A stretch of DNA of 45,171 bases, taken from Bryobacterales bacterium (GTDB lineage Bacteria > Acidobacteriota > Terriglobia > Bryobacterales > Bryobacteraceae). Below, in pieces: positions 1 through 45,171 of this stretch. The translations under genes were made by a program, and so were the position numbers. How positions within the stretch are numbered: the first letter of the stretch is position 1; each line of letters opens with the position of its first letter. The DNA is taken from assembly GCA_020851655.1 (NCBI GenBank), contig JADZCI010000057.1, positions 1 to 45,171 of the forward strand, read 5' to 3'. The notes under the pieces were generated by a model. That model was given only the letters and a program-made list of their open reading frames with translations, made no database searches and was not told the DNA's origin.

Positions 1-83
1 CGGTGGGTCATGCTGAAGACGGTGTGCAGCTCGTTGTTGAACTTAATGACCATGCCCGGACGCAATTGGGTTGCCTGAATCAT
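1..83 (-). CDS. efp: Elongation factor P, N-terminal part (cut by window edge)
   Basis: Reading leftward from an ATG at 83, the first 27 codons give MIQATQLRPGMVIKFNNELH followed by TVFSMTH. This matches the start of elongation factor P, the tRNA-shaped factor that binds ribosomes stalled at consecutive prolines and promotes peptide-bond formation. The early RPG motif and the following short strands belong to the N-terminal KOW-like domain. The remaining roughly 160 codons, including the loop that carries the modified residue in many bacteria, lie outside the window. No strong ribosome binding site is visible upstream. A TGtTAAACT sequence (minus strand, about 99-107) could be an extended -10 element. 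The call rests on a short stretch, but the sequence is characteristic. Confidence 0.75.
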   Translation of the reverse strand, partial: MIQATQLRPGMVIKFNNELHTVFSMTH

Positions 84-175
84 AATTGGGAAACTTTCAG
101 TTTAACAGAGCCTCCAAACCGCCATGCTGGCCGGCGCACCGCATTTCGGGTGTGCGGCGACGCCGCGTCAAACCA
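84..175. other. Short intergenic region upstream of efp
   Basis: This gap lies between the stop of the propeller fragment (176) and the start of efp (83), both on the minus strand. It holds a GC-rich inverted repeat (GCGGCG, one base, CGCCGC, 154-166) and a possible extended -10 element for efp at about 99-107. There is no T-run after the repeat, so a classic intrinsic terminator is not supported. I see no gene in it. Confidence 0.4.
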
Positions 176-691
176 TCACTGGACGATCCACCATTTTGTG
201 CTTCCCAGGTTGAACTCCTCGGCGACTACGTCAACGCGCCCGGAATTCAAGTCCCTGACAACAAGTTCCGAGTTGGCCCATTCACTGATGCGCTGAGCCC
301 TCGAGTACAGCACCCTTCGGCCATCAGGGGACCAGGTTGGAGCGCCGATCAGAGTGTCTGGAATCATCTGGTTCTCTCCCGACCCCAGATCCCTGATAAC
401 GAGTTGGCCTTGGGCCGTTGCGTAACACATGCGATCGCCTGTTGGCGAAAGGACCGGTTGACGCCCTTCGCCAAGGGACGACAGGCGCATGGAAACCCGG
501 TCGAATAGATACAGGGTTGATGCCCGCGAAAACCCAAGCCAACGGCCATCACTGCTCAATGACGGCCGTGAAAATTCTGCCCCTTCCTCCCGCATGATCA
601 CCTGTTGGGTCCGGCCGCGATCTCCCGCGAGGTCCACGACAAAGATTGAATCCTCTTTCCCGAATTCATCATATAGAAGCGCAGATCTCAT
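176..691 (-). CDS. Small WD40/PD40-like beta-propeller fragment protein
   Basis: This frame encodes about 171 residues with repeated TolB/PD40-type propeller signatures: SLSSDGRWLGFS, VLSPTGDRMCYA and TWSPDGRRVLYS, each followed by short strands ending in an aspartate. That is about three or four blades, whereas functional propellers of this type usually have six or seven, so this is probably the C-terminal remnant of a larger protein. The ATG at 691 has no clear ribosome binding site. The frame stays open further upstream, into the promoter and start of the divergent M28 peptidase gene, so the true start is uncertain. In related bacteria such repeats often end serine/threonine kinases, transcriptional regulators or secreted proteins. 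No function can be assigned. Confidence 0.45.
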   Translation of the reverse strand: MRSALLYDEFGKEDSIFVVDLAGDRGRTQQVIMREEGAEFSRPSLSSDGRWLGFSRASTLYLFDRVSMRLSSLGEGRQPVLSPTGDRMCYATAQGQLVIRDLGSGENQMIPDTLIGAPTWSPDGRRVLYSRAQRISEWANSELVVRDLNSGRVDVVAEEFNLGSTKWWIVQ

Positions 692-815
692 CGCGGGCCG
701 ACTTGCGTGGTCCGGAATCCGTCCGTAAGGGTGCGGTTTTTCCCGAGCCGGCGCCGCCAGATATAGACTGGACGCTTGGTGTGCCCGTCGTCTGCGATGT
801 ATTAGGAGAAGCCCG

Positions 816-3299
816 ATGAGATTACGCATTCTTGTGCTGGCCATGGCCTGCGCGCTGCCGGTGCTGCCCGAAGAAAAGATCGACTGGGAGATGAACGCGA
901 GAATCCGGCAGGAAGGCATGAAGAACTCCCAGGTTCTTCGTTCTCTGCACTTCCTGGCGGATGTGTACGGACCCCGGCTGACCGGCTCTCCGAATCTAAA
1001 AGCCGCGCAAGATTGGGCGCTGTCGCAGATGAAAGAGTGGGGCCTCGAGAACGGCCACCTGGAGCCGTGGGATTTCGGCCATGCCGGCTGGCTCAACGAT
1101 CGTTTTGCGATGCACATCGTCTCGCCCGTCAAGGATTCGCTGGTCGGCGAGGTGCTGGCGTGGACGCCGGGAACGAATGGTCCGGTGACAGCCGAGGTGA
1201 TCATCCTGATCCTCCCGGACCGGCCGACGCAGGAGAAACTCACTGCGTTCTTCGAAGGCAACAAGGACAAGGTGAGGGGAAAGATCGTGCTGGCCGGGAA
1301 GCCGCAGGTGGTGCCGGTGGATTTTGCGCCGGCCCCCAAGCGCCTGGACGATGCCGTTGCTCAGGCGCGCTTCAATCCCTCGGGCCCCAATCCGCAAGGG
1401 CCACCCCAGTTTCGACAGCCGCCGCCGCTGCCTCCCGGCGTGCTCGCGTCCGCGCAGGTGACCGAACAACTGGACAGGTTCCTGGTCGAGAATGGCGCCG
1501 TGGCGCGTGTCAACGACGCCGGAATGGCTCATGGGATGGTCCGGGCCTTTAACAACCGCACTTTCGATCTGGCCAAAGCGGTTCCGACGGTCGTGCTTCG
1601 CAACGAAGATTACGGCCGCATCGCGCGGCTGCTAGCCGATAACCGGAAAGTCGAGATCGAACTTGAGATCGCGAATCACACGTACGAGGACGGCAAGACC
1701 GCGTATAACGCTATCGCCGAGCTGCCGGGTTCGGACAAGCGGGATGAAGTGATCATTCTCGGCGCGCACATCGACTCGTGGCACTCGGCCACCGGGGCAA
1801 CCGACAATGCGATCGGCTCGGCCATCATGATGGAGGCGGCGCGCATCCTGAAGGCTGCCGGAGCGAAGCCGCGCCGCACCATACGCGTTGGGCTGTGGAG
1901 CGGGGAAGAGCAGGGGCTGCTCGGTTCGCAGGCATATGTGAAGGAGCACTACGGCACGTTCGAGAACCCAAAGCCGGAATACGCAAAGTTCGCCGGCAAT
2001 TTCAACATTGATTCGGGAACCGGCAGGGCGCGCGGCTTGGGCGTGTTCGGGCCGGATGGCTCCGCGGCCATATTGAGAGAGGCGGTTGAACCCTTCGCCG
2101 ACCTGGGAGTCGCCGGAGTCACGGCATCGAAATCACGGCGTTTGGGCGGTACCGATTCGACGTCGTTCAACCAAGCCGGGCTGCCTGGTATCGGCGTCTG
2201 GCAAGACCCGATTGAGTATTTCGGCACGACCTGGCACACCAACCTCGACACCTACGAACGCATTGTTGAGGACGATGTCAAGAAGGCGGCCGTCGTCATC
2301 GCCGGCGCGGCATATCACCTGGCCATGCGCGATGAGATGCTGCCGCGGTTTCCGGCCGCGGACATGCCGCTTCCGCCCTCCAATACGCTCGCCATCCTGC
2401 ACAAAGGCGGTAGTTCTCTCGGGCTCTACTCGATGCAAGGCGAGTTGCAGACGGCGCTTCCCGTAGGTCCGCATCCGCACGAAATGGTGGTCTCAAAAGA
2501 TGGACGCTTCCTTTACACCACCGACAACGGAACGATGAAGATCGAACAGGCGGGGCAGGGAGGCAATACCGTCTCGATCGTCGACCTGCAAGCCAGGAAG
2601 AAGGTGGGTGAAATTAATCTGGGCGAGTTCCGGCGGCCGCACGGCATCGCCCTCGACCCGGCGACGGGGCGTCTCGCCGTCAGCACCGAACTCCCGGACC
2701 GGCTGCTGATCATCGATCCGGCAGCGCGAAAAGTGATCAGGACGTACGAGACCAAGGGCAAGACGTCGCACATGGTGACGTTCGGTCCGGGCGCGAAATA
2801 CGCCTACGTCAGCAATTCAAACTCCGCCAACGTCTCGGCCATCAACCTGGAAACGGGCGAGGTGAAGTTGATCCCGGCGGCAGCCCGCCCCGAAGGGAGT
2901 GTCCTGTCACCTGACGGCAAGTTTCTGTACGTGTGCAACCGCGAAGGCCAGTCCATCACGATTATCGATACGTCGAAGAACGAGGCTGCCGGGCGGATCG
3001 AGACGGGGAAAGGTCCTGTGCGAGCCGGGATCACGCCTGATGGCAAGACGCTGATCTACGCCGCGATGCACGACAAGACCATGGAATTTGCCGACATCGC
3101 GACCCGGAAGGTGACCGGCAGTGTTCCACTCAGTGGTACGCCGGTGTCGCTGCGCATCACGCCGGACGGAACGCTGGCGTTCGCGTCCGGCGAGGAGCAG
3201 GACACGACGTTCGTGGTGTCGATTGCCGAAAGGAAGGTGACGCGGGAGATCAGGACCGCCAAGGGGTTGGCGCCAGACGCCGTGATCGCGCTGCCCTAG
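816..3299 (+). CDS. Secreted M28 zinc aminopeptidase fused to a YncE-like beta-propeller
   Basis: This 827-residue protein starts at ATG 816 behind AGGAGA at 804-809. Residues 1-18 look like a signal peptide, so it should act outside the cytoplasm. An M28 metallopeptidase region spans roughly 40-505. It has candidate zinc ligands H318 in GAHIDSW, D330 in ATDN, E364/E365 in WSGEEQG, D399 in NIDSG and H474 in WHTNLD, and a PA-like insertion around 100-290 that includes a proline-rich loop. From about 520 to the end there are repeated YVTN/YncE-type propeller blades, for example [11 protein letters not shown] and [12 protein letters not shown]28 enzymes usually remove amino acids from peptide N-termini. 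The propeller could bind substrate or the cell surface (inference). Its 3' end almost touches the convergent rhaM gene. Confidence 0.88.
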
Positions 3300-3301
3300 C
3301 G

Positions 3302-3622
3302 CTAGTCGAGGTGAAAGACTTCCGGGAGCGTGGCCATCTGCTCGTCGGCCTTTTTGCGGTCGCCGCCTTCAAAGAAGCCCGCCATCTCCCGCTGCCAGCG
3401 GGTATTGACTTCTTTGCTGGCCATTCCAGCCAGCGCTTGCTCGAAGTCAAGGGTTTCGAGGTAGCCGACCAGCAGGCCGTCGTCACGCAGAAAAAGGGAG
3501 TAGTTGCGCCACCCAGTCTGGTGGAGCGCCTCCAGCATCTCGGGCCAGACATGCCGGTGGCGCTCCTTGTATTCATCCAAACGATCCTTCTTAACTTGGA
3601 GCAGGAAGCAGACGCGTCGCAT
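3302..3622 (-). CDS. rhaM: L-rhamnose mutarotase
   Basis: The 106-residue protein starting MRRVCFLLQV matches the L-rhamnose mutarotase (RhaM/YiiL, DUF718) family. It interconverts the alpha and beta anomers of L-rhamnose and helps feed rhamnose isomerase. Characteristic features are the YKERHRHVWPEML segment early in the protein, with the histidines and tryptophan typical of the family, and NYSLFLRDDGLLVGYLE in the middle. The length is normal (about 104). The ATG at 3622 lies five bases beyond the stop of the BlaR1-like gene, so the two are probably cotranscribed with the BlaI regulator. No other rhamnose genes occur nearby, so its link to a regulatory pair is odd. It could act on another sugar. 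Confidence 0.85.
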   Translation of the reverse strand: MRRVCFLLQVKKDRLDEYKERHRHVWPEMLEALHQTGWRNYSLFLRDDGLLVGYLETLDFEQALAGMASKEVNTRWQREMAGFFEGGDRKKADEQMATLPEVFHLD

Positions 3623-3627
3623 CAACG

Positions 3628-5178
3628 CTATTTTGCCAGAGTGAAGTTGATCTGTATTTCGGTGATGACTTCGACGGGTTGGCCGTTGAGCAGCGTGGTC
3701 TCCCACTTCCACTGCCTGACGGCTTCGAGGGCGGACTGCACCAGGCGATTATCCACCAGCTTGTTGATTGGTTCCAGGCTGAGCGGATCGCCGTCTTTCG
3801 AGATGATGGTCCGCAGCAGGACGGTGCCTTCAATGCCCTCGGCCTTGGCGTCGACGGGGTACTTGGGGTTGACCCTCTTCAGCATTTTCGCCGCCTGGAC
3901 GTTGCCGCCGATCTTGATGCGAGCCGGCGCGGGCGAGTCCATTGGAATCGGTGTGGGCTTCAGGCTTGAAGCGGGCCGGTCACCGGTCACGGTCAGCGTC
4001 TCCTGAATCTGGCCGATCGCCAGCGTGACCTTGAGGTCCTGCTGTTTGGCGGCCGAGATCTCGACGCCGTCCAGGATCGCGCTGGCGAATCCGCGCGCCT
4101 TGACGGTGACTCTATAGGTTCCTTCAGGCAATGGCGAGAAGGAGAATTCACCGACGTCATTGGTGGTCGTGAACTCGCGGCGGTCCGTGCCGTTGAGAGC
4201 CACGCTGACCGAAGCTTTAGGCACCGCTCCGCCGCTGGCATCCCGGACCACCCCGGTGACTTTGGCGCTGGCGGCGTAAGCCGGAGCGCGAAATGCCGCC
4301 AGAGGCAAGAGAATCACGGCGGCCATTACTGCGATCGAAGTAATCCGTTGCGGTTCGGCGCCGCGGCGGTTACGGTTGGGTTGGAACATCGCTTTGAGGC
4401 GGTTCTCCAGTTCAGAAATACGAGCCATGGGAATCACTCCTTGCGTGACACGGGCTTCCGCGGAAAGCCCGCGCACGATATCTACCAAATGCCCCGCGTA
4501 CGTCGAGGCTTTCTCTCCTTGCACAAGAACTCCGTCATCGCAGGCTTGTTCGCACTCCAGGCGAAGCCGCGATTCCGCCCACCACACGAGCGGATGAAAC
4601 CAATAGACCGCGCACGCCAGGTGAGCGAACGTCTGCGTCAGCAGATCGCGGCGCTGGATGTGCATCGCCTCGTGCGCCAGCACCAGCCGCATGCGTTCCT
4701 CATCCCACCCGGACGCGGACGGGGGCAGCAGAATGACCGGCCGCAGGATGCCGCAGACCATCGGGACGGTTGTGTCCGTGGTGATACGCACATCGTCGCC
4801 GGCAAACGCCCGCGACCGGGCGACGATCTTCCTGGTCCGGATATGGTCCGCCATAGATCTGGCCGTCACCGTCAGCAAACCCAAAGCCCAGACTCCGAGC
4901 AGCACCTGCCAGACCTGCGGCCGGAACGCTCCAGACGCCACAACGTCCAACACGACGCGCTGCGCCGGCGCCGAAGCGGCAAACTTGATAACCGGCTTGG
5001 GGGTCCACTCCGGCAGCGTGAGACTGGCCAGTGGGATGAACAGGGCGCCCGTGAGTCCAAACAGCCAGATCAGGTGCCGGTCGGCGGCGGGCGACCGCTT
5101 CATCAACCACAGCGCACACACCGCCGCGGCGAGAAGCAACACGGTCACTTTGATGATGACGGCTGCTGCAAACGGCAT
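3628..5178 (-). CDS. M56 (BlaR1-like) membrane metallopeptidase with carboxypeptidase-regulatory and TonB domains
   Basis: This 516-residue protein starts with a hydrophobic helix (7-27) followed by further membrane segments (35-55, 90-106). The M56 protease core carries the zinc motif HEAMH at 169-173 and a downstream ECEQACDD segment. Another membrane segment lies near 278-300. The rest is a CarboxypepD_reg-type fold (about 303-395, starting KVTGVVRDASGG) and a TonB C-terminal domain (about 425-516, with NPKYPVDAKAEGIEGTV). BlaR1 proteins sense a signal and cleave a BlaI repressor, and the repressor gene lies just upstream (12-base gap). The penicillin-binding sensor of true BlaR1 is absent and replaced by the TonB-type tail, so the signal is probably not a beta-lactam (inference). 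Confidence 0.85.
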   Translation of the reverse strand: MPFAAAVIIKVTVLLLAAAVCALWLMKRSPAADRHLIWLFGLTGALFIPLASLTLPEWTPKPVIKFAASAPAQRVVLDVVASGAFRPQVWQVLLGVWALGLLTVTARSMADHIRTRKIVARSRAFAGDDVRITTDTTVPMVCGILRPVILLPPSASGWDEERMRLVLAHEAMHIQRRDLLTQTFAHLACAVYWFHPLVWWAESRLRLECEQACDDGVLVQGEKASTYAGHLVDIVRGLSAEARVTQGVIPMARISELENRLKAMFQPNRNRRGAEPQRITSIAVMAAVILLPLAAFRAPAYAASAKVTGVVRDASGGAVPKASVSVALNGTDRREFTTTNDVGEFSFSPLPEGTYRVTVKARGFASAILDGVEISAAKQQDLKVTLAIGQIQETLTVTGDRPASSLKPTPIPMDSPAPARIKIGGNVQAAKMLKRVNPKYPVDAKAEGIEGTVLLRTIISKDGDPLSLEPINKLVDNRLVQSALEAVRQWKWETTLLNGQPVEVITEIQINFTLAK

Positions 5179-5190
5179 TCTGATGACCTC

Positions 5191-5574
5191 CTACTTTCCT
5201 TCTTTCCGCGCGCGTTCAATCAGTTCGCTGAGGCCGTCCAGGTCTTGCTGAGAAAGCTGAGTGGACCGGTCATCGAGTAGCGCCGCCGCCGCCTGGGCCG
5301 GCGACCCGCCAAAAAACGTGTCGACAAGGTGCTGCAATGCCGTGCGGCGCGCTTTCGAAGGCGCCAACGTAGGCAGGTAGACGTACCGCAAATCCTCCGC
5401 CTCATGACGGACATGGCCTTTGTCTTCCAGAGTGCGAAGCTGAGCGCGGACCGCCGAGTAGCTGGGCCGGTCGGTCATGTCCTGGTGGATTTCCGCGGCG
5501 GTGGCCTTTCCGCGCCGGAACAGGATGTCCATAATCTGGCGTTCCCGCCGGCTTAGTGGGGCCGGGCCCTTCAT
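5191..5574 (-). CDS. BlaI/MecI-family transcriptional repressor
   Basis: The 127-residue protein has the winged-helix DNA-binding domain of the BlaI/MecI/CopY family in its first 75 residues (LSRRERQIMDILFRRGKATA, then the recognition region SYSAVRAQLRTLEDKGHV). A helical dimerisation region follows, which in this family is cut by the partner protease. The partner M56 protein is encoded immediately downstream. The gene starts at ATG 5574. Upstream is a promoter that overlaps a perfect palindrome (5597-5612), the arrangement expected for an autoregulated repressor. What the system controls besides itself is not visible here. The sodium/solute symporter gene diverges from the same 160-base region and might share regulation (inference). 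Confidence 0.9.
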   Translation of the reverse strand: MKGPAPLSRRERQIMDILFRRGKATAAEIHQDMTDRPSYSAVRAQLRTLEDKGHVRHEAEDLRYVYLPTLAPSKARRTALQHLVDTFFGGSPAQAAAALLDDRSTQLSQQDLDGLSELIERARKEGK

Positions 5575-5596
5575 GGATGCTACCTTTTTACCTTCC

Positions 5597-5612
5597 TGCT
5601 AGAAATCTAGCA
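5597..5612. promoter_or_regulatory. Palindromic operator, probable BlaI binding site
   Basis: TGCTAGA, two bases, TCTAGCA is a perfect inverted repeat with 7-base arms. It lies 22 bases upstream of the blaI start and overlaps the predicted -10 element. BlaI/MecI-family repressors bind dyads of this size at their own promoters, so autorepression is the simplest reading. A single half-site-like TGCTAGA also occurs at 15231, but without its partner. Confidence 0.65.
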
Positions 5613-5632
5613 TTACTTCTTAAGCCTGTCAA
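5604..5632 (-). promoter_or_regulatory. Sigma-70-type promoter of the blaI operon
   Basis: On the minus strand a perfect -35 box TTGACA (5627-5632) is followed after exactly 17 bases by TAGATT (5604-5609) as the -10 box. The palindrome at 5597-5612 covers the -10, so a bound repressor would block RNA polymerase. The transcript would start about 20 bases upstream of the blaI ATG. Confidence 0.6.
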
Positions 5633-5702
5633 TTGAAATTCTCAGCGTCATTTCGTTGAAGTAGACACCACGCGGTGTGGGCGGGTTCCCGGCCGGCTTC
5701 CG

Positions 5703-5708
5703 TATAAT
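5703..5708 (+). promoter_or_regulatory. Possible -10 element for the symporter operon
   Basis: A consensus TATAAT lies 27 bases upstream of the symporter GTG start, in an otherwise GC-rich sequence. No recognisable -35 box lies 16-18 bases further upstream, so an activator or another sigma factor would be needed. The evidence is weak on its own. Confidence 0.3.
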
Positions 5709-5735
5709 GGCGGCTGGCTCTTAGGACAACTCAAA

Positions 5736-7514
5736 GTGCAACTCACCTGGTTGGATTGGGCGGTCGTAGCCCTGTACTTTCTCTTCAACATTGCAATAGG
5801 TTTCTATTACAAGAACCGTGCGGGACAAAGCACTAACGAGTTTTTCTTGTCCGGGCGCAATGTGCCGTGGTGGCTCGCCGGGACATCGATGGTGGCGACC
5901 ACTTTTGCCGCCGACACGCCGCTGGTGGTTACGGGCCTCGTCGCCAACAACGGAATTGCCGGTAATTGGGTCTGGTGGAACTTTGTCGCGGGCGGGATGC
6001 TCACGGTCTTTTTCTATGCCAGGCTCTGGCGGCGTTCCGGGGTGATGACGGACATCGAATTCTCCGAGATCCGCTATGCCGGCAAGCCCGCCGCGCTGCT
6101 ACGCGGATTCCGCGCTGTCTACCTGGGATTACCGGTCAACTGCATCATTCTCGGCTGGGTCAATCTTGCCATGGTCAAGATTCTGCAGTCCGTCCTGGGC
6201 GTTGAAAAGAACGTCGCTCTGCTCATGGTGGTCGGGCTGATCGCGTTCACGTCCTGGATCTCGACGCTAGCGGGGCTCTGGGGGGTTCTGGTGACCGATG
6301 CGTTCCAGTTCGTGGTCAAGATGGCTATGGTGATCGTGCTCGCCGTGGTCGCGGTGAACGCGGTGGGCGGAATGGACGCACTGCTGGAGAAGCTCGCCAG
6401 TGTCGATGCGGCGCGCGGCGCGTCCGGCTCGGCGTCTGGATCCATCCTCGACTTTATACCCGATCTCAACTCAGCCTGGATGCCGCTGATTACGTTCCTG
6501 GTGTATCTGTCGGTGAACTGGTGGGCGACCTGGTATCCGGGCGCCGAACCGGGCGGCGGCGGCTATGTGGCGCAGAGGATGTTCTGCGCCAAGGATGAAA
6601 AGCACTCCCTGCTGGCGACGCTGTGGTTCAACATCGCGCACTACGCGCTGCGCCCGTGGCCGTGGATCCTGGTCGGTCTCGCGTCCGTGGTGCTTTATCC
6701 CAACCTGGCTGACAAAGAGCGGGGATATCTGGAGGTCATGGTCCACCACCTGCCGCCGTATCTGCGGGGACTGATGCTGGCGGCGTTTGCCGCGGCGTAC
6801 ATGTCCACGATCGCGACACAGCTCAATTGGGGCGCCAGTTACCTGGTGAACGACTTCTACCGCCGCTTTCTCAAGCCTGGCGGGCAGGAGCGTCACTATG
6901 TCCACGCATCGCAAATGGCCACCGTGTTGATCACCATCATCTCGGCGTCTGTGACGTGGTACATGGACTCCATAGCCGGAGCGTGGCAATTGCTGTTGTC
7001 CATCGGAGCCGGCACCGGCAGCGTCCTTCTACTCCGCTGGTTCTGGTGGCGGATCAACGCCTGGAGCGAGATCGCGGCCATGGCCGCCAGTTTTATCGTG
7101 TCGGTCTTCTTGCAAAGTGTCTTTCATCTCGACAGCGGCGATCCCCGTCAACTGGCCTACATCATGCTCATCACGGTGGCCGCGTCGACGGTGACCTGGC
7201 TGGCCGCCACATTTATGACCAAGCCGGAACCGGACGACACCTTGACCGCCTTCTACCGCCGCGTCCGCCCATCGGGTGGTTGGGGGCCTGTGGCCCGGCT
7301 GGCGCCCGACGTCAAGATCGTACATGACGGCGGCAGCAATCTGCTGTGCTGGATTTCGGGCTGCGTGATGATCTACGGAGCCTTGTTTGGAACCGGGAAA
7401 ATCCTGCTCAAGCACTACACGCCCGGCATCCTGATGTTGGGCGCCGCCATCGTGGCGGCGTTGGTGATTTACTGGAACCTGAGCCGGCGCGGTTGGAGCG
7501 CCGTGGTTGATTAG
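5736..7514 (+). CDS. Sodium:solute symporter (SSS family)
   Basis: This 592-residue integral membrane protein starts at GTG 5736. Its N-terminus WLDWAVVALYFLFNIAIGFY followed by a charged loop and FFLSGRNVPWWLAGTSMVAT is typical of the SSS family (SglT/PutP-like), whose members use the sodium gradient to import sugars, amino acids or other small molecules. At least twelve hydrophobic segments are present, and the length fits the sugar-transporting branch. The segment ATWYPGAEPGGGGYVAQRM around 270-290 resembles the glucose/galactose-type subgroup. It heads a run that continues with a DUF1080 protein 12 bases downstream, which suggests uptake of a sugar or sugar derivative (inference). The exact substrate cannot be read from the sequence. 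Confidence 0.88.
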   Translation: MQLTWLDWAVVALYFLFNIAIGFYYKNRAGQSTNEFFLSGRNVPWWLAGTSMVATTFAADTPLVVTGLVANNGIAGNWVWWNFVAGGMLTVFFYARLWRRSGVMTDIEFSEIRYAGKPAALLRGFRAVYLGLPVNCIILGWVNLAMVKILQSVLGVEKNVALLMVVGLIAFTSWISTLAGLWGVLVTDAFQFVVKMAMVIVLAVVAVNAVGGMDALLEKLASVDAARGASGSASGSILDFIPDLNSAWMPLITFLVYLSVNWWATWYPGAEPGGGGYVAQRMFCAKDEKHSLLATLWFNIAHYALRPWPWILVGLASVVLYPNLADKERGYLEVMVHHLPPYLRGLMLAAFAAAYMSTIATQLNWGASYLVNDFYRRFLKPGGQERHYVHASQMATVLITIISASVTWYMDSIAGAWQLLLSIGAGTGSVLLLRWFWWRINAWSEIAAMAASFIVSVFLQSVFHLDSGDPRQLAYIMLITVAASTVTWLAATFMTKPEPDDTLTAFYRRVRPSGGWGPVARLAPDVKIVHDGGSNLLCWISGCVMIYGALFGTGKILLKHYTPGILMLGAAIVAALVIYWNLSRRGWSAVVD

Positions 7515-7526
7515 GAGAAGCGTAAA

Positions 7527-8312
7527 GTGAAGATCGTCGTTCTTTTTGCGGCCGTTCTGACCGCGGCGGCGCAGGCGCTGCCGCCGGTTACCGATGGAGA
7601 CATGCACGGTGACCCACCCTATCTGCTTGAGACGGGCTGGACTTCGCTCCTGACTGGAAAGGACGTCTCGGGCTGGCATGGTCAAGACCAGGGGAAACCG
7701 AATGACTGGTACGCGTCCCGGGCGGTCTTCTTTGACCGCTTGCTCGGTCCGACCCGGCTTTCGGGCAGGAAGGAGCCGGGTGGCCGCATTCTGAATGGGC
7801 CCACGGGACGCACGGTGAACCTCGTCTCCGACGAGAAGTTCGGCGACATGGAACTGTACATCGAGTGGATGGTCTCCAAGGGCTCGAACTCCGGCGTGTA
7901 CCTGCATGGGTTGTACGAAGTGCAGGTCTTCGACAGTTATGGCAGCGTGCAACCGGTCAGCTCATCCGACGCCGGCGGGATTTACCACCGCTGGATCAAC
8001 GAACAGCCGCAAGGTGGTTCGGCGCCCAGGGTGAATGCGTCGCGTCCGCCGGGGACCTGGCAGAGCTACCAGATCTGGTTCCGGGCGCCGCGCTTTGATG
8101 CCAACGGCAAGAAAACGGAGAACGCGAAATTCCTGCGCGTGCTCTTCAACGGGATTCTGGTGCAGGAGAACGTCGAAGTGGACGGCGGGACGCGCGCGCA
8201 CATGGATCTTTCCGAAGCGGCTCAGAATCCGCTGATGCTTCAGGGCGATCACGGTCCTGTGGCTTACCGCAACATTTACTGGCGACCACTTCGCCCGATC
8301 AAGGAGCGTTAA
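7527..8312 (+). CDS. Secreted DUF1080 (3-keto-disaccharide hydrolase-like) protein
   Basis: The 261-residue protein starts at GTG 7527 with AGGAGA just upstream, 12 bases after the symporter stop. Residues 1-17 form a signal peptide. The remainder matches the DUF1080 fold, a concanavalin-like beta-sandwich found in many Acidobacteria, Planctomycetes and Bacteroidetes. Visible signatures are WTSLLTGKDVSGWHGQDQG near the start, LYIEWMVSKGSNSGVYLHG in the middle, and LQGDHGPVAYRNIYWRPL at the end. Some members hydrolyse 3-keto-glycosides, but most are untested. Its position between a sodium symporter and a cyclase suggests extracytoplasmic processing of a carbohydrate that is then imported (inference). 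Confidence 0.82.
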   Translation: MKIVVLFAAVLTAAAQALPPVTDGDMHGDPPYLLETGWTSLLTGKDVSGWHGQDQGKPNDWYASRAVFFDRLLGPTRLSGRKEPGGRILNGPTGRTVNLVSDEKFGDMELYIEWMVSKGSNSGVYLHGLYEVQVFDSYGSVQPVSSSDAGGIYHRWINEQPQGGSAPRVNASRPPGTWQSYQIWFRAPRFDANGKKTENAKFLRVLFNGILVQENVEVDGGTRAHMDLSEAAQNPLMLQGDHGPVAYRNIYWRPLRPIKER

Positions 8313-8315
8313 GCC

Positions 8316-8942
8316 ATGTGGATTGACGTATCGGTTCCGCTTTATCACGGCATGGTTGGGTGGAAGGGTGATCCGCGTCCCAAGGTGACGCAGAAGCTCT
8401 CCATGGAGAAAGGCGACATCTGTAACCTGACCGTGCTCGACATGTCGGCGCACACCGGCACGCATATGGATGCGCCGCGTCATTTCGTGCGCGATGGAGC
8501 GGGCATGGAGACGCTGCCGCTGGATGCGGTGATGGGTCCGGCGCGCGTGGTGGCAATCCAGGACCCCACAGCGATCCGGCGCGCCGAACTCGAACCAATG
8601 GGAATTCAGCCGGGAGAACGCATCCTGTTCAAGACGAGTAACTCGGCGCGCTGCTGGGCCACGGACGATTTCGTTGAAGACTTTGTCTATATCTCGAACG
8701 AAGCCGCCCAATACCTGGTTTCCCGCGGTGTCCGTACCGTGGGCGTGGACTACCTGTCTATCGGCGGCTACACCAACGACCTGGTGGAAACACACGTTAC
8801 GATCCTGGGCGCCGGCATCTGGGTCATCGAAGGCTTGAACCTATCCGCGATCGAGCCCGGCAATTACGAACTTGTCTGCCTTCCACTGAAGCTGACCGGC
8901 GCGGACGGAGCCCCGGCGAGGGCGGCACTGCGCAAGATATGA
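8316..8942 (+). CDS. Cyclase-family metal-dependent hydrolase (kynurenine formamidase-like)
   Basis: This 208-residue protein belongs to the cyclase family (Cyclase, PF04199), which includes kynurenine formamidase, isatin hydrolase and related amidases or lactonases. The hallmark HTGTHMDAPRH is present at about residues 47-57 and supplies metal-binding histidines and an aspartate. VGVDYLSIGG near 147 is also typical. The ATG lies 3 bases after the DUF1080 stop, and its own stop overlaps the start of the Nudix gene (ATGA), so translation is probably coupled. Kynurenine formamidase acts in the tryptophan-to-NAD route, which would fit the NAD/ADP-ribose theme of the next two genes, but most family members have other substrates, so this is only suggestive. 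Confidence 0.82.
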   Translation: MWIDVSVPLYHGMVGWKGDPRPKVTQKLSMEKGDICNLTVLDMSAHTGTHMDAPRHFVRDGAGMETLPLDAVMGPARVVAIQDPTAIRRAELEPMGIQPGERILFKTSNSARCWATDDFVEDFVYISNEAAQYLVSRGVRTVGVDYLSIGGYTNDLVETHVTILGAGIWVIEGLNLSAIEPGNYELVCLPLKLTGADGAPARAALRKI

Positions 8943-9529
8943 AGCCCGTCATCGAGAAGCACGAACGCCTGCTCGACGACTTCTTCAAAGTCGACCTTTT
9001 CGAGGTCCGGCTGCCGCGGCGCGACGGCACGCTGAGCAGACCGCGAAAGCAACTGGTTCTCGATCGCGGGGACGCGGTTGCAGTTCTGCTGTTTCGCCCC
9101 GAATCGCAAACAGCGGTCCTGATCCGGCAGTTTCGTTTTCCAGCGTCACAGAAGACGGAAGGCTGGTTGCTGGAAGTTGTGGCCGGAATGATCGATGCGG
9201 GAGAAACGCCGGAGGAAGCGGCACGGCGGGAGACATTGGAAGAGTCCGGCTACGAGGTCCGGCAACTCGAGTTCATCAGCGATTTCTTTCCGACGCCCGG
9301 GGGCAGCAACGAACGGATTTTTCTGTACTATGCCGAAGTGGATTCAGCCATGAAAACGGCCGCTGGCGGAGGCATGGCCTGCGAAGGGGAAGATATCGAG
9401 ATCGTGGAGATGAGGCTTGGCGAACTACATGAGAATCTGGCGCGGGGCGCGTTTCGAGACGCCAAGACTTTGATCGCCGTACAATGGCTGCTGGCCAAAC
9501 GGGCGGCCAGCGGAGGAACCGGGGCGTGA
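8939..9529 (+). CDS. Nudix hydrolase, ADP-ribose pyrophosphatase-like
   Basis: The 196-residue protein carries a complete Nudix box (GMIDAG, E, TPEEAAR, RETLEESGY) at about residues 83-105, whose glutamates bind the catalytic metal. The surrounding layout (VLIRQFRFP before the box, PTPGGSNERIFLYYAE after it, then EGEDIEIVEM) is that of NudF/NudK-type enzymes, which split ADP-ribose or GDP-mannose into a nucleoside monophosphate and a sugar phosphate. Its ATG overlaps the stop of the cyclase gene, and its stop overlaps the GTG start of the next gene. This tight coupling to a TIR-like/macro protein favours ADP-ribose as substrate (inference). Confidence 0.88.
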   Translation: MKPVIEKHERLLDDFFKVDLFEVRLPRRDGTLSRPRKQLVLDRGDAVAVLLFRPESQTAVLIRQFRFPASQKTEGWLLEVVAGMIDAGETPEEAARRETLEESGYEVRQLEFISDFFPTPGGSNERIFLYYAEVDSAMKTAAGGGMACEGEDIEIVEMRLGELHENLARGAFRDAKTLIAVQWLLAKRAASGGTGA

Positions 9530-10683
9530 CTAAAAAGTGTTTCGTGATTATGCCCTTCGGGCAGAAGACCGATCCCAGCGGACAGGTCATCGATTTCGAC
9601 GACATCTACGAGTTCATGATTCGAGGCGCGATCGAGGATGACCTGAAGATAGAGTGCATCCGCTGCGACAAGATCAATGAGCCGGGGCTGATCCACCGGG
9701 ACATGATCCTGAACATCTACGACGCTGATGTGGCCATCGTGGACATCACGACGACCAACGCCAACGTCTTCTACGAACTCGGCGTCCGCCATGCCCTGAA
9801 AAAGGGTGTGACTGTGGTCGTCCGCCGCAGCGGCACGCAGATTCCGTTCAACATTCGCGATCTCAGGGTCATCGATTACGACCCCGGCAAGTTCATGAGC
9901 GTTGTCGGCTGCCGCAAGACCATAAGACAGTTTGTGGAAGCGGGTCTCCGGCTGTCGAAAAACGACAGTCTCGTTCACGAGTACCTGGACCTGCGGATCA
10001 CGTCGCCGCGAGAGCCGATCGCGGAAACCTCCGCCCATTTATTCAGCATCAAAGGCAGCCCGTCCAAAGCTGTCGGCCTGATCACCGGCGACATTCAGAA
10101 CGTCAACATTGCCGACATCTGGGTGAACTCGGAAAACACGAACATGCAGATGGCCCGCTTCTACGATGGTTCCGTTTCGGGTGTCATCCGCTACATGGGC
10201 GCCACAAAGGACGACAAGGGCAACGTCGTGGACGACGTGATTTCGAATGAACTTCAGAGGGTGATGGGCAAGGACCGGTATGTGGATCCCGGAACGGTTA
10301 TTCCCACCGGCGCCGGGGAGTTGGTCAAGTCCAATGGCGTCAAACGCGTCTTTCACGCCGCCGCCGTCCAGGGAGTCATAGGGGAGGGCTATTTTCCGGT
10401 CAAGAACTTTCAATCCTGCGTGCGCCGGGCCATGGAACTCGTGGACATGCCCGACAAGAAGAACCAGAACTGCTCTTCGCTCCTGTTCCCGCTGTTCGGA
10501 ACCGGGACCGGCAAGGGCGATGTGGAGGGCGCTTTCCGGAAGATGCTGGAAACCGCGCTGGGCTATTTCAGGGCCAAGAAGAACACGCAGATCGACCGGG
10601 TTTACTTCCTCAACTATTCGCAAGCGGAGTTCAGAACCTGCATGGGCATCATGGAGAACTCCGAGAACCTGACCAAACTATAG
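9526..10683 (+). CDS. Two-domain protein: deoxyribosyltransferase/TIR-like domain plus macro domain
   Basis: The start is GTG 9526, which overlaps the Nudix stop (GTGA) and has GGAGG at 9512-9516 with 9-base spacing. This gives 385 residues. Residues 4-120 form a Rossmann-like domain of the nucleoside 2-deoxyribosyltransferase/TIR-like type: it opens with CFVIMPFG, has DADVAIVDITTTNANVFYEL, and contains a likely catalytic glutamate E84. Such domains cleave N-glycosidic bonds in nucleosides, nucleotides or NAD. Residues about 183-370 resemble a macro domain (TGDI, VNSENTNM, GTVIPTGAGELV, FHAAA, FPLFGTGTGKGD), which binds or processes ADP-ribose. The canonical glycine-rich GGGV loop is replaced by FYDGSVSGVIRY. 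There are no membrane segments. Together with the Nudix enzyme it may handle ADP-ribose or act in a defence or stress response (inference). Confidence 0.75.
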   Translation: MTKKCFVIMPFGQKTDPSGQVIDFDDIYEFMIRGAIEDDLKIECIRCDKINEPGLIHRDMILNIYDADVAIVDITTTNANVFYELGVRHALKKGVTVVVRRSGTQIPFNIRDLRVIDYDPGKFMSVVGCRKTIRQFVEAGLRLSKNDSLVHEYLDLRITSPREPIAETSAHLFSIKGSPSKAVGLITGDIQNVNIADIWVNSENTNMQMARFYDGSVSGVIRYMGATKDDKGNVVDDVISNELQRVMGKDRYVDPGTVIPTGAGELVKSNGVKRVFHAAAVQGVIGEGYFPVKNFQSCVRRAMELVDMPDKKNQNCSSLLFPLFGTGTGKGDVEGAFRKMLETALGYFRAKKNTQIDRVYFLNYSQAEFRTCMGIMENSENLTKL

Positions 10684-10689
10684 GAGCGC

Positions 10690-11649
10690 CTACGCGGGAT
10701 CGCCGTCGCGGTGCGCCGGTTGCATGGCGCTGCCTTCCTTCTTCTTGTAAGTCTCCACCTTCGACCCCGTCGGCCCTTGCTTGGTGCGATGCAGCAGGAC
10801 GGTCATCTCCTGCCTGGTCATTTTCTTGAAGGTCTTTACCACCCCGGTGTTCTCCTCGAGCTGGGCGGTCGATTCGACGCCGGATACGACGGTATCAATG
10901 TCCTGGCTGAGTGAGAACCTGAGACACTCCTCGATGCGAGCCACCTGGTTTTTTCCGATGCCTCCCATGGCGTTCGACTTCATCGCCAGCACGCCGAGTC
11001 CTTTCTTGCGCGCCACCGGCAGCACGTTTTCGATAAAGCTCAGGTAGTGAGGGTCGACGCAATTGACCGGGAACTGAATGGTTTCCCAAACGTCGGTGGC
11101 GGCCAACAGGCGTAAATGAATCGAAGGATCCCGGTGTCCTGTAAAGCCGATGTGCCGCACCTTGCCTTGCTGCTTTGCCAGCACGAAGGCTTCGAGCGAA
11201 CCACCTGGCCCGAGGATCTGATCCACCTCTTTGTGCTCGCTCACCTGGTGGCATTGCCACAGGTCCAGATAGTCGGTCTTCATCAGCTTCAACGACTCTT
11301 CCAGTTCCGCCATCGCTTCGGCCTTGCTGTACTTTTCGGCTTTGGTCATCAACAGCACTTTTTGCCGCCGGCCTTCGCCGAACGCCTTGCCGTAGATTTC
11401 CTCGCTCTTTCCGTTGTGATAGATCCGGGCGTTGTCGAAGAAGTTGACGCCCAAGTCCATGGCGCGGTGAATGATTCGAATGGCGTTGTCTTCGCCTTGG
11501 ACGGCCATGTGGTAGCCGCCCAGGGTGAATCGTGACACCTTGAGTCCACTTTTGCCCAAAGTCGTCATGGGCATGGGCGCGCCGGCGGCAAGCCTTTCGG
11601 ACAGTCCGGCCGTCGCCGCGGATGCTTGGAGAAATGCTCGGCGGTTCAT
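10690..11649 (-). CDS. Tat-exported aldo/keto reductase
   Basis: The 319-residue protein begins MNRRAFLQASAATAG, a twin-arginine-type signal, so it is probably exported folded with its cofactor. The rest is an aldo/keto reductase TIM barrel with the catalytic tetrad visible: D72 in VNFFDNA, Y77 in ARIYHNG, K103 in LLMTKAEK and H134 in LWQCHQV. Aldo/keto reductases reduce carbonyls with NADPH. Exported members of this kind are common in Acidobacteria and Planctomycetes and mostly of unknown substrate. It is convergent with the macro-domain gene (6 bases apart) and divergent from the HtrA gene with only 25 bases between start codons, so the two promoters must overlap each other's coding starts. 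Confidence 0.88.
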   Translation of the reverse strand: MNRRAFLQASAATAGLSERLAAGAPMPMTTLGKSGLKVSRFTLGGYHMAVQGEDNAIRIIHRAMDLGVNFFDNARIYHNGKSEEIYGKAFGEGRRQKVLLMTKAEKYSKAEAMAELEESLKLMKTDYLDLWQCHQVSEHKEVDQILGPGGSLEAFVLAKQQGKVRHIGFTGHRDPSIHLRLLAATDVWETIQFPVNCVDPHYLSFIENVLPVARKKGLGVLAMKSNAMGGIGKNQVARIEECLRFSLSQDIDTVVSGVESTAQLEENTGVVKTFKKMTRQEMTVLLHRTKQGPTGSKVETYKKKEGSAMQPAHRDGDPA

Positions 11650-11674
11650 AAGGGATTAGGATGATTATAACGGC

Positions 11675-13081
11675 ATGGGGTCAAAATCAAAATCGGAGTT
11701 TCGCCTTCCCATACTTCTTGGGCTGGTCTGCTGTCTGAGCCTGGCCCGGGCGCAGGCGCTCGGCTCGTTAAGCGAGTCTTTTCGGGACCTTTCCCGGCGC
11801 GTGCATCCGTCCGTGGTCAAGGTGGTCGCGACGGGATTCCGGCCGCTCGACGAAGAGGACGACACGGCCGAACCGGGGGTCCTGATCCGCCAGCAAAGCT
11901 CGGGTTCCGGAGTGATCATCGATCCTGAAGGCTTGATTGTCACCAATGCCCATGTCGTCACAGGCGCCAAAAAGATCCAGATCACGCTGGCGCCAATCAG
12001 GGACGAGTTGAGGCGCTCGGCGGCCCGCCCTCGAGGGCGGGTGCTGCGCGCCGAACTGGTCGGACTGGATGTGGAAACGGACCTGGCTCTTCTGCGGGTC
12101 CCGCCGGTGGGGCTTTCCGCGCTGCCACTGGCCGATTCCGACCAGATTGAGCAGGGCCAGGTGATCCTGGCTTTCGGCAGCCCGCTCGGACTCGACAATT
12201 CGGTCAGTTTCGGGATCGTGAGTTCGACGGCCCGTCAACTCAAGCCCGACGATCCGATGATCTACATCCAGACCGATGCGCCAATCAATCCTGGAAGCAG
12301 CGGCGGCCCGCTTGTCGATGCCGACGGGCGCATCGTCGGCATCAGCACGCTGATCCTTTCCCAATCCGGCGGTAACGAGGGCCTGGGGTTCGCCGTCCCG
12401 AGCAACATCGTTTCCAACGTGGTCGCGCAACTCAGGAAGAGTGGCCGGGTCGTGCGGGGCGAGGTGGGGTTGCGCGTTCAGACCATCACGCCCACGCTTG
12501 CCTCGGCTTGGCGGCTGAGCCAGGAATGGGGCGTGGTCGTCTCCGACGTCGAGCCGGAAACCTCAGCCGAGAAGGCGGGAGTTCAACCGGGAGATGTCAT
12601 CCGGGCCGTCAACGGCAAGACCATGGAAAACGCCAGGCAGTTCAACGTCAATGTTTACCGCCCGCCCATCGGATCCGTGATTCAGTTGGAACTCACTCGC
12701 GACCAAAGGACATTGACCGTCGGCCTTCCGGTGGTCGAGCGGAAATCCGAGCCTGAGCAGATTGCAGCCATGGGTGGCCGCGAGGAGAACCTGATCTCCG
12801 ATCTGGGCGTTTTCGTCCTCGACCTGACCGAAAGCGTAAGGGAGCACTTGGGGCCATTGCGGCATGATGACGGTGTGCTGATCGCTTCGCGCCTGGAAGA
12901 CAGCCCCCTCTTTGACGAATCGCTCAAGGCGGGGGACGTCATTTATGCGATCAACCGGGAGCCCGTCAGGAATGTTGCGGCTTTGCGGGCGGCGCTCAAG
13001 CGGCTGAAATCCGGCGACCCGGTGGCGCTTCAAATTGAACGGCAGAACAAACTGGCCTTTGTCGCTTTCGAACTTCCCTGA
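11675..13081 (+). CDS. HtrA/DegP-like serine protease with two PDZ domains
   Basis: This 468-residue protein has a signal peptide (about 1-27, ending SLARAQA) and a trypsin-like protease domain with the triad H93 (TNAHVV), D136 (VETDLALL) and S209 (NPGSSGGPLVD). A first PDZ domain lies at about 262-355 (with AEKAGVQPGDVIRAVNGKTM) and a second at about 380-468 (LFDESLKAGDVIYAINREPV). HtrA proteins degrade or refold damaged periplasmic proteins. An acidic linker (LDEEDDTAEP) sits in the LA-loop region. The start at 11675 is chosen because it gives a complete signal peptide. The ribosome binding site is weak. Its end lies 4 bases from the convergent response regulator gene. Confidence 0.9.
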   Translation: MGSKSKSEFRLPILLGLVCCLSLARAQALGSLSESFRDLSRRVHPSVVKVVATGFRPLDEEDDTAEPGVLIRQQSSGSGVIIDPEGLIVTNAHVVTGAKKIQITLAPIRDELRRSAARPRGRVLRAELVGLDVETDLALLRVPPVGLSALPLADSDQIEQGQVILAFGSPLGLDNSVSFGIVSSTARQLKPDDPMIYIQTDAPINPGSSGGPLVDADGRIVGISTLILSQSGGNEGLGFAVPSNIVSNVVAQLRKSGRVVRGEVGLRVQTITPTLASAWRLSQEWGVVVSDVEPETSAEKAGVQPGDVIRAVNGKTMENARQFNVNVYRPPIGSVIQLELTRDQRTLTVGLPVVERKSEPEQIAAMGGREENLISDLGVFVLDLTESVREHLGPLRHDDGVLIASRLEDSPLFDESLKAGDVIYAINREPVRNVAALRAALKRLKSGDPVALQIERQNKLAFVAFELP

Positions 13082-13085
13082 GCCG

Positions 13086-13706
13086 TCAGAAGTCGATGTT
13101 GGTCAGAATCTCCGACGGCTTCAGCCCGAAGGCGTGAGCGATGGCCAGCAGGCTTTCCATGCTTGGCAGGTTGGCGCCGCGCTCAATCGAACTGATCTGG
13201 GAAACGCTCAGCTTTGAGTAGAACGCCAAGTCCTTCAACGACCAGTCCCGCTCGGCGCGCAGCAGCCGGATTTTGTGCCCCAAGCGCTCGCGAAGTTTGT
13301 CCTGTTGTGTGCGTCCCAATCCAAACTGCTCGGCCGCGTTGGCCAAGGTCTGCCGGAGTTGCGCGAGAGAAAACGGCTTGGCGAGATAATCGAAGACCTT
13401 GAGTTTGAAGGTGGCGCGCATGTCCTCGAGCGACGGGTAACCGGTGACGACAATCACGCAGAGGCCGGGCCAGCGTGAAAAGGCTTGCTCCAGGACTCTG
13501 TCTCCACGCGTTTCGCCCATCTTCATGTCAAGCAGAATCACGTCAGGGCGCTGCTGTTCCTCGGCATCGAACAAGGCCGCCGGTTCCTTGAACGTGCGCA
13601 CCGCGTAGAGTCCCTCATCACGAAGAAAGTCCTCCATGTAGGTGAGGAAATCCATGTCGTCATCCAACACGGCGATGTCAATGAGTCCAGGGAGCGGTGC
13701 GTCCAT
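13086..13706 (-). CDS. Response regulator with receiver and XRE-type HTH domains
   Basis: The 206-residue protein has a receiver domain (about 9-125) with the acidic pocket LDDD (14-17), the phosphorylation site D60 in ILLDMKMG, T88 and K110 (LAKPF). The C-terminal part (about 137-200) is a Cro/CI-type helix-turn-helix: LGHKIRLLRAERDWSLKDLA, SVSQISSIERG, then the family's AHAFGLKPSEI ending. Response regulators normally end in OmpR, NarL or NtrC-type domains, so a receiver joined to an XRE domain is unusual. It lies one base downstream of the kinase gene and is surely its partner. The pair diverges from the ACIII/caa3 respiratory operon, which it may control (inference). Confidence 0.88.
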   Translation of the reverse strand: MDAPLPGLIDIAVLDDDMDFLTYMEDFLRDEGLYAVRTFKEPAALFDAEEQQRPDVILLDMKMGETRGDRVLEQAFSRWPGLCVIVVTGYPSLEDMRATFKLKVFDYLAKPFSLAQLRQTLANAAEQFGLGRTQQDKLRERLGHKIRLLRAERDWSLKDLAFYSKLSVSQISSIERGANLPSMESLLAIAHAFGLKPSEILTNIDF

Positions 13707-13707
13707 A

Positions 13708-15195
13708 TCAGGTAGTCACAGGGGTAACGGCGGCGGGCAACAGGATTTCGAGCTTCGCTCCCCCGCCGGAGCGATTGGTTGCGGTGATTGAGCCGCCATG
13801 TTGCGTAACGATGCCTTCGGCGACGGTAAGACCAAGACCCGTGCCATGGGAATCAAGCCGGGTTGTGACAAAGGCTTCGAAGACTTCGGGCAGGATTTCG
13901 TCGGAGATGCCGGGGCCGTTGTCTTCCACAGTGATGGCGACCGCCGGCCGGGAGTCCATCCGGGTGGCGCGCGCCTGAACCGTGATCCGGCCATTCCGGC
14001 ATGGCGCCGCTTGAAGGGAATTGCGCAGCAGATTGACAAACACCTGCGCCAGCCGGTCGCTGTTGCCCACCACCGCGCAGCCTTCGGGCACGCGGTTTTC
14101 AAATGCCACATCCGGCGATTTTTCGTCGATGGCCACGAACCCCCAGGCCTCGTCAACGAGGGGTTTCAACTCCACCGGCTCCATGCTCTGGCGGCGGGCA
14201 CGGGCAAAATCCAACAGCGCTTCGCTGATCTTTCTTAGCCGCAGGGTCACGCGGATCATGCGCTGCAGGCGGCTTTGCGTGGCGGGGGAGTCGACGGTCT
14301 CCAGCAACTTTTCAATGGACCCGTGCAACACGGCCAGCGGAGTGTTCATCTCATGCGCCACGCTCGCGCTAAGCAATCCGAGGCTCACCAGGCGGTCCTG
14401 CGATTCCAGGTTTCTCTTGGCGTCTTCCAGACGCTGGAGTGTCTGCGCCAGGTCCTCTTCTCTCCGCCGCAGCTCGCGGATCATTTCGTTTTGAGAGCGC
14501 ATGATCTTGCCGATTTCATCGCCGGGAATGAAGCTCTCGTCAATGATCTCGCCTTTGAGGTCGCCACGAAGCGAGGCTTCCTCGGCCGCCAACAGCAGCC
14601 GCAGTGGTTGGTACACGTACTTGGGCAGGATCATCAGTTCGAGCATGAGCACCGCCAGTACGTAGACAAGGCCCAAGACAGCGAACACAAGAATCTTAAT
14701 TGATTCGAGCACCTCGTCATAGAAGGATAGGGGGAGACGCAGCCGGTAGAAAGGACCGGTCGCCGGCTGCCACCGGTACAGAAAATCGCTCTCCGCTTCG
14801 CGGCGCCACACCTGCCCTGGGTGCTCATAAAGCCATTCACGCGCGGCTTCCGGAATTTGCAGCTCGGTCGCCGAGCCATGCCGCAAGTCATACTCGGCCA
14901 GTTCTTGAGAGACGTCCTGCTGGCCTTGCGCTTGAAAGGTCCGCACGATGAGCGAGACTTCACGGCTGCGAGCCATGGCGAGCCGCTTCTCCACCAGCGG
15001 AATGAGGGAAAAATAAACGGCGCAAGTGAGCACGATGAAAAAGAGGTTGTGCAGCACCATGAATTTGGGCCACACGCGCAGGTCGCCGAACCGGCGGCTG
15101 ATTCCGCGCAGGGGCCGGAGTTCGGACGAGCGCGAGGGCCGCCTCGACGCCGCGCCAAACACTCCACTGCCCCATTCGGAATTATTGTCAAACAA
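13708..15195 (-). CDS. Membrane sensor histidine kinase
   Basis: This protein of about 495 residues has two membrane helices (about 44-67 and 168-191) flanking a sensor loop of about 100 residues outside the cytoplasm. A HAMP-like region follows (about 192-245), then a coiled coil, the HisKA dimerisation domain with phospho-acceptor H281 (SVAHEMNTPL) and an HATPase domain (NLLRNSLQAA, VEDNGPGIS, GTGLGLTVAEGI). The start used is TTG 15195, supported by AGGGG at 15205-15209 with about 9-base spacing. A later start at the methionine near residue 46 would remove the cytoplasmic N-terminus. It phosphorylates the receiver-XRE protein encoded next. Its stimulus is unknown. Its location suggests a respiratory or redox cue (inference). 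Confidence 0.87.
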   Translation of the reverse strand: MFDNNSEWGSGVFGAASRRPSRSSELRPLRGISRRFGDLRVWPKFMVLHNLFFIVLTCAVYFSLIPLVEKRLAMARSREVSLIVRTFQAQGQQDVSQELAEYDLRHGSATELQIPEAAREWLYEHPGQVWRREAESDFLYRWQPATGPFYRLRLPLSFYDEVLESIKILVFAVLGLVYVLAVLMLELMILPKYVYQPLRLLLAAEEASLRGDLKGEIIDESFIPGDEIGKIMRSQNEMIRELRRREEDLAQTLQRLEDAKRNLESQDRLVSLGLLSASVAHEMNTPLAVLHGSIEKLLETVDSPATQSRLQRMIRVTLRLRKISEALLDFARARRQSMEPVELKPLVDEAWGFVAIDEKSPDVAFENRVPEGCAVVGNSDRLAQVFVNLLRNSLQAAPCRNGRITVQARATRMDSRPAVAITVEDNGPGISDEILPEVFEAFVTTRLDSHGTGLGLTVAEGIVTQHGGSITATNRSGGGAKLEILLPAAVTPVTT

Positions 15196-15350
15196 GAAAA
15201 TTTTCCCCTATTGCGTAAATAATACGGTTATGCTAGAAAATCAATAAGCACGCCCGTATGGGTGTAAACTGCTCGCGCCAACACGCGACAGAGCTGGGCT
15301 CGGCCTGACAGAGGGGCTGAAGTCACTCCTGGTATCGAAAGAAAATCTGG
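15196..15350. other. Divergent intergenic region between kinase and actA
   Basis: This 155-base region must hold the start signals for the two-component genes (leftward) and the large respiratory operon (rightward). It is AT-rich at 15181-15250 and GC-rich after that. On the minus strand TTGATT, 17 bases, TATTTA is a weak promoter candidate for the kinase. I could not find a convincing sigma-70 promoter toward actA, which fits activator-dependent transcription. No small gene is apparent. Confidence 0.4.
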
Positions 15351-15995
15351 ATGAACGTCTTCCCTAAGGGATTCGATACGAATTTGCGCCTTGGCATTGC
15401 CGGCGCGCTCGTGATTTTGGGAGCAGTGAGTGGGGCGGCAGCCTACCTCCTCCATCCCCAACAATTGGACACAGGCTATCAGCCGCGGCAACCAGTCCCA
15501 TACAGCCACAAGCTGCATGCCGGCAATCTTGGAATGGACTGCCTGTACTGTCACGCCACCGTCGACAAGTCGAGCTACGCCGCGATTCCGGCGACCGAAA
15601 CTTGTATGAACTGTCACCATCGAGTGAAAGACAAGAGCCCCAAACTACAGATGGTCCGGGACAGTTACGCGTCGAACCAGCCTGTGCCCTGGATCAAGAT
15701 TCACCGTCTTCCGGATTACGTCTATTTTAATCACCAGGCTCACGTCACCGCGGGCGTGAGTTGCGTCAGTTGTCACGGCCGGGTCGACCAGATGGTCGAA
15801 GTGATGCAGGTCAACACACTGAACATGGCCTGGTGCCTGGATTGCCACCGCAATCCGGCGCCCAATGTTCGCCCGGCGCAGTTCGTCACCAAGTTGGACT
15901 GGCAGCCCGACATCGACGCGGCGGAATTGGGCCGCAAGATTATCGCGGAAAAAGGCATCCATCCTCCCGAGTATTGTTCGGGGTGTCACCGATGA
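15351..15995 (+). CDS. actA: Alternative complex III pentahaem cytochrome c subunit ActA
   Basis: The 214-residue protein has an N-terminal membrane anchor (about 13-33) and five CXXCH haem-binding motifs: CLYCH (64-68), CMNCH (85-89), CVSCH (138-142), CLDCH (162-166) and CSGCH (209-213). This count and the position upstream of actB identify the pentahaem subunit of alternative complex III, which replaces cytochrome bc1 in many bacteria and oxidises membrane quinol. ActA carries electrons on the periplasmic side toward the partner oxidase. It is the first gene of the operon, and its stop overlaps the actB start (ATGA). Confidence 0.93.
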   Translation: MNVFPKGFDTNLRLGIAGALVILGAVSGAAAYLLHPQQLDTGYQPRQPVPYSHKLHAGNLGMDCLYCHATVDKSSYAAIPATETCMNCHHRVKDKSPKLQMVRDSYASNQPVPWIKIHRLPDYVYFNHQAHVTAGVSCVSCHGRVDQMVEVMQVNTLNMAWCLDCHRNPAPNVRPAQFVTKLDWQPDIDAAELGRKIIAEKGIHPPEYCSGCHR

Positions 15996-18982
15996 GTCAA
16001 CTGGTTCAGATCAATCCCACCAGCGTCAGTGGAAAGCAGTACTGGCGCAGCTTGAACGAACTCTCCGGCCGTCCCGAGTTCCGGGAATGGGTGGAGCGCG
16101 AGTTTCAAGACAACGCTTCGGAACTGATCGACTCCGGTTCGCGCCGCACGCTGCTCAAGCTGATGGCCGCCTCGTTTGGCCTCGCTGGTATGACCGCCTG
16201 CCGGCGTCCGGTAGAACAGATTCTTCCTCTGTCCAAAGGCGTCGAGGGTTACATTCCTGGAAAGCCGATGCACTACGCCACGGCCGCCAGCCTTGGCGGC
16301 GCGGCGACGGGGTTGATTGTCGAGGTCCACGACGGACGTCCTACCAAGATTGAAGGCAATCCCAAGCACCCGTATTCGCTCGGCGCAACGTCGGCTCAGG
16401 TTCAGGCCTCGATTCTCAACCTCTACGACCCGGACCGGGCCAAGGCGCCAAAGCACCGCGCCGTGAACGCGACATGGGAGGAATTCTCTTCGTTCGCAAA
16501 GCAGCATTTCACTCCGGCGAAACTGGGTGATGGCGCTGGATTGCGCATCGTGTCGGAGCGCTCCAGTTCACCGAGCCTGGCTTCGATCAAAGCCTCGCTG
16601 TTGAAGAAATTTCCCGCCGCCAGGTGGATTGAGTACGAATCGCTGGGACACGACGAACCTCGCAAGGGCGCCCAAATCGCTTTCGGCCAGCCGTTGCAAG
16701 CGCATTACCAGTTCGACAAGGCTGACGTCATCTTCGCGCTGGATTGCGACTTTCTGGGGCTGGACTCGCTGACGATTCTTCCCATCAAGCAGTTTGCCGC
16801 AAAGCGCCGGGTGGACGGCCAGGATTCGTCCATGAACCGGCTCTACGCCGCCGAGAGCAACTACACCCTGACCGGTGCGCAGGCGGATCACCGCGTGCGG
16901 GTTCGCGCTTCCGATGCCGGCATGCTGGCGTTGATGCTGGCAAAGGAACTGAATGTCCCCGGCGGTGAACTGAAAGTCGTGGACTCGGCATCCGATGCCG
17001 CAAGGAAAGTCATTTCCGCGGCTGCGAAGGACTTGGCCGCGCATAAGGGGCGTTCCATCGTGATTGCCGGTCCGCGCCAGCCGGCCGCGGTCCATGCGCT
17101 CGTCGCTCTTATTAACCAGACACTGGGTAACGACGGGACGACGGTCGTCTACACCAAGCCTGCTGTCGAGCCTACCGACCAACTGGCCGCCGCCAAGGAC
17201 TTGGCCGCCGATCTCAACGGGGGCAAGGTGTCCACCCTGGTAATGCTGGGCGGCAATCCCGCCTACACCATGCCTGCCGATGCCGACTTCGAGAACGGCA
17301 TCAAGAAGGCCCAGGTGTCGATCGCATTGACGGCTGACGAAAACGAGACTTGGTCGGCCTCCGAGTGGCGGTTGCCGGAGACGCATCCGTTCGAGACATG
17401 GAGCGATGCGCTGGCGCTTGACGGAACGCTGTCGGTTCAGCAACCGCTGATCGAGCCGTTGTACGCGGCCAAATCCGTGCTCGAAGTCGCGGCGATGATC
17501 GCGGATGCGCCTGTGGCCAAACCCTATGAGATCGTCAAAACGACTGTCACCGCGACGTGGCCGGCCGCGGAGCGAGAGAAGCGCTGGAAGCTTGCGCTTC
17601 GTGACGGTCTGGTGGCTGGCACCGCGTCGGCGCCGGTCAAGACCGCCGCTGACGTCAAGAAGGTTTTTCCGCAAATCGCAGACGCTCTCAAACCGGCGCC
17701 GGCCGGTTTTGAAGTGGTCTTCTTCCCCAGTTCTCACACCTATGACGGCCGCTATGCGAACAACGGCTGGCTGCAGGAAGCGCCGGATCCGATTACCAAG
17801 CTGGTTTGGGATAATGCCGCGCTGATCAGCCCGAAGACGGCCGGCGCGCTGGGTGTCACGGACGGCGGCTACATAACAATTTCCGGCGGCGGCAAGCAGA
17901 TTAGCGCACCGGCGATGATCCTTCCCGGCCATGCCGACAATTCGATCTCGCTGTCGCTCGGTTTTGGCCGTAACGCGTGCGGACGTGTGGGGCAGGGCGT
18001 TGGCCACCGGGCCGAATCGCTGCGGACGGCCGGCGGTTTCTACCTGATGACTGGCGTGCAGGTGGCCAAGTCGCCCGAGCGTTACAGCCTGGTGACTACG
18101 CAGGAGCACCACACCCTGATTGAGCCAATCACCGGAAAGCCTCGCCATGACATTGCGGTGGATGTGACCATCGAGGAGTTCCGTAAGGGTCCTGAGGCCC
18201 ATGAGGGCGCCCAGCACGCGGCTGCCGAAGAGAACATGACGATGTTCCCCGACTTCGATTACTCGAAGGGGTACCAGTGGGGGATGACGATCGACCTGAA
18301 CTCGTGCATCGGGTGCAATGCCTGTCTGGTTGCCTGCCAGGCGGAAAACAACATCCCGGTGGTCGGCAAAGACCAAGTGAACCGGGGACGCGAAATGCAC
18401 TGGATACGCCTGGACCGCTACTTTGAGGGCGCCGAGGACGATCCGCAGATTGTGAATCAGCCGATGGCTTGCCAGCAGTGCGAACGCGCTCCTTGCGAAT
18501 CGGTGTGCCCGGTTGCGGCGACGGTGCACAGTCCCGAAGGACTCAACGAGATGGCGTACAACCGCTGCGTCGGCACCCGCTACTGCTCGAACAACTGCCC
18601 GTACAAGGTCCGTCGGTTCAACTTCCTGAACTTCCACAAGCATATTCAGGAAACAGAAAAGATGGTTTTCAATCCCGACGTCACCGTGCGCATGCGCGGC
18701 GTCATGGAAAAGTGCAACTACTGCGTGCAACGTATCCAGGAAAAGAAAATCCAGGCGAAGGCCGAAGGCCGCCGCACGCTGAAGGACGGCGAGATTATCA
18801 CCGCCTGCCAGCAGGTTTGCCCCGCCAGCGCGATTGTGTTTGGCGACATCAATGACCCCGAGAGCCGGGTCGCCAAGATGAAGAAGCAATCGCGCGACTA
18901 TTCGCTGCTCGAAGAATTGAACATCAGGCCCAGGACAACTTATTTGTCCAAGGTGCGCAATCCCAACCCGGAGCTGGCTTAA
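15992..18982 (+). CDS. actB: Alternative complex III iron-sulfur subunit ActB (molybdopterin-like plus ferredoxin-like)
   Basis: Starting at ATG 15992 (overlapping the actA stop), this 996-residue protein has an extended N-terminus of about 45 residues before a twin-arginine motif ([10 protein letters not shown] near 51-60), the layout known for extended-Tat MoCo/4Fe-4S proteins. The first 700 or so residues resemble molybdopterin oxidoreductases, but in ACIII this part holds no molybdenum cofactor. The C-terminal part, from about residue 770, carries the four cysteine clusters for Fe-S centres: [40 protein letters not shown], and CNYC with CQQVCPAS. It links quinol oxidation by ActC to the haem subunits. 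The fused B1-B2 form matches Rhodothermus and Flavobacterium. Confidence 0.93.
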
Positions 18983-18986
18983 CCAC

Positions 18987-20372
18987 ATGGCTGATCTTGC
19001 GCTCGACCCCAGAGTTGAACTCAATCCGCCGCTCGTGACCGGCGGGCAGACCTATGCCGACCTTACGGAGAAGATCAGTTCGATCACCGAACAGCCTCCT
19101 CCCAAACAGTGGTATTTCGGCATGGCGATCGCTGTGCCGGTGGCCTTGTTGCTGTTTGGCTGCCTGACCTACCTCGTTTCAACGGGGATCGGTGTTTGGG
19201 GCAACAACATTCCGGTCGGATGGGGCTGGGACATCACGAATTTCGTCTGGTGGATCGGTATCGGCCACGCGGGAACGTTGATTTCGGCCATTCTGTTTCT
19301 CTTCCGGCAGAAGTGGAGAACATCCATCAATCGCGCCGCCGAAGCGATGACACTCTTCGCGGTGGCCTGCGCGGCCATCTATCCGCTGTTTCACACTGGC
19401 CGCCCGTGGCGCGCCGCATACTGGCTGTTCCCGCTGCCGAACGAGTACCTGCACATCTGGCAGAACTTTCGCAGCCCGCTGATGTGGGACGTCTTCGCCG
19501 TCTCAACATACGGCACGGTGTCACTGTTGTTCTGGTATGTCGGGCTGATTCCCGACCTGGCGACACTTCGCGACCGGGCCGCCGGGCTGCGGCAGAAGAT
19601 TTTCGCCATCATGAGCTTCGGTTGGCGCGGTTCAGCCCGGCAGTGGAAGCACTATGAGCTGGCCTACCTGATTCTGGCCGGCATCTCGACACCGCTGGTG
19701 CTCTCGGTCCATTCGATCGTGTCGTTCGACTTTGCCACATCCGTGCTTCCGGGCTGGCACACAACCATCTTTCCCCCGTACTTTGTCGCGGGCGCCATCT
19801 ACTCCGGCTTCGCCATGGTGGTGTCGCTTCTCGTTCTGGCGCGCTGGATCTACGGGCTTCAGAACCTCATCACTTTGAAGCACCTGGACAACATGTGCAA
19901 GGTCATGCTGGCTACGGGCATGATCGTGGGTTTCTCTTACGGCACGGAGTATTTCATCGCGTGGTACAGCGCCAATCCGTTTGAGCAATTCACTTTCCGC
20001 AACCGCGCTTTCGGTCCGTACTGGTGGGCCTATTGGACGATGATCACCTGCAACGTCCTCTCGCCTCAATTGTTCTGGTTCAAGAAGATGCGGCAGTCGC
20101 TGGTGGGAATGTTCATCATCTCGATCTTCATCAATATCGGCATGTGGTTCGAGCGCTTCGTCATCATTGTGACCTCGCTACACCGTGACTTCCTGCCGAG
20201 CTCCTGGGGTTATTTCCGTCCGACCTGGGTGGATATTGGAACCTTCACTGGGACGATCGGGCTGTTCCTCACCTTGTTCCTGCTCTTCCTCCGGTTTTTG
20301 CCAGCGATTGCGATCGCCGAGGTCAAGGGCGTTTTGCATGGACAGATTCAACGCGAGAAGGGAGATCACTAA
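18987..20372 (+). CDS. actC: Alternative complex III NrfD-like membrane subunit ActC
   Basis: This 461-residue polytopic protein belongs to the NrfD/PsrC family, with about ten membrane helices beginning near residue 47 ([20 protein letters not shown]). In ACIII, ActC is the quinol-binding subunit that contacts the Fe-S protein ActB. Segments such as [20 protein letters not shown] and [13 protein letters not shown] have the conserved histidines and acidic residues of the family's quinone pocket and proposed proton path. Its ATG is 4 bases after the actB stop, and actD begins directly after its own stop, consistent with stoichiometric production. Confidence 0.93.
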
Positions 20373-20942
20373 ATGGCGGCCAAACTCCCCTTCATGGAAA
20401 CAAACGGCGACGAGCCGAAATACTACGCGGTGATGTCTGACTTCAACACGCCCGAAGATCTTCTGCGGGCAGTCCGCACGGCGCGAACCGCCGGCTACAC
20501 ACAACTCGAGGCGTTTTCGCCGTTTCCGATTCACGGCATCGATGAAGCGATGGGCGAAGGCCGTTCGCCGCTCGGCTGGATCGTCATTCTGTGCGCCTTG
20601 GCTGGCATTGCGCTCGCCATCCTCCTGCAGTGGTGGACCGGCGCCATTGACTACAAACTGGTGATCGCCGGGAAACCGCTATTCGCGCTCGAGCCTTCCG
20701 TGCCGATTATTTTTGAACTCGGTGTCCTGGTCTCGGCTTTCGGCGCGGTTATTGGAATGCTGGCGCTGAACAAGCTGCCTCAATACTGGCACCCGTTTTT
20801 CAACTACACGGCGCATGCCGGCGCCAGCAACGATCGTTTTCTGCTGGCCATCTCGGCCACCGATCCAAAGTTCAAGACGGATGAGGTCAAAGCGCTGCTC
20901 GACTCGCTCGGTGGCCGGAATACCGAACTGGTGGAGTCCTGA
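20373..20942 (+). CDS. actD: Alternative complex III subunit ActD (DUF3341)
   Basis: The 189-residue protein has a cytoplasmic N-terminal domain with a ferredoxin-like fold (YAVMSDFNTPEDLLRAVRTA onward), the segment SPFPIHGIDEAMG typical of DUF3341, and two membrane helices (about 63-83 and 105-130). In ACIII structures ActD is a small membrane subunit that packs against ActC and ActF. It has no cofactor motifs. It starts immediately after the actC stop codon, with no intervening base, and ends one base before actE. Confidence 0.92.
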   Translation: MAAKLPFMETNGDEPKYYAVMSDFNTPEDLLRAVRTARTAGYTQLEAFSPFPIHGIDEAMGEGRSPLGWIVILCALAGIALAILLQWWTGAIDYKLVIAGKPLFALEPSVPIIFELGVLVSAFGAVIGMLALNKLPQYWHPFFNYTAHAGASNDRFLLAISATDPKFKTDEVKALLDSLGGRNTELVES

Positions 20943-20943
20943 G

Positions 20944-21555
20944 ATGAAGATGATGTTGTGGCAAAAAGCAATGCTGGCCGCCTCCGGCGGGGTTCTTCTG
21001 GCGGGTTGTTCGAATTTTCCGGCGAGAAAACCGCCGGTTCTGGTATGGCCTGATATGAAATTCCAGGAGAAGTACAAGCCGCAGATGAAGTCCGAGTTTT
21101 TCTCAGACGGACGCGTCACCCGCCGGCCTGTCGCCAACACGATCGCCCTGGAGACCTACAAGGAAGACGAGGCGTACTCGACCGGACTGAATCCAGACAA
21201 CACGTACGTCGCGCGGAATCCGGAGCCGTTGAACAAGGAGACGTTGGAGCGCGGGCAGACGAAATTCAACATCTACTGCCAGCCCTGCCACGATAAGACC
21301 GGATCGGGCCGCGGCATTGTGCCCTCCAAGGCCATCTGGGTTCCCGGCAATATGCACGATGAACGTATCGTGAACTTTGTGGATGGCGAGATATTTCACG
21401 TCATCACCAACGGACGCCGGTCCATGCCCGCCTACCGCTTTCAGATTCCAGAGAAAGACCGCTGGGCCATTGTCGCCTACGTGCGGGCCTTGCAACGGTC
21501 CTGGCACGGCACGATGGCGGATGTTCCCGCCGACTTGCGGGAGAAAGTGAGATAA
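20944..21555 (+). CDS. actE: Alternative complex III monohaem lipoprotein cytochrome ActE
   Basis: The ATG at 20944 gives 203 residues with a lipoprotein signal (lipobox LLAGC, lipidated C22) and one CXXCH haem motif, CQPCH at 112-116. A methionine in MPAYRF downstream is a candidate sixth haem ligand. This is the monohaem, lipid-anchored cytochrome subunit of alternative complex III, facing the periplasm, and it may be the electron exit toward the caa3 oxidase. A more upstream start would run back into actD in another frame and spoil the signal peptide, so 20944 is preferred. Confidence 0.92.
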   Translation: MKMMLWQKAMLAASGGVLLAGCSNFPARKPPVLVWPDMKFQEKYKPQMKSEFFSDGRVTRRPVANTIALETYKEDEAYSTGLNPDNTYVARNPEPLNKETLERGQTKFNIYCQPCHDKTGSGRGIVPSKAIWVPGNMHDERIVNFVDGEIFHVITNGRRSMPAYRFQIPEKDRWAIVAYVRALQRSWHGTMADVPADLREKVR

Positions 21556-21559
21556 CGCC

Positions 21560-22765
21560 ATGGCGCAAGAACACCCTCATCAATCAGCCGCGGATAACTA
21601 CTTCCTGGCGCCGGGCATGTGGGCCACGGTCCGGAACGGGCTGGCCTTCCTGGCGCTGGCGGGCTGGATTGCTTCCATCGCGGGGTTTGCGACCAATCGC
21701 GAGCAGTTCCACTTTTCTTACCTCACCGCTTTCCTTTTCTGCGTCTCGATCGGGCTCGGAGCACTGTTCTTTGTGCTGGTGCAGCACTTGAGTGGATCGG
21801 CATGCAGTGTGACAGTCCGGCGCCTGGAAGAGTCGATCATGCGGACCCTCCCGTTCGGCGTGGTCCTGTTTGGACTGGTCGTGACGGGCATCCATTACAC
21901 CTATCACTGGAGCCATGAATCGGCCAAGACGGACGCGGTGTTGAAACAGAAACTCGCGTATCTGAATGCCGATTGGTTCACGATTCGCGGGGTGATTGTT
22001 TTTGGGCTTTGGACCATCTGGGCCCTGGTACTGTTCCGGAAATCGCGCGCCCAGGATGTGGACGGCGCCATCGCCCATACACGCAACCTGGTCAAGTGGA
22101 GCGCCCCCGGGTTGTTGCTCCTCTTCATCACGGCGTCAGTTGCGAGTTTTGACTGGATCATGTCTCTCGACCCGCACTGGTTTTCCACGATGTTCGGCGT
22201 GTACTTTCTCACCGGCGGCGGATTGGGTTTCATCGCGGTATTGATTCTGATATGCCTCGCGCTGCGCAACGCCGGCTACTTGAACAACGCCATTAACGAA
22301 GAGCACTATCACGACCTGGGCAAGTGGCTTTTCTGCATGACCGCCTTTTGGGGCTACATCGCATTCTCGCAGTACATGCTCATCTGGTACGGCAACCTGC
22401 CGGAAGAGATCTTTTGGTTCAAGAACCGGCTGGTGGGCAGTTGGGAGGGGATGGCGATCTTCCTGGTCTTCGGGCACTTCCTGATCCCCTTCTTTGCGCT
22501 GCTGCCGCGAGCCAGCAAACGGAACTTCAAGGTCCTGACGTTCTTTGCCGTCTGGCTGCTGGTGATGCACTATGCCGACATCTACTGGCAGGTCATGCCG
22601 GTATTGCACAAGAACGGCATCTCGCCGCACTGGTTGGATCTGGCGACCTTGGTTGCGCTGGTCTCCACGTTTGGGTTGATCTTCTGGGCGCAGTTGCGCG
22701 AAAGGCCGCTCGTCCCGGTCGGCGACCCGCGTCTGCGCCAATCCCTGGCTTTCCATAACGCGTGA
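21560..22765 (+). CDS. actF: Alternative complex III membrane subunit ActF
   Basis: This 401-residue protein has about ten membrane helices and resembles ActC, as expected for ActF, the second NrfD-like subunit of the complex. Recognisable stretches include TGIHYTYHWSHESAKTDAVL, SFDWIMSLDPHWFSTMFGVY and the region FSQYMLIWYGNLPEEIFWF. In solved ACIII structures ActF has no redox centre but has conserved charged residues proposed for proton movement. Its ATG lies 4 bases after the actE stop. The next gene follows 8 bases downstream. Confidence 0.92.
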   Translation: MAQEHPHQSAADNYFLAPGMWATVRNGLAFLALAGWIASIAGFATNREQFHFSYLTAFLFCVSIGLGALFFVLVQHLSGSACSVTVRRLEESIMRTLPFGVVLFGLVVTGIHYTYHWSHESAKTDAVLKQKLAYLNADWFTIRGVIVFGLWTIWALVLFRKSRAQDVDGAIAHTRNLVKWSAPGLLLLFITASVASFDWIMSLDPHWFSTMFGVYFLTGGGLGFIAVLILICLALRNAGYLNNAINEEHYHDLGKWLFCMTAFWGYIAFSQYMLIWYGNLPEEIFWFKNRLVGSWEGMAIFLVFGHFLIPFFALLPRASKRNFKVLTFFAVWLLVMHYADIYWQVMPVLHKNGISPHWLDLATLVALVSTFGLIFWAQLRERPLVPVGDPRLRQSLAFHNA

Positions 22766-22773
22766 GGAATACC

Positions 22774-23238
22774 ATGTCAGACACCAAGATTGCGCAGGTA
22801 AGTCCAGACCTTGGATATGACCGGCATCCGGCGAGCGCCAGGATCCTGGCGATCATCGGCTTCTCTACGGTGGCTCTTCTGGTAGCGATAATAGTAGGCG
22901 TCTGGGTGCTCTACGTTCTCGCCGAGCAGAAAGTGGAGGAAGAGCACGTCGGCAAAGTTTATAGCGATGAGTTGCGGGCGATTCATACCCGCGAAGAAGA
23001 GCAGTTGAACCACTACGGCTTTGTGGACAAGGAGCACGGAATCGTCCGGCTCCCGATCGACCGCTCGATGGAACTCCTCGCACAAGAGTATGCACAGGGC
23101 AAGACCGGCTACAACACTAAGACGTATCCGCTCCGTCCGGAGCAGCCGCAAGGCGCTCCCGGAACTCCCGCCGCGCCCGGAGGCGCCGCCGCTACGCCCG
23201 CTACACCTGGAGGTCAGACACCCGTTGCCAAACACTAG
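22774..23238 (+). CDS. Small membrane protein of the ACIII/caa3 operon, function unknown
   Basis: Starting at ATG 22774 behind GAGGAAT, this gives 154 residues. There is one membrane helix (about 30-53), then a charged periplasmic-type segment (EEEHVGKVYSDELRAIHTRE, HYGFVDKEHGIVRLPIDRSM) and a low-complexity tail rich in alanine, proline and glycine (last 40 residues). The segment LNHYGFVDKEHGIVRLPIDR is well defined and probably conserved. No haem or copper motif is present. Its place between actF and the SCO chaperone suggests a link between ACIII and oxidase assembly, or a subunit of the supercomplex (inference). A GTG at 22762 overlapping the actF stop is a less likely start. Confidence 0.8.
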   Translation: MSDTKIAQVSPDLGYDRHPASARILAIIGFSTVALLVAIIVGVWVLYVLAEQKVEEEHVGKVYSDELRAIHTREEEQLNHYGFVDKEHGIVRLPIDRSMELLAQEYAQGKTGYNTKTYPLRPEQPQGAPGTPAAPGGAAATPATPGGQTPVAKH

Positions 23239-24064
23239 GTTCATCGCCCGCCTTGTCATCGCCGCGGCGCTCGCCACTGGTTTCGCGTTCAGCGAATCGC
23301 CGGAAGAGCGCACCCCGCGCGAACTGGAAGGCGTCGGTGTCACCGAAAAGCTGGGCAATCCGGTTGACCTGAACCTGACGTTCATCGCCGAGAGCGGCTA
23401 CCCGGTTGCATTGAAGGAATACTTCAAGCCCGGCAAGCCGGTGATCCTCAATCTCGTCTATTACACCTGCCCCATGCTGTGCAATCTGGTGTTGAACGGG
23501 CAGACATCGATGTTCCGCGATCTGGATTGGAACGTGGGAGACAAGTTCGAAGTTGTCACCATCAGCATCGATCCAACGGAAAACTTCAAACTGGCACGCG
23601 ACAAGAAAGCGTTGTACCTGACCAGCTACGACCGTCCCACCACCGGATGGCACTTCCTGACCGACAACGGCGGCAACGTAAAGAAGTTGGCCGAACAGGT
23701 CGGGTTCAATTACCGCTTCGACGAGAAGATCGGCCAGTACGCGCACCCGGCGGTCATCTTTGTGCTGACGCCGGAAGGCAAGGTGGCGCGATATCTCTAC
23801 GGCACACGCTTCAAGACTTTCCAGGCGAAGATGGCGCTCACCGAAGCGGCCCAGGGCAAATGGGGCGTCACTTTTGAGCGTGTTCTCCTCTATTGCTTCC
23901 ACTACGATCCCGAGTCACGCTCCTACACGCTCTTTGCTCAAAATCTGATGCGGCTGGGCGGGGTGTTGACGCTGGCGATCCTGGTATTTGTGTTGATTCG
24001 TCTGTTCCGCCGCGAGCGGAGGTTCGCCTCAGCATCGCACCGAGGGTTGGTTACCACAAAATGA
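23225..24064 (+). CDS. SCO1/SenC-type copper chaperone for cytochrome oxidase
   Basis: The likely start is TTG 23225, with GGAGG at 23209-23213, overlapping the end of the preceding gene by 14 bases. This gives 279 residues. An N-terminal hydrophobic segment is followed by a thioredoxin-like SCO domain with the copper-binding CPMLC (C82, C86) and H174 in QYAHPAV. A membrane helix near the C-terminus (LGGVLTLAILVFVLIRLF) anchors it a second time, and is followed by a basic tail. SCO proteins deliver copper to, or reduce the thiols of, the CuA site of oxidase subunit II, which is encoded immediately downstream with an ATGA overlap. An upstream start in the same frame would lie inside the previous gene and is rejected. 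Confidence 0.88.
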   Translation: MPNTRFIARLVIAAALATGFAFSESPEERTPRELEGVGVTEKLGNPVDLNLTFIAESGYPVALKEYFKPGKPVILNLVYYTCPMLCNLVLNGQTSMFRDLDWNVGDKFEVVTISIDPTENFKLARDKKALYLTSYDRPTTGWHFLTDNGGNVKKLAEQVGFNYRFDEKIGQYAHPAVIFVLTPEGKVARYLYGTRFKTFQAKMALTEAAQGKWGVTFERVLLYCFHYDPESRSYTLFAQNLMRLGGVLTLAILVFVLIRLFRRERRFASASHRGLVTTK

Positions 24065-25002
24065 ACTGGTTTCGCGATTACCTGCTTGGCCCCCAGTCGG
24101 CGACGCACGCCACCGAGGTGGACAGTCTCTTCATGTTCATCGTCTACCTCACTATCTTTTTCTTCTTCTTCAACGGGGCGCTGATCTTCTATGCCGCCCG
24201 GCGGTGGCGCCGGAAATCAGACCGCGAAATAACGCCCCACATCACGCACAACACGAAGCTCGAACTGTTGTGGAGCCTGATCCCGGCCGTGGTGGTGTTT
24301 GTCGTCTTCTTTTGGGGGTTCAAGGGGTACGTCAGCGCGTTTATCCCTCCCAATGAAGCGCTGGAAATCGTGGTCACGGGCAAGAAGTGGGTGTGGCAAT
24401 TCGAGTATCCCGACGGAACCCGTTCTTTGAACGACCTCCACGTTCCGCTGAACCGGGATGTGAAGCTGGTGATGCATTCCGAAGACGTCATTCACAGTTT
24501 CTTTGTGCCGCGCTTCCGCCTGAAGCGTGATGTCATTCCGGGGCGCTACACGGAGTTGTGGTTCCGGGCGACTCAACCCGGGGTGCAGCAGGTGTTTTGC
24601 GCCGAGTACTGTGGCAAGGGACACTCCGACATGCTGGCCCGGATTTTTGTCGACACGCCGGAACAGTACGAAACCTTCCTGCGTGAAGGCGACGAGCAGA
24701 CGCGCACCATGCCGCTCGGCGAACTGGGCAGGCTGGTTTACGAAAACAAAGGCTGCGCCACCTGTCACTCCCTTGACGGCACGCGCGGCCAGGGGCCGAG
24801 CTTCAAGGGCATCTGGGGCCACCCGGCCGACGGCAGCGACGGCAAGAACTATGTGGTCGATGCGAACTATATCCGGCAGTCCATCCTGTATCCTCAGGCT
24901 GTCGTGGTGAAAGGGTTTGAACCGATCATGCCCACGTTTCAGGGTTTGCTCCGTGAACGCGAGATACTCGGCGTGATCGAGTACATCAAGTCATTGCAGT
25001 AA
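24061..25002 (+). CDS. coxB: caa3 cytochrome c oxidase subunit II with fused cytochrome c domain
   Basis: The ATG at 24061 overlaps the SCO stop and gives 313 residues. Two membrane helices (about 22-46 and 68-90) anchor a cupredoxin domain with the CuA ligands H145, C180, E182, C184, H188 and M191 (in the segment FCAEYCGKGHSDM). A C-terminal cytochrome c domain follows, with CATCH (232-236) and an axial methionine in EPIMPTF. This fusion defines a caa3-type oxidase, in which electrons enter through the attached haem c. Given its position after ACIII, electrons probably pass directly from ActA/ActE within a supercomplex. Confidence 0.94.
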   Translation: MNWFRDYLLGPQSATHATEVDSLFMFIVYLTIFFFFFNGALIFYAARRWRRKSDREITPHITHNTKLELLWSLIPAVVVFVVFFWGFKGYVSAFIPPNEALEIVVTGKKWVWQFEYPDGTRSLNDLHVPLNRDVKLVMHSEDVIHSFFVPRFRLKRDVIPGRYTELWFRATQPGVQQVFCAEYCGKGHSDMLARIFVDTPEQYETFLREGDEQTRTMPLGELGRLVYENKGCATCHSLDGTRGQGPSFKGIWGHPADGSDGKNYVVDANYIRQSILYPQAVVVKGFEPIMPTFQGLLREREILGVIEYIKSLQ

Positions 25003-25023
25003 AGGAGCAAAGGAGAGTCACCT

Positions 25024-26685
25024 ATGGAAAATGTCTCGTCCGCCACGCTACACGGTAGCGGCCATGCCGCCCACCACGGCGACTACCTCGAAGATCCCAA
25101 GGGATTGCGCTCCTGGCTGACCACCGTTGATCACAAGCGCATCGGCATCATGTACATGTGGTCGGTGATTTTCTTCATGGTCGTCGGCGGTCTGCTGGCC
25201 CTGCTTCTCCGGCTGGAACTGCTGACGCCGAAGCAGACCCTGATCACCGCGGAAATGTACAACCGGGTGTTCACGCTGCATGGAGCGGTGATGGTGTTCC
25301 TGGTCATCATTCCCGGCATCCCGGCCGCGCTGGGAAACTTCGCCTTGCCTCTGCTGCTGGGCGCCAAGGACGTCGCGTTTCCCCGGCTGAACCTGTTCAG
25401 CTACTACCTCTACGTCACCGGCGCTTTGATGGCGCTGTGCACCCTGTTGCTGGGTGGCGTCGACACCGGCTGGACCTTTTACACACCGTATTCCACCACC
25501 ACGGGTGGCGGCGTGACGCTGATGGTGCTGGCTGCGTTTGTCCTCGGGTTCTCGTCCATCTTCACCGGCGTCAACTTCATCGCGACCGTTCACACCTTGA
25601 GAGCGCCGGGTATGGGCTGGTTTGAGATGCCCCTGTTCTGCTGGAGCATGTATGCGACCGCCCTGATTCAGATTCTGGCGACACCGGTGCTCGGAATCAC
25701 TTTGCTTCTGCTGGTGATGGAGCGTGTCATGGGTGTCGGTATTTTCGATCCGCAGTTAGGCGGGGACCCGGTGCTGTTCCAGCATTTCTTCTGGTTCTAT
25801 TCACACCCCGCGGTCTACATCATGATTCTGCCGGCCATGGCGGTGATTTCCGAGGTGATCCCCACATTTTCAAAAAAGACCATCTTCGGGTATAAGGCCA
25901 TCGCATTCTCGTCCATCGCGATCGCGTTGCTCGGCTTTCTGGTCTGGGCGCATCACATGTTCACGGCGGGCATGAGCCTGTTTGCCGGCGCGATTTTCTC
26001 GTTCCTCACGTTCTTCATCGCGATTCCTTCGGCCATCAAGGTGTTTAACTGGATCGCCACGATGTGGCGCGGCTCGATTTCGCTTCGCGCGCCGATGATC
26101 TACGCGATCAGTTTTCTTCTGATGTTCACCATCGGCGGGTTGACCGGTTTGTTTCTGGCGTCGCTTGCGACCGACGTGCATCTGCATGACACCTATTTCG
26201 TGGTCGCGCACTTCCATTACGTGATGGCCGGCTCGAACCTGGTGGCGTTGCTGGCGGGGATTCACTACTGGTGGCCCAAAATGTTCGGCCGCATGTACAA
26301 CGACAAACTGGCCAGCGTTGGGGCGGCACTGGTCTTCCTCGGTTTCAACGCGACATTTCTTCCACAATTCGTGATGGGCAGCCGCGGGATGCCGCGCCGC
26401 TACTACAATTACCTGCCGGAGTTCCAAGGGCTGCACATCGCCTCCACGATCGGCTCGTGGATTCTAGCGAGCGGTTTGTTTCTCGGTTTGGCCGTGCTGA
26501 TCGCTTCGCTGATGAAGCCCAAAGAGCAACTGGCCCGCAATCCTTGGGGCGGACGCACGCTCGAGTGGGAAACGGCTTCTCCGCCAACCACGCACAACTT
26601 TGATGAACCCATCGCGCTCCGCCACGGACCCTATGACTATCGCCCCGTGGAAGAGATCGAGGCCAGTGAAGGAGTGACTCGCTAA
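25024..26685 (+). CDS. coxA: caa3 cytochrome c oxidase subunit I
   Basis: This 553-residue haem-copper oxidase subunit carries the binuclear haem a3-CuB centre that reduces oxygen to water and pumps protons. Clear signatures are the CuB/cross-link region [16 protein letters not shown] (about 255-270), the paired histidines in [12 protein letters not shown] and the haem-ligand region [18 protein letters not shown]. The segment YSHPAVY has the tyrosine-serine form of A2-type oxidases rather than the glutamate of A1 types, as in the Rhodothermus caa3 enzyme. A good ribosome binding site (AAAGGAGAG) precedes ATG 25024. Confidence 0.95.
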
Positions 26686-26690
26686 CCATC

Positions 26691-27359
26691 ATGGGCACCC
26701 AAGTTTCCAACGCCGCCGCCGGGCCCGAACGTTCCCCATTTCTCCAGAGCCATTTCACGGAAATGGTGCAGCAGTTCGACGCCGCCAAGATCGGGATGTG
26801 GCTCTTCCTGGTCACCGAGGTCCTGTTGTTTGGCGGACTGTTCGTGGGCTACGGCATCATGCACGCCAGCCATCCTGAAGCCTTCAAGGCGGCGCACCAC
26901 CACCTGGACCGGACCATGGGCGCTCTCAACACCATTGTCCTGCTCGTATCGAGCTTCACGATGGTCATGGCTGTGTGGTCGGCGTCGGTCAACAAGAAGA
27001 AGCTGGTTGTGCTGTTCCTGGTCCTCACCATTCTGCTGGCCGGCGCCTTCCTTGTAGTCAAGTACTTTGAGTATTCGCACAAGTTCCACGATGGTCTGTT
27101 GCCCGGCAAGTTCTATACCCATCAGGGCGACACCGTGCCGGGGCAGTTCCTGTTTTTCAGTTTCTACTTCATGATGACGGGGCTTCACGGCATCCACGTC
27201 CTGGCCGGGATGATCGCCCTCACCTGGCTCTTGAGGCGAGCCCTACGCGGGGATTTTGGGGCCGGCTACTACGGGCCGGTCGACCTGGTTGGCCTCTACT
27301 GGCACCTGGTCGACATGATCTGGATTTACCTGTTCCCGTTGATGTACCTGATCAGCTAG
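26691..27359 (+). CDS. coxC: Cytochrome c oxidase subunit III
   Basis: The 222-residue membrane protein has the five to seven helices of oxidase subunit III. Typical stretches are KIGMWLFLVTEVLLFGGLFV near the start, MTGLHGIHVLAGMIALTWLL in the middle and GLYWHLVDMIWIYLFPLMYL at the end. Subunit III stabilises subunit I and its proton uptake. The gene starts 5 bases after the coxA stop. Confidence 0.94.
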   Translation: MGTQVSNAAAGPERSPFLQSHFTEMVQQFDAAKIGMWLFLVTEVLLFGGLFVGYGIMHASHPEAFKAAHHHLDRTMGALNTIVLLVSSFTMVMAVWSASVNKKKLVVLFLVLTILLAGAFLVVKYFEYSHKFHDGLLPGKFYTHQGDTVPGQFLFFSFYFMMTGLHGIHVLAGMIALTWLLRRALRGDFGAGYYGPVDLVGLYWHLVDMIWIYLFPLMYLIS

Positions 27360-27380
27360 AGGGAGAATCGATCGAAGCAT

Positions 27381-27824
27381 ATGGCAAGCTACGCAGAAAC
27401 CCACGCCGTAACCGGCCCGAAGACGTACTTCGTGATTCTCATGCTGTTGATCGCGTTGACCGTCGTCACGGTCGCCGCGGCCGGCATCAACTTCGGTGAG
27501 TGGAACGTCGTGATCGCGTTACTCATCGCCTCGGCGAAAGGCTCGCTCGTCGCGCTTTTCTTCATGCACCTGAGGCACGACAAGTTCAATGCGGTGATCT
27601 TTGTCACGGGACTGGGGTTCCTGGCGCTGTTCTTGATCTTCACCCTGTTTGATGTCAACACTCGCAAGACCGTGCTTCCCGGCAATCTCAAGGCGCCGAT
27701 TCTCGAGTTCCCCGGAGCGCCTTTGAACAAGCCGGTCCAGCCGTCGACGGGAACCGCATTGGGCGAAGCACTGCCGGCAACGCCCGCGCCACCGGCCGCG
27801 GCGCCCGCCGCCGAACACAAGTAA
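27381..27824 (+). CDS. coxD: Cytochrome c oxidase subunit IV-like protein
   Basis: The 147-residue protein has three short membrane helices (about 11-33, 38-60 and 68-88) including the segment AKGSLVALFFMHLRHDKF, typical of the bacterial subunit IV (CoxD/CyoD-like, PF03626). The last 45 residues form a proline- and alanine-rich tail outside the membrane, like that of the small protein earlier in the operon. The family stabilises the oxidase core. It ends the respiratory operon and is convergent with the P1 peptidase gene. Confidence 0.88.
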   Translation: MASYAETHAVTGPKTYFVILMLLIALTVVTVAAAGINFGEWNVVIALLIASAKGSLVALFFMHLRHDKFNAVIFVTGLGFLALFLIFTLFDVNTRKTVLPGNLKAPILEFPGAPLNKPVQPSTGTALGEALPATPAPPAAAPAAEHK

Positions 27825-27854
27825 CCCCCTGGGTTGGATCTCACCCTTCGGGGC
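27823..27854. terminator. Possible bidirectional terminator between coxD and the P1 peptidase gene
   Basis: The short convergent gap can fold in several ways: AACCC, three bases, GGGTT (27823-27835); CCC-TTCG-GGG (27844-27853); or a longer combined hairpin using both. No clear T-run follows, so termination here is plausible but not proven. Confidence 0.35.
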
Positions 27855-28910
27855 TTAAGGCAAGGCGCCCCGCCGTTTCAAAATGTCGACTGTACGTTGT
27901 ACCGGCAATGCTTCGACCGTGTGTCCGTTGCCGGTGGTGGTGACCGCCTTGAAAAGTGAGTTGTACACGGCTTCCTCGGTGGTTTCCACGACCGCCTGGA
28001 ACAACGGAGACATCTCATCATTGCCGGCGAGTTTCGCAGTCCGAGTAACGGTGAATGCGATGGCGTAGTCGCCGCTGCCGTTGGAGCCGGAAGCACCGGT
28101 TCGCCCCAGACTCAGCATGGCGCGCGCGGCCATCCGTTTCAGGTTGCGCGCATCGACAGGAGCGTCGGTCGCGATGACAACTATCACCGAACCTCGATCC
28201 TCGGCTTGCTTGGGCTGCAACTCCCGGCCCACAGGCACTCCGGCAATCGTGAGCTGGCCGCCGTAGTTGGTTTGCACCAGCACACCCACGGTTGCTCCCG
28301 AGGGGAGGAGGCGCGAAGCAGTCCCGATTCCGCCTTTGAAGCCGAAGGCCACAGTACCGGTTCCCGCGCCCGTGGCGCCTTCTTCCACCGCGCCGCCCGC
28401 CGCGCCACGGATGGCGCTGAAGACCTCCTCTCGCCCCACGGGACGCGCGCGAATGTCATTGAGGAAGCCATCATTGGTCTCCGCCACGACCGGGTTGACG
28501 CTGCGAACCTGCTCGTTGCCGGGCAGCGCCAACATGTAGTCAAGAAGGGCATCGGCAACACGGGGAACGTTCAGTGTCGACGTCAACAAGATCGGTGTTT
28601 CGATTTCTCCCAGCTCATCGATCTGGGTCGAGCCCATCAGCTTGCCGAAGCCGTTGCCGACAAAGACGGCCGCCGGTACTTTGTCCTGAAAGAGGTTGCC
28701 GCCGTGCGGCAGCACAGCGGTCACGCCGGTGCGAATCCTGTCGCCCCGCCGGAGCGTCGCATGCCCCACAAGGACACCCTTCACATCGGTAATAGCGTTC
28801 AGCTTTCCGGGGGGATAGATCCCGGTCACGATCCCCAAGTCTCTGGCCCGGGGCCTGGTCTCCTGCGCCGATAGGGCGGTGACAAGAAGCGCGGCAGTCG
28901 CGAGACGCAT
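27855..28910 (-). CDS. P1-family (DmpA-like) self-processing aminopeptidase
   Basis: The 351-residue protein has a short signal peptide (1-15) and matches peptidase family S58/P1 (DmpA, EndoT), which removes N-terminal residues from peptides and beta-peptides. These enzymes cut themselves into two subunits, exposing a new N-terminal nucleophile. The expected cleavage site is visible in SNGSGDYAIAF as G278/S279. The conserved TGTVAFGFKGGIGTASR motif precedes it. The ATG at 28910 was chosen because it gives the signal peptide. A longer frame upstream runs through the ECF promoter region and is not supported. Confidence 0.87.
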   Translation of the reverse strand: MRLATAALLVTALSAQETRPRARDLGIVTGIYPPGKLNAITDVKGVLVGHATLRRGDRIRTGVTAVLPHGGNLFQDKVPAAVFVGNGFGKLMGSTQIDELGEIETPILLTSTLNVPRVADALLDYMLALPGNEQVRSVNPVVAETNDGFLNDIRARPVGREEVFSAIRGAAGGAVEEGATGAGTGTVAFGFKGGIGTASRLLPSGATVGVLVQTNYGGQLTIAGVPVGRELQPKQAEDRGSVIVVIATDAPVDARNLKRMAARAMLSLGRTGASGSNGSGDYAIAFTVTRTAKLAGNDEMSPLFQAVVETTEEAVYNSLFKAVTTTGNGHTVEALPVQRTVDILKRRGALP

Positions 28911-28942
28911 CTCATTTTGATAGCAGAAAAACCAGGCTGAGT

Positions 28943-28968
28943 TGTCGAATTGCGAATCCCCCAGCGTC
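28943..28968 (+). promoter_or_regulatory. ECF42-type promoter upstream of the DGPF-sigma operon
   Basis: TGTCGA (28943-28948), 16 bases, CGTC (28965-28968) lies about 70 bases upstream of the YCII/DGPF gene. As I recall, ECF42 sigma factors studied in Streptomyces recognise TGTCGA at -35 and CG(A/T)C at -10 and control their own operon. The match, spacing and position fit autoregulation by the sigma factor encoded here. Confidence 0.6.
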
Positions 28969-29039
28969 GTCCATATGTGAAGCCCCGAGCCTGCAATGAG
29001 CTCGGCCGGTGTGCTGGACTTGAATGAAAGGGGCGTGTG

Positions 29040-29408
29040 ATGCGTTATATGTTCCTCATCTATTCCCAGGAAACGCTTGAAGGCCCTCCGCCAGAGGAAC
29101 TCGACGGTCTGATACACGCTCACCGGAACGTTATGGACGAAGCCAGAGCCAGGAACGTTCTGATTGCCGTCGACAGCTTGAAACCCACGATCACCTCGAC
29201 GACGGTTCGGAAGATCGACGGGAAGCTGACAACCTTCGATGGACCTTTTGCCGAGACCAAGGAACAACTGGCCGGCTACTACGTAATCGATTGCCGTGAC
29301 CTGGATGAGGCGATTGAGTGGGCCCGGAAGATCCCGGCTGGCTGCCGGGGCGGCAGCGGATGCATCGAGATTCGCCCGGTTGGTGATTTGCCGGTACGAG
29401 GAGAATGA
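29040..29408 (+). CDS. YCII/DGPF-domain protein
   Basis: This 122-residue protein starts at ATG 29040 (a GTG one codon earlier is less likely; AAAGGGG precedes). It has the YCII-related fold with the signature DGPFAETKEQLAGYYVIDC, the DGPF motif that names the group. It overlaps the downstream sigma factor gene by ATGA, the standard partnership of ECF42 sigma factors. The biochemical role of DGPF proteins is unsettled. They have been proposed as small-molecule enzymes or sensors working with the sigma factor. Confidence 0.88.
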   Translation: MRYMFLIYSQETLEGPPPEELDGLIHAHRNVMDEARARNVLIAVDSLKPTITSTTVRKIDGKLTTFDGPFAETKEQLAGYYVIDCRDLDEAIEWARKIPAGCRGGSGCIEIRPVGDLPVRGE

Positions 29409-30652
29409 GCGAAGTACAGGACGCGGCTGAACGGCTTTTTCGCAGGGAGTCCGGAAGGATCATTGCAACCCTCATCCGGATTGCCGGCTCTTTCGACAAA
29501 GCGGAAGAGGCGATGCAGGAGGCCTTTGCCGCGGCGCTGACGTCGTGGCCGGAGAAGGGAATTCCCAACAACCCGGCCGCCTGGATCACCTCGGTGGCTC
29601 AACGCAAGCTGATTGACCAGGGGCGGCGCCAGCGAACATGGCGTGAAAAGCAGGAGGCCATCCAATATGAGACGCCTGCTCACACGCCGTTCAACGCGAA
29701 CGATATGGAGGATACGTCCTTGCATCTTCCAGACGACCGGCTGCGCCTGATCTTCACCTGTTGCCACCCGGCGCTGAACCCCGAAGCGCAGGTTGCCTTG
29801 ACTCTGCGCACCCTGGGCGGGCTGACGACGCAAGAGATCGCCAAAGCCTTCCTGCTTGCCGAACCCGCGCTCGCGCAGCGGCTGGTCCGCGCGAAGCGTA
29901 AGATTCAGGAAGCCCGGATCCCCTACGAGGTTCCGCCGCCGGAGCGGCTGGCCGAAAGGCTGCAGTCCGTGCAGGCGGTCATCTATCTCATCTTCAATGA
30001 GGGCTATTCGGCCACCGCTGGAGACCGTCTGGTGCGAGAGGACCTGTGCGCCGAAGCAATCCGCCTCGGGCGGTTGCTCCGGCAGTTGCTGCCGCGGGAA
30101 GGCGAGAACCACGCCCTGGTGGCGTTGATGCTGCTGCACGATTCGCGACGGCTCGCCCGTGTCCGCGATTCCCGCTTGGTGACGCTCGAAAAGCAGGACC
30201 GTACCCTGTGGGACCAAGAGAAGATACGCGAAGGTCTGGAGTTGCTGGACCTGGCTCTGCGGGCGGGTCCCGCCGGGCCGTATGCGATCCAGGCGGCCAT
30301 TGCCGCGCAACATGCCCGGGCGCGTATGCCGGAGCAAACCGACTGGCGTCAAATCGCCGCGCTCTATGGAATGCTGCTTGATCTCAACCCTTCGCCCGTG
30401 ATCGCCCTGAACCAGGCTGCGGCGATCGCCATGGGGCACGGACTCGAACAGGGCCTGGCCCGGGTCGAGGCAATCGCGGCCTCCGGCAACTTGGACGGCT
30501 ACTATCTGCTCCACGCGGCGCGCGCCGATATCCTCGCCCGGATGAACCGCCGCCGGGAGGCCGCCAGTGCGTACCGGCGAGCGTTGGAGCTCGTCACCAA
30601 CCAGGTGGAGAGGGAATTCCTCACCGACCGGCTTGCCGCCGTGCAGGCGTAG
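29405..30652 (+). CDS. ECF42-type RNA polymerase sigma factor with C-terminal TPR-like extension
   Basis: The 415-residue protein has an ECF sigma-2 region (residues about 8-75, including EEAMQEAFAAALTSWPEKG) and a sigma-4 region (about 115-165, LTLRTLGGLTTQEIAKAFL). A long C-terminal helical extension rich in TPR-like repeats follows, as in the ECF42 group (DUF6596-type). No anti-sigma factor is encoded nearby, consistent with control through the extension itself. With the DGPF partner and the matching promoter upstream this is a complete ECF42 module. Its inducing signal is unknown. Confidence 0.9.
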   Translation: MSEVQDAAERLFRRESGRIIATLIRIAGSFDKAEEAMQEAFAAALTSWPEKGIPNNPAAWITSVAQRKLIDQGRRQRTWREKQEAIQYETPAHTPFNANDMEDTSLHLPDDRLRLIFTCCHPALNPEAQVALTLRTLGGLTTQEIAKAFLLAEPALAQRLVRAKRKIQEARIPYEVPPPERLAERLQSVQAVIYLIFNEGYSATAGDRLVREDLCAEAIRLGRLLRQLLPREGENHALVALMLLHDSRRLARVRDSRLVTLEKQDRTLWDQEKIREGLELLDLALRAGPAGPYAIQAAIAAQHARARMPEQTDWRQIAALYGMLLDLNPSPVIALNQAAAIAMGHGLEQGLARVEAIAASGNLDGYYLLHAARADILARMNRRREAASAYRRALELVTNQVEREFLTDRLAAVQA

Positions 30653-30680
30653 AAAACAATTCCAGACCCACGCGTCCGGT

Positions 30681-30689
30681 TGATATAAT
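30681..30689 (+). promoter_or_regulatory. Extended -10 promoter of nuoA, probably leaderless
   Basis: TGATATAAT combines the TG extension with a consensus TATAAT (30684-30689). The expected transcription start, about seven bases downstream, coincides with the nuoA ATG at 30696, so the mRNA would have no leader. No good -35 box and no Shine-Dalgarno sequence are present, which agrees with this reading. Confidence 0.5.
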
Positions 30690-30695
30690 CCAAGT

Positions 30696-31052
30696 ATGCC
30701 GGAAGGTTACCTTCCCATCTTTATCTTCCTCGTCCTGGCCTTCTTGTTCCCCATCGCGCTGCTTTTGCTGGCGAAGTTCGTCCGGCCCGCGGCGCCCAAC
30801 CAAGTCAAACTCGAGGCGTACGAATGTGGCATTCAAGCTGCTTCAAACGCTCGTGGCCGGTATACGGTGCGGTTCTACATCATCGCCATTCTGTTTGTGA
30901 TCTTCGACGTGGAAACAGTGTTCCTGTTCCCGTGGGCGGTCCGGTACAAGCAGTTGGGATGGTTCGGTGTAGCCGAAGTCTCCGTGTTCCTGGCCATTTT
31001 GGTGGTTGGCTATATCTGGGCCTACAAGAAGGGAGCCCTTGAATGGGTTTGA
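30696..31052 (+). CDS. nuoA: NADH-quinone oxidoreductase subunit A
   Basis: This 118-residue membrane protein with three helices (about 6-28, 62-84 and 90-110) matches NuoA of respiratory complex I. The diagnostic EAYECGIQ segment lies at about residues 43-50, in the loop that helps couple quinone reduction to proton pumping. FYIIAILFVIFDVETVFLFP covers the second helix. It is alone: no nuoB or other nuo gene follows. Its last 10 bases overlap the start of a secreted Solibacter_C protein in another frame. The rest of complex I must lie elsewhere, or this is a second copy (inference). Confidence 0.92.
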   Translation: MPEGYLPIFIFLVLAFLFPIALLLLAKFVRPAAPNQVKLEAYECGIQAASNARGRYTVRFYIIAILFVIFDVETVFLFPWAVRYKQLGWFGVAEVSVFLAILVVGYIWAYKKGALEWV

Positions 31053-32770
31053 CCGGAATTAAACAAACTTCTACATTTCTGTGTTTTTTTGTTTTGCCCG
31101 CGGCGGCTTGGGCGGCGCCGAAGTTGCGTCTAACCGCTACAACCGTGGGTCCGCTTTCCATAGCGTCGAACTCGAATGGGACGCTTCAAACGGTGGAGGC
31201 GTATAACGCCGGTGATGGCGCCCTGGCGCTCACCGCCACCGCGAACGTCACGTGGCTGACGGCTTCAACGGGTTCGCTCTCGGCTTGCGCATCACGTCCT
31301 GGACAGTGCATTCCTGTTCGAATCGAGCCGAAGACGTCCTCTCTGGCGAAGGGCACATACACAGCGGTCGTGACCGTCGCCGACCCCGCCGCGCAAGACG
31401 CTCCGCAAACGATCACGGTAACGGTGAAGGTGGGTGGAGGCGTGCCCGACCGCGTGGAGTCCTACGTCGCTCCGGGCAACGTTGGCGAAGTCCCGTTTAC
31501 CGCCAACAACGCTCTAACGGAACCCATACGGGCTCAAAGCGACGGATGGTTGTCTGTCGCTTCGGAGGCGGGTGGGACGTATCGTACCGTGTGGAATTAC
31601 CGCTACCGGCTCGACGCCCGCGGCAAGGGCGAAGGGGCGTACAACGGCACGGCTACCATCAGCGGGTCGAAGGTCGCCGAAGAGAACAAGACGACGCAAG
31701 TGGTCATGCGCGTCACCAACAGCCCGATCCTTCGACTCGATAAGGACGCCGTTTCGATCCGCGCCACACAAGGCGCATGGCCGATTGACGCGTTCGTCTC
31801 CTGGTCGAATACCGGCGGCGGCACAATCAAGTTCTCCTCATTTTCCATAGCGCCGGCCGGCGGAGACTGGCTGAAAGTGAGCGCGGTCGAAGGCACGCCG
31901 TACCTGATGTTCACGGCGACTCCCGGCGCCCTGTCGCCCGGTGTCTACACCGCGCAGGTGACCATCAACTCAAATTCGGTAAACTCCGGTGTCGTGTTAC
32001 CAGTTCAGTTGGAATTGCTGGCGCAGTCAGCTCCGCGAGCGGCATTCGGGCGCATCCAAAATGTGGGCAGCTACGACCCGGCGGATCCGCTCGCTCCCGG
32101 AACCTGGGTGGAACTCTACGGCGAGCAATTCTTCTACAAGGAGCCCGTTACGGCCGCGGCGCCGTTTCCCGATTCGCTCGCGGGCGTCAGAGTGCTGGTG
32201 AATGGGCGCGCGGCGCCGCTCTGGTATGTCCGGTATAACCAGATCAACTTCCAAATCCCGTACGAGACGGCGCCCGGAGACGGATCCGTCACTGTGGAAC
32301 GCGAGGGCCAGAAGGGTAATTCCATCTCCATTGCGGCAGTGTCTTCCGCCCCGCGCATCCGCCGGCTTGGCATCGCCGATTACGGGATCATCGTGAACAA
32401 TACGGATGGTTCATTTCCCATGCCGCCCACGCCCGGTCTGAATGCCCGTCCGGTGCGCCGTGGCGAAGCCCTGGTGATCTATATGGTCGGCTTTGGACAG
32501 ACGAATCCGCCCGTGGCTAGTGGCGCTCCGGCGCCGGCTCAGGAACCGCTCGCGCGCGTGTCCGGCGACCCGGTCCGGGTCACGTTCGGCAGCGGTCTTT
32601 TCGGCGGCATCACCGTCGATTCGCTCTTTGCGGGCTTAACGCCCAACTACTCCGGACTCTACCAGGTCAACGTCATCGTTCCCGCCAACGCTCCTGTTGG
32701 CGATGAAGTGCCGCTGATAGTGCAACAAGGCGCTCAAGTCAGCAACTCCGTTCGCGTCGCGATTCAATGA
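31043..32770 (+). CDS. Secreted protein with BACON-like domains and Solibacter_C terminal domain
   Basis: The 575-residue protein has a signal peptide (about 1-24). Two or three Ig-like BACON-type repeats follow, with the usual WLTAS and WLKVSAVEG motifs at about 70-330, then a roughly 230-residue C-terminal domain of the Solibacter_C type (TIGR03437). Its signatures are APGTWVELYGEQF, VRYNQINFQIPYE and YQVNVIVPANAPVGDEVPL. This domain is frequent in Solibacter relatives and rare elsewhere, which supports the taxonomic placement. Its function is unknown; attachment to carbohydrate or the cell surface is a guess. The gene overlaps nuoA and its stop overlaps the alaX-like start (ATGA). Confidence 0.87.
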   Translation: MGLTGIKQTSTFLCFFVLPAAAWAAPKLRLTATTVGPLSIASNSNGTLQTVEAYNAGDGALALTATANVTWLTASTGSLSACASRPGQCIPVRIEPKTSSLAKGTYTAVVTVADPAAQDAPQTITVTVKVGGGVPDRVESYVAPGNVGEVPFTANNALTEPIRAQSDGWLSVASEAGGTYRTVWNYRYRLDARGKGEGAYNGTATISGSKVAEENKTTQVVMRVTNSPILRLDKDAVSIRATQGAWPIDAFVSWSNTGGGTIKFSSFSIAPAGGDWLKVSAVEGTPYLMFTATPGALSPGVYTAQVTINSNSVNSGVVLPVQLELLAQSAPRAAFGRIQNVGSYDPADPLAPGTWVELYGEQFFYKEPVTAAAPFPDSLAGVRVLVNGRAAPLWYVRYNQINFQIPYETAPGDGSVTVEREGQKGNSISIAAVSSAPRIRRLGIADYGIIVNNTDGSFPMPPTPGLNARPVRRGEALVIYMVGFGQTNPPVASGAPAPAQEPLARVSGDPVRVTFGSGLFGGITVDSLFAGLTPNYSGLYQVNVIVPANAPVGDEVPLIVQQGAQVSNSVRVAIQ

Positions 32771-33924
32771 CGAAGCGGCTCTATTACACGGATTCCTACT
32801 TGCGTGAGTTTTCGGCGGAGGTTCTCGAATCGTCGCCGGATGGCCTCACCGTCTACCTCGATCAGACCGCGTTCTACCCGGCTTCAGGTGGGCAGCCGAA
32901 CGATCTGGGAAAGCTCGGAGGCGTTGATGTCATCGACGTGATCGATGAAGGCAGCCGGATTGGGCACCGGGTTGCCGCACCAATCGGGGCGCGTGCGGTT
33001 GCCGGCGCGATTGATTGGACGCGGCGGTTCGATTTCATGCGGCAGCACACTGGACAGCACCTCCTGTCGGCGGTCTTGGAAGAGATGTTCCGGTTTAGCA
33101 CCATTAGCGTGCACTTTGGCAGCGAAGTCAACACGGTCGATCTTGAGACCGGATCCATCACGGATGACCAGATCCGCGAGGCCGAACTGCGGGCCAACGC
33201 CATCGCCGCCGAGAACCGCCCGGTCAGCGTCACGTTCGAACAGCACTCCATGGCGGCAGGCTTGCGTAAGGCGTCCGAGCGCGAAGGCGAGCTTCGGATC
33301 GTCGGCATCGAGGGGCTCGACCGCTCCGCGTGCGGAGGCACTCACGTGCGCTCGACTGGTGAGATTGGCGCCATCCTGATACGGAAGCAGGACAAGATCC
33401 GGGGCAATGTCCGGCTGGAGTTCGTCTGCGGGGCGCGCGCGGTGCGCCGGGCGCGCCGGGACTTCGATGCCCTCTCGCAGATCGCCCGGATCTTTTCGGC
33501 GCCGCTCGATGACGCCCCGGCGCTGGTGTCCTCCCAAGCCGGGCACTTGCGCGAGTCGGCCAAGCTGAACCGCAAGATGGGAATCGAGCTCGCGCAGCGG
33601 CGAGGCAAGGAGCTTTACAGCGCTTGTACACCGGATGCCACGGGCAGGCGTTTCCATGTCGAACAGGCCGGCGCTCTGGATGACGAGATCAGGACACTGG
33701 CCCAGAGCTTTACCGCCCAACCCAACGCCGCCTTTGTCGCCACGGCGGGAAACTCCGTCCTCCTGGCGGTGTCGGCGGATTCCGGAATTCACGCCGGCAA
33801 CCGCCTGAAGGCCGCTCTGTTGGTGGCGCAAGGGCGCGGCGGCGGCAACGCCCAACTGGCGCAGGGCAGCGTGCCAACTCCCGAAGCGGCCGCGGCTCTG
33901 GCGGAATCGCTACTGCGGGAATAG
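32767..33924 (+). CDS. Alanyl-tRNA editing protein (AlaX-like, with DHHA1 domain)
   Basis: The 385-residue protein resembles the editing half of alanyl-tRNA synthetase. It has an N-terminal barrel with FYPASGGQPNDLG and a zinc site formed by H94 and H98 (HTGQHLLSA) and C189 and H193 (CGGTH). The C-terminal DHHA1 region has the glycine-rich motif AQGRGGGNAQLAQG. Such free-standing proteins hydrolyse tRNA-Ala wrongly charged with serine or glycine. There is no aminoacylation domain. It is unrelated in function to its operon partners. Its 3' end overlaps the convergent permease gene by 15 bases. Confidence 0.9.
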   Translation: MTKRLYYTDSYLREFSAEVLESSPDGLTVYLDQTAFYPASGGQPNDLGKLGGVDVIDVIDEGSRIGHRVAAPIGARAVAGAIDWTRRFDFMRQHTGQHLLSAVLEEMFRFSTISVHFGSEVNTVDLETGSITDDQIREAELRANAIAAENRPVSVTFEQHSMAAGLRKASEREGELRIVGIEGLDRSACGGTHVRSTGEIGAILIRKQDKIRGNVRLEFVCGARAVRRARRDFDALSQIARIFSAPLDDAPALVSSQAGHLRESAKLNRKMGIELAQRRGKELYSACTPDATGRRFHVEQAGALDDEIRTLAQSFTAQPNAAFVATAGNSVLLAVSADSGIHAGNRLKAALLVAQGRGGGNAQLAQGSVPTPEAAAALAESLLRE

Positions 33925-34983
33925 CGGCGCCATCGAAACCAGCGCCAGCCCCGAAGCAAACAAGATCAGCAACAGGACAATGAAGGCATTCACCTTCGAG
34001 GTGCTGCCCGCAAACTCTTTCCACAGCAGCAGCCCCCACAACGTACTCACCAACGCCGCGCCCTGGCCGATGGCGTAGCTCACCGCGCCGCCCACCTGCA
34101 CGCGCTGAGGCGCGCTGGCCGCCAGAAAGTTGGTGATTGCGCCAATGGACCAAATCACGCCGCCGAGCACACCGAGCAGGTGCTGGCGCGCGGTCCCGGC
34201 AAAGTAGTCCCGGAAGCCCACAGGGGGGCCTTCGACGGGCAGGTTCATAAAGAACAAGTTGAAGAAGAACGTGCTGAGCAGGACGCCGAGAGAAAACAAG
34301 AACGCCGCCGAGTAGGGTCCGACGCCGAAGTCACCCATCTTGGCGTATTCCAGAATCGGATAGAACAGGCCCATCAACAAGCCCGCCGCCAGGCTCAGGA
34401 CAATTCCTTTGAACGGACTCTTACGCTGGTGGCGCGGGTCGCGGCGTGCGCTCTCGTCTGGCGGCGCCATCTTCGATTTCTGATGTGCGGAGTGCGCCAT
34501 CGCCGTGACAATGATGGCGGCCAGAACCAATGCCACGCCCGCGAACAGGAGATACGGATTGCCGTTGGCCTTGGGCTTGAGCCAGAAATTCAGCAGCACG
34601 CCGATGATGAGTGCCAGCCCGATTCCGACGGGAAAGGCGACCGAAAGCCCGGCCACGGTGATGGCGGCGACCAGCAGCATGTTTGCCAGGTTAAAGATGC
34701 CACCGCTTGCAAATGCCAGGAACATCCGGCCCCGCGCCGCGATGTCCATGTTCTCGAGGAAGCCGAAATTTGTTGCGGGGGTGTCTCCGCCGCCGGGCCC
34801 GTAACTGCCAAAGGTGAACGCGGCGACGACGGCCGCGAGGAAGACCCCAAAGGAATAGTCGAAGTAGAATAATTCGAAGCGCCACTTGCCGGTCATCTTC
34901 GCGGTGTTGGCCCATGAACCCCAACACAGCATCGAAACAACCGTCAGCAGGAGCGCCGTCAGGTAGCTAGTAGGAATCATCAT
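33910..34983 (-). CDS. GRP/ureide-permease-like DMT-family transporter
   Basis: This protein of about 357 residues starts at the paired methionines encoded at 34983 and has about ten membrane helices with an internal repeat, the layout of the drug/metabolite transporter superfamily. The early motif MLCWGSWANTAKM followed by WRFELFYFDYSFG resembles GRP-type sugar permeases and bacterial relatives of plant ureide permeases. The centre has a hydrophilic loop of about 30 residues (HQKSKMAPPDESARRDPRHQ). The substrate cannot be assigned; glucose, rhamnose and ureides are all transported by relatives. It is divergent from the TPR-protein gene. Confidence 0.8.
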   Translation of the reverse strand: MMIPTSYLTALLLTVVSMLCWGSWANTAKMTGKWRFELFYFDYSFGVFLAAVVAAFTFGSYGPGGGDTPATNFGFLENMDIAARGRMFLAFASGGIFNLANMLLVAAITVAGLSVAFPVGIGLALIIGVLLNFWLKPKANGNPYLLFAGVALVLAAIIVTAMAHSAHQKSKMAPPDESARRDPRHQRKSPFKGIVLSLAAGLLMGLFYPILEYAKMGDFGVGPYSAAFLFSLGVLLSTFFFNLFFMNLPVEGPPVGFRDYFAGTARQHLLGVLGGVIWSIGAITNFLAASAPQRVQVGGAVSYAIGQGAALVSTLWGLLLWKEFAGSTSKVNAFIVLLLILFASGLALVSMAPLFPQ

Positions 34984-35072
34984 GGCTGATATGCGTTCTT
35001 CAGGCTCGACCGTAAGCCCCGAACTCTGTACTATATAACAACGACTAGACTTCCCCTGGGAGGCAAAGTACC

Positions 35073-36215
35073 GTGACGATGACACGTTTTCTACTGTGTG
35101 TGACGATGGCCGCCATAAGCGCCTTGGCGCAGCGCCATAAGTTTGATCTGAATGCTTCGACTCCGGAAGGGAAACTCCTTCAGGATGCCGCGCAGGCTAC
35201 CGGCGATGCCACGAAGATCAAGCTTTACAGCGAATTCCTGGAGAAGAACCCCAAGCATCAGGCGGCGGCCTGGGTTTACGACCAACTGGTTCCGCTGTAC
35301 CTGAAGGCGGGTGAGTTAGACAAGACCATCGCGGGCGCCGAGGCCGCGCTGGCGCTTGACCCGGCCAATCCGGTCATCGCCTACCAGGCCTTACAGGCCA
35401 GCGAGCAGAAGAAAGATTTTGAGGCCGTGAAGAAGTGGTCCGCTGCGACCGACGAGGCCGCCAAGAAGGTTCTGGCGCTACCCAAACCTACCGACGAGGA
35501 GGAAGTCGAATTCTGGAAACGGGACGTTGATTACTCGCAGCAGGTGATCAAGAGAACCGAGTACAGCCTTTACGCCGCCATGCTCCAGAGCAATGACCCC
35601 AAGGTTCAGATCGCGCTGTACGAGGAATTGCAGCGGCGGAATCCCAAGAGCGAATACATGCCTCAAGCGGCGGGCCGCGCCTTTCTCGCGCTTCGGCAGA
35701 CCGGTCAGGAAGACGCCGCGTTTCGCCTCGCCGAGAGTACTCTGGCGACGGACCAGAGCAATGAAGACATGCTTGCCGTAGCAGCCAGCCGGTACATGGA
35801 TCCCAAGACGAAAGATCCGGCCAAGTCGCTCGCCTATGCGGCCAAGCTGGTGGAAGTCATGAATTCCAAGCCGGCGCCGGAGGGTGTTCCGGCGGCCGAT
35901 TGGGAGAAGAAGAAGAATTCGCTCGTCGGTCTGGGGTATTGGATTCAAGGTATGAATTACGGAACTCAGAGCAACTGGTCGCAGAGCGACAAGGCGTTTC
36001 GCGCGGCGCTGCCGATGATCCAGGGCAACAACGAGTTGCTCGCCCCAGCCTACTTCTATCTGGGGCTGGCGAACTACCGCATGGGCGAAGGCCCCAAGGG
36101 TAACAAGGCGTTGTTGGCGGAAGCCCGCAAGTTCAACCACGCATGCGCTGCGATCAAGGGGCCGTATCAGGCTCAGGCACAAAAGAATCTTGTCGCGATG
36201 GGCGCGGGGCGATGA
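35073..36215 (+). CDS. Secreted TPR-repeat protein
   Basis: The GTG at 35073 is chosen because GGGAGG (35058-35063) lies 9 bases upstream; an ATG two codons later is possible. The 380-residue product has a short signal peptide (about 1-19) and consists of helical repeats of the TPR type, for example AAWVYDQLVPLYLKAGELDK followed by AGAEAALALDPANP, and a final SDKAFRAALPMIQGN with AYFYLGLANYRMGEGPKG. TPR proteins hold complexes together, so this may organise periplasmic proteins. Its stop overlaps the acetate kinase start (ATGA), but a functional link is unclear. An AT-rich stretch at about 35029-35040 may hold its -10 element. Confidence 0.82.
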   Translation: MTMTRFLLCVTMAAISALAQRHKFDLNASTPEGKLLQDAAQATGDATKIKLYSEFLEKNPKHQAAAWVYDQLVPLYLKAGELDKTIAGAEAALALDPANPVIAYQALQASEQKKDFEAVKKWSAATDEAAKKVLALPKPTDEEEVEFWKRDVDYSQQVIKRTEYSLYAAMLQSNDPKVQIALYEELQRRNPKSEYMPQAAGRAFLALRQTGQEDAAFRLAESTLATDQSNEDMLAVAASRYMDPKTKDPAKSLAYAAKLVEVMNSKPAPEGVPAADWEKKKNSLVGLGYWIQGMNYGTQSNWSQSDKAFRAALPMIQGNNELLAPAYFYLGLANYRMGEGPKGNKALLAEARKFNHACAAIKGPYQAQAQKNLVAMGAGR

Positions 36216-37312
36216 ACATACTGGTACCCAACCTGGGGTCGACTTCCCTCAAGTACCAGATTCTCGAGATGCCTGATGAGCGGATACTCGCTCGCGGACG
36301 CTACGAACGCGTCTCCGATTACCGGACGGCGATCGAAGGGATTCGGTCCGGCGACACGCGAGTAGACGCCGTGGCGTTCAAAGCCGTTCACGGCGGGCCA
36401 AAGTATCGCGGGACCTTCGTCATTGACGACGATGTGGTCGCGGCGCAAACGGAGTTCCTGCTGGCCGCTCCCTTGCATAACCGGATTTACCTGGATGCCA
36501 TGGCCGCCTTTCGGGACGCCATGCCGGGGGTGCCGCTGGTGGCCGCGTTCGAGACCGAGTTTCACCGGACCATTCCAGATTCCGCGCGCTGGTACGGCGT
36601 CCCGTCGGAGTGGCGCACCCACTACGGCGTCGAGCGCTACGGCTTCCATGGCGCTTCACACCAATTTGTCGCCGGGCGCGCTCCGGTCATCGCCGGACTT
36701 CCTGTAACGGTCCGAATCGTGAGCTGCCACTTGGGCGGAAGTTCATCGATCTGCGCCATCAACGGGGGGCGTTCCGTCGACACGACGATGGGGTTCTCAC
36801 CGCAATCGGGACTCGAGAACGCCACCCGCCACGGCGACCTTGACCCGTTTGCCGTCCTGTACATGATGGATCGCGTGGGCTGGTCCACCTCGGAGGTTCG
36901 CGAGCAACTGGCCCAGGTATCGGGTTTGGCCGGGATCTCGGGGGTGGCGGGCGGAGATTGCCGCGACATCGAAGCCTCGGCTGGCGCGGGTAACCGGAAC
37001 GCGGCTCTCGCGCTCGAGATTTTTACCCTTGAAGTACGGAAGACCATTGGCGCCTACGCGGCGGCGATGGGCGGGCTCGACCTAGTCGCCTTCACCGGCG
37101 GGATCGGTGAAAATTCCGCCGACTTGCGCGAACGCTGTTGCCACGGCCTGGAATTCCTGGGAATTCACCTGGATTGCCAGGCCAACCATGCTGGCTCGGG
37201 AGACCGCCTTGTTTCTCGGCCGGATTCACAAGTAAGAGTGGTTGCGATGACGACCAATGAAGAACTGATCGTCGCGCGCCGCGCTTACCGGACCTTGAAC
37301 CATTCCGCTTGA
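36212..37312 (+). CDS. ackA: Divergent acetate kinase
   Basis: This 366-residue protein belongs to the acetate/butyrate kinase family. It keeps the ATP and phosphate motifs NLGSTSLK (7-14), VHGG (59-62), PLHN (87-90), GFHGASH (144-150), TRHGDLDP (205-212), FTGGIGEN (294-301) and TNEE (348-351). Compared from memory with the Methanosarcina enzyme, several active-site positions differ: R91 becomes K57, D148 becomes E114, and N211-G212 become G176-S177. It is about 40 residues shorter, mainly before VHGG. Convergent with phosphoketolase, it probably turns acetyl phosphate plus ADP into acetate plus ATP. A preference for another acyl phosphate is possible. Confidence 0.82.
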   Translation: MNILVPNLGSTSLKYQILEMPDERILARGRYERVSDYRTAIEGIRSGDTRVDAVAFKAVHGGPKYRGTFVIDDDVVAAQTEFLLAAPLHNRIYLDAMAAFRDAMPGVPLVAAFETEFHRTIPDSARWYGVPSEWRTHYGVERYGFHGASHQFVAGRAPVIAGLPVTVRIVSCHLGGSSSICAINGGRSVDTTMGFSPQSGLENATRHGDLDPFAVLYMMDRVGWSTSEVREQLAQVSGLAGISGVAGGDCRDIEASAGAGNRNAALALEIFTLEVRKTIGAYAAAMGGLDLVAFTGGIGENSADLRERCCHGLEFLGIHLDCQANHAGSGDRLVSRPDSQVRVVAMTTNEELIVARRAYRTLNHSA

Positions 37313-37315
37313 GTG

Positions 37316-39751
37316 TTAGTGTGGCCACGTCCAGCCGGCGGCAGCCGGATCGTCGACGCCGTGCTCGTACGCATAGCGGCGGCATTCGATCTGACGCTTG
37401 CGGAGATGTTCTTTGGCGTGAGCGCCGATCCTCTGCAATCGCGGAGTCCGGTCGATGACATCCATTGCCAGACTGAAACGGTCGATCTCGTTGTTGATCG
37501 CCAGTTCCAGTGGAGTGTTGATATTGCCTTTTTCCTTGTAGCCCCGCACGTGCAGGTTGGCATGATTCCTGCGCCGGTAGGCTAAGCGGTGAATCAGCCA
37601 CGGGTACCCGTGGAAGTTGAAGATGATCGGCTTATCGGTCGTGAACAAGGTATCGAATTCGCGGTCGCTCAGCCCGTGCGGATGTTCGCTCGATGGCTGT
37701 AGCTTGAAGAGATCGACGACATTGATGTAGCGGATTCTGACGTCGGGAAACTCGTCGCGCAGCAGGCAAATGGCCGCCAGGGTTTCCTTGGTTGGTATGT
37801 CGCCGGCCGAAGCCATCACGACATCCGGTTCAACGCCCTCGTCGTTGCTGGCCCAACCCCAGATACCGATGCCCTTGGAACAGTGAATAATGGCCGCGTC
37901 CATGTCCAGGTATTGCAGGTGCATTTGCTTGTCGGACACAATGACGTTGACATAGTTCTCCGACCGCAGGCAGTGATTCGCGGTGGATAAGAGGCAATTC
38001 GCATCCGGGGGCAGGTAGATGCGCGTGACCGCCGCGCTCTTGTTTACGACAACGTCGAGGAACCCCGGGTCCTGGTGGGTAAAGCCGTTGTGATCCTGCC
38101 GCCACACCGTCGAAGTGATCAGCAGGTTCAACGAAGCGATCTCTTCACGCCACGAGAGGTGGCGGCAAATGGAGAGCCACTTGGCGTGCTGGTTGAACAT
38201 CGAGTCGATGACGTGTACAAACGCCTCGTAGCTGGAAAGGAAGCCGTGGCGTCCAGTGAGGAGATAGCCCTCCAACATGCCCTCGACCGTGTGTTCGCTC
38301 AGCATTTCCACCACGCGTCCGTCGGGAGCGAGTTCTCCGCCGTCCAGATCTTCCGGGAAGTAGCTCGCCGCCCAGAATTTCTTGCTGACCTCATAGATCG
38401 CGTCCAGCTTGTTCGAGGTGTTCTCGTCCGGACCGAACACGCGGAAGCTCGACATGTTGCGCTTCATGACATCGCGCAGGAACTTGCCCAACGGACGCGT
38501 GTTCTCGGCTTCGATCCTGCCCGGCTGTTCGACCTTCACGGCATAGTCTTCGAAAGCGGGGAGGCGCAACGGACGCTTCAGTATCCCGCCGTTGGCGTGG
38601 GGGTTGGAGCCCATGCGGTGAGTGCCGGTGGGCGCCAGCGCCTTCAGTTCCGGCTTCAACGCACCCTTCTCGTCGAAAACTTCTTCCGGATGCTGGTCCT
38701 TCATCCATTGTTCAAGGAGGCGCAGAGTCTCCGGGTTCTTCTTGACGTCCGCCAGCGGCACCTGGTGCGCGCGCCAGAAACCTTCCAGGTAGTGATTGCC
38801 CACGTGTCTCGGGGCGCCCCAGCCTTTCGGCGAGCGAAGGACAATCATCGGCCAGCGCGGACGCTTGACAATGCCGGATTCGCGCGCCTCCCGTTGGGCC
38901 CACTGGATCTCCCGAACGCAATGCTCCAGGGTCGTGGCCATCGCCTGGTGCATGCTCTCCGGTTCCGACCCCTCCACGAAGTACGGTGTCCAGCCGTAAC
39001 CCTCGAACAGGCTCTTCACCTCGTCGTGACTGATTCGCGCGAGCAAGGCCGGATTGTTGATTTTGTATCCATTCAAATGGAGGATGGGGAGCACCGCGCC
39101 ATCGCGAATCGGGCTTAGAAACTTGTTGATGTGCCAGGAGGTAGCCAGCGGTCCGGTCTCGGCCTCACCGTCGCCGACCACGGCGGCGGCGATCAGCGCG
39201 GGGTTGTCGAAGGCCGCGCCACAGGCGTGCGACAGGACGTAACCCAGTTCGCCACCCTCGTGAATGGATCCTGGCGTTTCCGGCGTGCAGTGGCTTCCGA
39301 TTCCGCCCGGAAACGAAAACTGCTTGAAGAATTCCTTCAGTCCTTCCTCGTCCTGGCTCTTGTCCGGATAGATCTCCGAGTAGGAACCCTCCAGGTAGAC
39401 AGGACCCAGAACACCGGGCGCGCCATGACCAGGACCGGCGAGGTAGATCATGTCGAGGTCGTATTTCCTGATGACGCGGTTCAGGTGCGTGTAGATGAAT
39501 GACAAGCCGGGGCTGGAGCCCCAATGGCCCAGCAGGCGGTTCTTGATGTGCTCGGGTTTGAGAGGTTCGCGCAGCAGCGGGTTGTCCTGGAGATAAATCA
39601 TCCCGAGGCTCAAATAGTTCGCCGCCCGCCAGAACGCATCGATGCGGGCAAGTTCCGCCGGGTCGAGAACCGCTCCGCTCACTGTGGAGCGGGCGATACC
39701 GTACGGACTGATTGCGGCAAGTTCCTGATCGGTCTGAAGCGCAGGTGTCAT
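37316..39751 (-). CDS. xfp: Xylulose-5-phosphate/fructose-6-phosphate phosphoketolase
   Basis: The ATG at 39751 follows GAGGAGG with good spacing and gives 811 residues, normal for the family. Motifs of this thiamine-diphosphate enzyme are [45 protein letters not shown] and [17 protein letters not shown]. It cleaves xylulose 5-phosphate or fructose 6-phosphate with phosphate into acetyl phosphate and a shorter sugar phosphate, the key step of the phosphoketolase pathway. The acetate kinase encoded convergently, 3 bases away, would then conserve the energy as ATP. The expression region carries nested inverted repeats (39773-39832). Confidence 0.95.
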
Positions 39752-39772
39752 CCAAGCCCTCCTCAAGGCATC

Positions 39773-39832
39773 TAATTGGATGATAGCCAACAGCTCTCGA
39801 CGGGCGCAAAGATGCGCCGCGACAACCAATTA
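39773..39832. repeat. Nested inverted repeats around the xfp promoter
   Basis: The inner repeat GGCGCA, 4 bases, TGCGCC (39803-39818) overlaps the -35 box. An outer pair TAATTGG (39773-39779) and CCAATTA (39826-39832) brackets the promoter, with the first arm at the predicted transcription start. Arrangements like this often bind repressors, but no regulator gene is adjacent. Confidence 0.45.
39780..39809 (-). promoter_or_regulatory. Predicted promoter of xfp
   Basis: On the minus strand TTGCGC (39804-39809), 18 bases, TATCAT (39780-39785) resembles a sigma-70 promoter with a good -10 and a modest -35. The leader would be about 22 bases. The inverted repeat at 39803-39818 covers the -35. Confidence 0.4.
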
Positions 39833-40009
39833 CGAGGTTTCGAATCAGATGGATAGCCGCTCGCGCGCTCAAGCGTCAATCGTGCCGTCCGCGCGGCTGC
39901 TGTGATACCCTAATGGATGATACGCACAGGCGCAACCCTGCGCAGAAATGTCTGGTTTTTCCATCCCCATCGTACACAGCGTCTTGTACCGCACCCACTA
40001 TCCTTCTGA
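39833..40009. other. Rest of the xfp-phoH intergenic region
   Basis: This 177-base stretch upstream of phoH has no convincing gene or RNA. A 30-codon frame at 39917-40009 lacks a ribosome binding site and coding character. I see no strong sigma-70 promoter toward phoH. A TGTGATACC around 39900 is only weakly -10-like. Confidence 0.4.
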
Positions 40010-41059
40010 ATGAAGACCCGTGTTCCACTGACTCGCGGTTTCGAGTCCCTGTTCGGGACCCGCGACGAGAATATCCGGCTCCTTGAGTCCGGGTTGGGCA
40101 TTACCACCCGTTTGTTTGAAGACTCTCTGGAAATCGAAGGCGCCGCGCCGCAGGTGTCCAGGGCGGAGAGGATTCTTAACGATTACACCGACCTGGTCGA
40201 AAAGGGCCACAAGATCCCGACAGGCGATCTGAACAGTTACTTGCGGGTGGTCGTTGCCGATACTTCCGCATCCCTGCGTTCACTGGTGGAAAATGCGCAA
40301 CCCCGGAATTTCGGCAAGAAGTCCGTCGTTCCCAAGACCGTTAATCAGCGTTTCTACCTCGATTCCATTGAACGCCACGACCTCGTGTTTGGCATTGGTC
40401 CCGCTGGAACGGGCAAGACGTACCTGGCGGTGGCCATGGCGGTGTCGGCGCTCTTGACCAAGAAAGTCACCAGGATCATACTCACCCGGCCCGCAGTGGA
40501 AGCCGGAGAGCGCCTGGGCTTTCTGCCGGGTACGCTTCAGGAGAAGGTCGATCCCTACCTCCGGCCCTTGTACGACGCGTTGTTCGATATGCTCGATACG
40601 GAACGCGTGGAGAAGTCACTCGAGCGAAACGTGATCGAAGTGGCGCCACTGGCCTTCATGCGCGGGCGAACGCTGAATGACAGCTTTATCATTTTGGACG
40701 AAGCCCAGAACAGCACCGCGGAACAGATGAAGATGGTGCTGACCCGGCAGGGCTTCAACTCCAAGATGGTGGTGACGGGCGACATCACGCAAATCGACCT
40801 GCCCTTTGGAAAGCCAAGCGGTCTGAATGTGGCGGTCGACGTCCTGCGGGGTGTGGAGGGCATCAGTTTCGTCTATTTTGACCAGAGTGATGTCGTGCGT
40901 AATCCGCTGGTCCAGCGGATCGTCAAGGCCTACGAGCGCCACGATGCGCTGACGGGCCACAGACAGTTGAGTTTGAGATTGGCGGAGCCGGCGGCGGAAC
41001 CAGCGGCCGCGCCGCCCACGGACTCCGCTCCCGAGCCGTCGAACTCGGGAAAGGTGTAA
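40010..41059 (+). CDS. PhoH-like ATPase
   Basis: The 349-residue protein has a P-loop ATPase of the PhoH family (PhoL/YbeZ branch): Walker A GPAGTGKT (130-137), Walker B FIILDEAQ (226-233) and the family motif [12 protein letters not shown]. The first 100 residues contain a KH-like/RNA-binding-type segment common in this branch. PhoH-like proteins are linked to RNA metabolism and ribosome maturation with YbeY. Its stop shares a base with the ybeY ATG (TAATG). The conserved order phoH-ybeY-corC-era follows. Confidence 0.93.
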
Positions 41060-41502
41060 TGGAACCTGGCCCTACAATTATCTTCCGCCGGACTCCGGCC
41101 GGCTTGCGCCGCGATGAGGTGCGCGATTTTGCCCGGAAGCTTTCGGCGCAGACCGCCGATGGAAAACCATTCTGCTGCCTCCTGACGAGCGACGCGCACC
41201 TGCGGCGCCTCAACCGCCAGTTTCGCGGTAAGGACGTATCCACCGACGTGCTCTCGTTTCCGCTTTCCGGCGGGTCTCTGGGTGACGTGGCTGTCTCGAT
41301 ACAAACCGCAGCCCGGCAGGCGGCGGAATTCGGTCATGACCTGGAAACTGAGATCGAGATCCTGATGCTCCACGGCGTGCTGCATCTGCTGGGGCACGAC
41401 CATGAGTCAGACCGCGGAGCCATGCGGCGAACCGAGACACGCTGGCGGCGGCACTTTGGTCTGCCCGCGGGTCTGATCGAAAGGACGGGCCGGCAATGCT
41501 GA
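41059..41502 (+). CDS. ybeY: Endoribonuclease YbeY (rRNA maturation factor)
   Basis: This 147-residue protein carries the metal-binding motif HGVLHLLGHDH (H105, H109, H115) of YbeY, a single-strand-specific endoribonuclease needed for maturation of the 16S rRNA 3' end and for ribosome quality control. STDVLSFPL at 61-69 is also characteristic. It overlaps phoH upstream and the corC-like gene downstream by 7 bases. Confidence 0.94.
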   Translation: MEPGPTIIFRRTPAGLRRDEVRDFARKLSAQTADGKPFCCLLTSDAHLRRLNRQFRGKDVSTDVLSFPLSGGSLGDVAVSIQTAARQAAEFGHDLETEIEILMLHGVLHLLGHDHESDRGAMRRTETRWRRHFGLPAGLIERTGRQC

Positions 41503-42725
41503 TCGGTCTCGTCCTGCTTTTTACGTCATTGCTGACGGCGGTCGTCTTCGTTCAGACGCTCTACCTCGAATCGTTGCGCCTGATCAAGAAGGATTACCCC
41601 GCCCTGGCATTCTTCCGCGAAGAGTTGGAGGAGCGCCTCGGCATGGACACGGACCGCGGCGCCTTGTGTTTCTCTTTGCTGAAGCATACCCTGCTGGCCA
41701 CTTGCGGCGTTGTGTACGTGGTCGCTTCCGAATCGCCCTTGCGTGGTCTTGAAGGACTCCTAGCCGCGTTGACGACCCTGCTCCTCTCCAGTTACATCAT
41801 TCCCCAGGTCTTGTACCGGCGTTCCAGCGGCCGTTGGGTGTTGTATCTCATCCCGGTGCTCAAAGCGCTGGTGCTGCCGTTTCGTCCCCTGGTCGCGTCC
41901 CTCAACTGGCTGGCGCGAGCGTTCGAACTCAGCAACGGTTCGCATGAGCATGACAAGGAGCCGGCGCCAGGAGAGGAAATCGCGGCTCTCATCGAAGCGG
42001 GCGAGCAGGAGGGCATCCTGGAGCGCGAAGACAGCAAGCTCATCCAATCCGTCGTGAAATTTGGCGACAAGCGGGTTCGCGAGGTGATGACGCCGCGGCA
42101 CAGGATCGTCGCCGTTTCGGTCAATAGCACTCTTGACGACCTCCGCAATCTGGTGATCAACGAGAGGTACAGCCGGATTCCGGTTTACGAGGAGACCATC
42201 GACCACGTCATCGGGTTCGTACACGTGCGCGACATGTTCGAACTCGACGCCGCCAAACGGGCTGAGACCACCGTGCCGATGATCATGCGCCAGATTGGCG
42301 GCGTGCCCGAAACCAAACTGGTTTCCAAGCTCTTTAAGGAGATGCAGGAGACCGGAACTCACATCGTCTATGTCGTCGATGGCTACGGCAATACCAGCGG
42401 CATTGCGACCATGGAAGACTTGGTCGAAGAAATCGTCGGCGAGATCCGTGACGAACACGAACCGCCGGATGACCTGAGAAAGGAACCGGGCGGCGCCATC
42501 GTTGTCTCAGGCAGCTACGACGTCGACCATTTGCACGAGCTATTCGACTTCCGCCCAAGTACTCCCATCGAGGCCACGACCGTGGGCGGTCTGGTAACGG
42601 AATGGCTGGGTGAAGTGCCCAAGCCGGGCACGAAGTTTGAACGGGATGGCCTTAGGATCGACGTGATCGACGCCAACGAGACGCGTGTCGAGCGCCTTCG
42701 AATCCAGCCGGCGGCGGCGGCCTGA
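41496..42725 (+). CDS. CNNM/CorC-type membrane protein with CBS domains
   Basis: The 409-residue protein has an N-terminal membrane part (three or four helices within about 1-145), two CBS domains (about 190-315, with VREVMTPRHRIVAV and SRIPVYEETIDHVIGFVHVR), the conserved TSGIATMEDLVEEIVGEI, and a C-terminal CorC_HlyC domain (about 330-405). Members were named hemolysins but are now linked to magnesium and cobalt transport or its control. Gene order next to ybeY and era is conserved in many bacteria. The membrane part is shorter and more divergent than in typical CNNM proteins. Confidence 0.9.
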   Translation: MLIGLVLLFTSLLTAVVFVQTLYLESLRLIKKDYPALAFFREELEERLGMDTDRGALCFSLLKHTLLATCGVVYVVASESPLRGLEGLLAALTTLLLSSYIIPQVLYRRSSGRWVLYLIPVLKALVLPFRPLVASLNWLARAFELSNGSHEHDKEPAPGEEIAALIEAGEQEGILEREDSKLIQSVVKFGDKRVREVMTPRHRIVAVSVNSTLDDLRNLVINERYSRIPVYEETIDHVIGFVHVRDMFELDAAKRAETTVPMIMRQIGGVPETKLVSKLFKEMQETGTHIVYVVDGYGNTSGIATMEDLVEEIVGEIRDEHEPPDDLRKEPGGAIVVSGSYDVDHLHELFDFRPSTPIEATTVGGLVTEWLGEVPKPGTKFERDGLRIDVIDANETRVERLRIQPAAAA

Positions 42726-42733
42726 GAAACACG

Positions 42734-43672
42734 ATGAGAACACGCCGCCGCAAGTCCTTTGTCTCGGGTTTCGTTGCGATTCTGGGACGGCCCAACGCCG
42801 GCAAGTCGACTCTGTTAAACCGCTTCCTCGACACCAAGCTGGCCATCGTGTCGAGCAAACCGCAAACCACCCGCACGACGATCCAGGGAGTCCTGACGTC
42901 GGACTCGTATCAGCTCATTTTTATCGACACTCCGGGGCTGCACAAGGCTGATTCGTTGATGAACCGCCAGATGATGGAGATGATCTCGGAGACCTTGGAC
43001 GGTAAGGACGTGCTGCTGTACGTTGTGGATGCAACGCAGCCTTTCACACCTCGGGATGACGAGGCGTTGAATGTCCTTTCGGCCACTCAAACCCCAGTCC
43101 TTCTGGTTCTCAACAAGATCGACTGCGTAAAAGAGAAGGCCCATCTCCTGCCATTGATCGAAGCGTATCGCGCGCGCCGTCCGTTTGCCGAGATCATACC
43201 GGTTTCGGCAGTCACCGGAGAAGGCGCCAGCGCTCTGCACAAGGCGATTCTGGCGCGCATGCCCAAAGGTCCAGCCTGGTTTCCGGCGGAACACCTGACC
43301 GATCAACCGGAACGGTTTCTTGCCGCCGAGATCGTCCGGGAGAAGATCCTCGCCGTGACACGCCAGGAAGTGCCGCACTCGGTTGCCGTTCTCGTCGACT
43401 CGTGGGAAGAGCAACCCAAGCTGCTTCGAATTTCCGCCACCATTTACGTCGAGAAGCAGGGTCAGAAGGCCATCATTGTCGGCGCCAAAGGCGCCATGCT
43501 CAAACGGATTGGGACGGAAGCCCGCATGGAGATCGAAGGCTTTCTGGGAAGGAAAGTGTTTCTTGGGCTATTCGTCAAGGTTCAGCCGAACTGGCGCGAA
43601 GACCCGGGCTTCCTAAAAGAGTTAGACTGGCGTTCAATGGCTGGTACTGACGAGTCCGCCGCCGAAGGTTGA
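42734..43672 (+). CDS. era: GTPase Era
   Basis: The 312-residue protein has the Era GTPase signature: G1 GRPNAGKS (18-25), the G2 region KPQTTRTTIQG, G3 DTPGLH, G4 NKID and G5 VSAVTGEG. A C-terminal KH domain follows (around 225-300, IYVEKQGQKAIIVGAKGAM). Era binds 16S rRNA and assists assembly of the small ribosomal subunit, fitting with YbeY upstream. The N-terminus has a few extra basic residues before the G1 motif. Confidence 0.95.
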   Translation: MRTRRRKSFVSGFVAILGRPNAGKSTLLNRFLDTKLAIVSSKPQTTRTTIQGVLTSDSYQLIFIDTPGLHKADSLMNRQMMEMISETLDGKDVLLYVVDATQPFTPRDDEALNVLSATQTPVLLVLNKIDCVKEKAHLLPLIEAYRARRPFAEIIPVSAVTGEGASALHKAILARMPKGPAWFPAEHLTDQPERFLAAEIVREKILAVTRQEVPHSVAVLVDSWEEQPKLLRISATIYVEKQGQKAIIVGAKGAMLKRIGTEARMEIEGFLGRKVFLGLFVKVQPNWREDPGFLKELDWRSMAGTDESAAEG

Positions 43673-43673
43673 C

Positions 43674-43964
43674 ATGCGATTGCTGCTTTTCCTGTTCCTT
43701 ACTCTGGCGCTGGTTGCCGCGCCCCTCGCCGCCCTACAAAAAAAGGGTGTTTCCGACGACGCCATCACGGACAACGTTCGCCGGAAACTGGCCAACGACC
43801 CGGATGTCAAGGGTGGCGCGCTTGAAGTAGACGTCAAGAACGGCGTCGTCACAGTCAAAGGCAAAGTGAAGACGGAAAAGGCCCGTTCCAAGGCCGAAAA
43901 GCTGATTCACAAAGTGAAGGGTGTCACCGGCGTGCAAAACGAGCTCGTCGTCTCTCCCACTTGA
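43674..43964 (+). CDS. Small secreted BON-domain protein
   Basis: The 96-residue protein has a signal peptide (about 1-20) and one BON domain (about 28-94, DDAITDNVRRKLANDPDVKG, then EVDVKNGVVTVKGKVKTE). BON domains occur in periplasmic proteins that bind membranes, such as OsmY, and in secretins. A single-domain version of this size is likely a periplasmic stress protein (inference). The ATG follows the era stop by one base, so it is probably cotranscribed with the ribosome-assembly genes. Confidence 0.88.
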   Translation: MRLLLFLFLTLALVAAPLAALQKKGVSDDAITDNVRRKLANDPDVKGGALEVDVKNGVVTVKGKVKTEKARSKAEKLIHKVKGVTGVQNELVVSPT

Positions 43965-43973
43965 GACGCCGGC

Positions 43974-44762
43974 TCAGGGCCAGATCTGGTTCAGTATCTT
44001 GCCCAGGCGAATTCCGCCGCGCTGAAGTTGCCGCCTCACCGTGGGAGTCGCGGCGCGCATGTAGGCTTCGGTAATCGCCGCGGGACGATCCGCCGGCAGC
44101 TTGCCATAGGCATACCTTTTGGACTCATCGTGGGCCTGCCATGCCCACTTGGCGGCATCACCACCGCGCATCCGGTAGCGGGAGAACCATCCCAGGCCAT
44201 GAGCAGGGTCATTCGCGAAGCCAGGCTCTTGTTTCTCCAATTCAACTACCAGGGCGCCATCCCAAAGGGAATGGAGATTACCCGGCCGGCCGTTGTAGGT
44301 GATGGGCAGGTCGTTTCCGCCACGGTCATGGTTGTCGCCCGAATGAAGGGGCTGATGCAGGTCGCCGACGAGGTGTATGAGGAACTTCAAGGCCTCGGCC
44401 CGTTCAGTTCTGGAACCCGCGGGTGACTTCAGGTAGGCAACCAACTCGCCGATCTTGCCCACGGAGCAGCCTTCGGGCGGGCAGTACTGCTTCCAGTCGC
44501 CGGCCTTGATGCTGATCGGGAGATTGATGTAATGCCACGGTCCGGTCGCGGGCCGCTGCGGGCGGATCTCGTCGGCCCAACTCGCGACGGACTCCATCGT
44601 CTCGGCCGGATCGAGCAGTTTGGCGATTTCGCTTTGGGCGTGCTTGTTCACCTGGGCCGCGGCGATGTGGGCGACAATTCGATGCCCTTCGCGGCCCCAT
44701 CCAAAACAGGCCAGGGGTAGCGCGAGGAGGCCTGAAAAGAATCTCACAGAGAAACAGGTCAT
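43974..44762 (-). CDS. S1/P1-type secreted nuclease
   Basis: The 262-residue protein has a signal peptide ending at about residue 21, so that the mature protein begins with tryptophan (WGREGHRIVAHIAA). This N-terminal tryptophan binds zinc in S1/P1 nucleases and phospholipase C relatives. Other zinc-site elements are SWADEIR, HYINLP, LIHLVGDLHQPLHSGDNHDR, GGNDLP and NLHSLWD. The family cleaves single-stranded DNA and RNA and removes 3'-phosphates with three zinc ions. It is convergent with the BON gene and precedes the antiporter stop region. Confidence 0.92.
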   Translation of the reverse strand: MTCFSVRFFSGLLALPLACFGWGREGHRIVAHIAAAQVNKHAQSEIAKLLDPAETMESVASWADEIRPQRPATGPWHYINLPISIKAGDWKQYCPPEGCSVGKIGELVAYLKSPAGSRTERAEALKFLIHLVGDLHQPLHSGDNHDRGGNDLPITYNGRPGNLHSLWDGALVVELEKQEPGFANDPAHGLGWFSRYRMRGGDAAKWAWQAHDESKRYAYGKLPADRPAAITEAYMRAATPTVRRQLQRGGIRLGKILNQIWP

Positions 44763-44774
44763 GCTTCTTCCAGG

Positions 44775-45171
44775 CTAAACCCCGGGTTCGAGAGCCGCCG
44801 CGTCGGGCGCTTGGTTGAGGGCTTGCGCATCGCTGTCCGGCCTCCTGTATGCTTCTCCAGTTCGAACCAGGGCATACTTGAAGAGGGCGGGCGTCAACAC
44901 GATGTTTAAGGTGAAGACGCCGATCACGAGTGCCGGCACGGCGTCTCCCAACTGCAGGAATTGTGAACCCAGCAGCACTGCCAGAGACAACGTAAGGCCG
45001 CCTTGAGGCAGCAAGCCGAGTCCCACGTGCCGGGCGACCGTATCCGTTGCCCCGGCGGCTTTGGCCGAGAGCCATCCACCTCCGTAGAGACCGAGCGCGC
45101 GAACTCCGAAAACCACCAGGACCGGGATCATCAGGACCTGTAACGTATCCAGATTGACTCCGGCGCCGGCC
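44775..45171 (-). CDS. Cation:proton antiporter (CPA2-like), C-terminal part (cut by window edge)
   Basis: Reading in from the right edge, the frame gives AGAGVNLDTLQVLMIPVLVV, then GLYGGGWLSAKAAGA, GLLPQGGLTLSLAVLL and a last helix FTLNIVLTPALFKYALV, ending in a 30-residue hydrophilic tail at 44775. The pattern of a glycine-rich helix followed by a QGG-type motif matches the C-terminal membrane part of sodium/proton exchangers (CPA2, Kef-like). About two thirds of the gene lies outside the window. An internal ATG at 45131 is not the true start. Confidence 0.75.
   Translation of the reverse strand, partial: AGAGVNLDTLQVLMIPVLVVFGVRALGLYGGGWLSAKAAGATDTVARHVGLGLLPQGGLTLSLAVLLGSQFLQLGDAVPALVIGVFTLNIVLTPALFKYALVRTGEAYRRPDSDAQALNQAPDAAALEPGV

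Follow-up and report, generated by a model that had tools for sequence, protein, structure and literature searches.

The window, which here means the whole 45,171-bp stretch of Bryobacterales DNA that was analysed, contains a gene pair that, judged from gene order, is a two-gene cassette mobile between unrelated bacteria and archaea. The first gene encodes an AdpP-type Nudix hydrolase, and the second a protein joining TIR-like and macro domains. The reading we favour, to which we give about an even chance, is that the pair forms a NADase controlled by an ADP-ribose-type signal, with the macro domain as its sensor and the Nudix enzyme as its eraser.

The Nudix and TIR-like/macro gene pair

The features of the pair on the window are as follows.
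8939–9529, plus strand: AdpP-type Nudix hydrolase gene (ADP-ribose diphosphatase family, TIGR00052), first of the pair, 196 aa
9185–9253, plus strand: intact Nudix box, G83-x5-E89-x7-R97-E98-x2-E101-E102-x-G104, invariant in the nine linked Nudix proteins
9512–9516, plus strand: Shine–Dalgarno-like GGAGG for the TIR-like/macro gene, 9 nt 5' of its GTG, read directly
9526–10683, plus strand: TIR-like/macro gene, second of the pair, GTG start, 385 aa
8943–10689, plus strand: inserted cassette, from the end of the cyclase gene to the end of the aldo-keto reductase gene, whose flanks occur without the pair in relatives

The original prediction had described a Nudix gene and a 385-residue gene joined by a GTGA overlap, with a Shine–Dalgarno sequence for the second. 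Direct reading of the sequence bore this out: the genes share four bases, GTGA, the Nudix stop codon TGA (9527–9529) lies inside them, and GGAGG precedes the second start.

The two genes are the sole filling of the gap between a cyclase gene ending at 8942 and an aldo-keto reductase gene on the minus strand ending at 10690. In two relatives from the same family as the window's genome (L096, which is G011, and L102, which is G026), the genes for DUF1080, the cyclase and the aldo-keto reductase are neighbours and the pair is missing. Both genes were therefore gained or lost together, as one unit, and the upstream sugar and cyclase genes are not part of the system. The cyclase, arylformamidase-like in profile search at 152 bits, under the cut-off of 223, had been considered as a member through tryptophan–NAD synthesis; this was dropped, since it stays with the DUF1080 and aldo-keto reductase genes where the pair is absent. 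The neighbours of the pair in the window are metabolic genes, and there is no defence island there.

Elsewhere in the window, at 3628–5574 (minus strand), a BlaI-like repressor lies next to an M56 BlaR1-type peptidase that also contains carboxypeptidase-regulatory and TonB C-terminal domains. The gene at 13086–13706 (minus strand) reads as a response-regulator receiver with a C-terminal helix-turn-helix and adjoins a histidine-kinase-like gene (13708–15195).

The assignment of the Nudix protein to the ADP-ribose type was upheld by TIGR00052 (YffH/AdpP; E 8.2e-41, 139.7 bits against a curated cut-off of 79.55), with further matches to Pfam NUDIX (8.7e-20) and to a solved ADP-ribose pyrophosphatase (2.6e-30). 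It is thus a member of the AdpP/NudF family with an intact Nudix box. That AdpP enzymes are also ordinary housekeeping enzymes is a point against the favoured reading. The pair-linked copies group apart from their same-genome paralogues, the window copy being placed less firmly.

Domains and active-site residues of the fused protein

The second protein has the following parts.
9526–9954, plus strand: TIR/DNPH1-like domain (DrHyd-TIR superfamily), residues 1–143, from the model and structure comparison
9541–9543, plus strand: codon of Phe6, opposite DNPH1 Tyr24, Rcl Tyr13 and MilB residue 17 by structural range offsets
9775–9777, plus strand: codon of Glu84, the predicted catalytic glutamate (YELG), aligned by profile with the glutamate of the Rcl YELG
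10021–10674, plus strand: C-terminal macro domain, residues 166–383, from structure comparison
10120–10155, plus strand: family-specific motif W199-V-N-x-E-N-T-N-M-Q-M-A210, in place of the macro catalytic/glycine-rich loop

AlphaFold models had a mean pLDDT of 84.4 for the whole 385-aa protein and 88.9 for the N-terminal domain alone. In structure comparison the N-terminal model matched DNPH1 (Z 15.0, rmsd 2.2, 124 residues), the TIR domains of SfSTING (Z 14.3), SPARTA (Z 13.7) and SARM1 (Z 12.9), and MilB (Z 13.7). By profile, the PADLOC TIR effector family matched this domain at 8.6e-8, its best solved relative was Rcl/DNPH1 (9.2e-8), and the Pfam nucleoside deoxyribosyltransferase family appeared only below threshold. 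As modelled, the fold lies between the nucleotide N-glycosidases and the TIR NADases. Matches of the whole protein to TRPV6 in a PDB search appear to be chance hits, and neither profile nor fold comparison reproduced them.

Glu84, whose lack of conservation had been named as part of a refuting condition, does not vary among the 17 TIR-bearing members of the family alignment or, together with R46, N78, N80 and G86, among 23 homologous domains. The domain thus has the TIR fold (Z 14.3 to SfSTING, 12.9 to SARM1) with a predicted catalytic glutamate (E84) that is expected of a TIR NADase. The active-site tyrosine that contacts the glutamate in the deoxynucleotide enzymes (DNPH1/NDT) is replaced by Phe6, an equivalence with DNPH1 Tyr24 derived from the aligned-range offsets of a predicted model; the residue is phenylalanine in 17/17 TIR-bearing members. 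MilB, which cleaves CMP, has Phe17. NADase TIRs usually have Phe or Ala at the position of the DNPH1 tyrosine, and Tyr there marks deoxynucleotide-specific enzymes and some ThsB proteins (PMC11204291). Because Phe and not Tyr occupies this position, the model points to a ribose substrate such as NAD+.

The N-terminal domain shares its fold with the DNPH1/Rcl and MilB N-glycosidases, and with Rcl/DNPH1 the YELG glutamate as well. That these are the closest solved relatives of the N-terminal domain (DNPH1 at 9.2e-8 and Z 15, MilB at Z 13.7) speaks for a nucleotide sanitation enzyme of this kind that has no link to immunity and in which the macro domain is an accessory. We regard this as very improbable: Phe6 stands where DNPH1 has tyrosine, the scores of defence-system TIR NADases are almost as good (Z 14.3 and 13.7), and the macro fusion, which sets the protein apart from these enzymes, fits ADP-ribose chemistry better than dNMPs, as does linkage to an ADP-ribose diphosphatase.

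The macro domain matched Pfam PF01661 at 22.6 bits, just above the cut-off of 22. Its model matched OiMacroD with ADP-ribose (5l9k; Z 21.2, rmsd 2.3 over 180 residues), macroH2A1.1 (Z 21.0) and PARP14 (Z about 21). The TIR-like/macro fusion proposed earlier was thus recovered by profile search (PADLOC 8.6e-8, PF01661 22.6 bits) and by the models (Z 15.0 and 21). The WVNxENTNMQMA motif is invariant, the x position excepted, in 19 of 19 family members; within it N204 is invariant, and TNMQMA stands where hydrolytic macro domains have their glycine-rich loop. The position of the MacroD catalytic aspartate, residue 214, is D in 12 members, E in six and S in one. Given the replaced loop and the D/E/S variation at the catalytic position, sensing appears a more likely role than hydrolysis; the acidic residue in 18/19 members may still allow hydrolase activity.

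These replacements also bear on a toxin–antitoxin arrangement, in which the TIR-like domain would ADP-ribosylate a target or drain NAD, the macro domain would reverse or restrain it in cis, and the Nudix enzyme would be a soluble antidote. A mobile two-gene cassette with translational overlap suits such an arrangement, and macro domains do serve as antitoxins elsewhere, for example in DarTG. We nevertheless find it quite unlikely, as the glycine-rich loop has become an invariant TNMQMA and the catalytic Asp position may be D, E or S, half of the members have no Nudix gene, and a Nudix enzyme could not restore NAD.

Distribution, linkage and exchange of domains in the family

When about 85,000 species genomes were scanned, 19 relatives came to light, in Cyanobacteriota, Pseudomonadota, Chloroflexota, Bacteroidota, Actinomycetota, Planctomycetota and Myxococcota, and in the archaeon Methanothrix. 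Most have the full-length TIR-like plus macro layout, with 41–48% identity, and each of the 19 genomes holds a single copy of the family. The macro family is rare and patchily distributed: in samples each centred on a known positive genome, it occurred in 1/297 Acidobacteriota (the window's own), 1/292 cyanobacteria, 2/201 genomes from the order Anaerolineales, 1/197 from the phylum of Methanothrix and 1/296 from the phylum of Lewinella, with two close and one distant among 399 Burkholderiales. The distant macro-family relative L064:1-1086 (3.5e-31) differs in its N-terminal region, which the end of the contig truncates.

A scan of viral contigs with the macro alignment gave no match, and searches of viral contigs, phage records and plasmids did not turn up the full-length TIR-like/macro gene. 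In phage and plasmid records the N-terminal domain alone matched, within other architectures such as TRAFs-binding/TPR proteins and hypothetical temperate-phage proteins. Temperate phages of Staphylococcus, Streptococcus and Enterococcus encode hypothetical proteins with the same N-terminal MPFG TIR-like domain (records H41–H77); their genes are candidates for superinfection defence.

The expectation that the Nudix gene would travel with the macro gene held in many relatives: besides the window, the gene immediately upstream, in the same orientation, encodes an AdpP-type Nudix enzyme in 9/19 (L026, L027, L028, L030, L031, L036, L039, L042 and L043), including Burkholderiales, Anaerolineales, Methanothrix archaea, cyanobacteria and Lewinella. 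With near relatives counted once, this amounts to about six lineages besides the window. Unlinked AdpP genes number roughly one or two per genome, from which we estimate the chance of such linkage at about one in several thousand per locus. Conserved as it is across two domains of life, the pairing is not due to chance. In a tree with unlinked AdpP paralogues of the same genomes, in which the window's own Nudix was not firmly placed, the linked proteins needed two changes, against 8.4 when shuffled (0/500 as low). On the macro tree, which is poorly resolved, the Nudix-linked members need four changes. The pairing may thus reflect one ancestral event followed by losses, or repeated pairing. Half of the family is without a linked Nudix gene, so the enzyme is not obligatory.

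In L042 (Tildeniella) and L043 (Lewinella), the Nudix gene accompanies the same macro domain, but the N-terminal half, devoid of the TIR-like residues, consists of hydrophobic segments; as read from sequence, these segments are apparently membrane-spanning. L039 (Stenomitos) and L042 have flanking genes in common, at 62–93% identity, which indicates the same chromosomal place, occupied by the TIR-like version in one cyanobacterium and the membrane version in the other. L033 and L035 have additional TPR repeats in front, as shown for L033. Nudix plus macro therefore looks like a constant core with the N-terminal domain as an exchangeable effector; the comparison suggests that what stays the same is the macro domain, frequently accompanied by Nudix, and what varies is the effector. 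In L043, a 192-aa protein encoded just before the Nudix and TM-macro genes (L043:4463-5041) looks possibly TIR-like by eye and had no family match in profile searches.

Other partner genes were found beside the family. In both Parahaliea, a gene overlapping the end of the TIR-like/macro gene stands in place of Nudix (L041:7182-7910, L040:7104-7901); its product matches Pfam Isochorismatase and, from its sequence, looks like a nicotinamidase that bears a lipoprotein signal. A gene for a 729-aa SIR2-domain protein resembling defence sirtuins overlaps the end of the TIR-like/macro gene at L029:7275-9464. Radical SAM and TIR-FGE (sulfatase-modifying) genes, in that order, adjoin the TIR-like/macro gene at L026:3004-5067, L027:2861-5016 and L034:2089-4157, possibly as an upstream sensor or signal module. 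Defence-type neighbours comprise SIR2 (L029), TIR-FGE (L026, L027, L034) and a TIR protein (L041), with none in the window. Cleavage of NAD yields nicotinamide and ADP-ribose, and each partner enzyme fits one or other of these products.

The same partners would suit linear disposal, in which the TIR-like domain would cleave NAD or a nucleotide and the macro domain would take up or process the ADP-ribose, to be degraded by the Nudix enzyme; this would serve NAD turnover or clean-up under stress and not signalling. The three activities agree with the families, and Nudix and nicotinamidase-like partners would handle the two cleavage products; even so, Nudix and macro are kept without the TIR-like domain in L042 and L043, and the rare, mobile distribution is unlike housekeeping metabolism, so we consider it unlikely. 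The original proposal of an NAD or ADP-ribose system accordingly stands in its domains and their coupling, and fails as a simple cut–bind–destroy chain for the whole family, because Nudix and macro persist where the TIR-like domain has been swapped; the macro domain resembles rather a sensor within an effector protein.

Known defence systems and a proposed mechanism

CBASS and Thoeris effectors are built in a similar way, from a constant sensor and an exchangeable effector. In Thoeris with a TM-macro ThsA, a TIR enzyme makes an ADPR-type signal that the macro domain senses, and effector exchange on a constant sensor has its parallel there (PMC11204291). The pair would share with it a macro sensor of an ADPR-type signal, has TM-macro forms of its own in L042 and L043, and has a replaceable output. 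It differs in that the TIR-like domain is fused to the macro domain in most members and the partner is a Nudix gene and not ThsB. Membership of Thoeris was rejected: PF20016 (ThsA macro) had no match in the window's own genome, profile–profile comparison of the macro domain with ThsA_Macro was not significant (hhalign probability 6.5%; two ThsA proteins compared), and no ThsB TIR gene lies beside the pair in the window, where the flanks are the cyclase and aldo-keto reductase. ThsA was not among the structure-comparison matches listed for the macro model, which excludes nothing. The pair is probably related to Thoeris in style, not in ancestry.

The TIR-STING effector of CBASS (SfSTING; PDB 7un8) likewise fuses a TIR NADase to a nucleotide-sensing domain, and its fold matches at Z 14.3; here the sensor is a macro domain rather than STING, and no cyclic-nucleotide synthase gene is among the annotated neighbours of the pair. 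Swarozyc, a DUF4062 TIR-like NADase defence system, is also distantly nucleoside deoxyribosyltransferase-like, with one conserved catalytic Glu and a patchy distribution (PMC13174449). Its auxiliary domain is a portal-binding HTH/winged fold where the window protein has macro, and DUF4062 had no Pfam match to the window protein at E up to 1.

In surveys by Aravind and colleagues, TIR, DrHyd, macro and Nudix are parts of NAD/ADPR conflict systems; the portions of those surveys consulted contain no description of a fused TIR-like/macro protein with this Nudix partner (PMC9503650, PMC7159879). In the literature searched, which left most subscription journals outside, no description of the set was found.

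Sequence and structure comparison supplied the domains, the conserved active-site residues, the coupling, the co-transfer and the domain swap; from these we infer NADase activity, the identity of the ligand, the sensor and off-switch roles, and defence, in the favoured scheme of a signal-controlled NADase. The TIR-like domain, with E84 and Phe6, would be an N-glycosidase whose substrate is a ribose nucleotide, NAD+ being the likeliest, and cleavage would yield nicotinamide and an ADP-ribose-type product. Binding of an ADP-ribose-type ligand by the fused macro domain would assemble or switch on the N-terminal effector, whose output would be NAD depletion in the window protein and membrane damage in the transmembrane variants. 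By hydrolysing the ligand's diphosphate, the Nudix enzyme would keep the switch off below a threshold and then reset it. The ligand could come from another TIR enzyme in the cell, or be the domain's own product acting as feed-forward. Five TIR_2 matches on other contigs of the same genome make a signal in trans possible; feed-forward would be open to the TIR-like versions and not to the membrane versions, which have no NADase domain. The likely purpose would be abortive infection, and from the architecture, mobility and rarity the role is probably defence against phage.

More tentatively, and short of an even chance, the family may represent a distinct class of immune switch in bacteria and archaea, operated by an ADP-ribose signal: a new macro sensor family (WVNxENTNMQMA) with exchangeable effectors (TIR-like, TPR plus TIR-like, transmembrane) and a dedicated Nudix eraser, needing no separate signal-producing gene. 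The natural swap of TIR-like and apparently transmembrane domains on one macro sensor suggests which part senses and which is the weapon. If the reading is right, single mutations in this small system of two genes could test separately how the signal is produced, sensed and erased, and the world of Thoeris and CBASS would gain an ADP-ribose signalling defence that is self-contained and brings its own off-switch.

What the first reader, a model, noticed from the sequence alone, without database searches (positions are those of the whole stretch)
36212..37312. Acetate kinase with changed active-site residues
Relative to the well-studied enzyme, from memory, the catalytic arginine, aspartate and the N-G phosphate-contact pair appear as lysine, glutamate and G-S, and about 40 residues are missing before VHGG. 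The other motifs remain, so the protein is probably active but with altered substrate or kinetics, perhaps specialised to work with phosphoketolase.
Basis: partly seen in the sequence, partly recalled or inferred. Interest (0 to 1): 0.5.

Follow-up and report, generated by a model that had tools for sequence, protein, structure and literature searches.

The report
Acetate-kinase relative with rewired active site
This gene belongs to a separate, well-preserved branch of the acetate kinase family in the soil bacteria called Acidobacteriota, with several catalytic residues swapped together and with relatives encoded beside protein compartments thought to break down sugars, so it is probably a working enzyme with a changed job rather than a dedicated partner of the neighbouring phosphoketolase.

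Summary
The 366-aa ORF at 36212-37312 is an acetate-kinase-family protein with Lys for Arg91, Glu for Asp148 and Gly-Ser for Asn211-Gly212 (M. thermophila numbering). LOOP3 (Met238-Gly239) is also changed, to Asn-Ala. The gap before VHGG is 34 residues, not 40, and such gaps also occur in ordinary enzymes. It is not a private oddity: 116 loci from eleven Acidobacteriota family groups carry the same four residues. Of 44 comparison kinases none has the Lys, Glu or Ser, and no mixed form was seen. A tree without those columns still separates the sets (SH-aLRT 100). Selection is purifying. A phosphoketolase link is not supported: adjacency was seen only in this window, presence shows no positive association, and phosphoketolase often sits near another acetate-kinase gene (at least 31 of 65 genomes). 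Relatives sit in microcompartment operons (PduL, acylating aldehyde dehydrogenase, class II aldolase, shell genes), after a phosphotransacylase, or after a TPR gene, as here. Best reading: an active acyl-phosphate kinase subfamily, ancestrally of a PVM-like (deoxysugar) microcompartment; the window copy is a shortened, relocated member. Substrate and activity are untested.

The parts
36212..37312 (+). Acetate/propionate-kinase-family protein, 366 aa, K/E/GS subfamily
   Evidence: AlphaFold model pLDDT 84.9, pTM 0.86, best solved match M. thermophila acetate kinase Z 39.5
36230..36253 (+). PHOSPHATE1 segment N7-L-G-S10-T11-S12-L-K14: canonical N, S, S and K kept; T11 is typical of the subfamily
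36314..36361 (+). Approximate place of the shortened N-terminal region (34 residues fewer than M. thermophila between N7 and residue 91)
36380..36382 (+). K57, in place of catalytic Arg91
   Evidence: shared by 116 loci
36551..36553 (+). E114, in place of Asp148 (taken to be metal-binding Asp150 in S. typhimurium AckA numbering)
   Evidence: role from PMC3475010 passage
36737..36742 (+). G176-S177, in place of Asn211-Gly212 of PHOSPHATE2
   Evidence: role from PMC4390882
36818..36829 (+). LOOP3 N203-A204-T-R206: Met238-Gly239 changed, Arg241 kept
   Evidence: Gly239-Asn211 hydrogen bond from PMC4390882
35073..36215 (+). TPR-repeat protein whose stop overlaps the kinase ATG by 4 bp (ATGA); the commonest upstream partner of the short form
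   Evidence: TPR gene upstream in 50 of 75 short-form loci with over 1 kb upstream, 4-bp overlap in 37 of 52 TPR hits
37316..39829 (-). Phosphoketolase (XFP), convergent neighbour, 3 bp between stop codons; judged incidental
33910..35085 (-). Ureide-permease/RhaT-like transporter, divergent; relatives near the kinase in five other loci

Best explanation
The protein is a functioning acyl-phosphate:ADP (ATP:carboxylate) kinase of a distinct Acidobacteriota subfamily of PF00871, marked by a co-fixed set of active-site residues: K91, E148, G211-S212, usually a changed LOOP3, and Q233. Arg->Lys and Asp->Glu keep charge while shifting side-chain length in opposite directions. Asn211 and its H-bond partner Gly239 changed together in the window and most relatives. 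The ADENOSINE pocket and Arg241/His180/Glu384 are intact. This reads as a re-tuned phosphoryl-transfer site using ATP/ADP, not a dead enzyme. The subfamily's likely ancestral post is a PVM-like microcompartment operon: class II aldolase makes an aldehyde (lactaldehyde in PVM compartments), CoA-acylating dehydrogenase makes acyl-CoA, PduL makes acyl phosphate, and this kinase makes the acid plus ATP. The window's copy is a relocated, N-terminally shortened member, translationally coupled to a TPR gene. Shown: residues, one side of a tree branch, purifying selection, operon contexts of relatives, lack of phosphoketolase linkage. Inferred: activity, ATP as donor, substrate, direction, microcompartment ancestry, and that the short form still serves the scattered compartment genes of this genome.
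For: 116 loci with the same four residues, no mixed states against 44 canonical. Tree without the four columns: the split of 52 against 32 rows has SH-aLRT 100. dN/dS about 0.04-0.19 in 12 informative pairs (two further pairs were identical; dS above 1 in four pairs). Catalytic N7, H123, H180, R241, E384 and ADENOSINE residues kept. Operon contexts: PduL in the stretch with the kinase in 17 loci, 16 of them also with BMC-H and/or BMC-T genes (L107 shows PduL only, on a 6 kb stretch; in L089 they lie on the other strand); phosphotransacylase directly upstream in 10 loci. 64 of 64 kinase-bearing family genomes have BMC shell genes, 23 of 37 kinase-less genomes have none. The window genome has class II aldolase+BMC-H, aldehyde dehydrogenase+BMC-H, BMC-T+PduS-like and BMC-T+DHDPS pairs on four contigs. 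Lactyl-CoA, lactyl-phosphate, lactate named for PVM-type compartments in PMC8857213 (passage).
Against: No enzymology. Arg91 is called catalytically essential in canonical enzymes: R91A leaves 0.3-0.6% activity (PMC6461089 passage; R91K data not seen in any text read). Single N211A, G239A changes cost M. thermophila enzyme 6-15-fold. The window genome has no PduL match and its kinase is not in a shell-gene locus, so the compartment role of the short form rests on co-occurrence, which shared descent could partly produce. 88 of 153 class genomes with shell genes lack a kinase match at the cut-off used, and one kinase genome (G196) has no shell gene; G019 and G097 have 6 and 4 BMC domains without the kinase. 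4 of 17 PduL genomes had no kinase match at that cut-off. Context differs between branches (BMC, HMGL-PTA, E3-LipB-E2, TPR), so one substrate for all is doubtful. Position 122 of the acyl pocket is Leu in the window, Ala or Val in most relatives.
Confidence: 0.6

Rival explanations
1. An ordinary acetate kinase paired with the neighbouring phosphoketolase, converting its acetyl phosphate to acetate and ATP.
For: Phosphoketolase is the next gene, 3 bp between stop codons; an acyl kinase would act on acetyl phosphate in principle; neither of the two other acetate-kinase genes of this genome lies on the phosphoketolase contig.
Against: Convergent genes; no other K/E/GS locus held has an adjacent phosphoketolase (L183 has one about 4 kb off, on the other strand). 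No positive co-occurrence: 36/28/29/8 over 101 genomes. In at least 31 of 65 phosphoketolase genomes a different acetate-kinase-family gene lies close to it.
Confidence: 0.12
2. A kinase re-purposed in the short-form lineage, no longer tied to a microcompartment, acting with the co-translated TPR protein or with acetyl-CoA metabolism (E2/E3 genes beside it in the sister group).
For: TPR gene upstream in 50 of 75 short-form loci, mostly with a 4-bp overlap; E3-LipB-E2-kinase order in 5 of 6 f2 loci; no PduL in the window genome.
Against: The K/E/GS residues are unchanged from the compartment-encoded relatives, and shell genes were found in all 64 kinase-bearing family genomes.
Confidence: 0.35
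3. A catalytically impaired or regulatory pseudo-kinase that binds but does not turn over.
For: Substitution of residues described as essential or activity-lowering in M. thermophila and P. gingivalis enzymes.
Against: Other catalytic residues kept; purifying selection; phosphotransacylase-kinase and PduL-kinase operons in relatives.
Confidence: 0.1
4. A kinase with another phosphoryl donor, such as pyrophosphate, like the Entamoeba enzyme.
For: PHOSPHATE2 and LOOP3, which contact or position the beta-phosphate side, are among the parts rewritten.
Against: ADENOSINE Gly331-Ile332 and the adenine-pocket Asp283/Arg285 are kept, and PHOSPHATE2 has no extra residue, unlike EhACK.
Confidence: 0.06

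Closest known systems
Acetate kinase AckA (Methanosarcina thermophila, 1TUU/1G99; PF00871, TIGR00016)
   Same: Fold (Z 39.5, 2.9 A over 339 residues), nucleotide pocket, His180, Arg241, Glu384, hydrophobic pocket
   Different: Arg91, Asp148, Asn211-Gly212 and Met238-Gly239 replaced; 34 residues fewer in the N-terminal domain
PduW propionate kinase of the propanediol microcompartment (Klebsiella, 7FJ7)
   Same: Best Foldseek hit; a kinase of a microcompartment (recalled); shares the PQSG motif with Q233
   Different: PduW keeps Arg, Asp and Asn-Gly at the changed positions
PVM and PVM-like microcompartments, including the two loci of Solibacter usitatus (PMC4207490)
   Same: Class II aldolase and shell genes; PVM loci list an acetate kinase among ancillary genes (passages)
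   Different: The window kinase is not in such a locus; the residue set was not mentioned in the passages read; sequences of PVM kinases were not available to test
ACI microcompartments of Acidobacteria (PMC8217296)
   Same: Acidobacterial, class II aldolase, aldehyde dehydrogenase on a satellite locus (passage)
   Different: The word kinase does not occur in that paper's main text; relation to the loci here not tested
PPi-dependent acetate kinase of Entamoeba histolytica
   Same: Natural change at the Asn211 and Gly239 positions
   Different: EhACK's Gln-Met ADENOSINE change and extra PHOSPHATE2 Gly are absent here

Membership tests
Acetokinase family (PF00871 / TIGR00016) | Profile score over the curated cut-off | tested here: met
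   PF00871 324 bits (cut-off 22), TIGR00016 312 bits (cut-off 293.4)
Acetokinase family (PF00871 / TIGR00016) | Acetate kinase fold | tested here: met
   Model pTM 0.86; Z 39.5 to 1G99
Canonical acetate kinase catalytic set | Asn7, His123, His180, Arg241, Glu384, Asp283, Arg285, Gly331 | tested here: met
Canonical acetate kinase catalytic set | Arg91, Asp148, Asn211-Gly212, Gly239 | tested here: not met
   K, E, G-S, A
Canonical acetate kinase catalytic set | ATP:acetate phosphotransferase activity | not testable with these tools
   needs purified protein
Propionate kinase equivalogs of NCBIfam | Score over cut-off of PRK12379 (propionate kinase) or PRK12397 (acetate/propionate family kinase) | tested here: not met
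   248 of 580 and 311 of 659 bits
Butyrate kinase | TIGR02707 score over cut-off | tested here: not met
   50 of 289 bits
PPi-dependent acetate kinase | Gln-Met at 331-332 and one extra PHOSPHATE2 residue | tested here: not met
   Gly-Ile kept, no insertion
PVM-like microcompartment kinase | Encoded in a locus with shell genes, aldolase, aldehyde dehydrogenase, PduL | tested here: not met
   Window gene: the six BMC domains of this genome lie on four other contigs and no PduL match was found. Met by relatives on other branches
PVM-like microcompartment kinase | PVM kinases of Planctomycetes/Verrucomicrobia share the residue set | not tested
   No sequences of those phyla could be reached
Phosphoketolase-partner acetate kinase | Conserved adjacency or co-occurrence with XFP | tested here: not met

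The most novel reading that the evidence does not exclude
The K/E/GS proteins are dedicated 2-hydroxyacyl-phosphate (lactyl-phosphate) kinases: the last, ATP-yielding step of deoxysugar microcompartment catabolism in Acidobacteriota. The coupled Arg/Lys-Asp/Glu swap and the enlarged pocket (Ala122 in 65 of 106) would fit an alpha-hydroxy acid, and the family would show that 'essential' Arg91 can be replaced when the whole site is re-tuned.
Probability: 0.2. Interest if true: 0.6.

Novelty: new variant of a known kind. Interest (0 to 1): 0.45.

Why it matters
Acetate kinase is a textbook enzyme whose Arg91 is described as catalytically essential. Here a subfamily found in eleven family groups of a major soil phylum has replaced Arg91, Asp148 and Asn211-Gly212 together and kept them fixed under purifying selection. 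That offers a natural experiment on how the ASKHA acyl-kinase site can be re-tuned. It also gives a four-residue marker that separates these proteins from canonical acetate kinases in annotation, and a testable candidate for the last step of acidobacterial microcompartment metabolism.

Tried and rejected
Phosphoketolase partnership: rejected. Deletion as the defining trait: rejected; K/E/GS members run from 48 to 83 residues between N7 and residue 91, and canonical ones from 37 to 94. PduL as partner in the window genome: none found. PduL was found in 17 of 399 class genomes.

Viral contigs scan with the subfamily alignment A2: 61 pattern stretches, no relative. Plasmid collection: 382 records matched the window protein, best listed identity 42%; the nine fetched are all Arg/Asp. 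The genus holds only this genome, so phosphoketolase adjacency could not be checked in close kin. Planctomycetes and Verrucomicrobia PVM kinases could not be reached; whether K/E/GS exists outside Acidobacteriota is open. One genome contigs record labelled Thermoleophilia (L057) carries a 67%-identical copy; a misbinned contig is the likely cause, not tested.

Limits of the counts: the lists for searches were typed by hand from the listings. Of the 64 kinase-bearing family genomes, 47 were checked by residue; 17 were assigned by score alone. Of the 28 other family genomes with a weaker match, 21 were checked by residue (all Arg/Asp) and 7 assigned by score. The phosphoketolase set is 65 genomes: 11 of the 76 with only weak matches were left out. 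Of the 31 acetate-kinase genes near phosphoketolase, 8 were checked by residue (all Arg/Asp). G226 was dropped from the class list because its match proved canonical. Class genomes were scored at E <= 1e-84 with the window protein, so more distant K/E/GS members may be counted as absent, and not every class match was checked by residue. The '3 or more BMC domains' split was chosen after seeing the data. Fisher p values ignore shared descent. Some of the 116 loci are the same organism fetched from two collections (77 short-form loci hold 65 distinct kinase proteins). Grouping by the four residues is circular for those columns; the tree without them (quick method, SH-aLRT only) and the lack of mixed states are the independent points. 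The greedy gene calling was spoilt by long spurious opposite-strand ORFs, so contexts were redone by homology.

Papers, what was seen: PMC4390882 parts 1-2 of 4; passages of PMC5517563, PMC4207490, PMC8217296, PMC3475010, PMC6461089, PMC8857213; PMC4500148 searched, no hit. Other papers were seen only as search listings. That no paper was found describing this residue set rests in an open-licence library only.

Full report
1. What is there. The ORF at 36212-37312 (+) encodes 366 aa, a member of PF00871 and above the TIGR00016 cut-off. LOOP3 Met238-Gly239 is also changed, to Asn203-Ala204. PMC4390882 (parts 1-2 of 4 read) reports that Asn211 contacts the beta-phosphate and hydrogen-bonds Gly239, so two contact partners changed together. 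The missing stretch is 34 residues. Everything else that was checked is canonical: Asn7, Ser10, Ser12, Lys14, His123, His180, Arg241, Asp283, Arg285, Gly331, Ile332, Asn335, Glu384. The genome carries two further acetate-kinase genes. Both have Arg91, Asp148, Gly212 and an unchanged LOOP3; one has Asn and the other Ser at 211.

2. Not a private mutation. Relatives were collected in the family, class and phylum. Of the sequences compared, 106 and 10 more from five further family groups carry all four residues. The groups are f1, f2, f5, f8, f10, f11, f33, f50, f66, f76 and f85. Thr11, Ser231 and Gln233 go with them in all of the first 106; among the ten deeper ones Thr11 and Ser231 vary, Gln233 does not. 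Identity to the window alone does not define the set: two matches at 45% identity (L106, L110) are canonical. The comparison set of 44 includes E. coli AckA and TdcD, nine plasmid kinases from several classes and paralogues from the same genomes. All 44 have Arg91, Asp148 and Gly212. Asn211 alone does vary there (37 of 44 Asn). Solved-structure sequences printed, including Klebsiella PduW, are canonical too. A tree of 84 proteins, built with the four columns blanked, puts the 52 K/E/GS rows on one side of a branch with SH-aLRT 100. Twelve informative gene pairs give dN/dS of about 0.04-0.19. So this is an old, constrained subfamily, not decay.

3. Fold. The AlphaFold model (pLDDT 84.9, pTM 0.86; region 194-210, which holds LOOP3, under 50) matches acetate and propionate kinases throughout. 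With so similar an alignment the active-site geometry cannot be judged from it.

4. Neighbours. The window's phosphoketolase (37316-39829, -) is convergent. Among 61 K/E/GS loci it is seen only in the window; among ten, one (L183) has a phosphoketolase match in two pieces about 4 kb away on the other strand. Flanks differ in length, so this is a statement about the stretches held. Across 101 family genomes phosphoketolase shows no positive association with the kinase (36/28/29/8; Fisher p 0.03 in the negative direction; by genus 32/19/17/8, p 0.8). In at least 31 of the 65 phosphoketolase genomes a different acetate-kinase-family gene lies 37-4086 bp from the phosphoketolase match; the eight of them checked by residue are Arg/Asp.

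5. What the relatives sit beside. (a) PduL with the kinase in 17 loci, groups f1, f5, f10, f11, f50, f66, f76 and f85. The fullest layouts hold PduS-like, BMC-T, kinase, PduL, BMC-H copies, acylating aldehyde dehydrogenase and class II aldolase; order varies between groups, and some stretches show only part. (b) A 2-isopropylmalate-synthase-like HMGL protein and a phosphotransacylase directly upstream in ten loci, groups f5, f8 and f33. (c) E3-LipB-E2 upstream in five of six f2 loci. (d) In the short form, a TPR gene upstream in 50 of 75 loci with over 1 kb upstream, usually with a 4-bp ATGA overlap, exactly as in the window. Contexts a and b would supply an acyl phosphate, which is what such a kinase uses.

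6. Microcompartment link of the short form. In 101 family genomes the kinase was never found without a BMC shell gene (64 both, 0 kinase only, 14 shell only, 23 neither; by genus 51/0/10/15). In 399 class genomes it is 65/1/88/245. The window genome has six BMC domains on four contigs, beside a class II aldolase, an aldehyde dehydrogenase, a PduS-like protein and a DHDPS-family protein, but no PduL match. PMC4207490 describes two PVM-like loci in Solibacter usitatus whose products might together make one organelle (passage). PVM compartments degrade fucose and rhamnose through lactaldehyde, with lactyl-CoA, lactyl-phosphate and lactate named as intermediates (PMC8857213 passage). Co-occurrence may partly reflect shared descent: shell-gene pairs are common in the class, one kinase genome (G196) lacks them, and G019 and G097 have several shell genes without the kinase.

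7. Mechanism. Most likely an active ATP/ADP-dependent acyl kinase. Arg91 and Arg241 bind the acid's carboxyl group and R91A nearly abolishes activity (PMC6461089 passage); Asp150 of S. typhimurium AckA, taken to be Asp148 here, is listed as metal-binding (PMC3475010 passage). Replacing Arg by Lys and Asp by Glu keeps both charges; all members changed both, which suggests compensation. This last step is inference. Pocket residue 122 is Ala in 65, Val in 21, Leu in 19 and Thr in 1 of 106, the window among the Leu, so an enlarged pocket is not universal. PPi use is unlikely because the ADENOSINE motif is intact.

8. Verdict. New variant of a known kind. Substrate unknown; lactyl phosphate is the boldest reading still open.

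Noticed in passing
window 35073-36215: TPR protein with what looks like a signal peptide (read from the sequence, not predicted by a tool), overlapping the gene of a presumably cytosolic kinase in many short-form loci; an odd pairing without explanation.
   Followed up: partly
window 33910-35085 (-): Ureide-permease/RhaT-like transporter divergent from the TPR-kinase pair; relatives near the kinase in L034, L037, L038, L043 and L079.
   Followed up: partly
L083-L087 (f2 genomes): Kinase directly follows E3-LipB-E2 genes of a 2-oxoacid dehydrogenase; L034 has the same genes beside the kinase in convergent orientation.
   Followed up: partly
L090-L094, L096, L186-L189: HMGL-like (2-isopropylmalate-synthase-like) gene, phosphotransacylase and K/E/GS kinase in a row: a possible three-gene pathway of unknown substrate.
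   Followed up: no
L158:1010-2667: BMC-T shell gene beside a DHDPS-family protein in the window's genome.
   Followed up: no
window 15761-26685: Fe-S, NrfD, ActD, cytochrome c and COX1 genes, read as an alternative complex III plus oxidase cluster.
   Followed up: no
window 31043-32770: Protein with the Solibacter C-terminal domain TIGR03437, fitting a Bryobacteraceae/Solibacter origin.
   Followed up: no
L057: Record labelled Thermoleophilia carries a 67%-identical short-form kinase; probably a misbinned contig.
   Followed up: no
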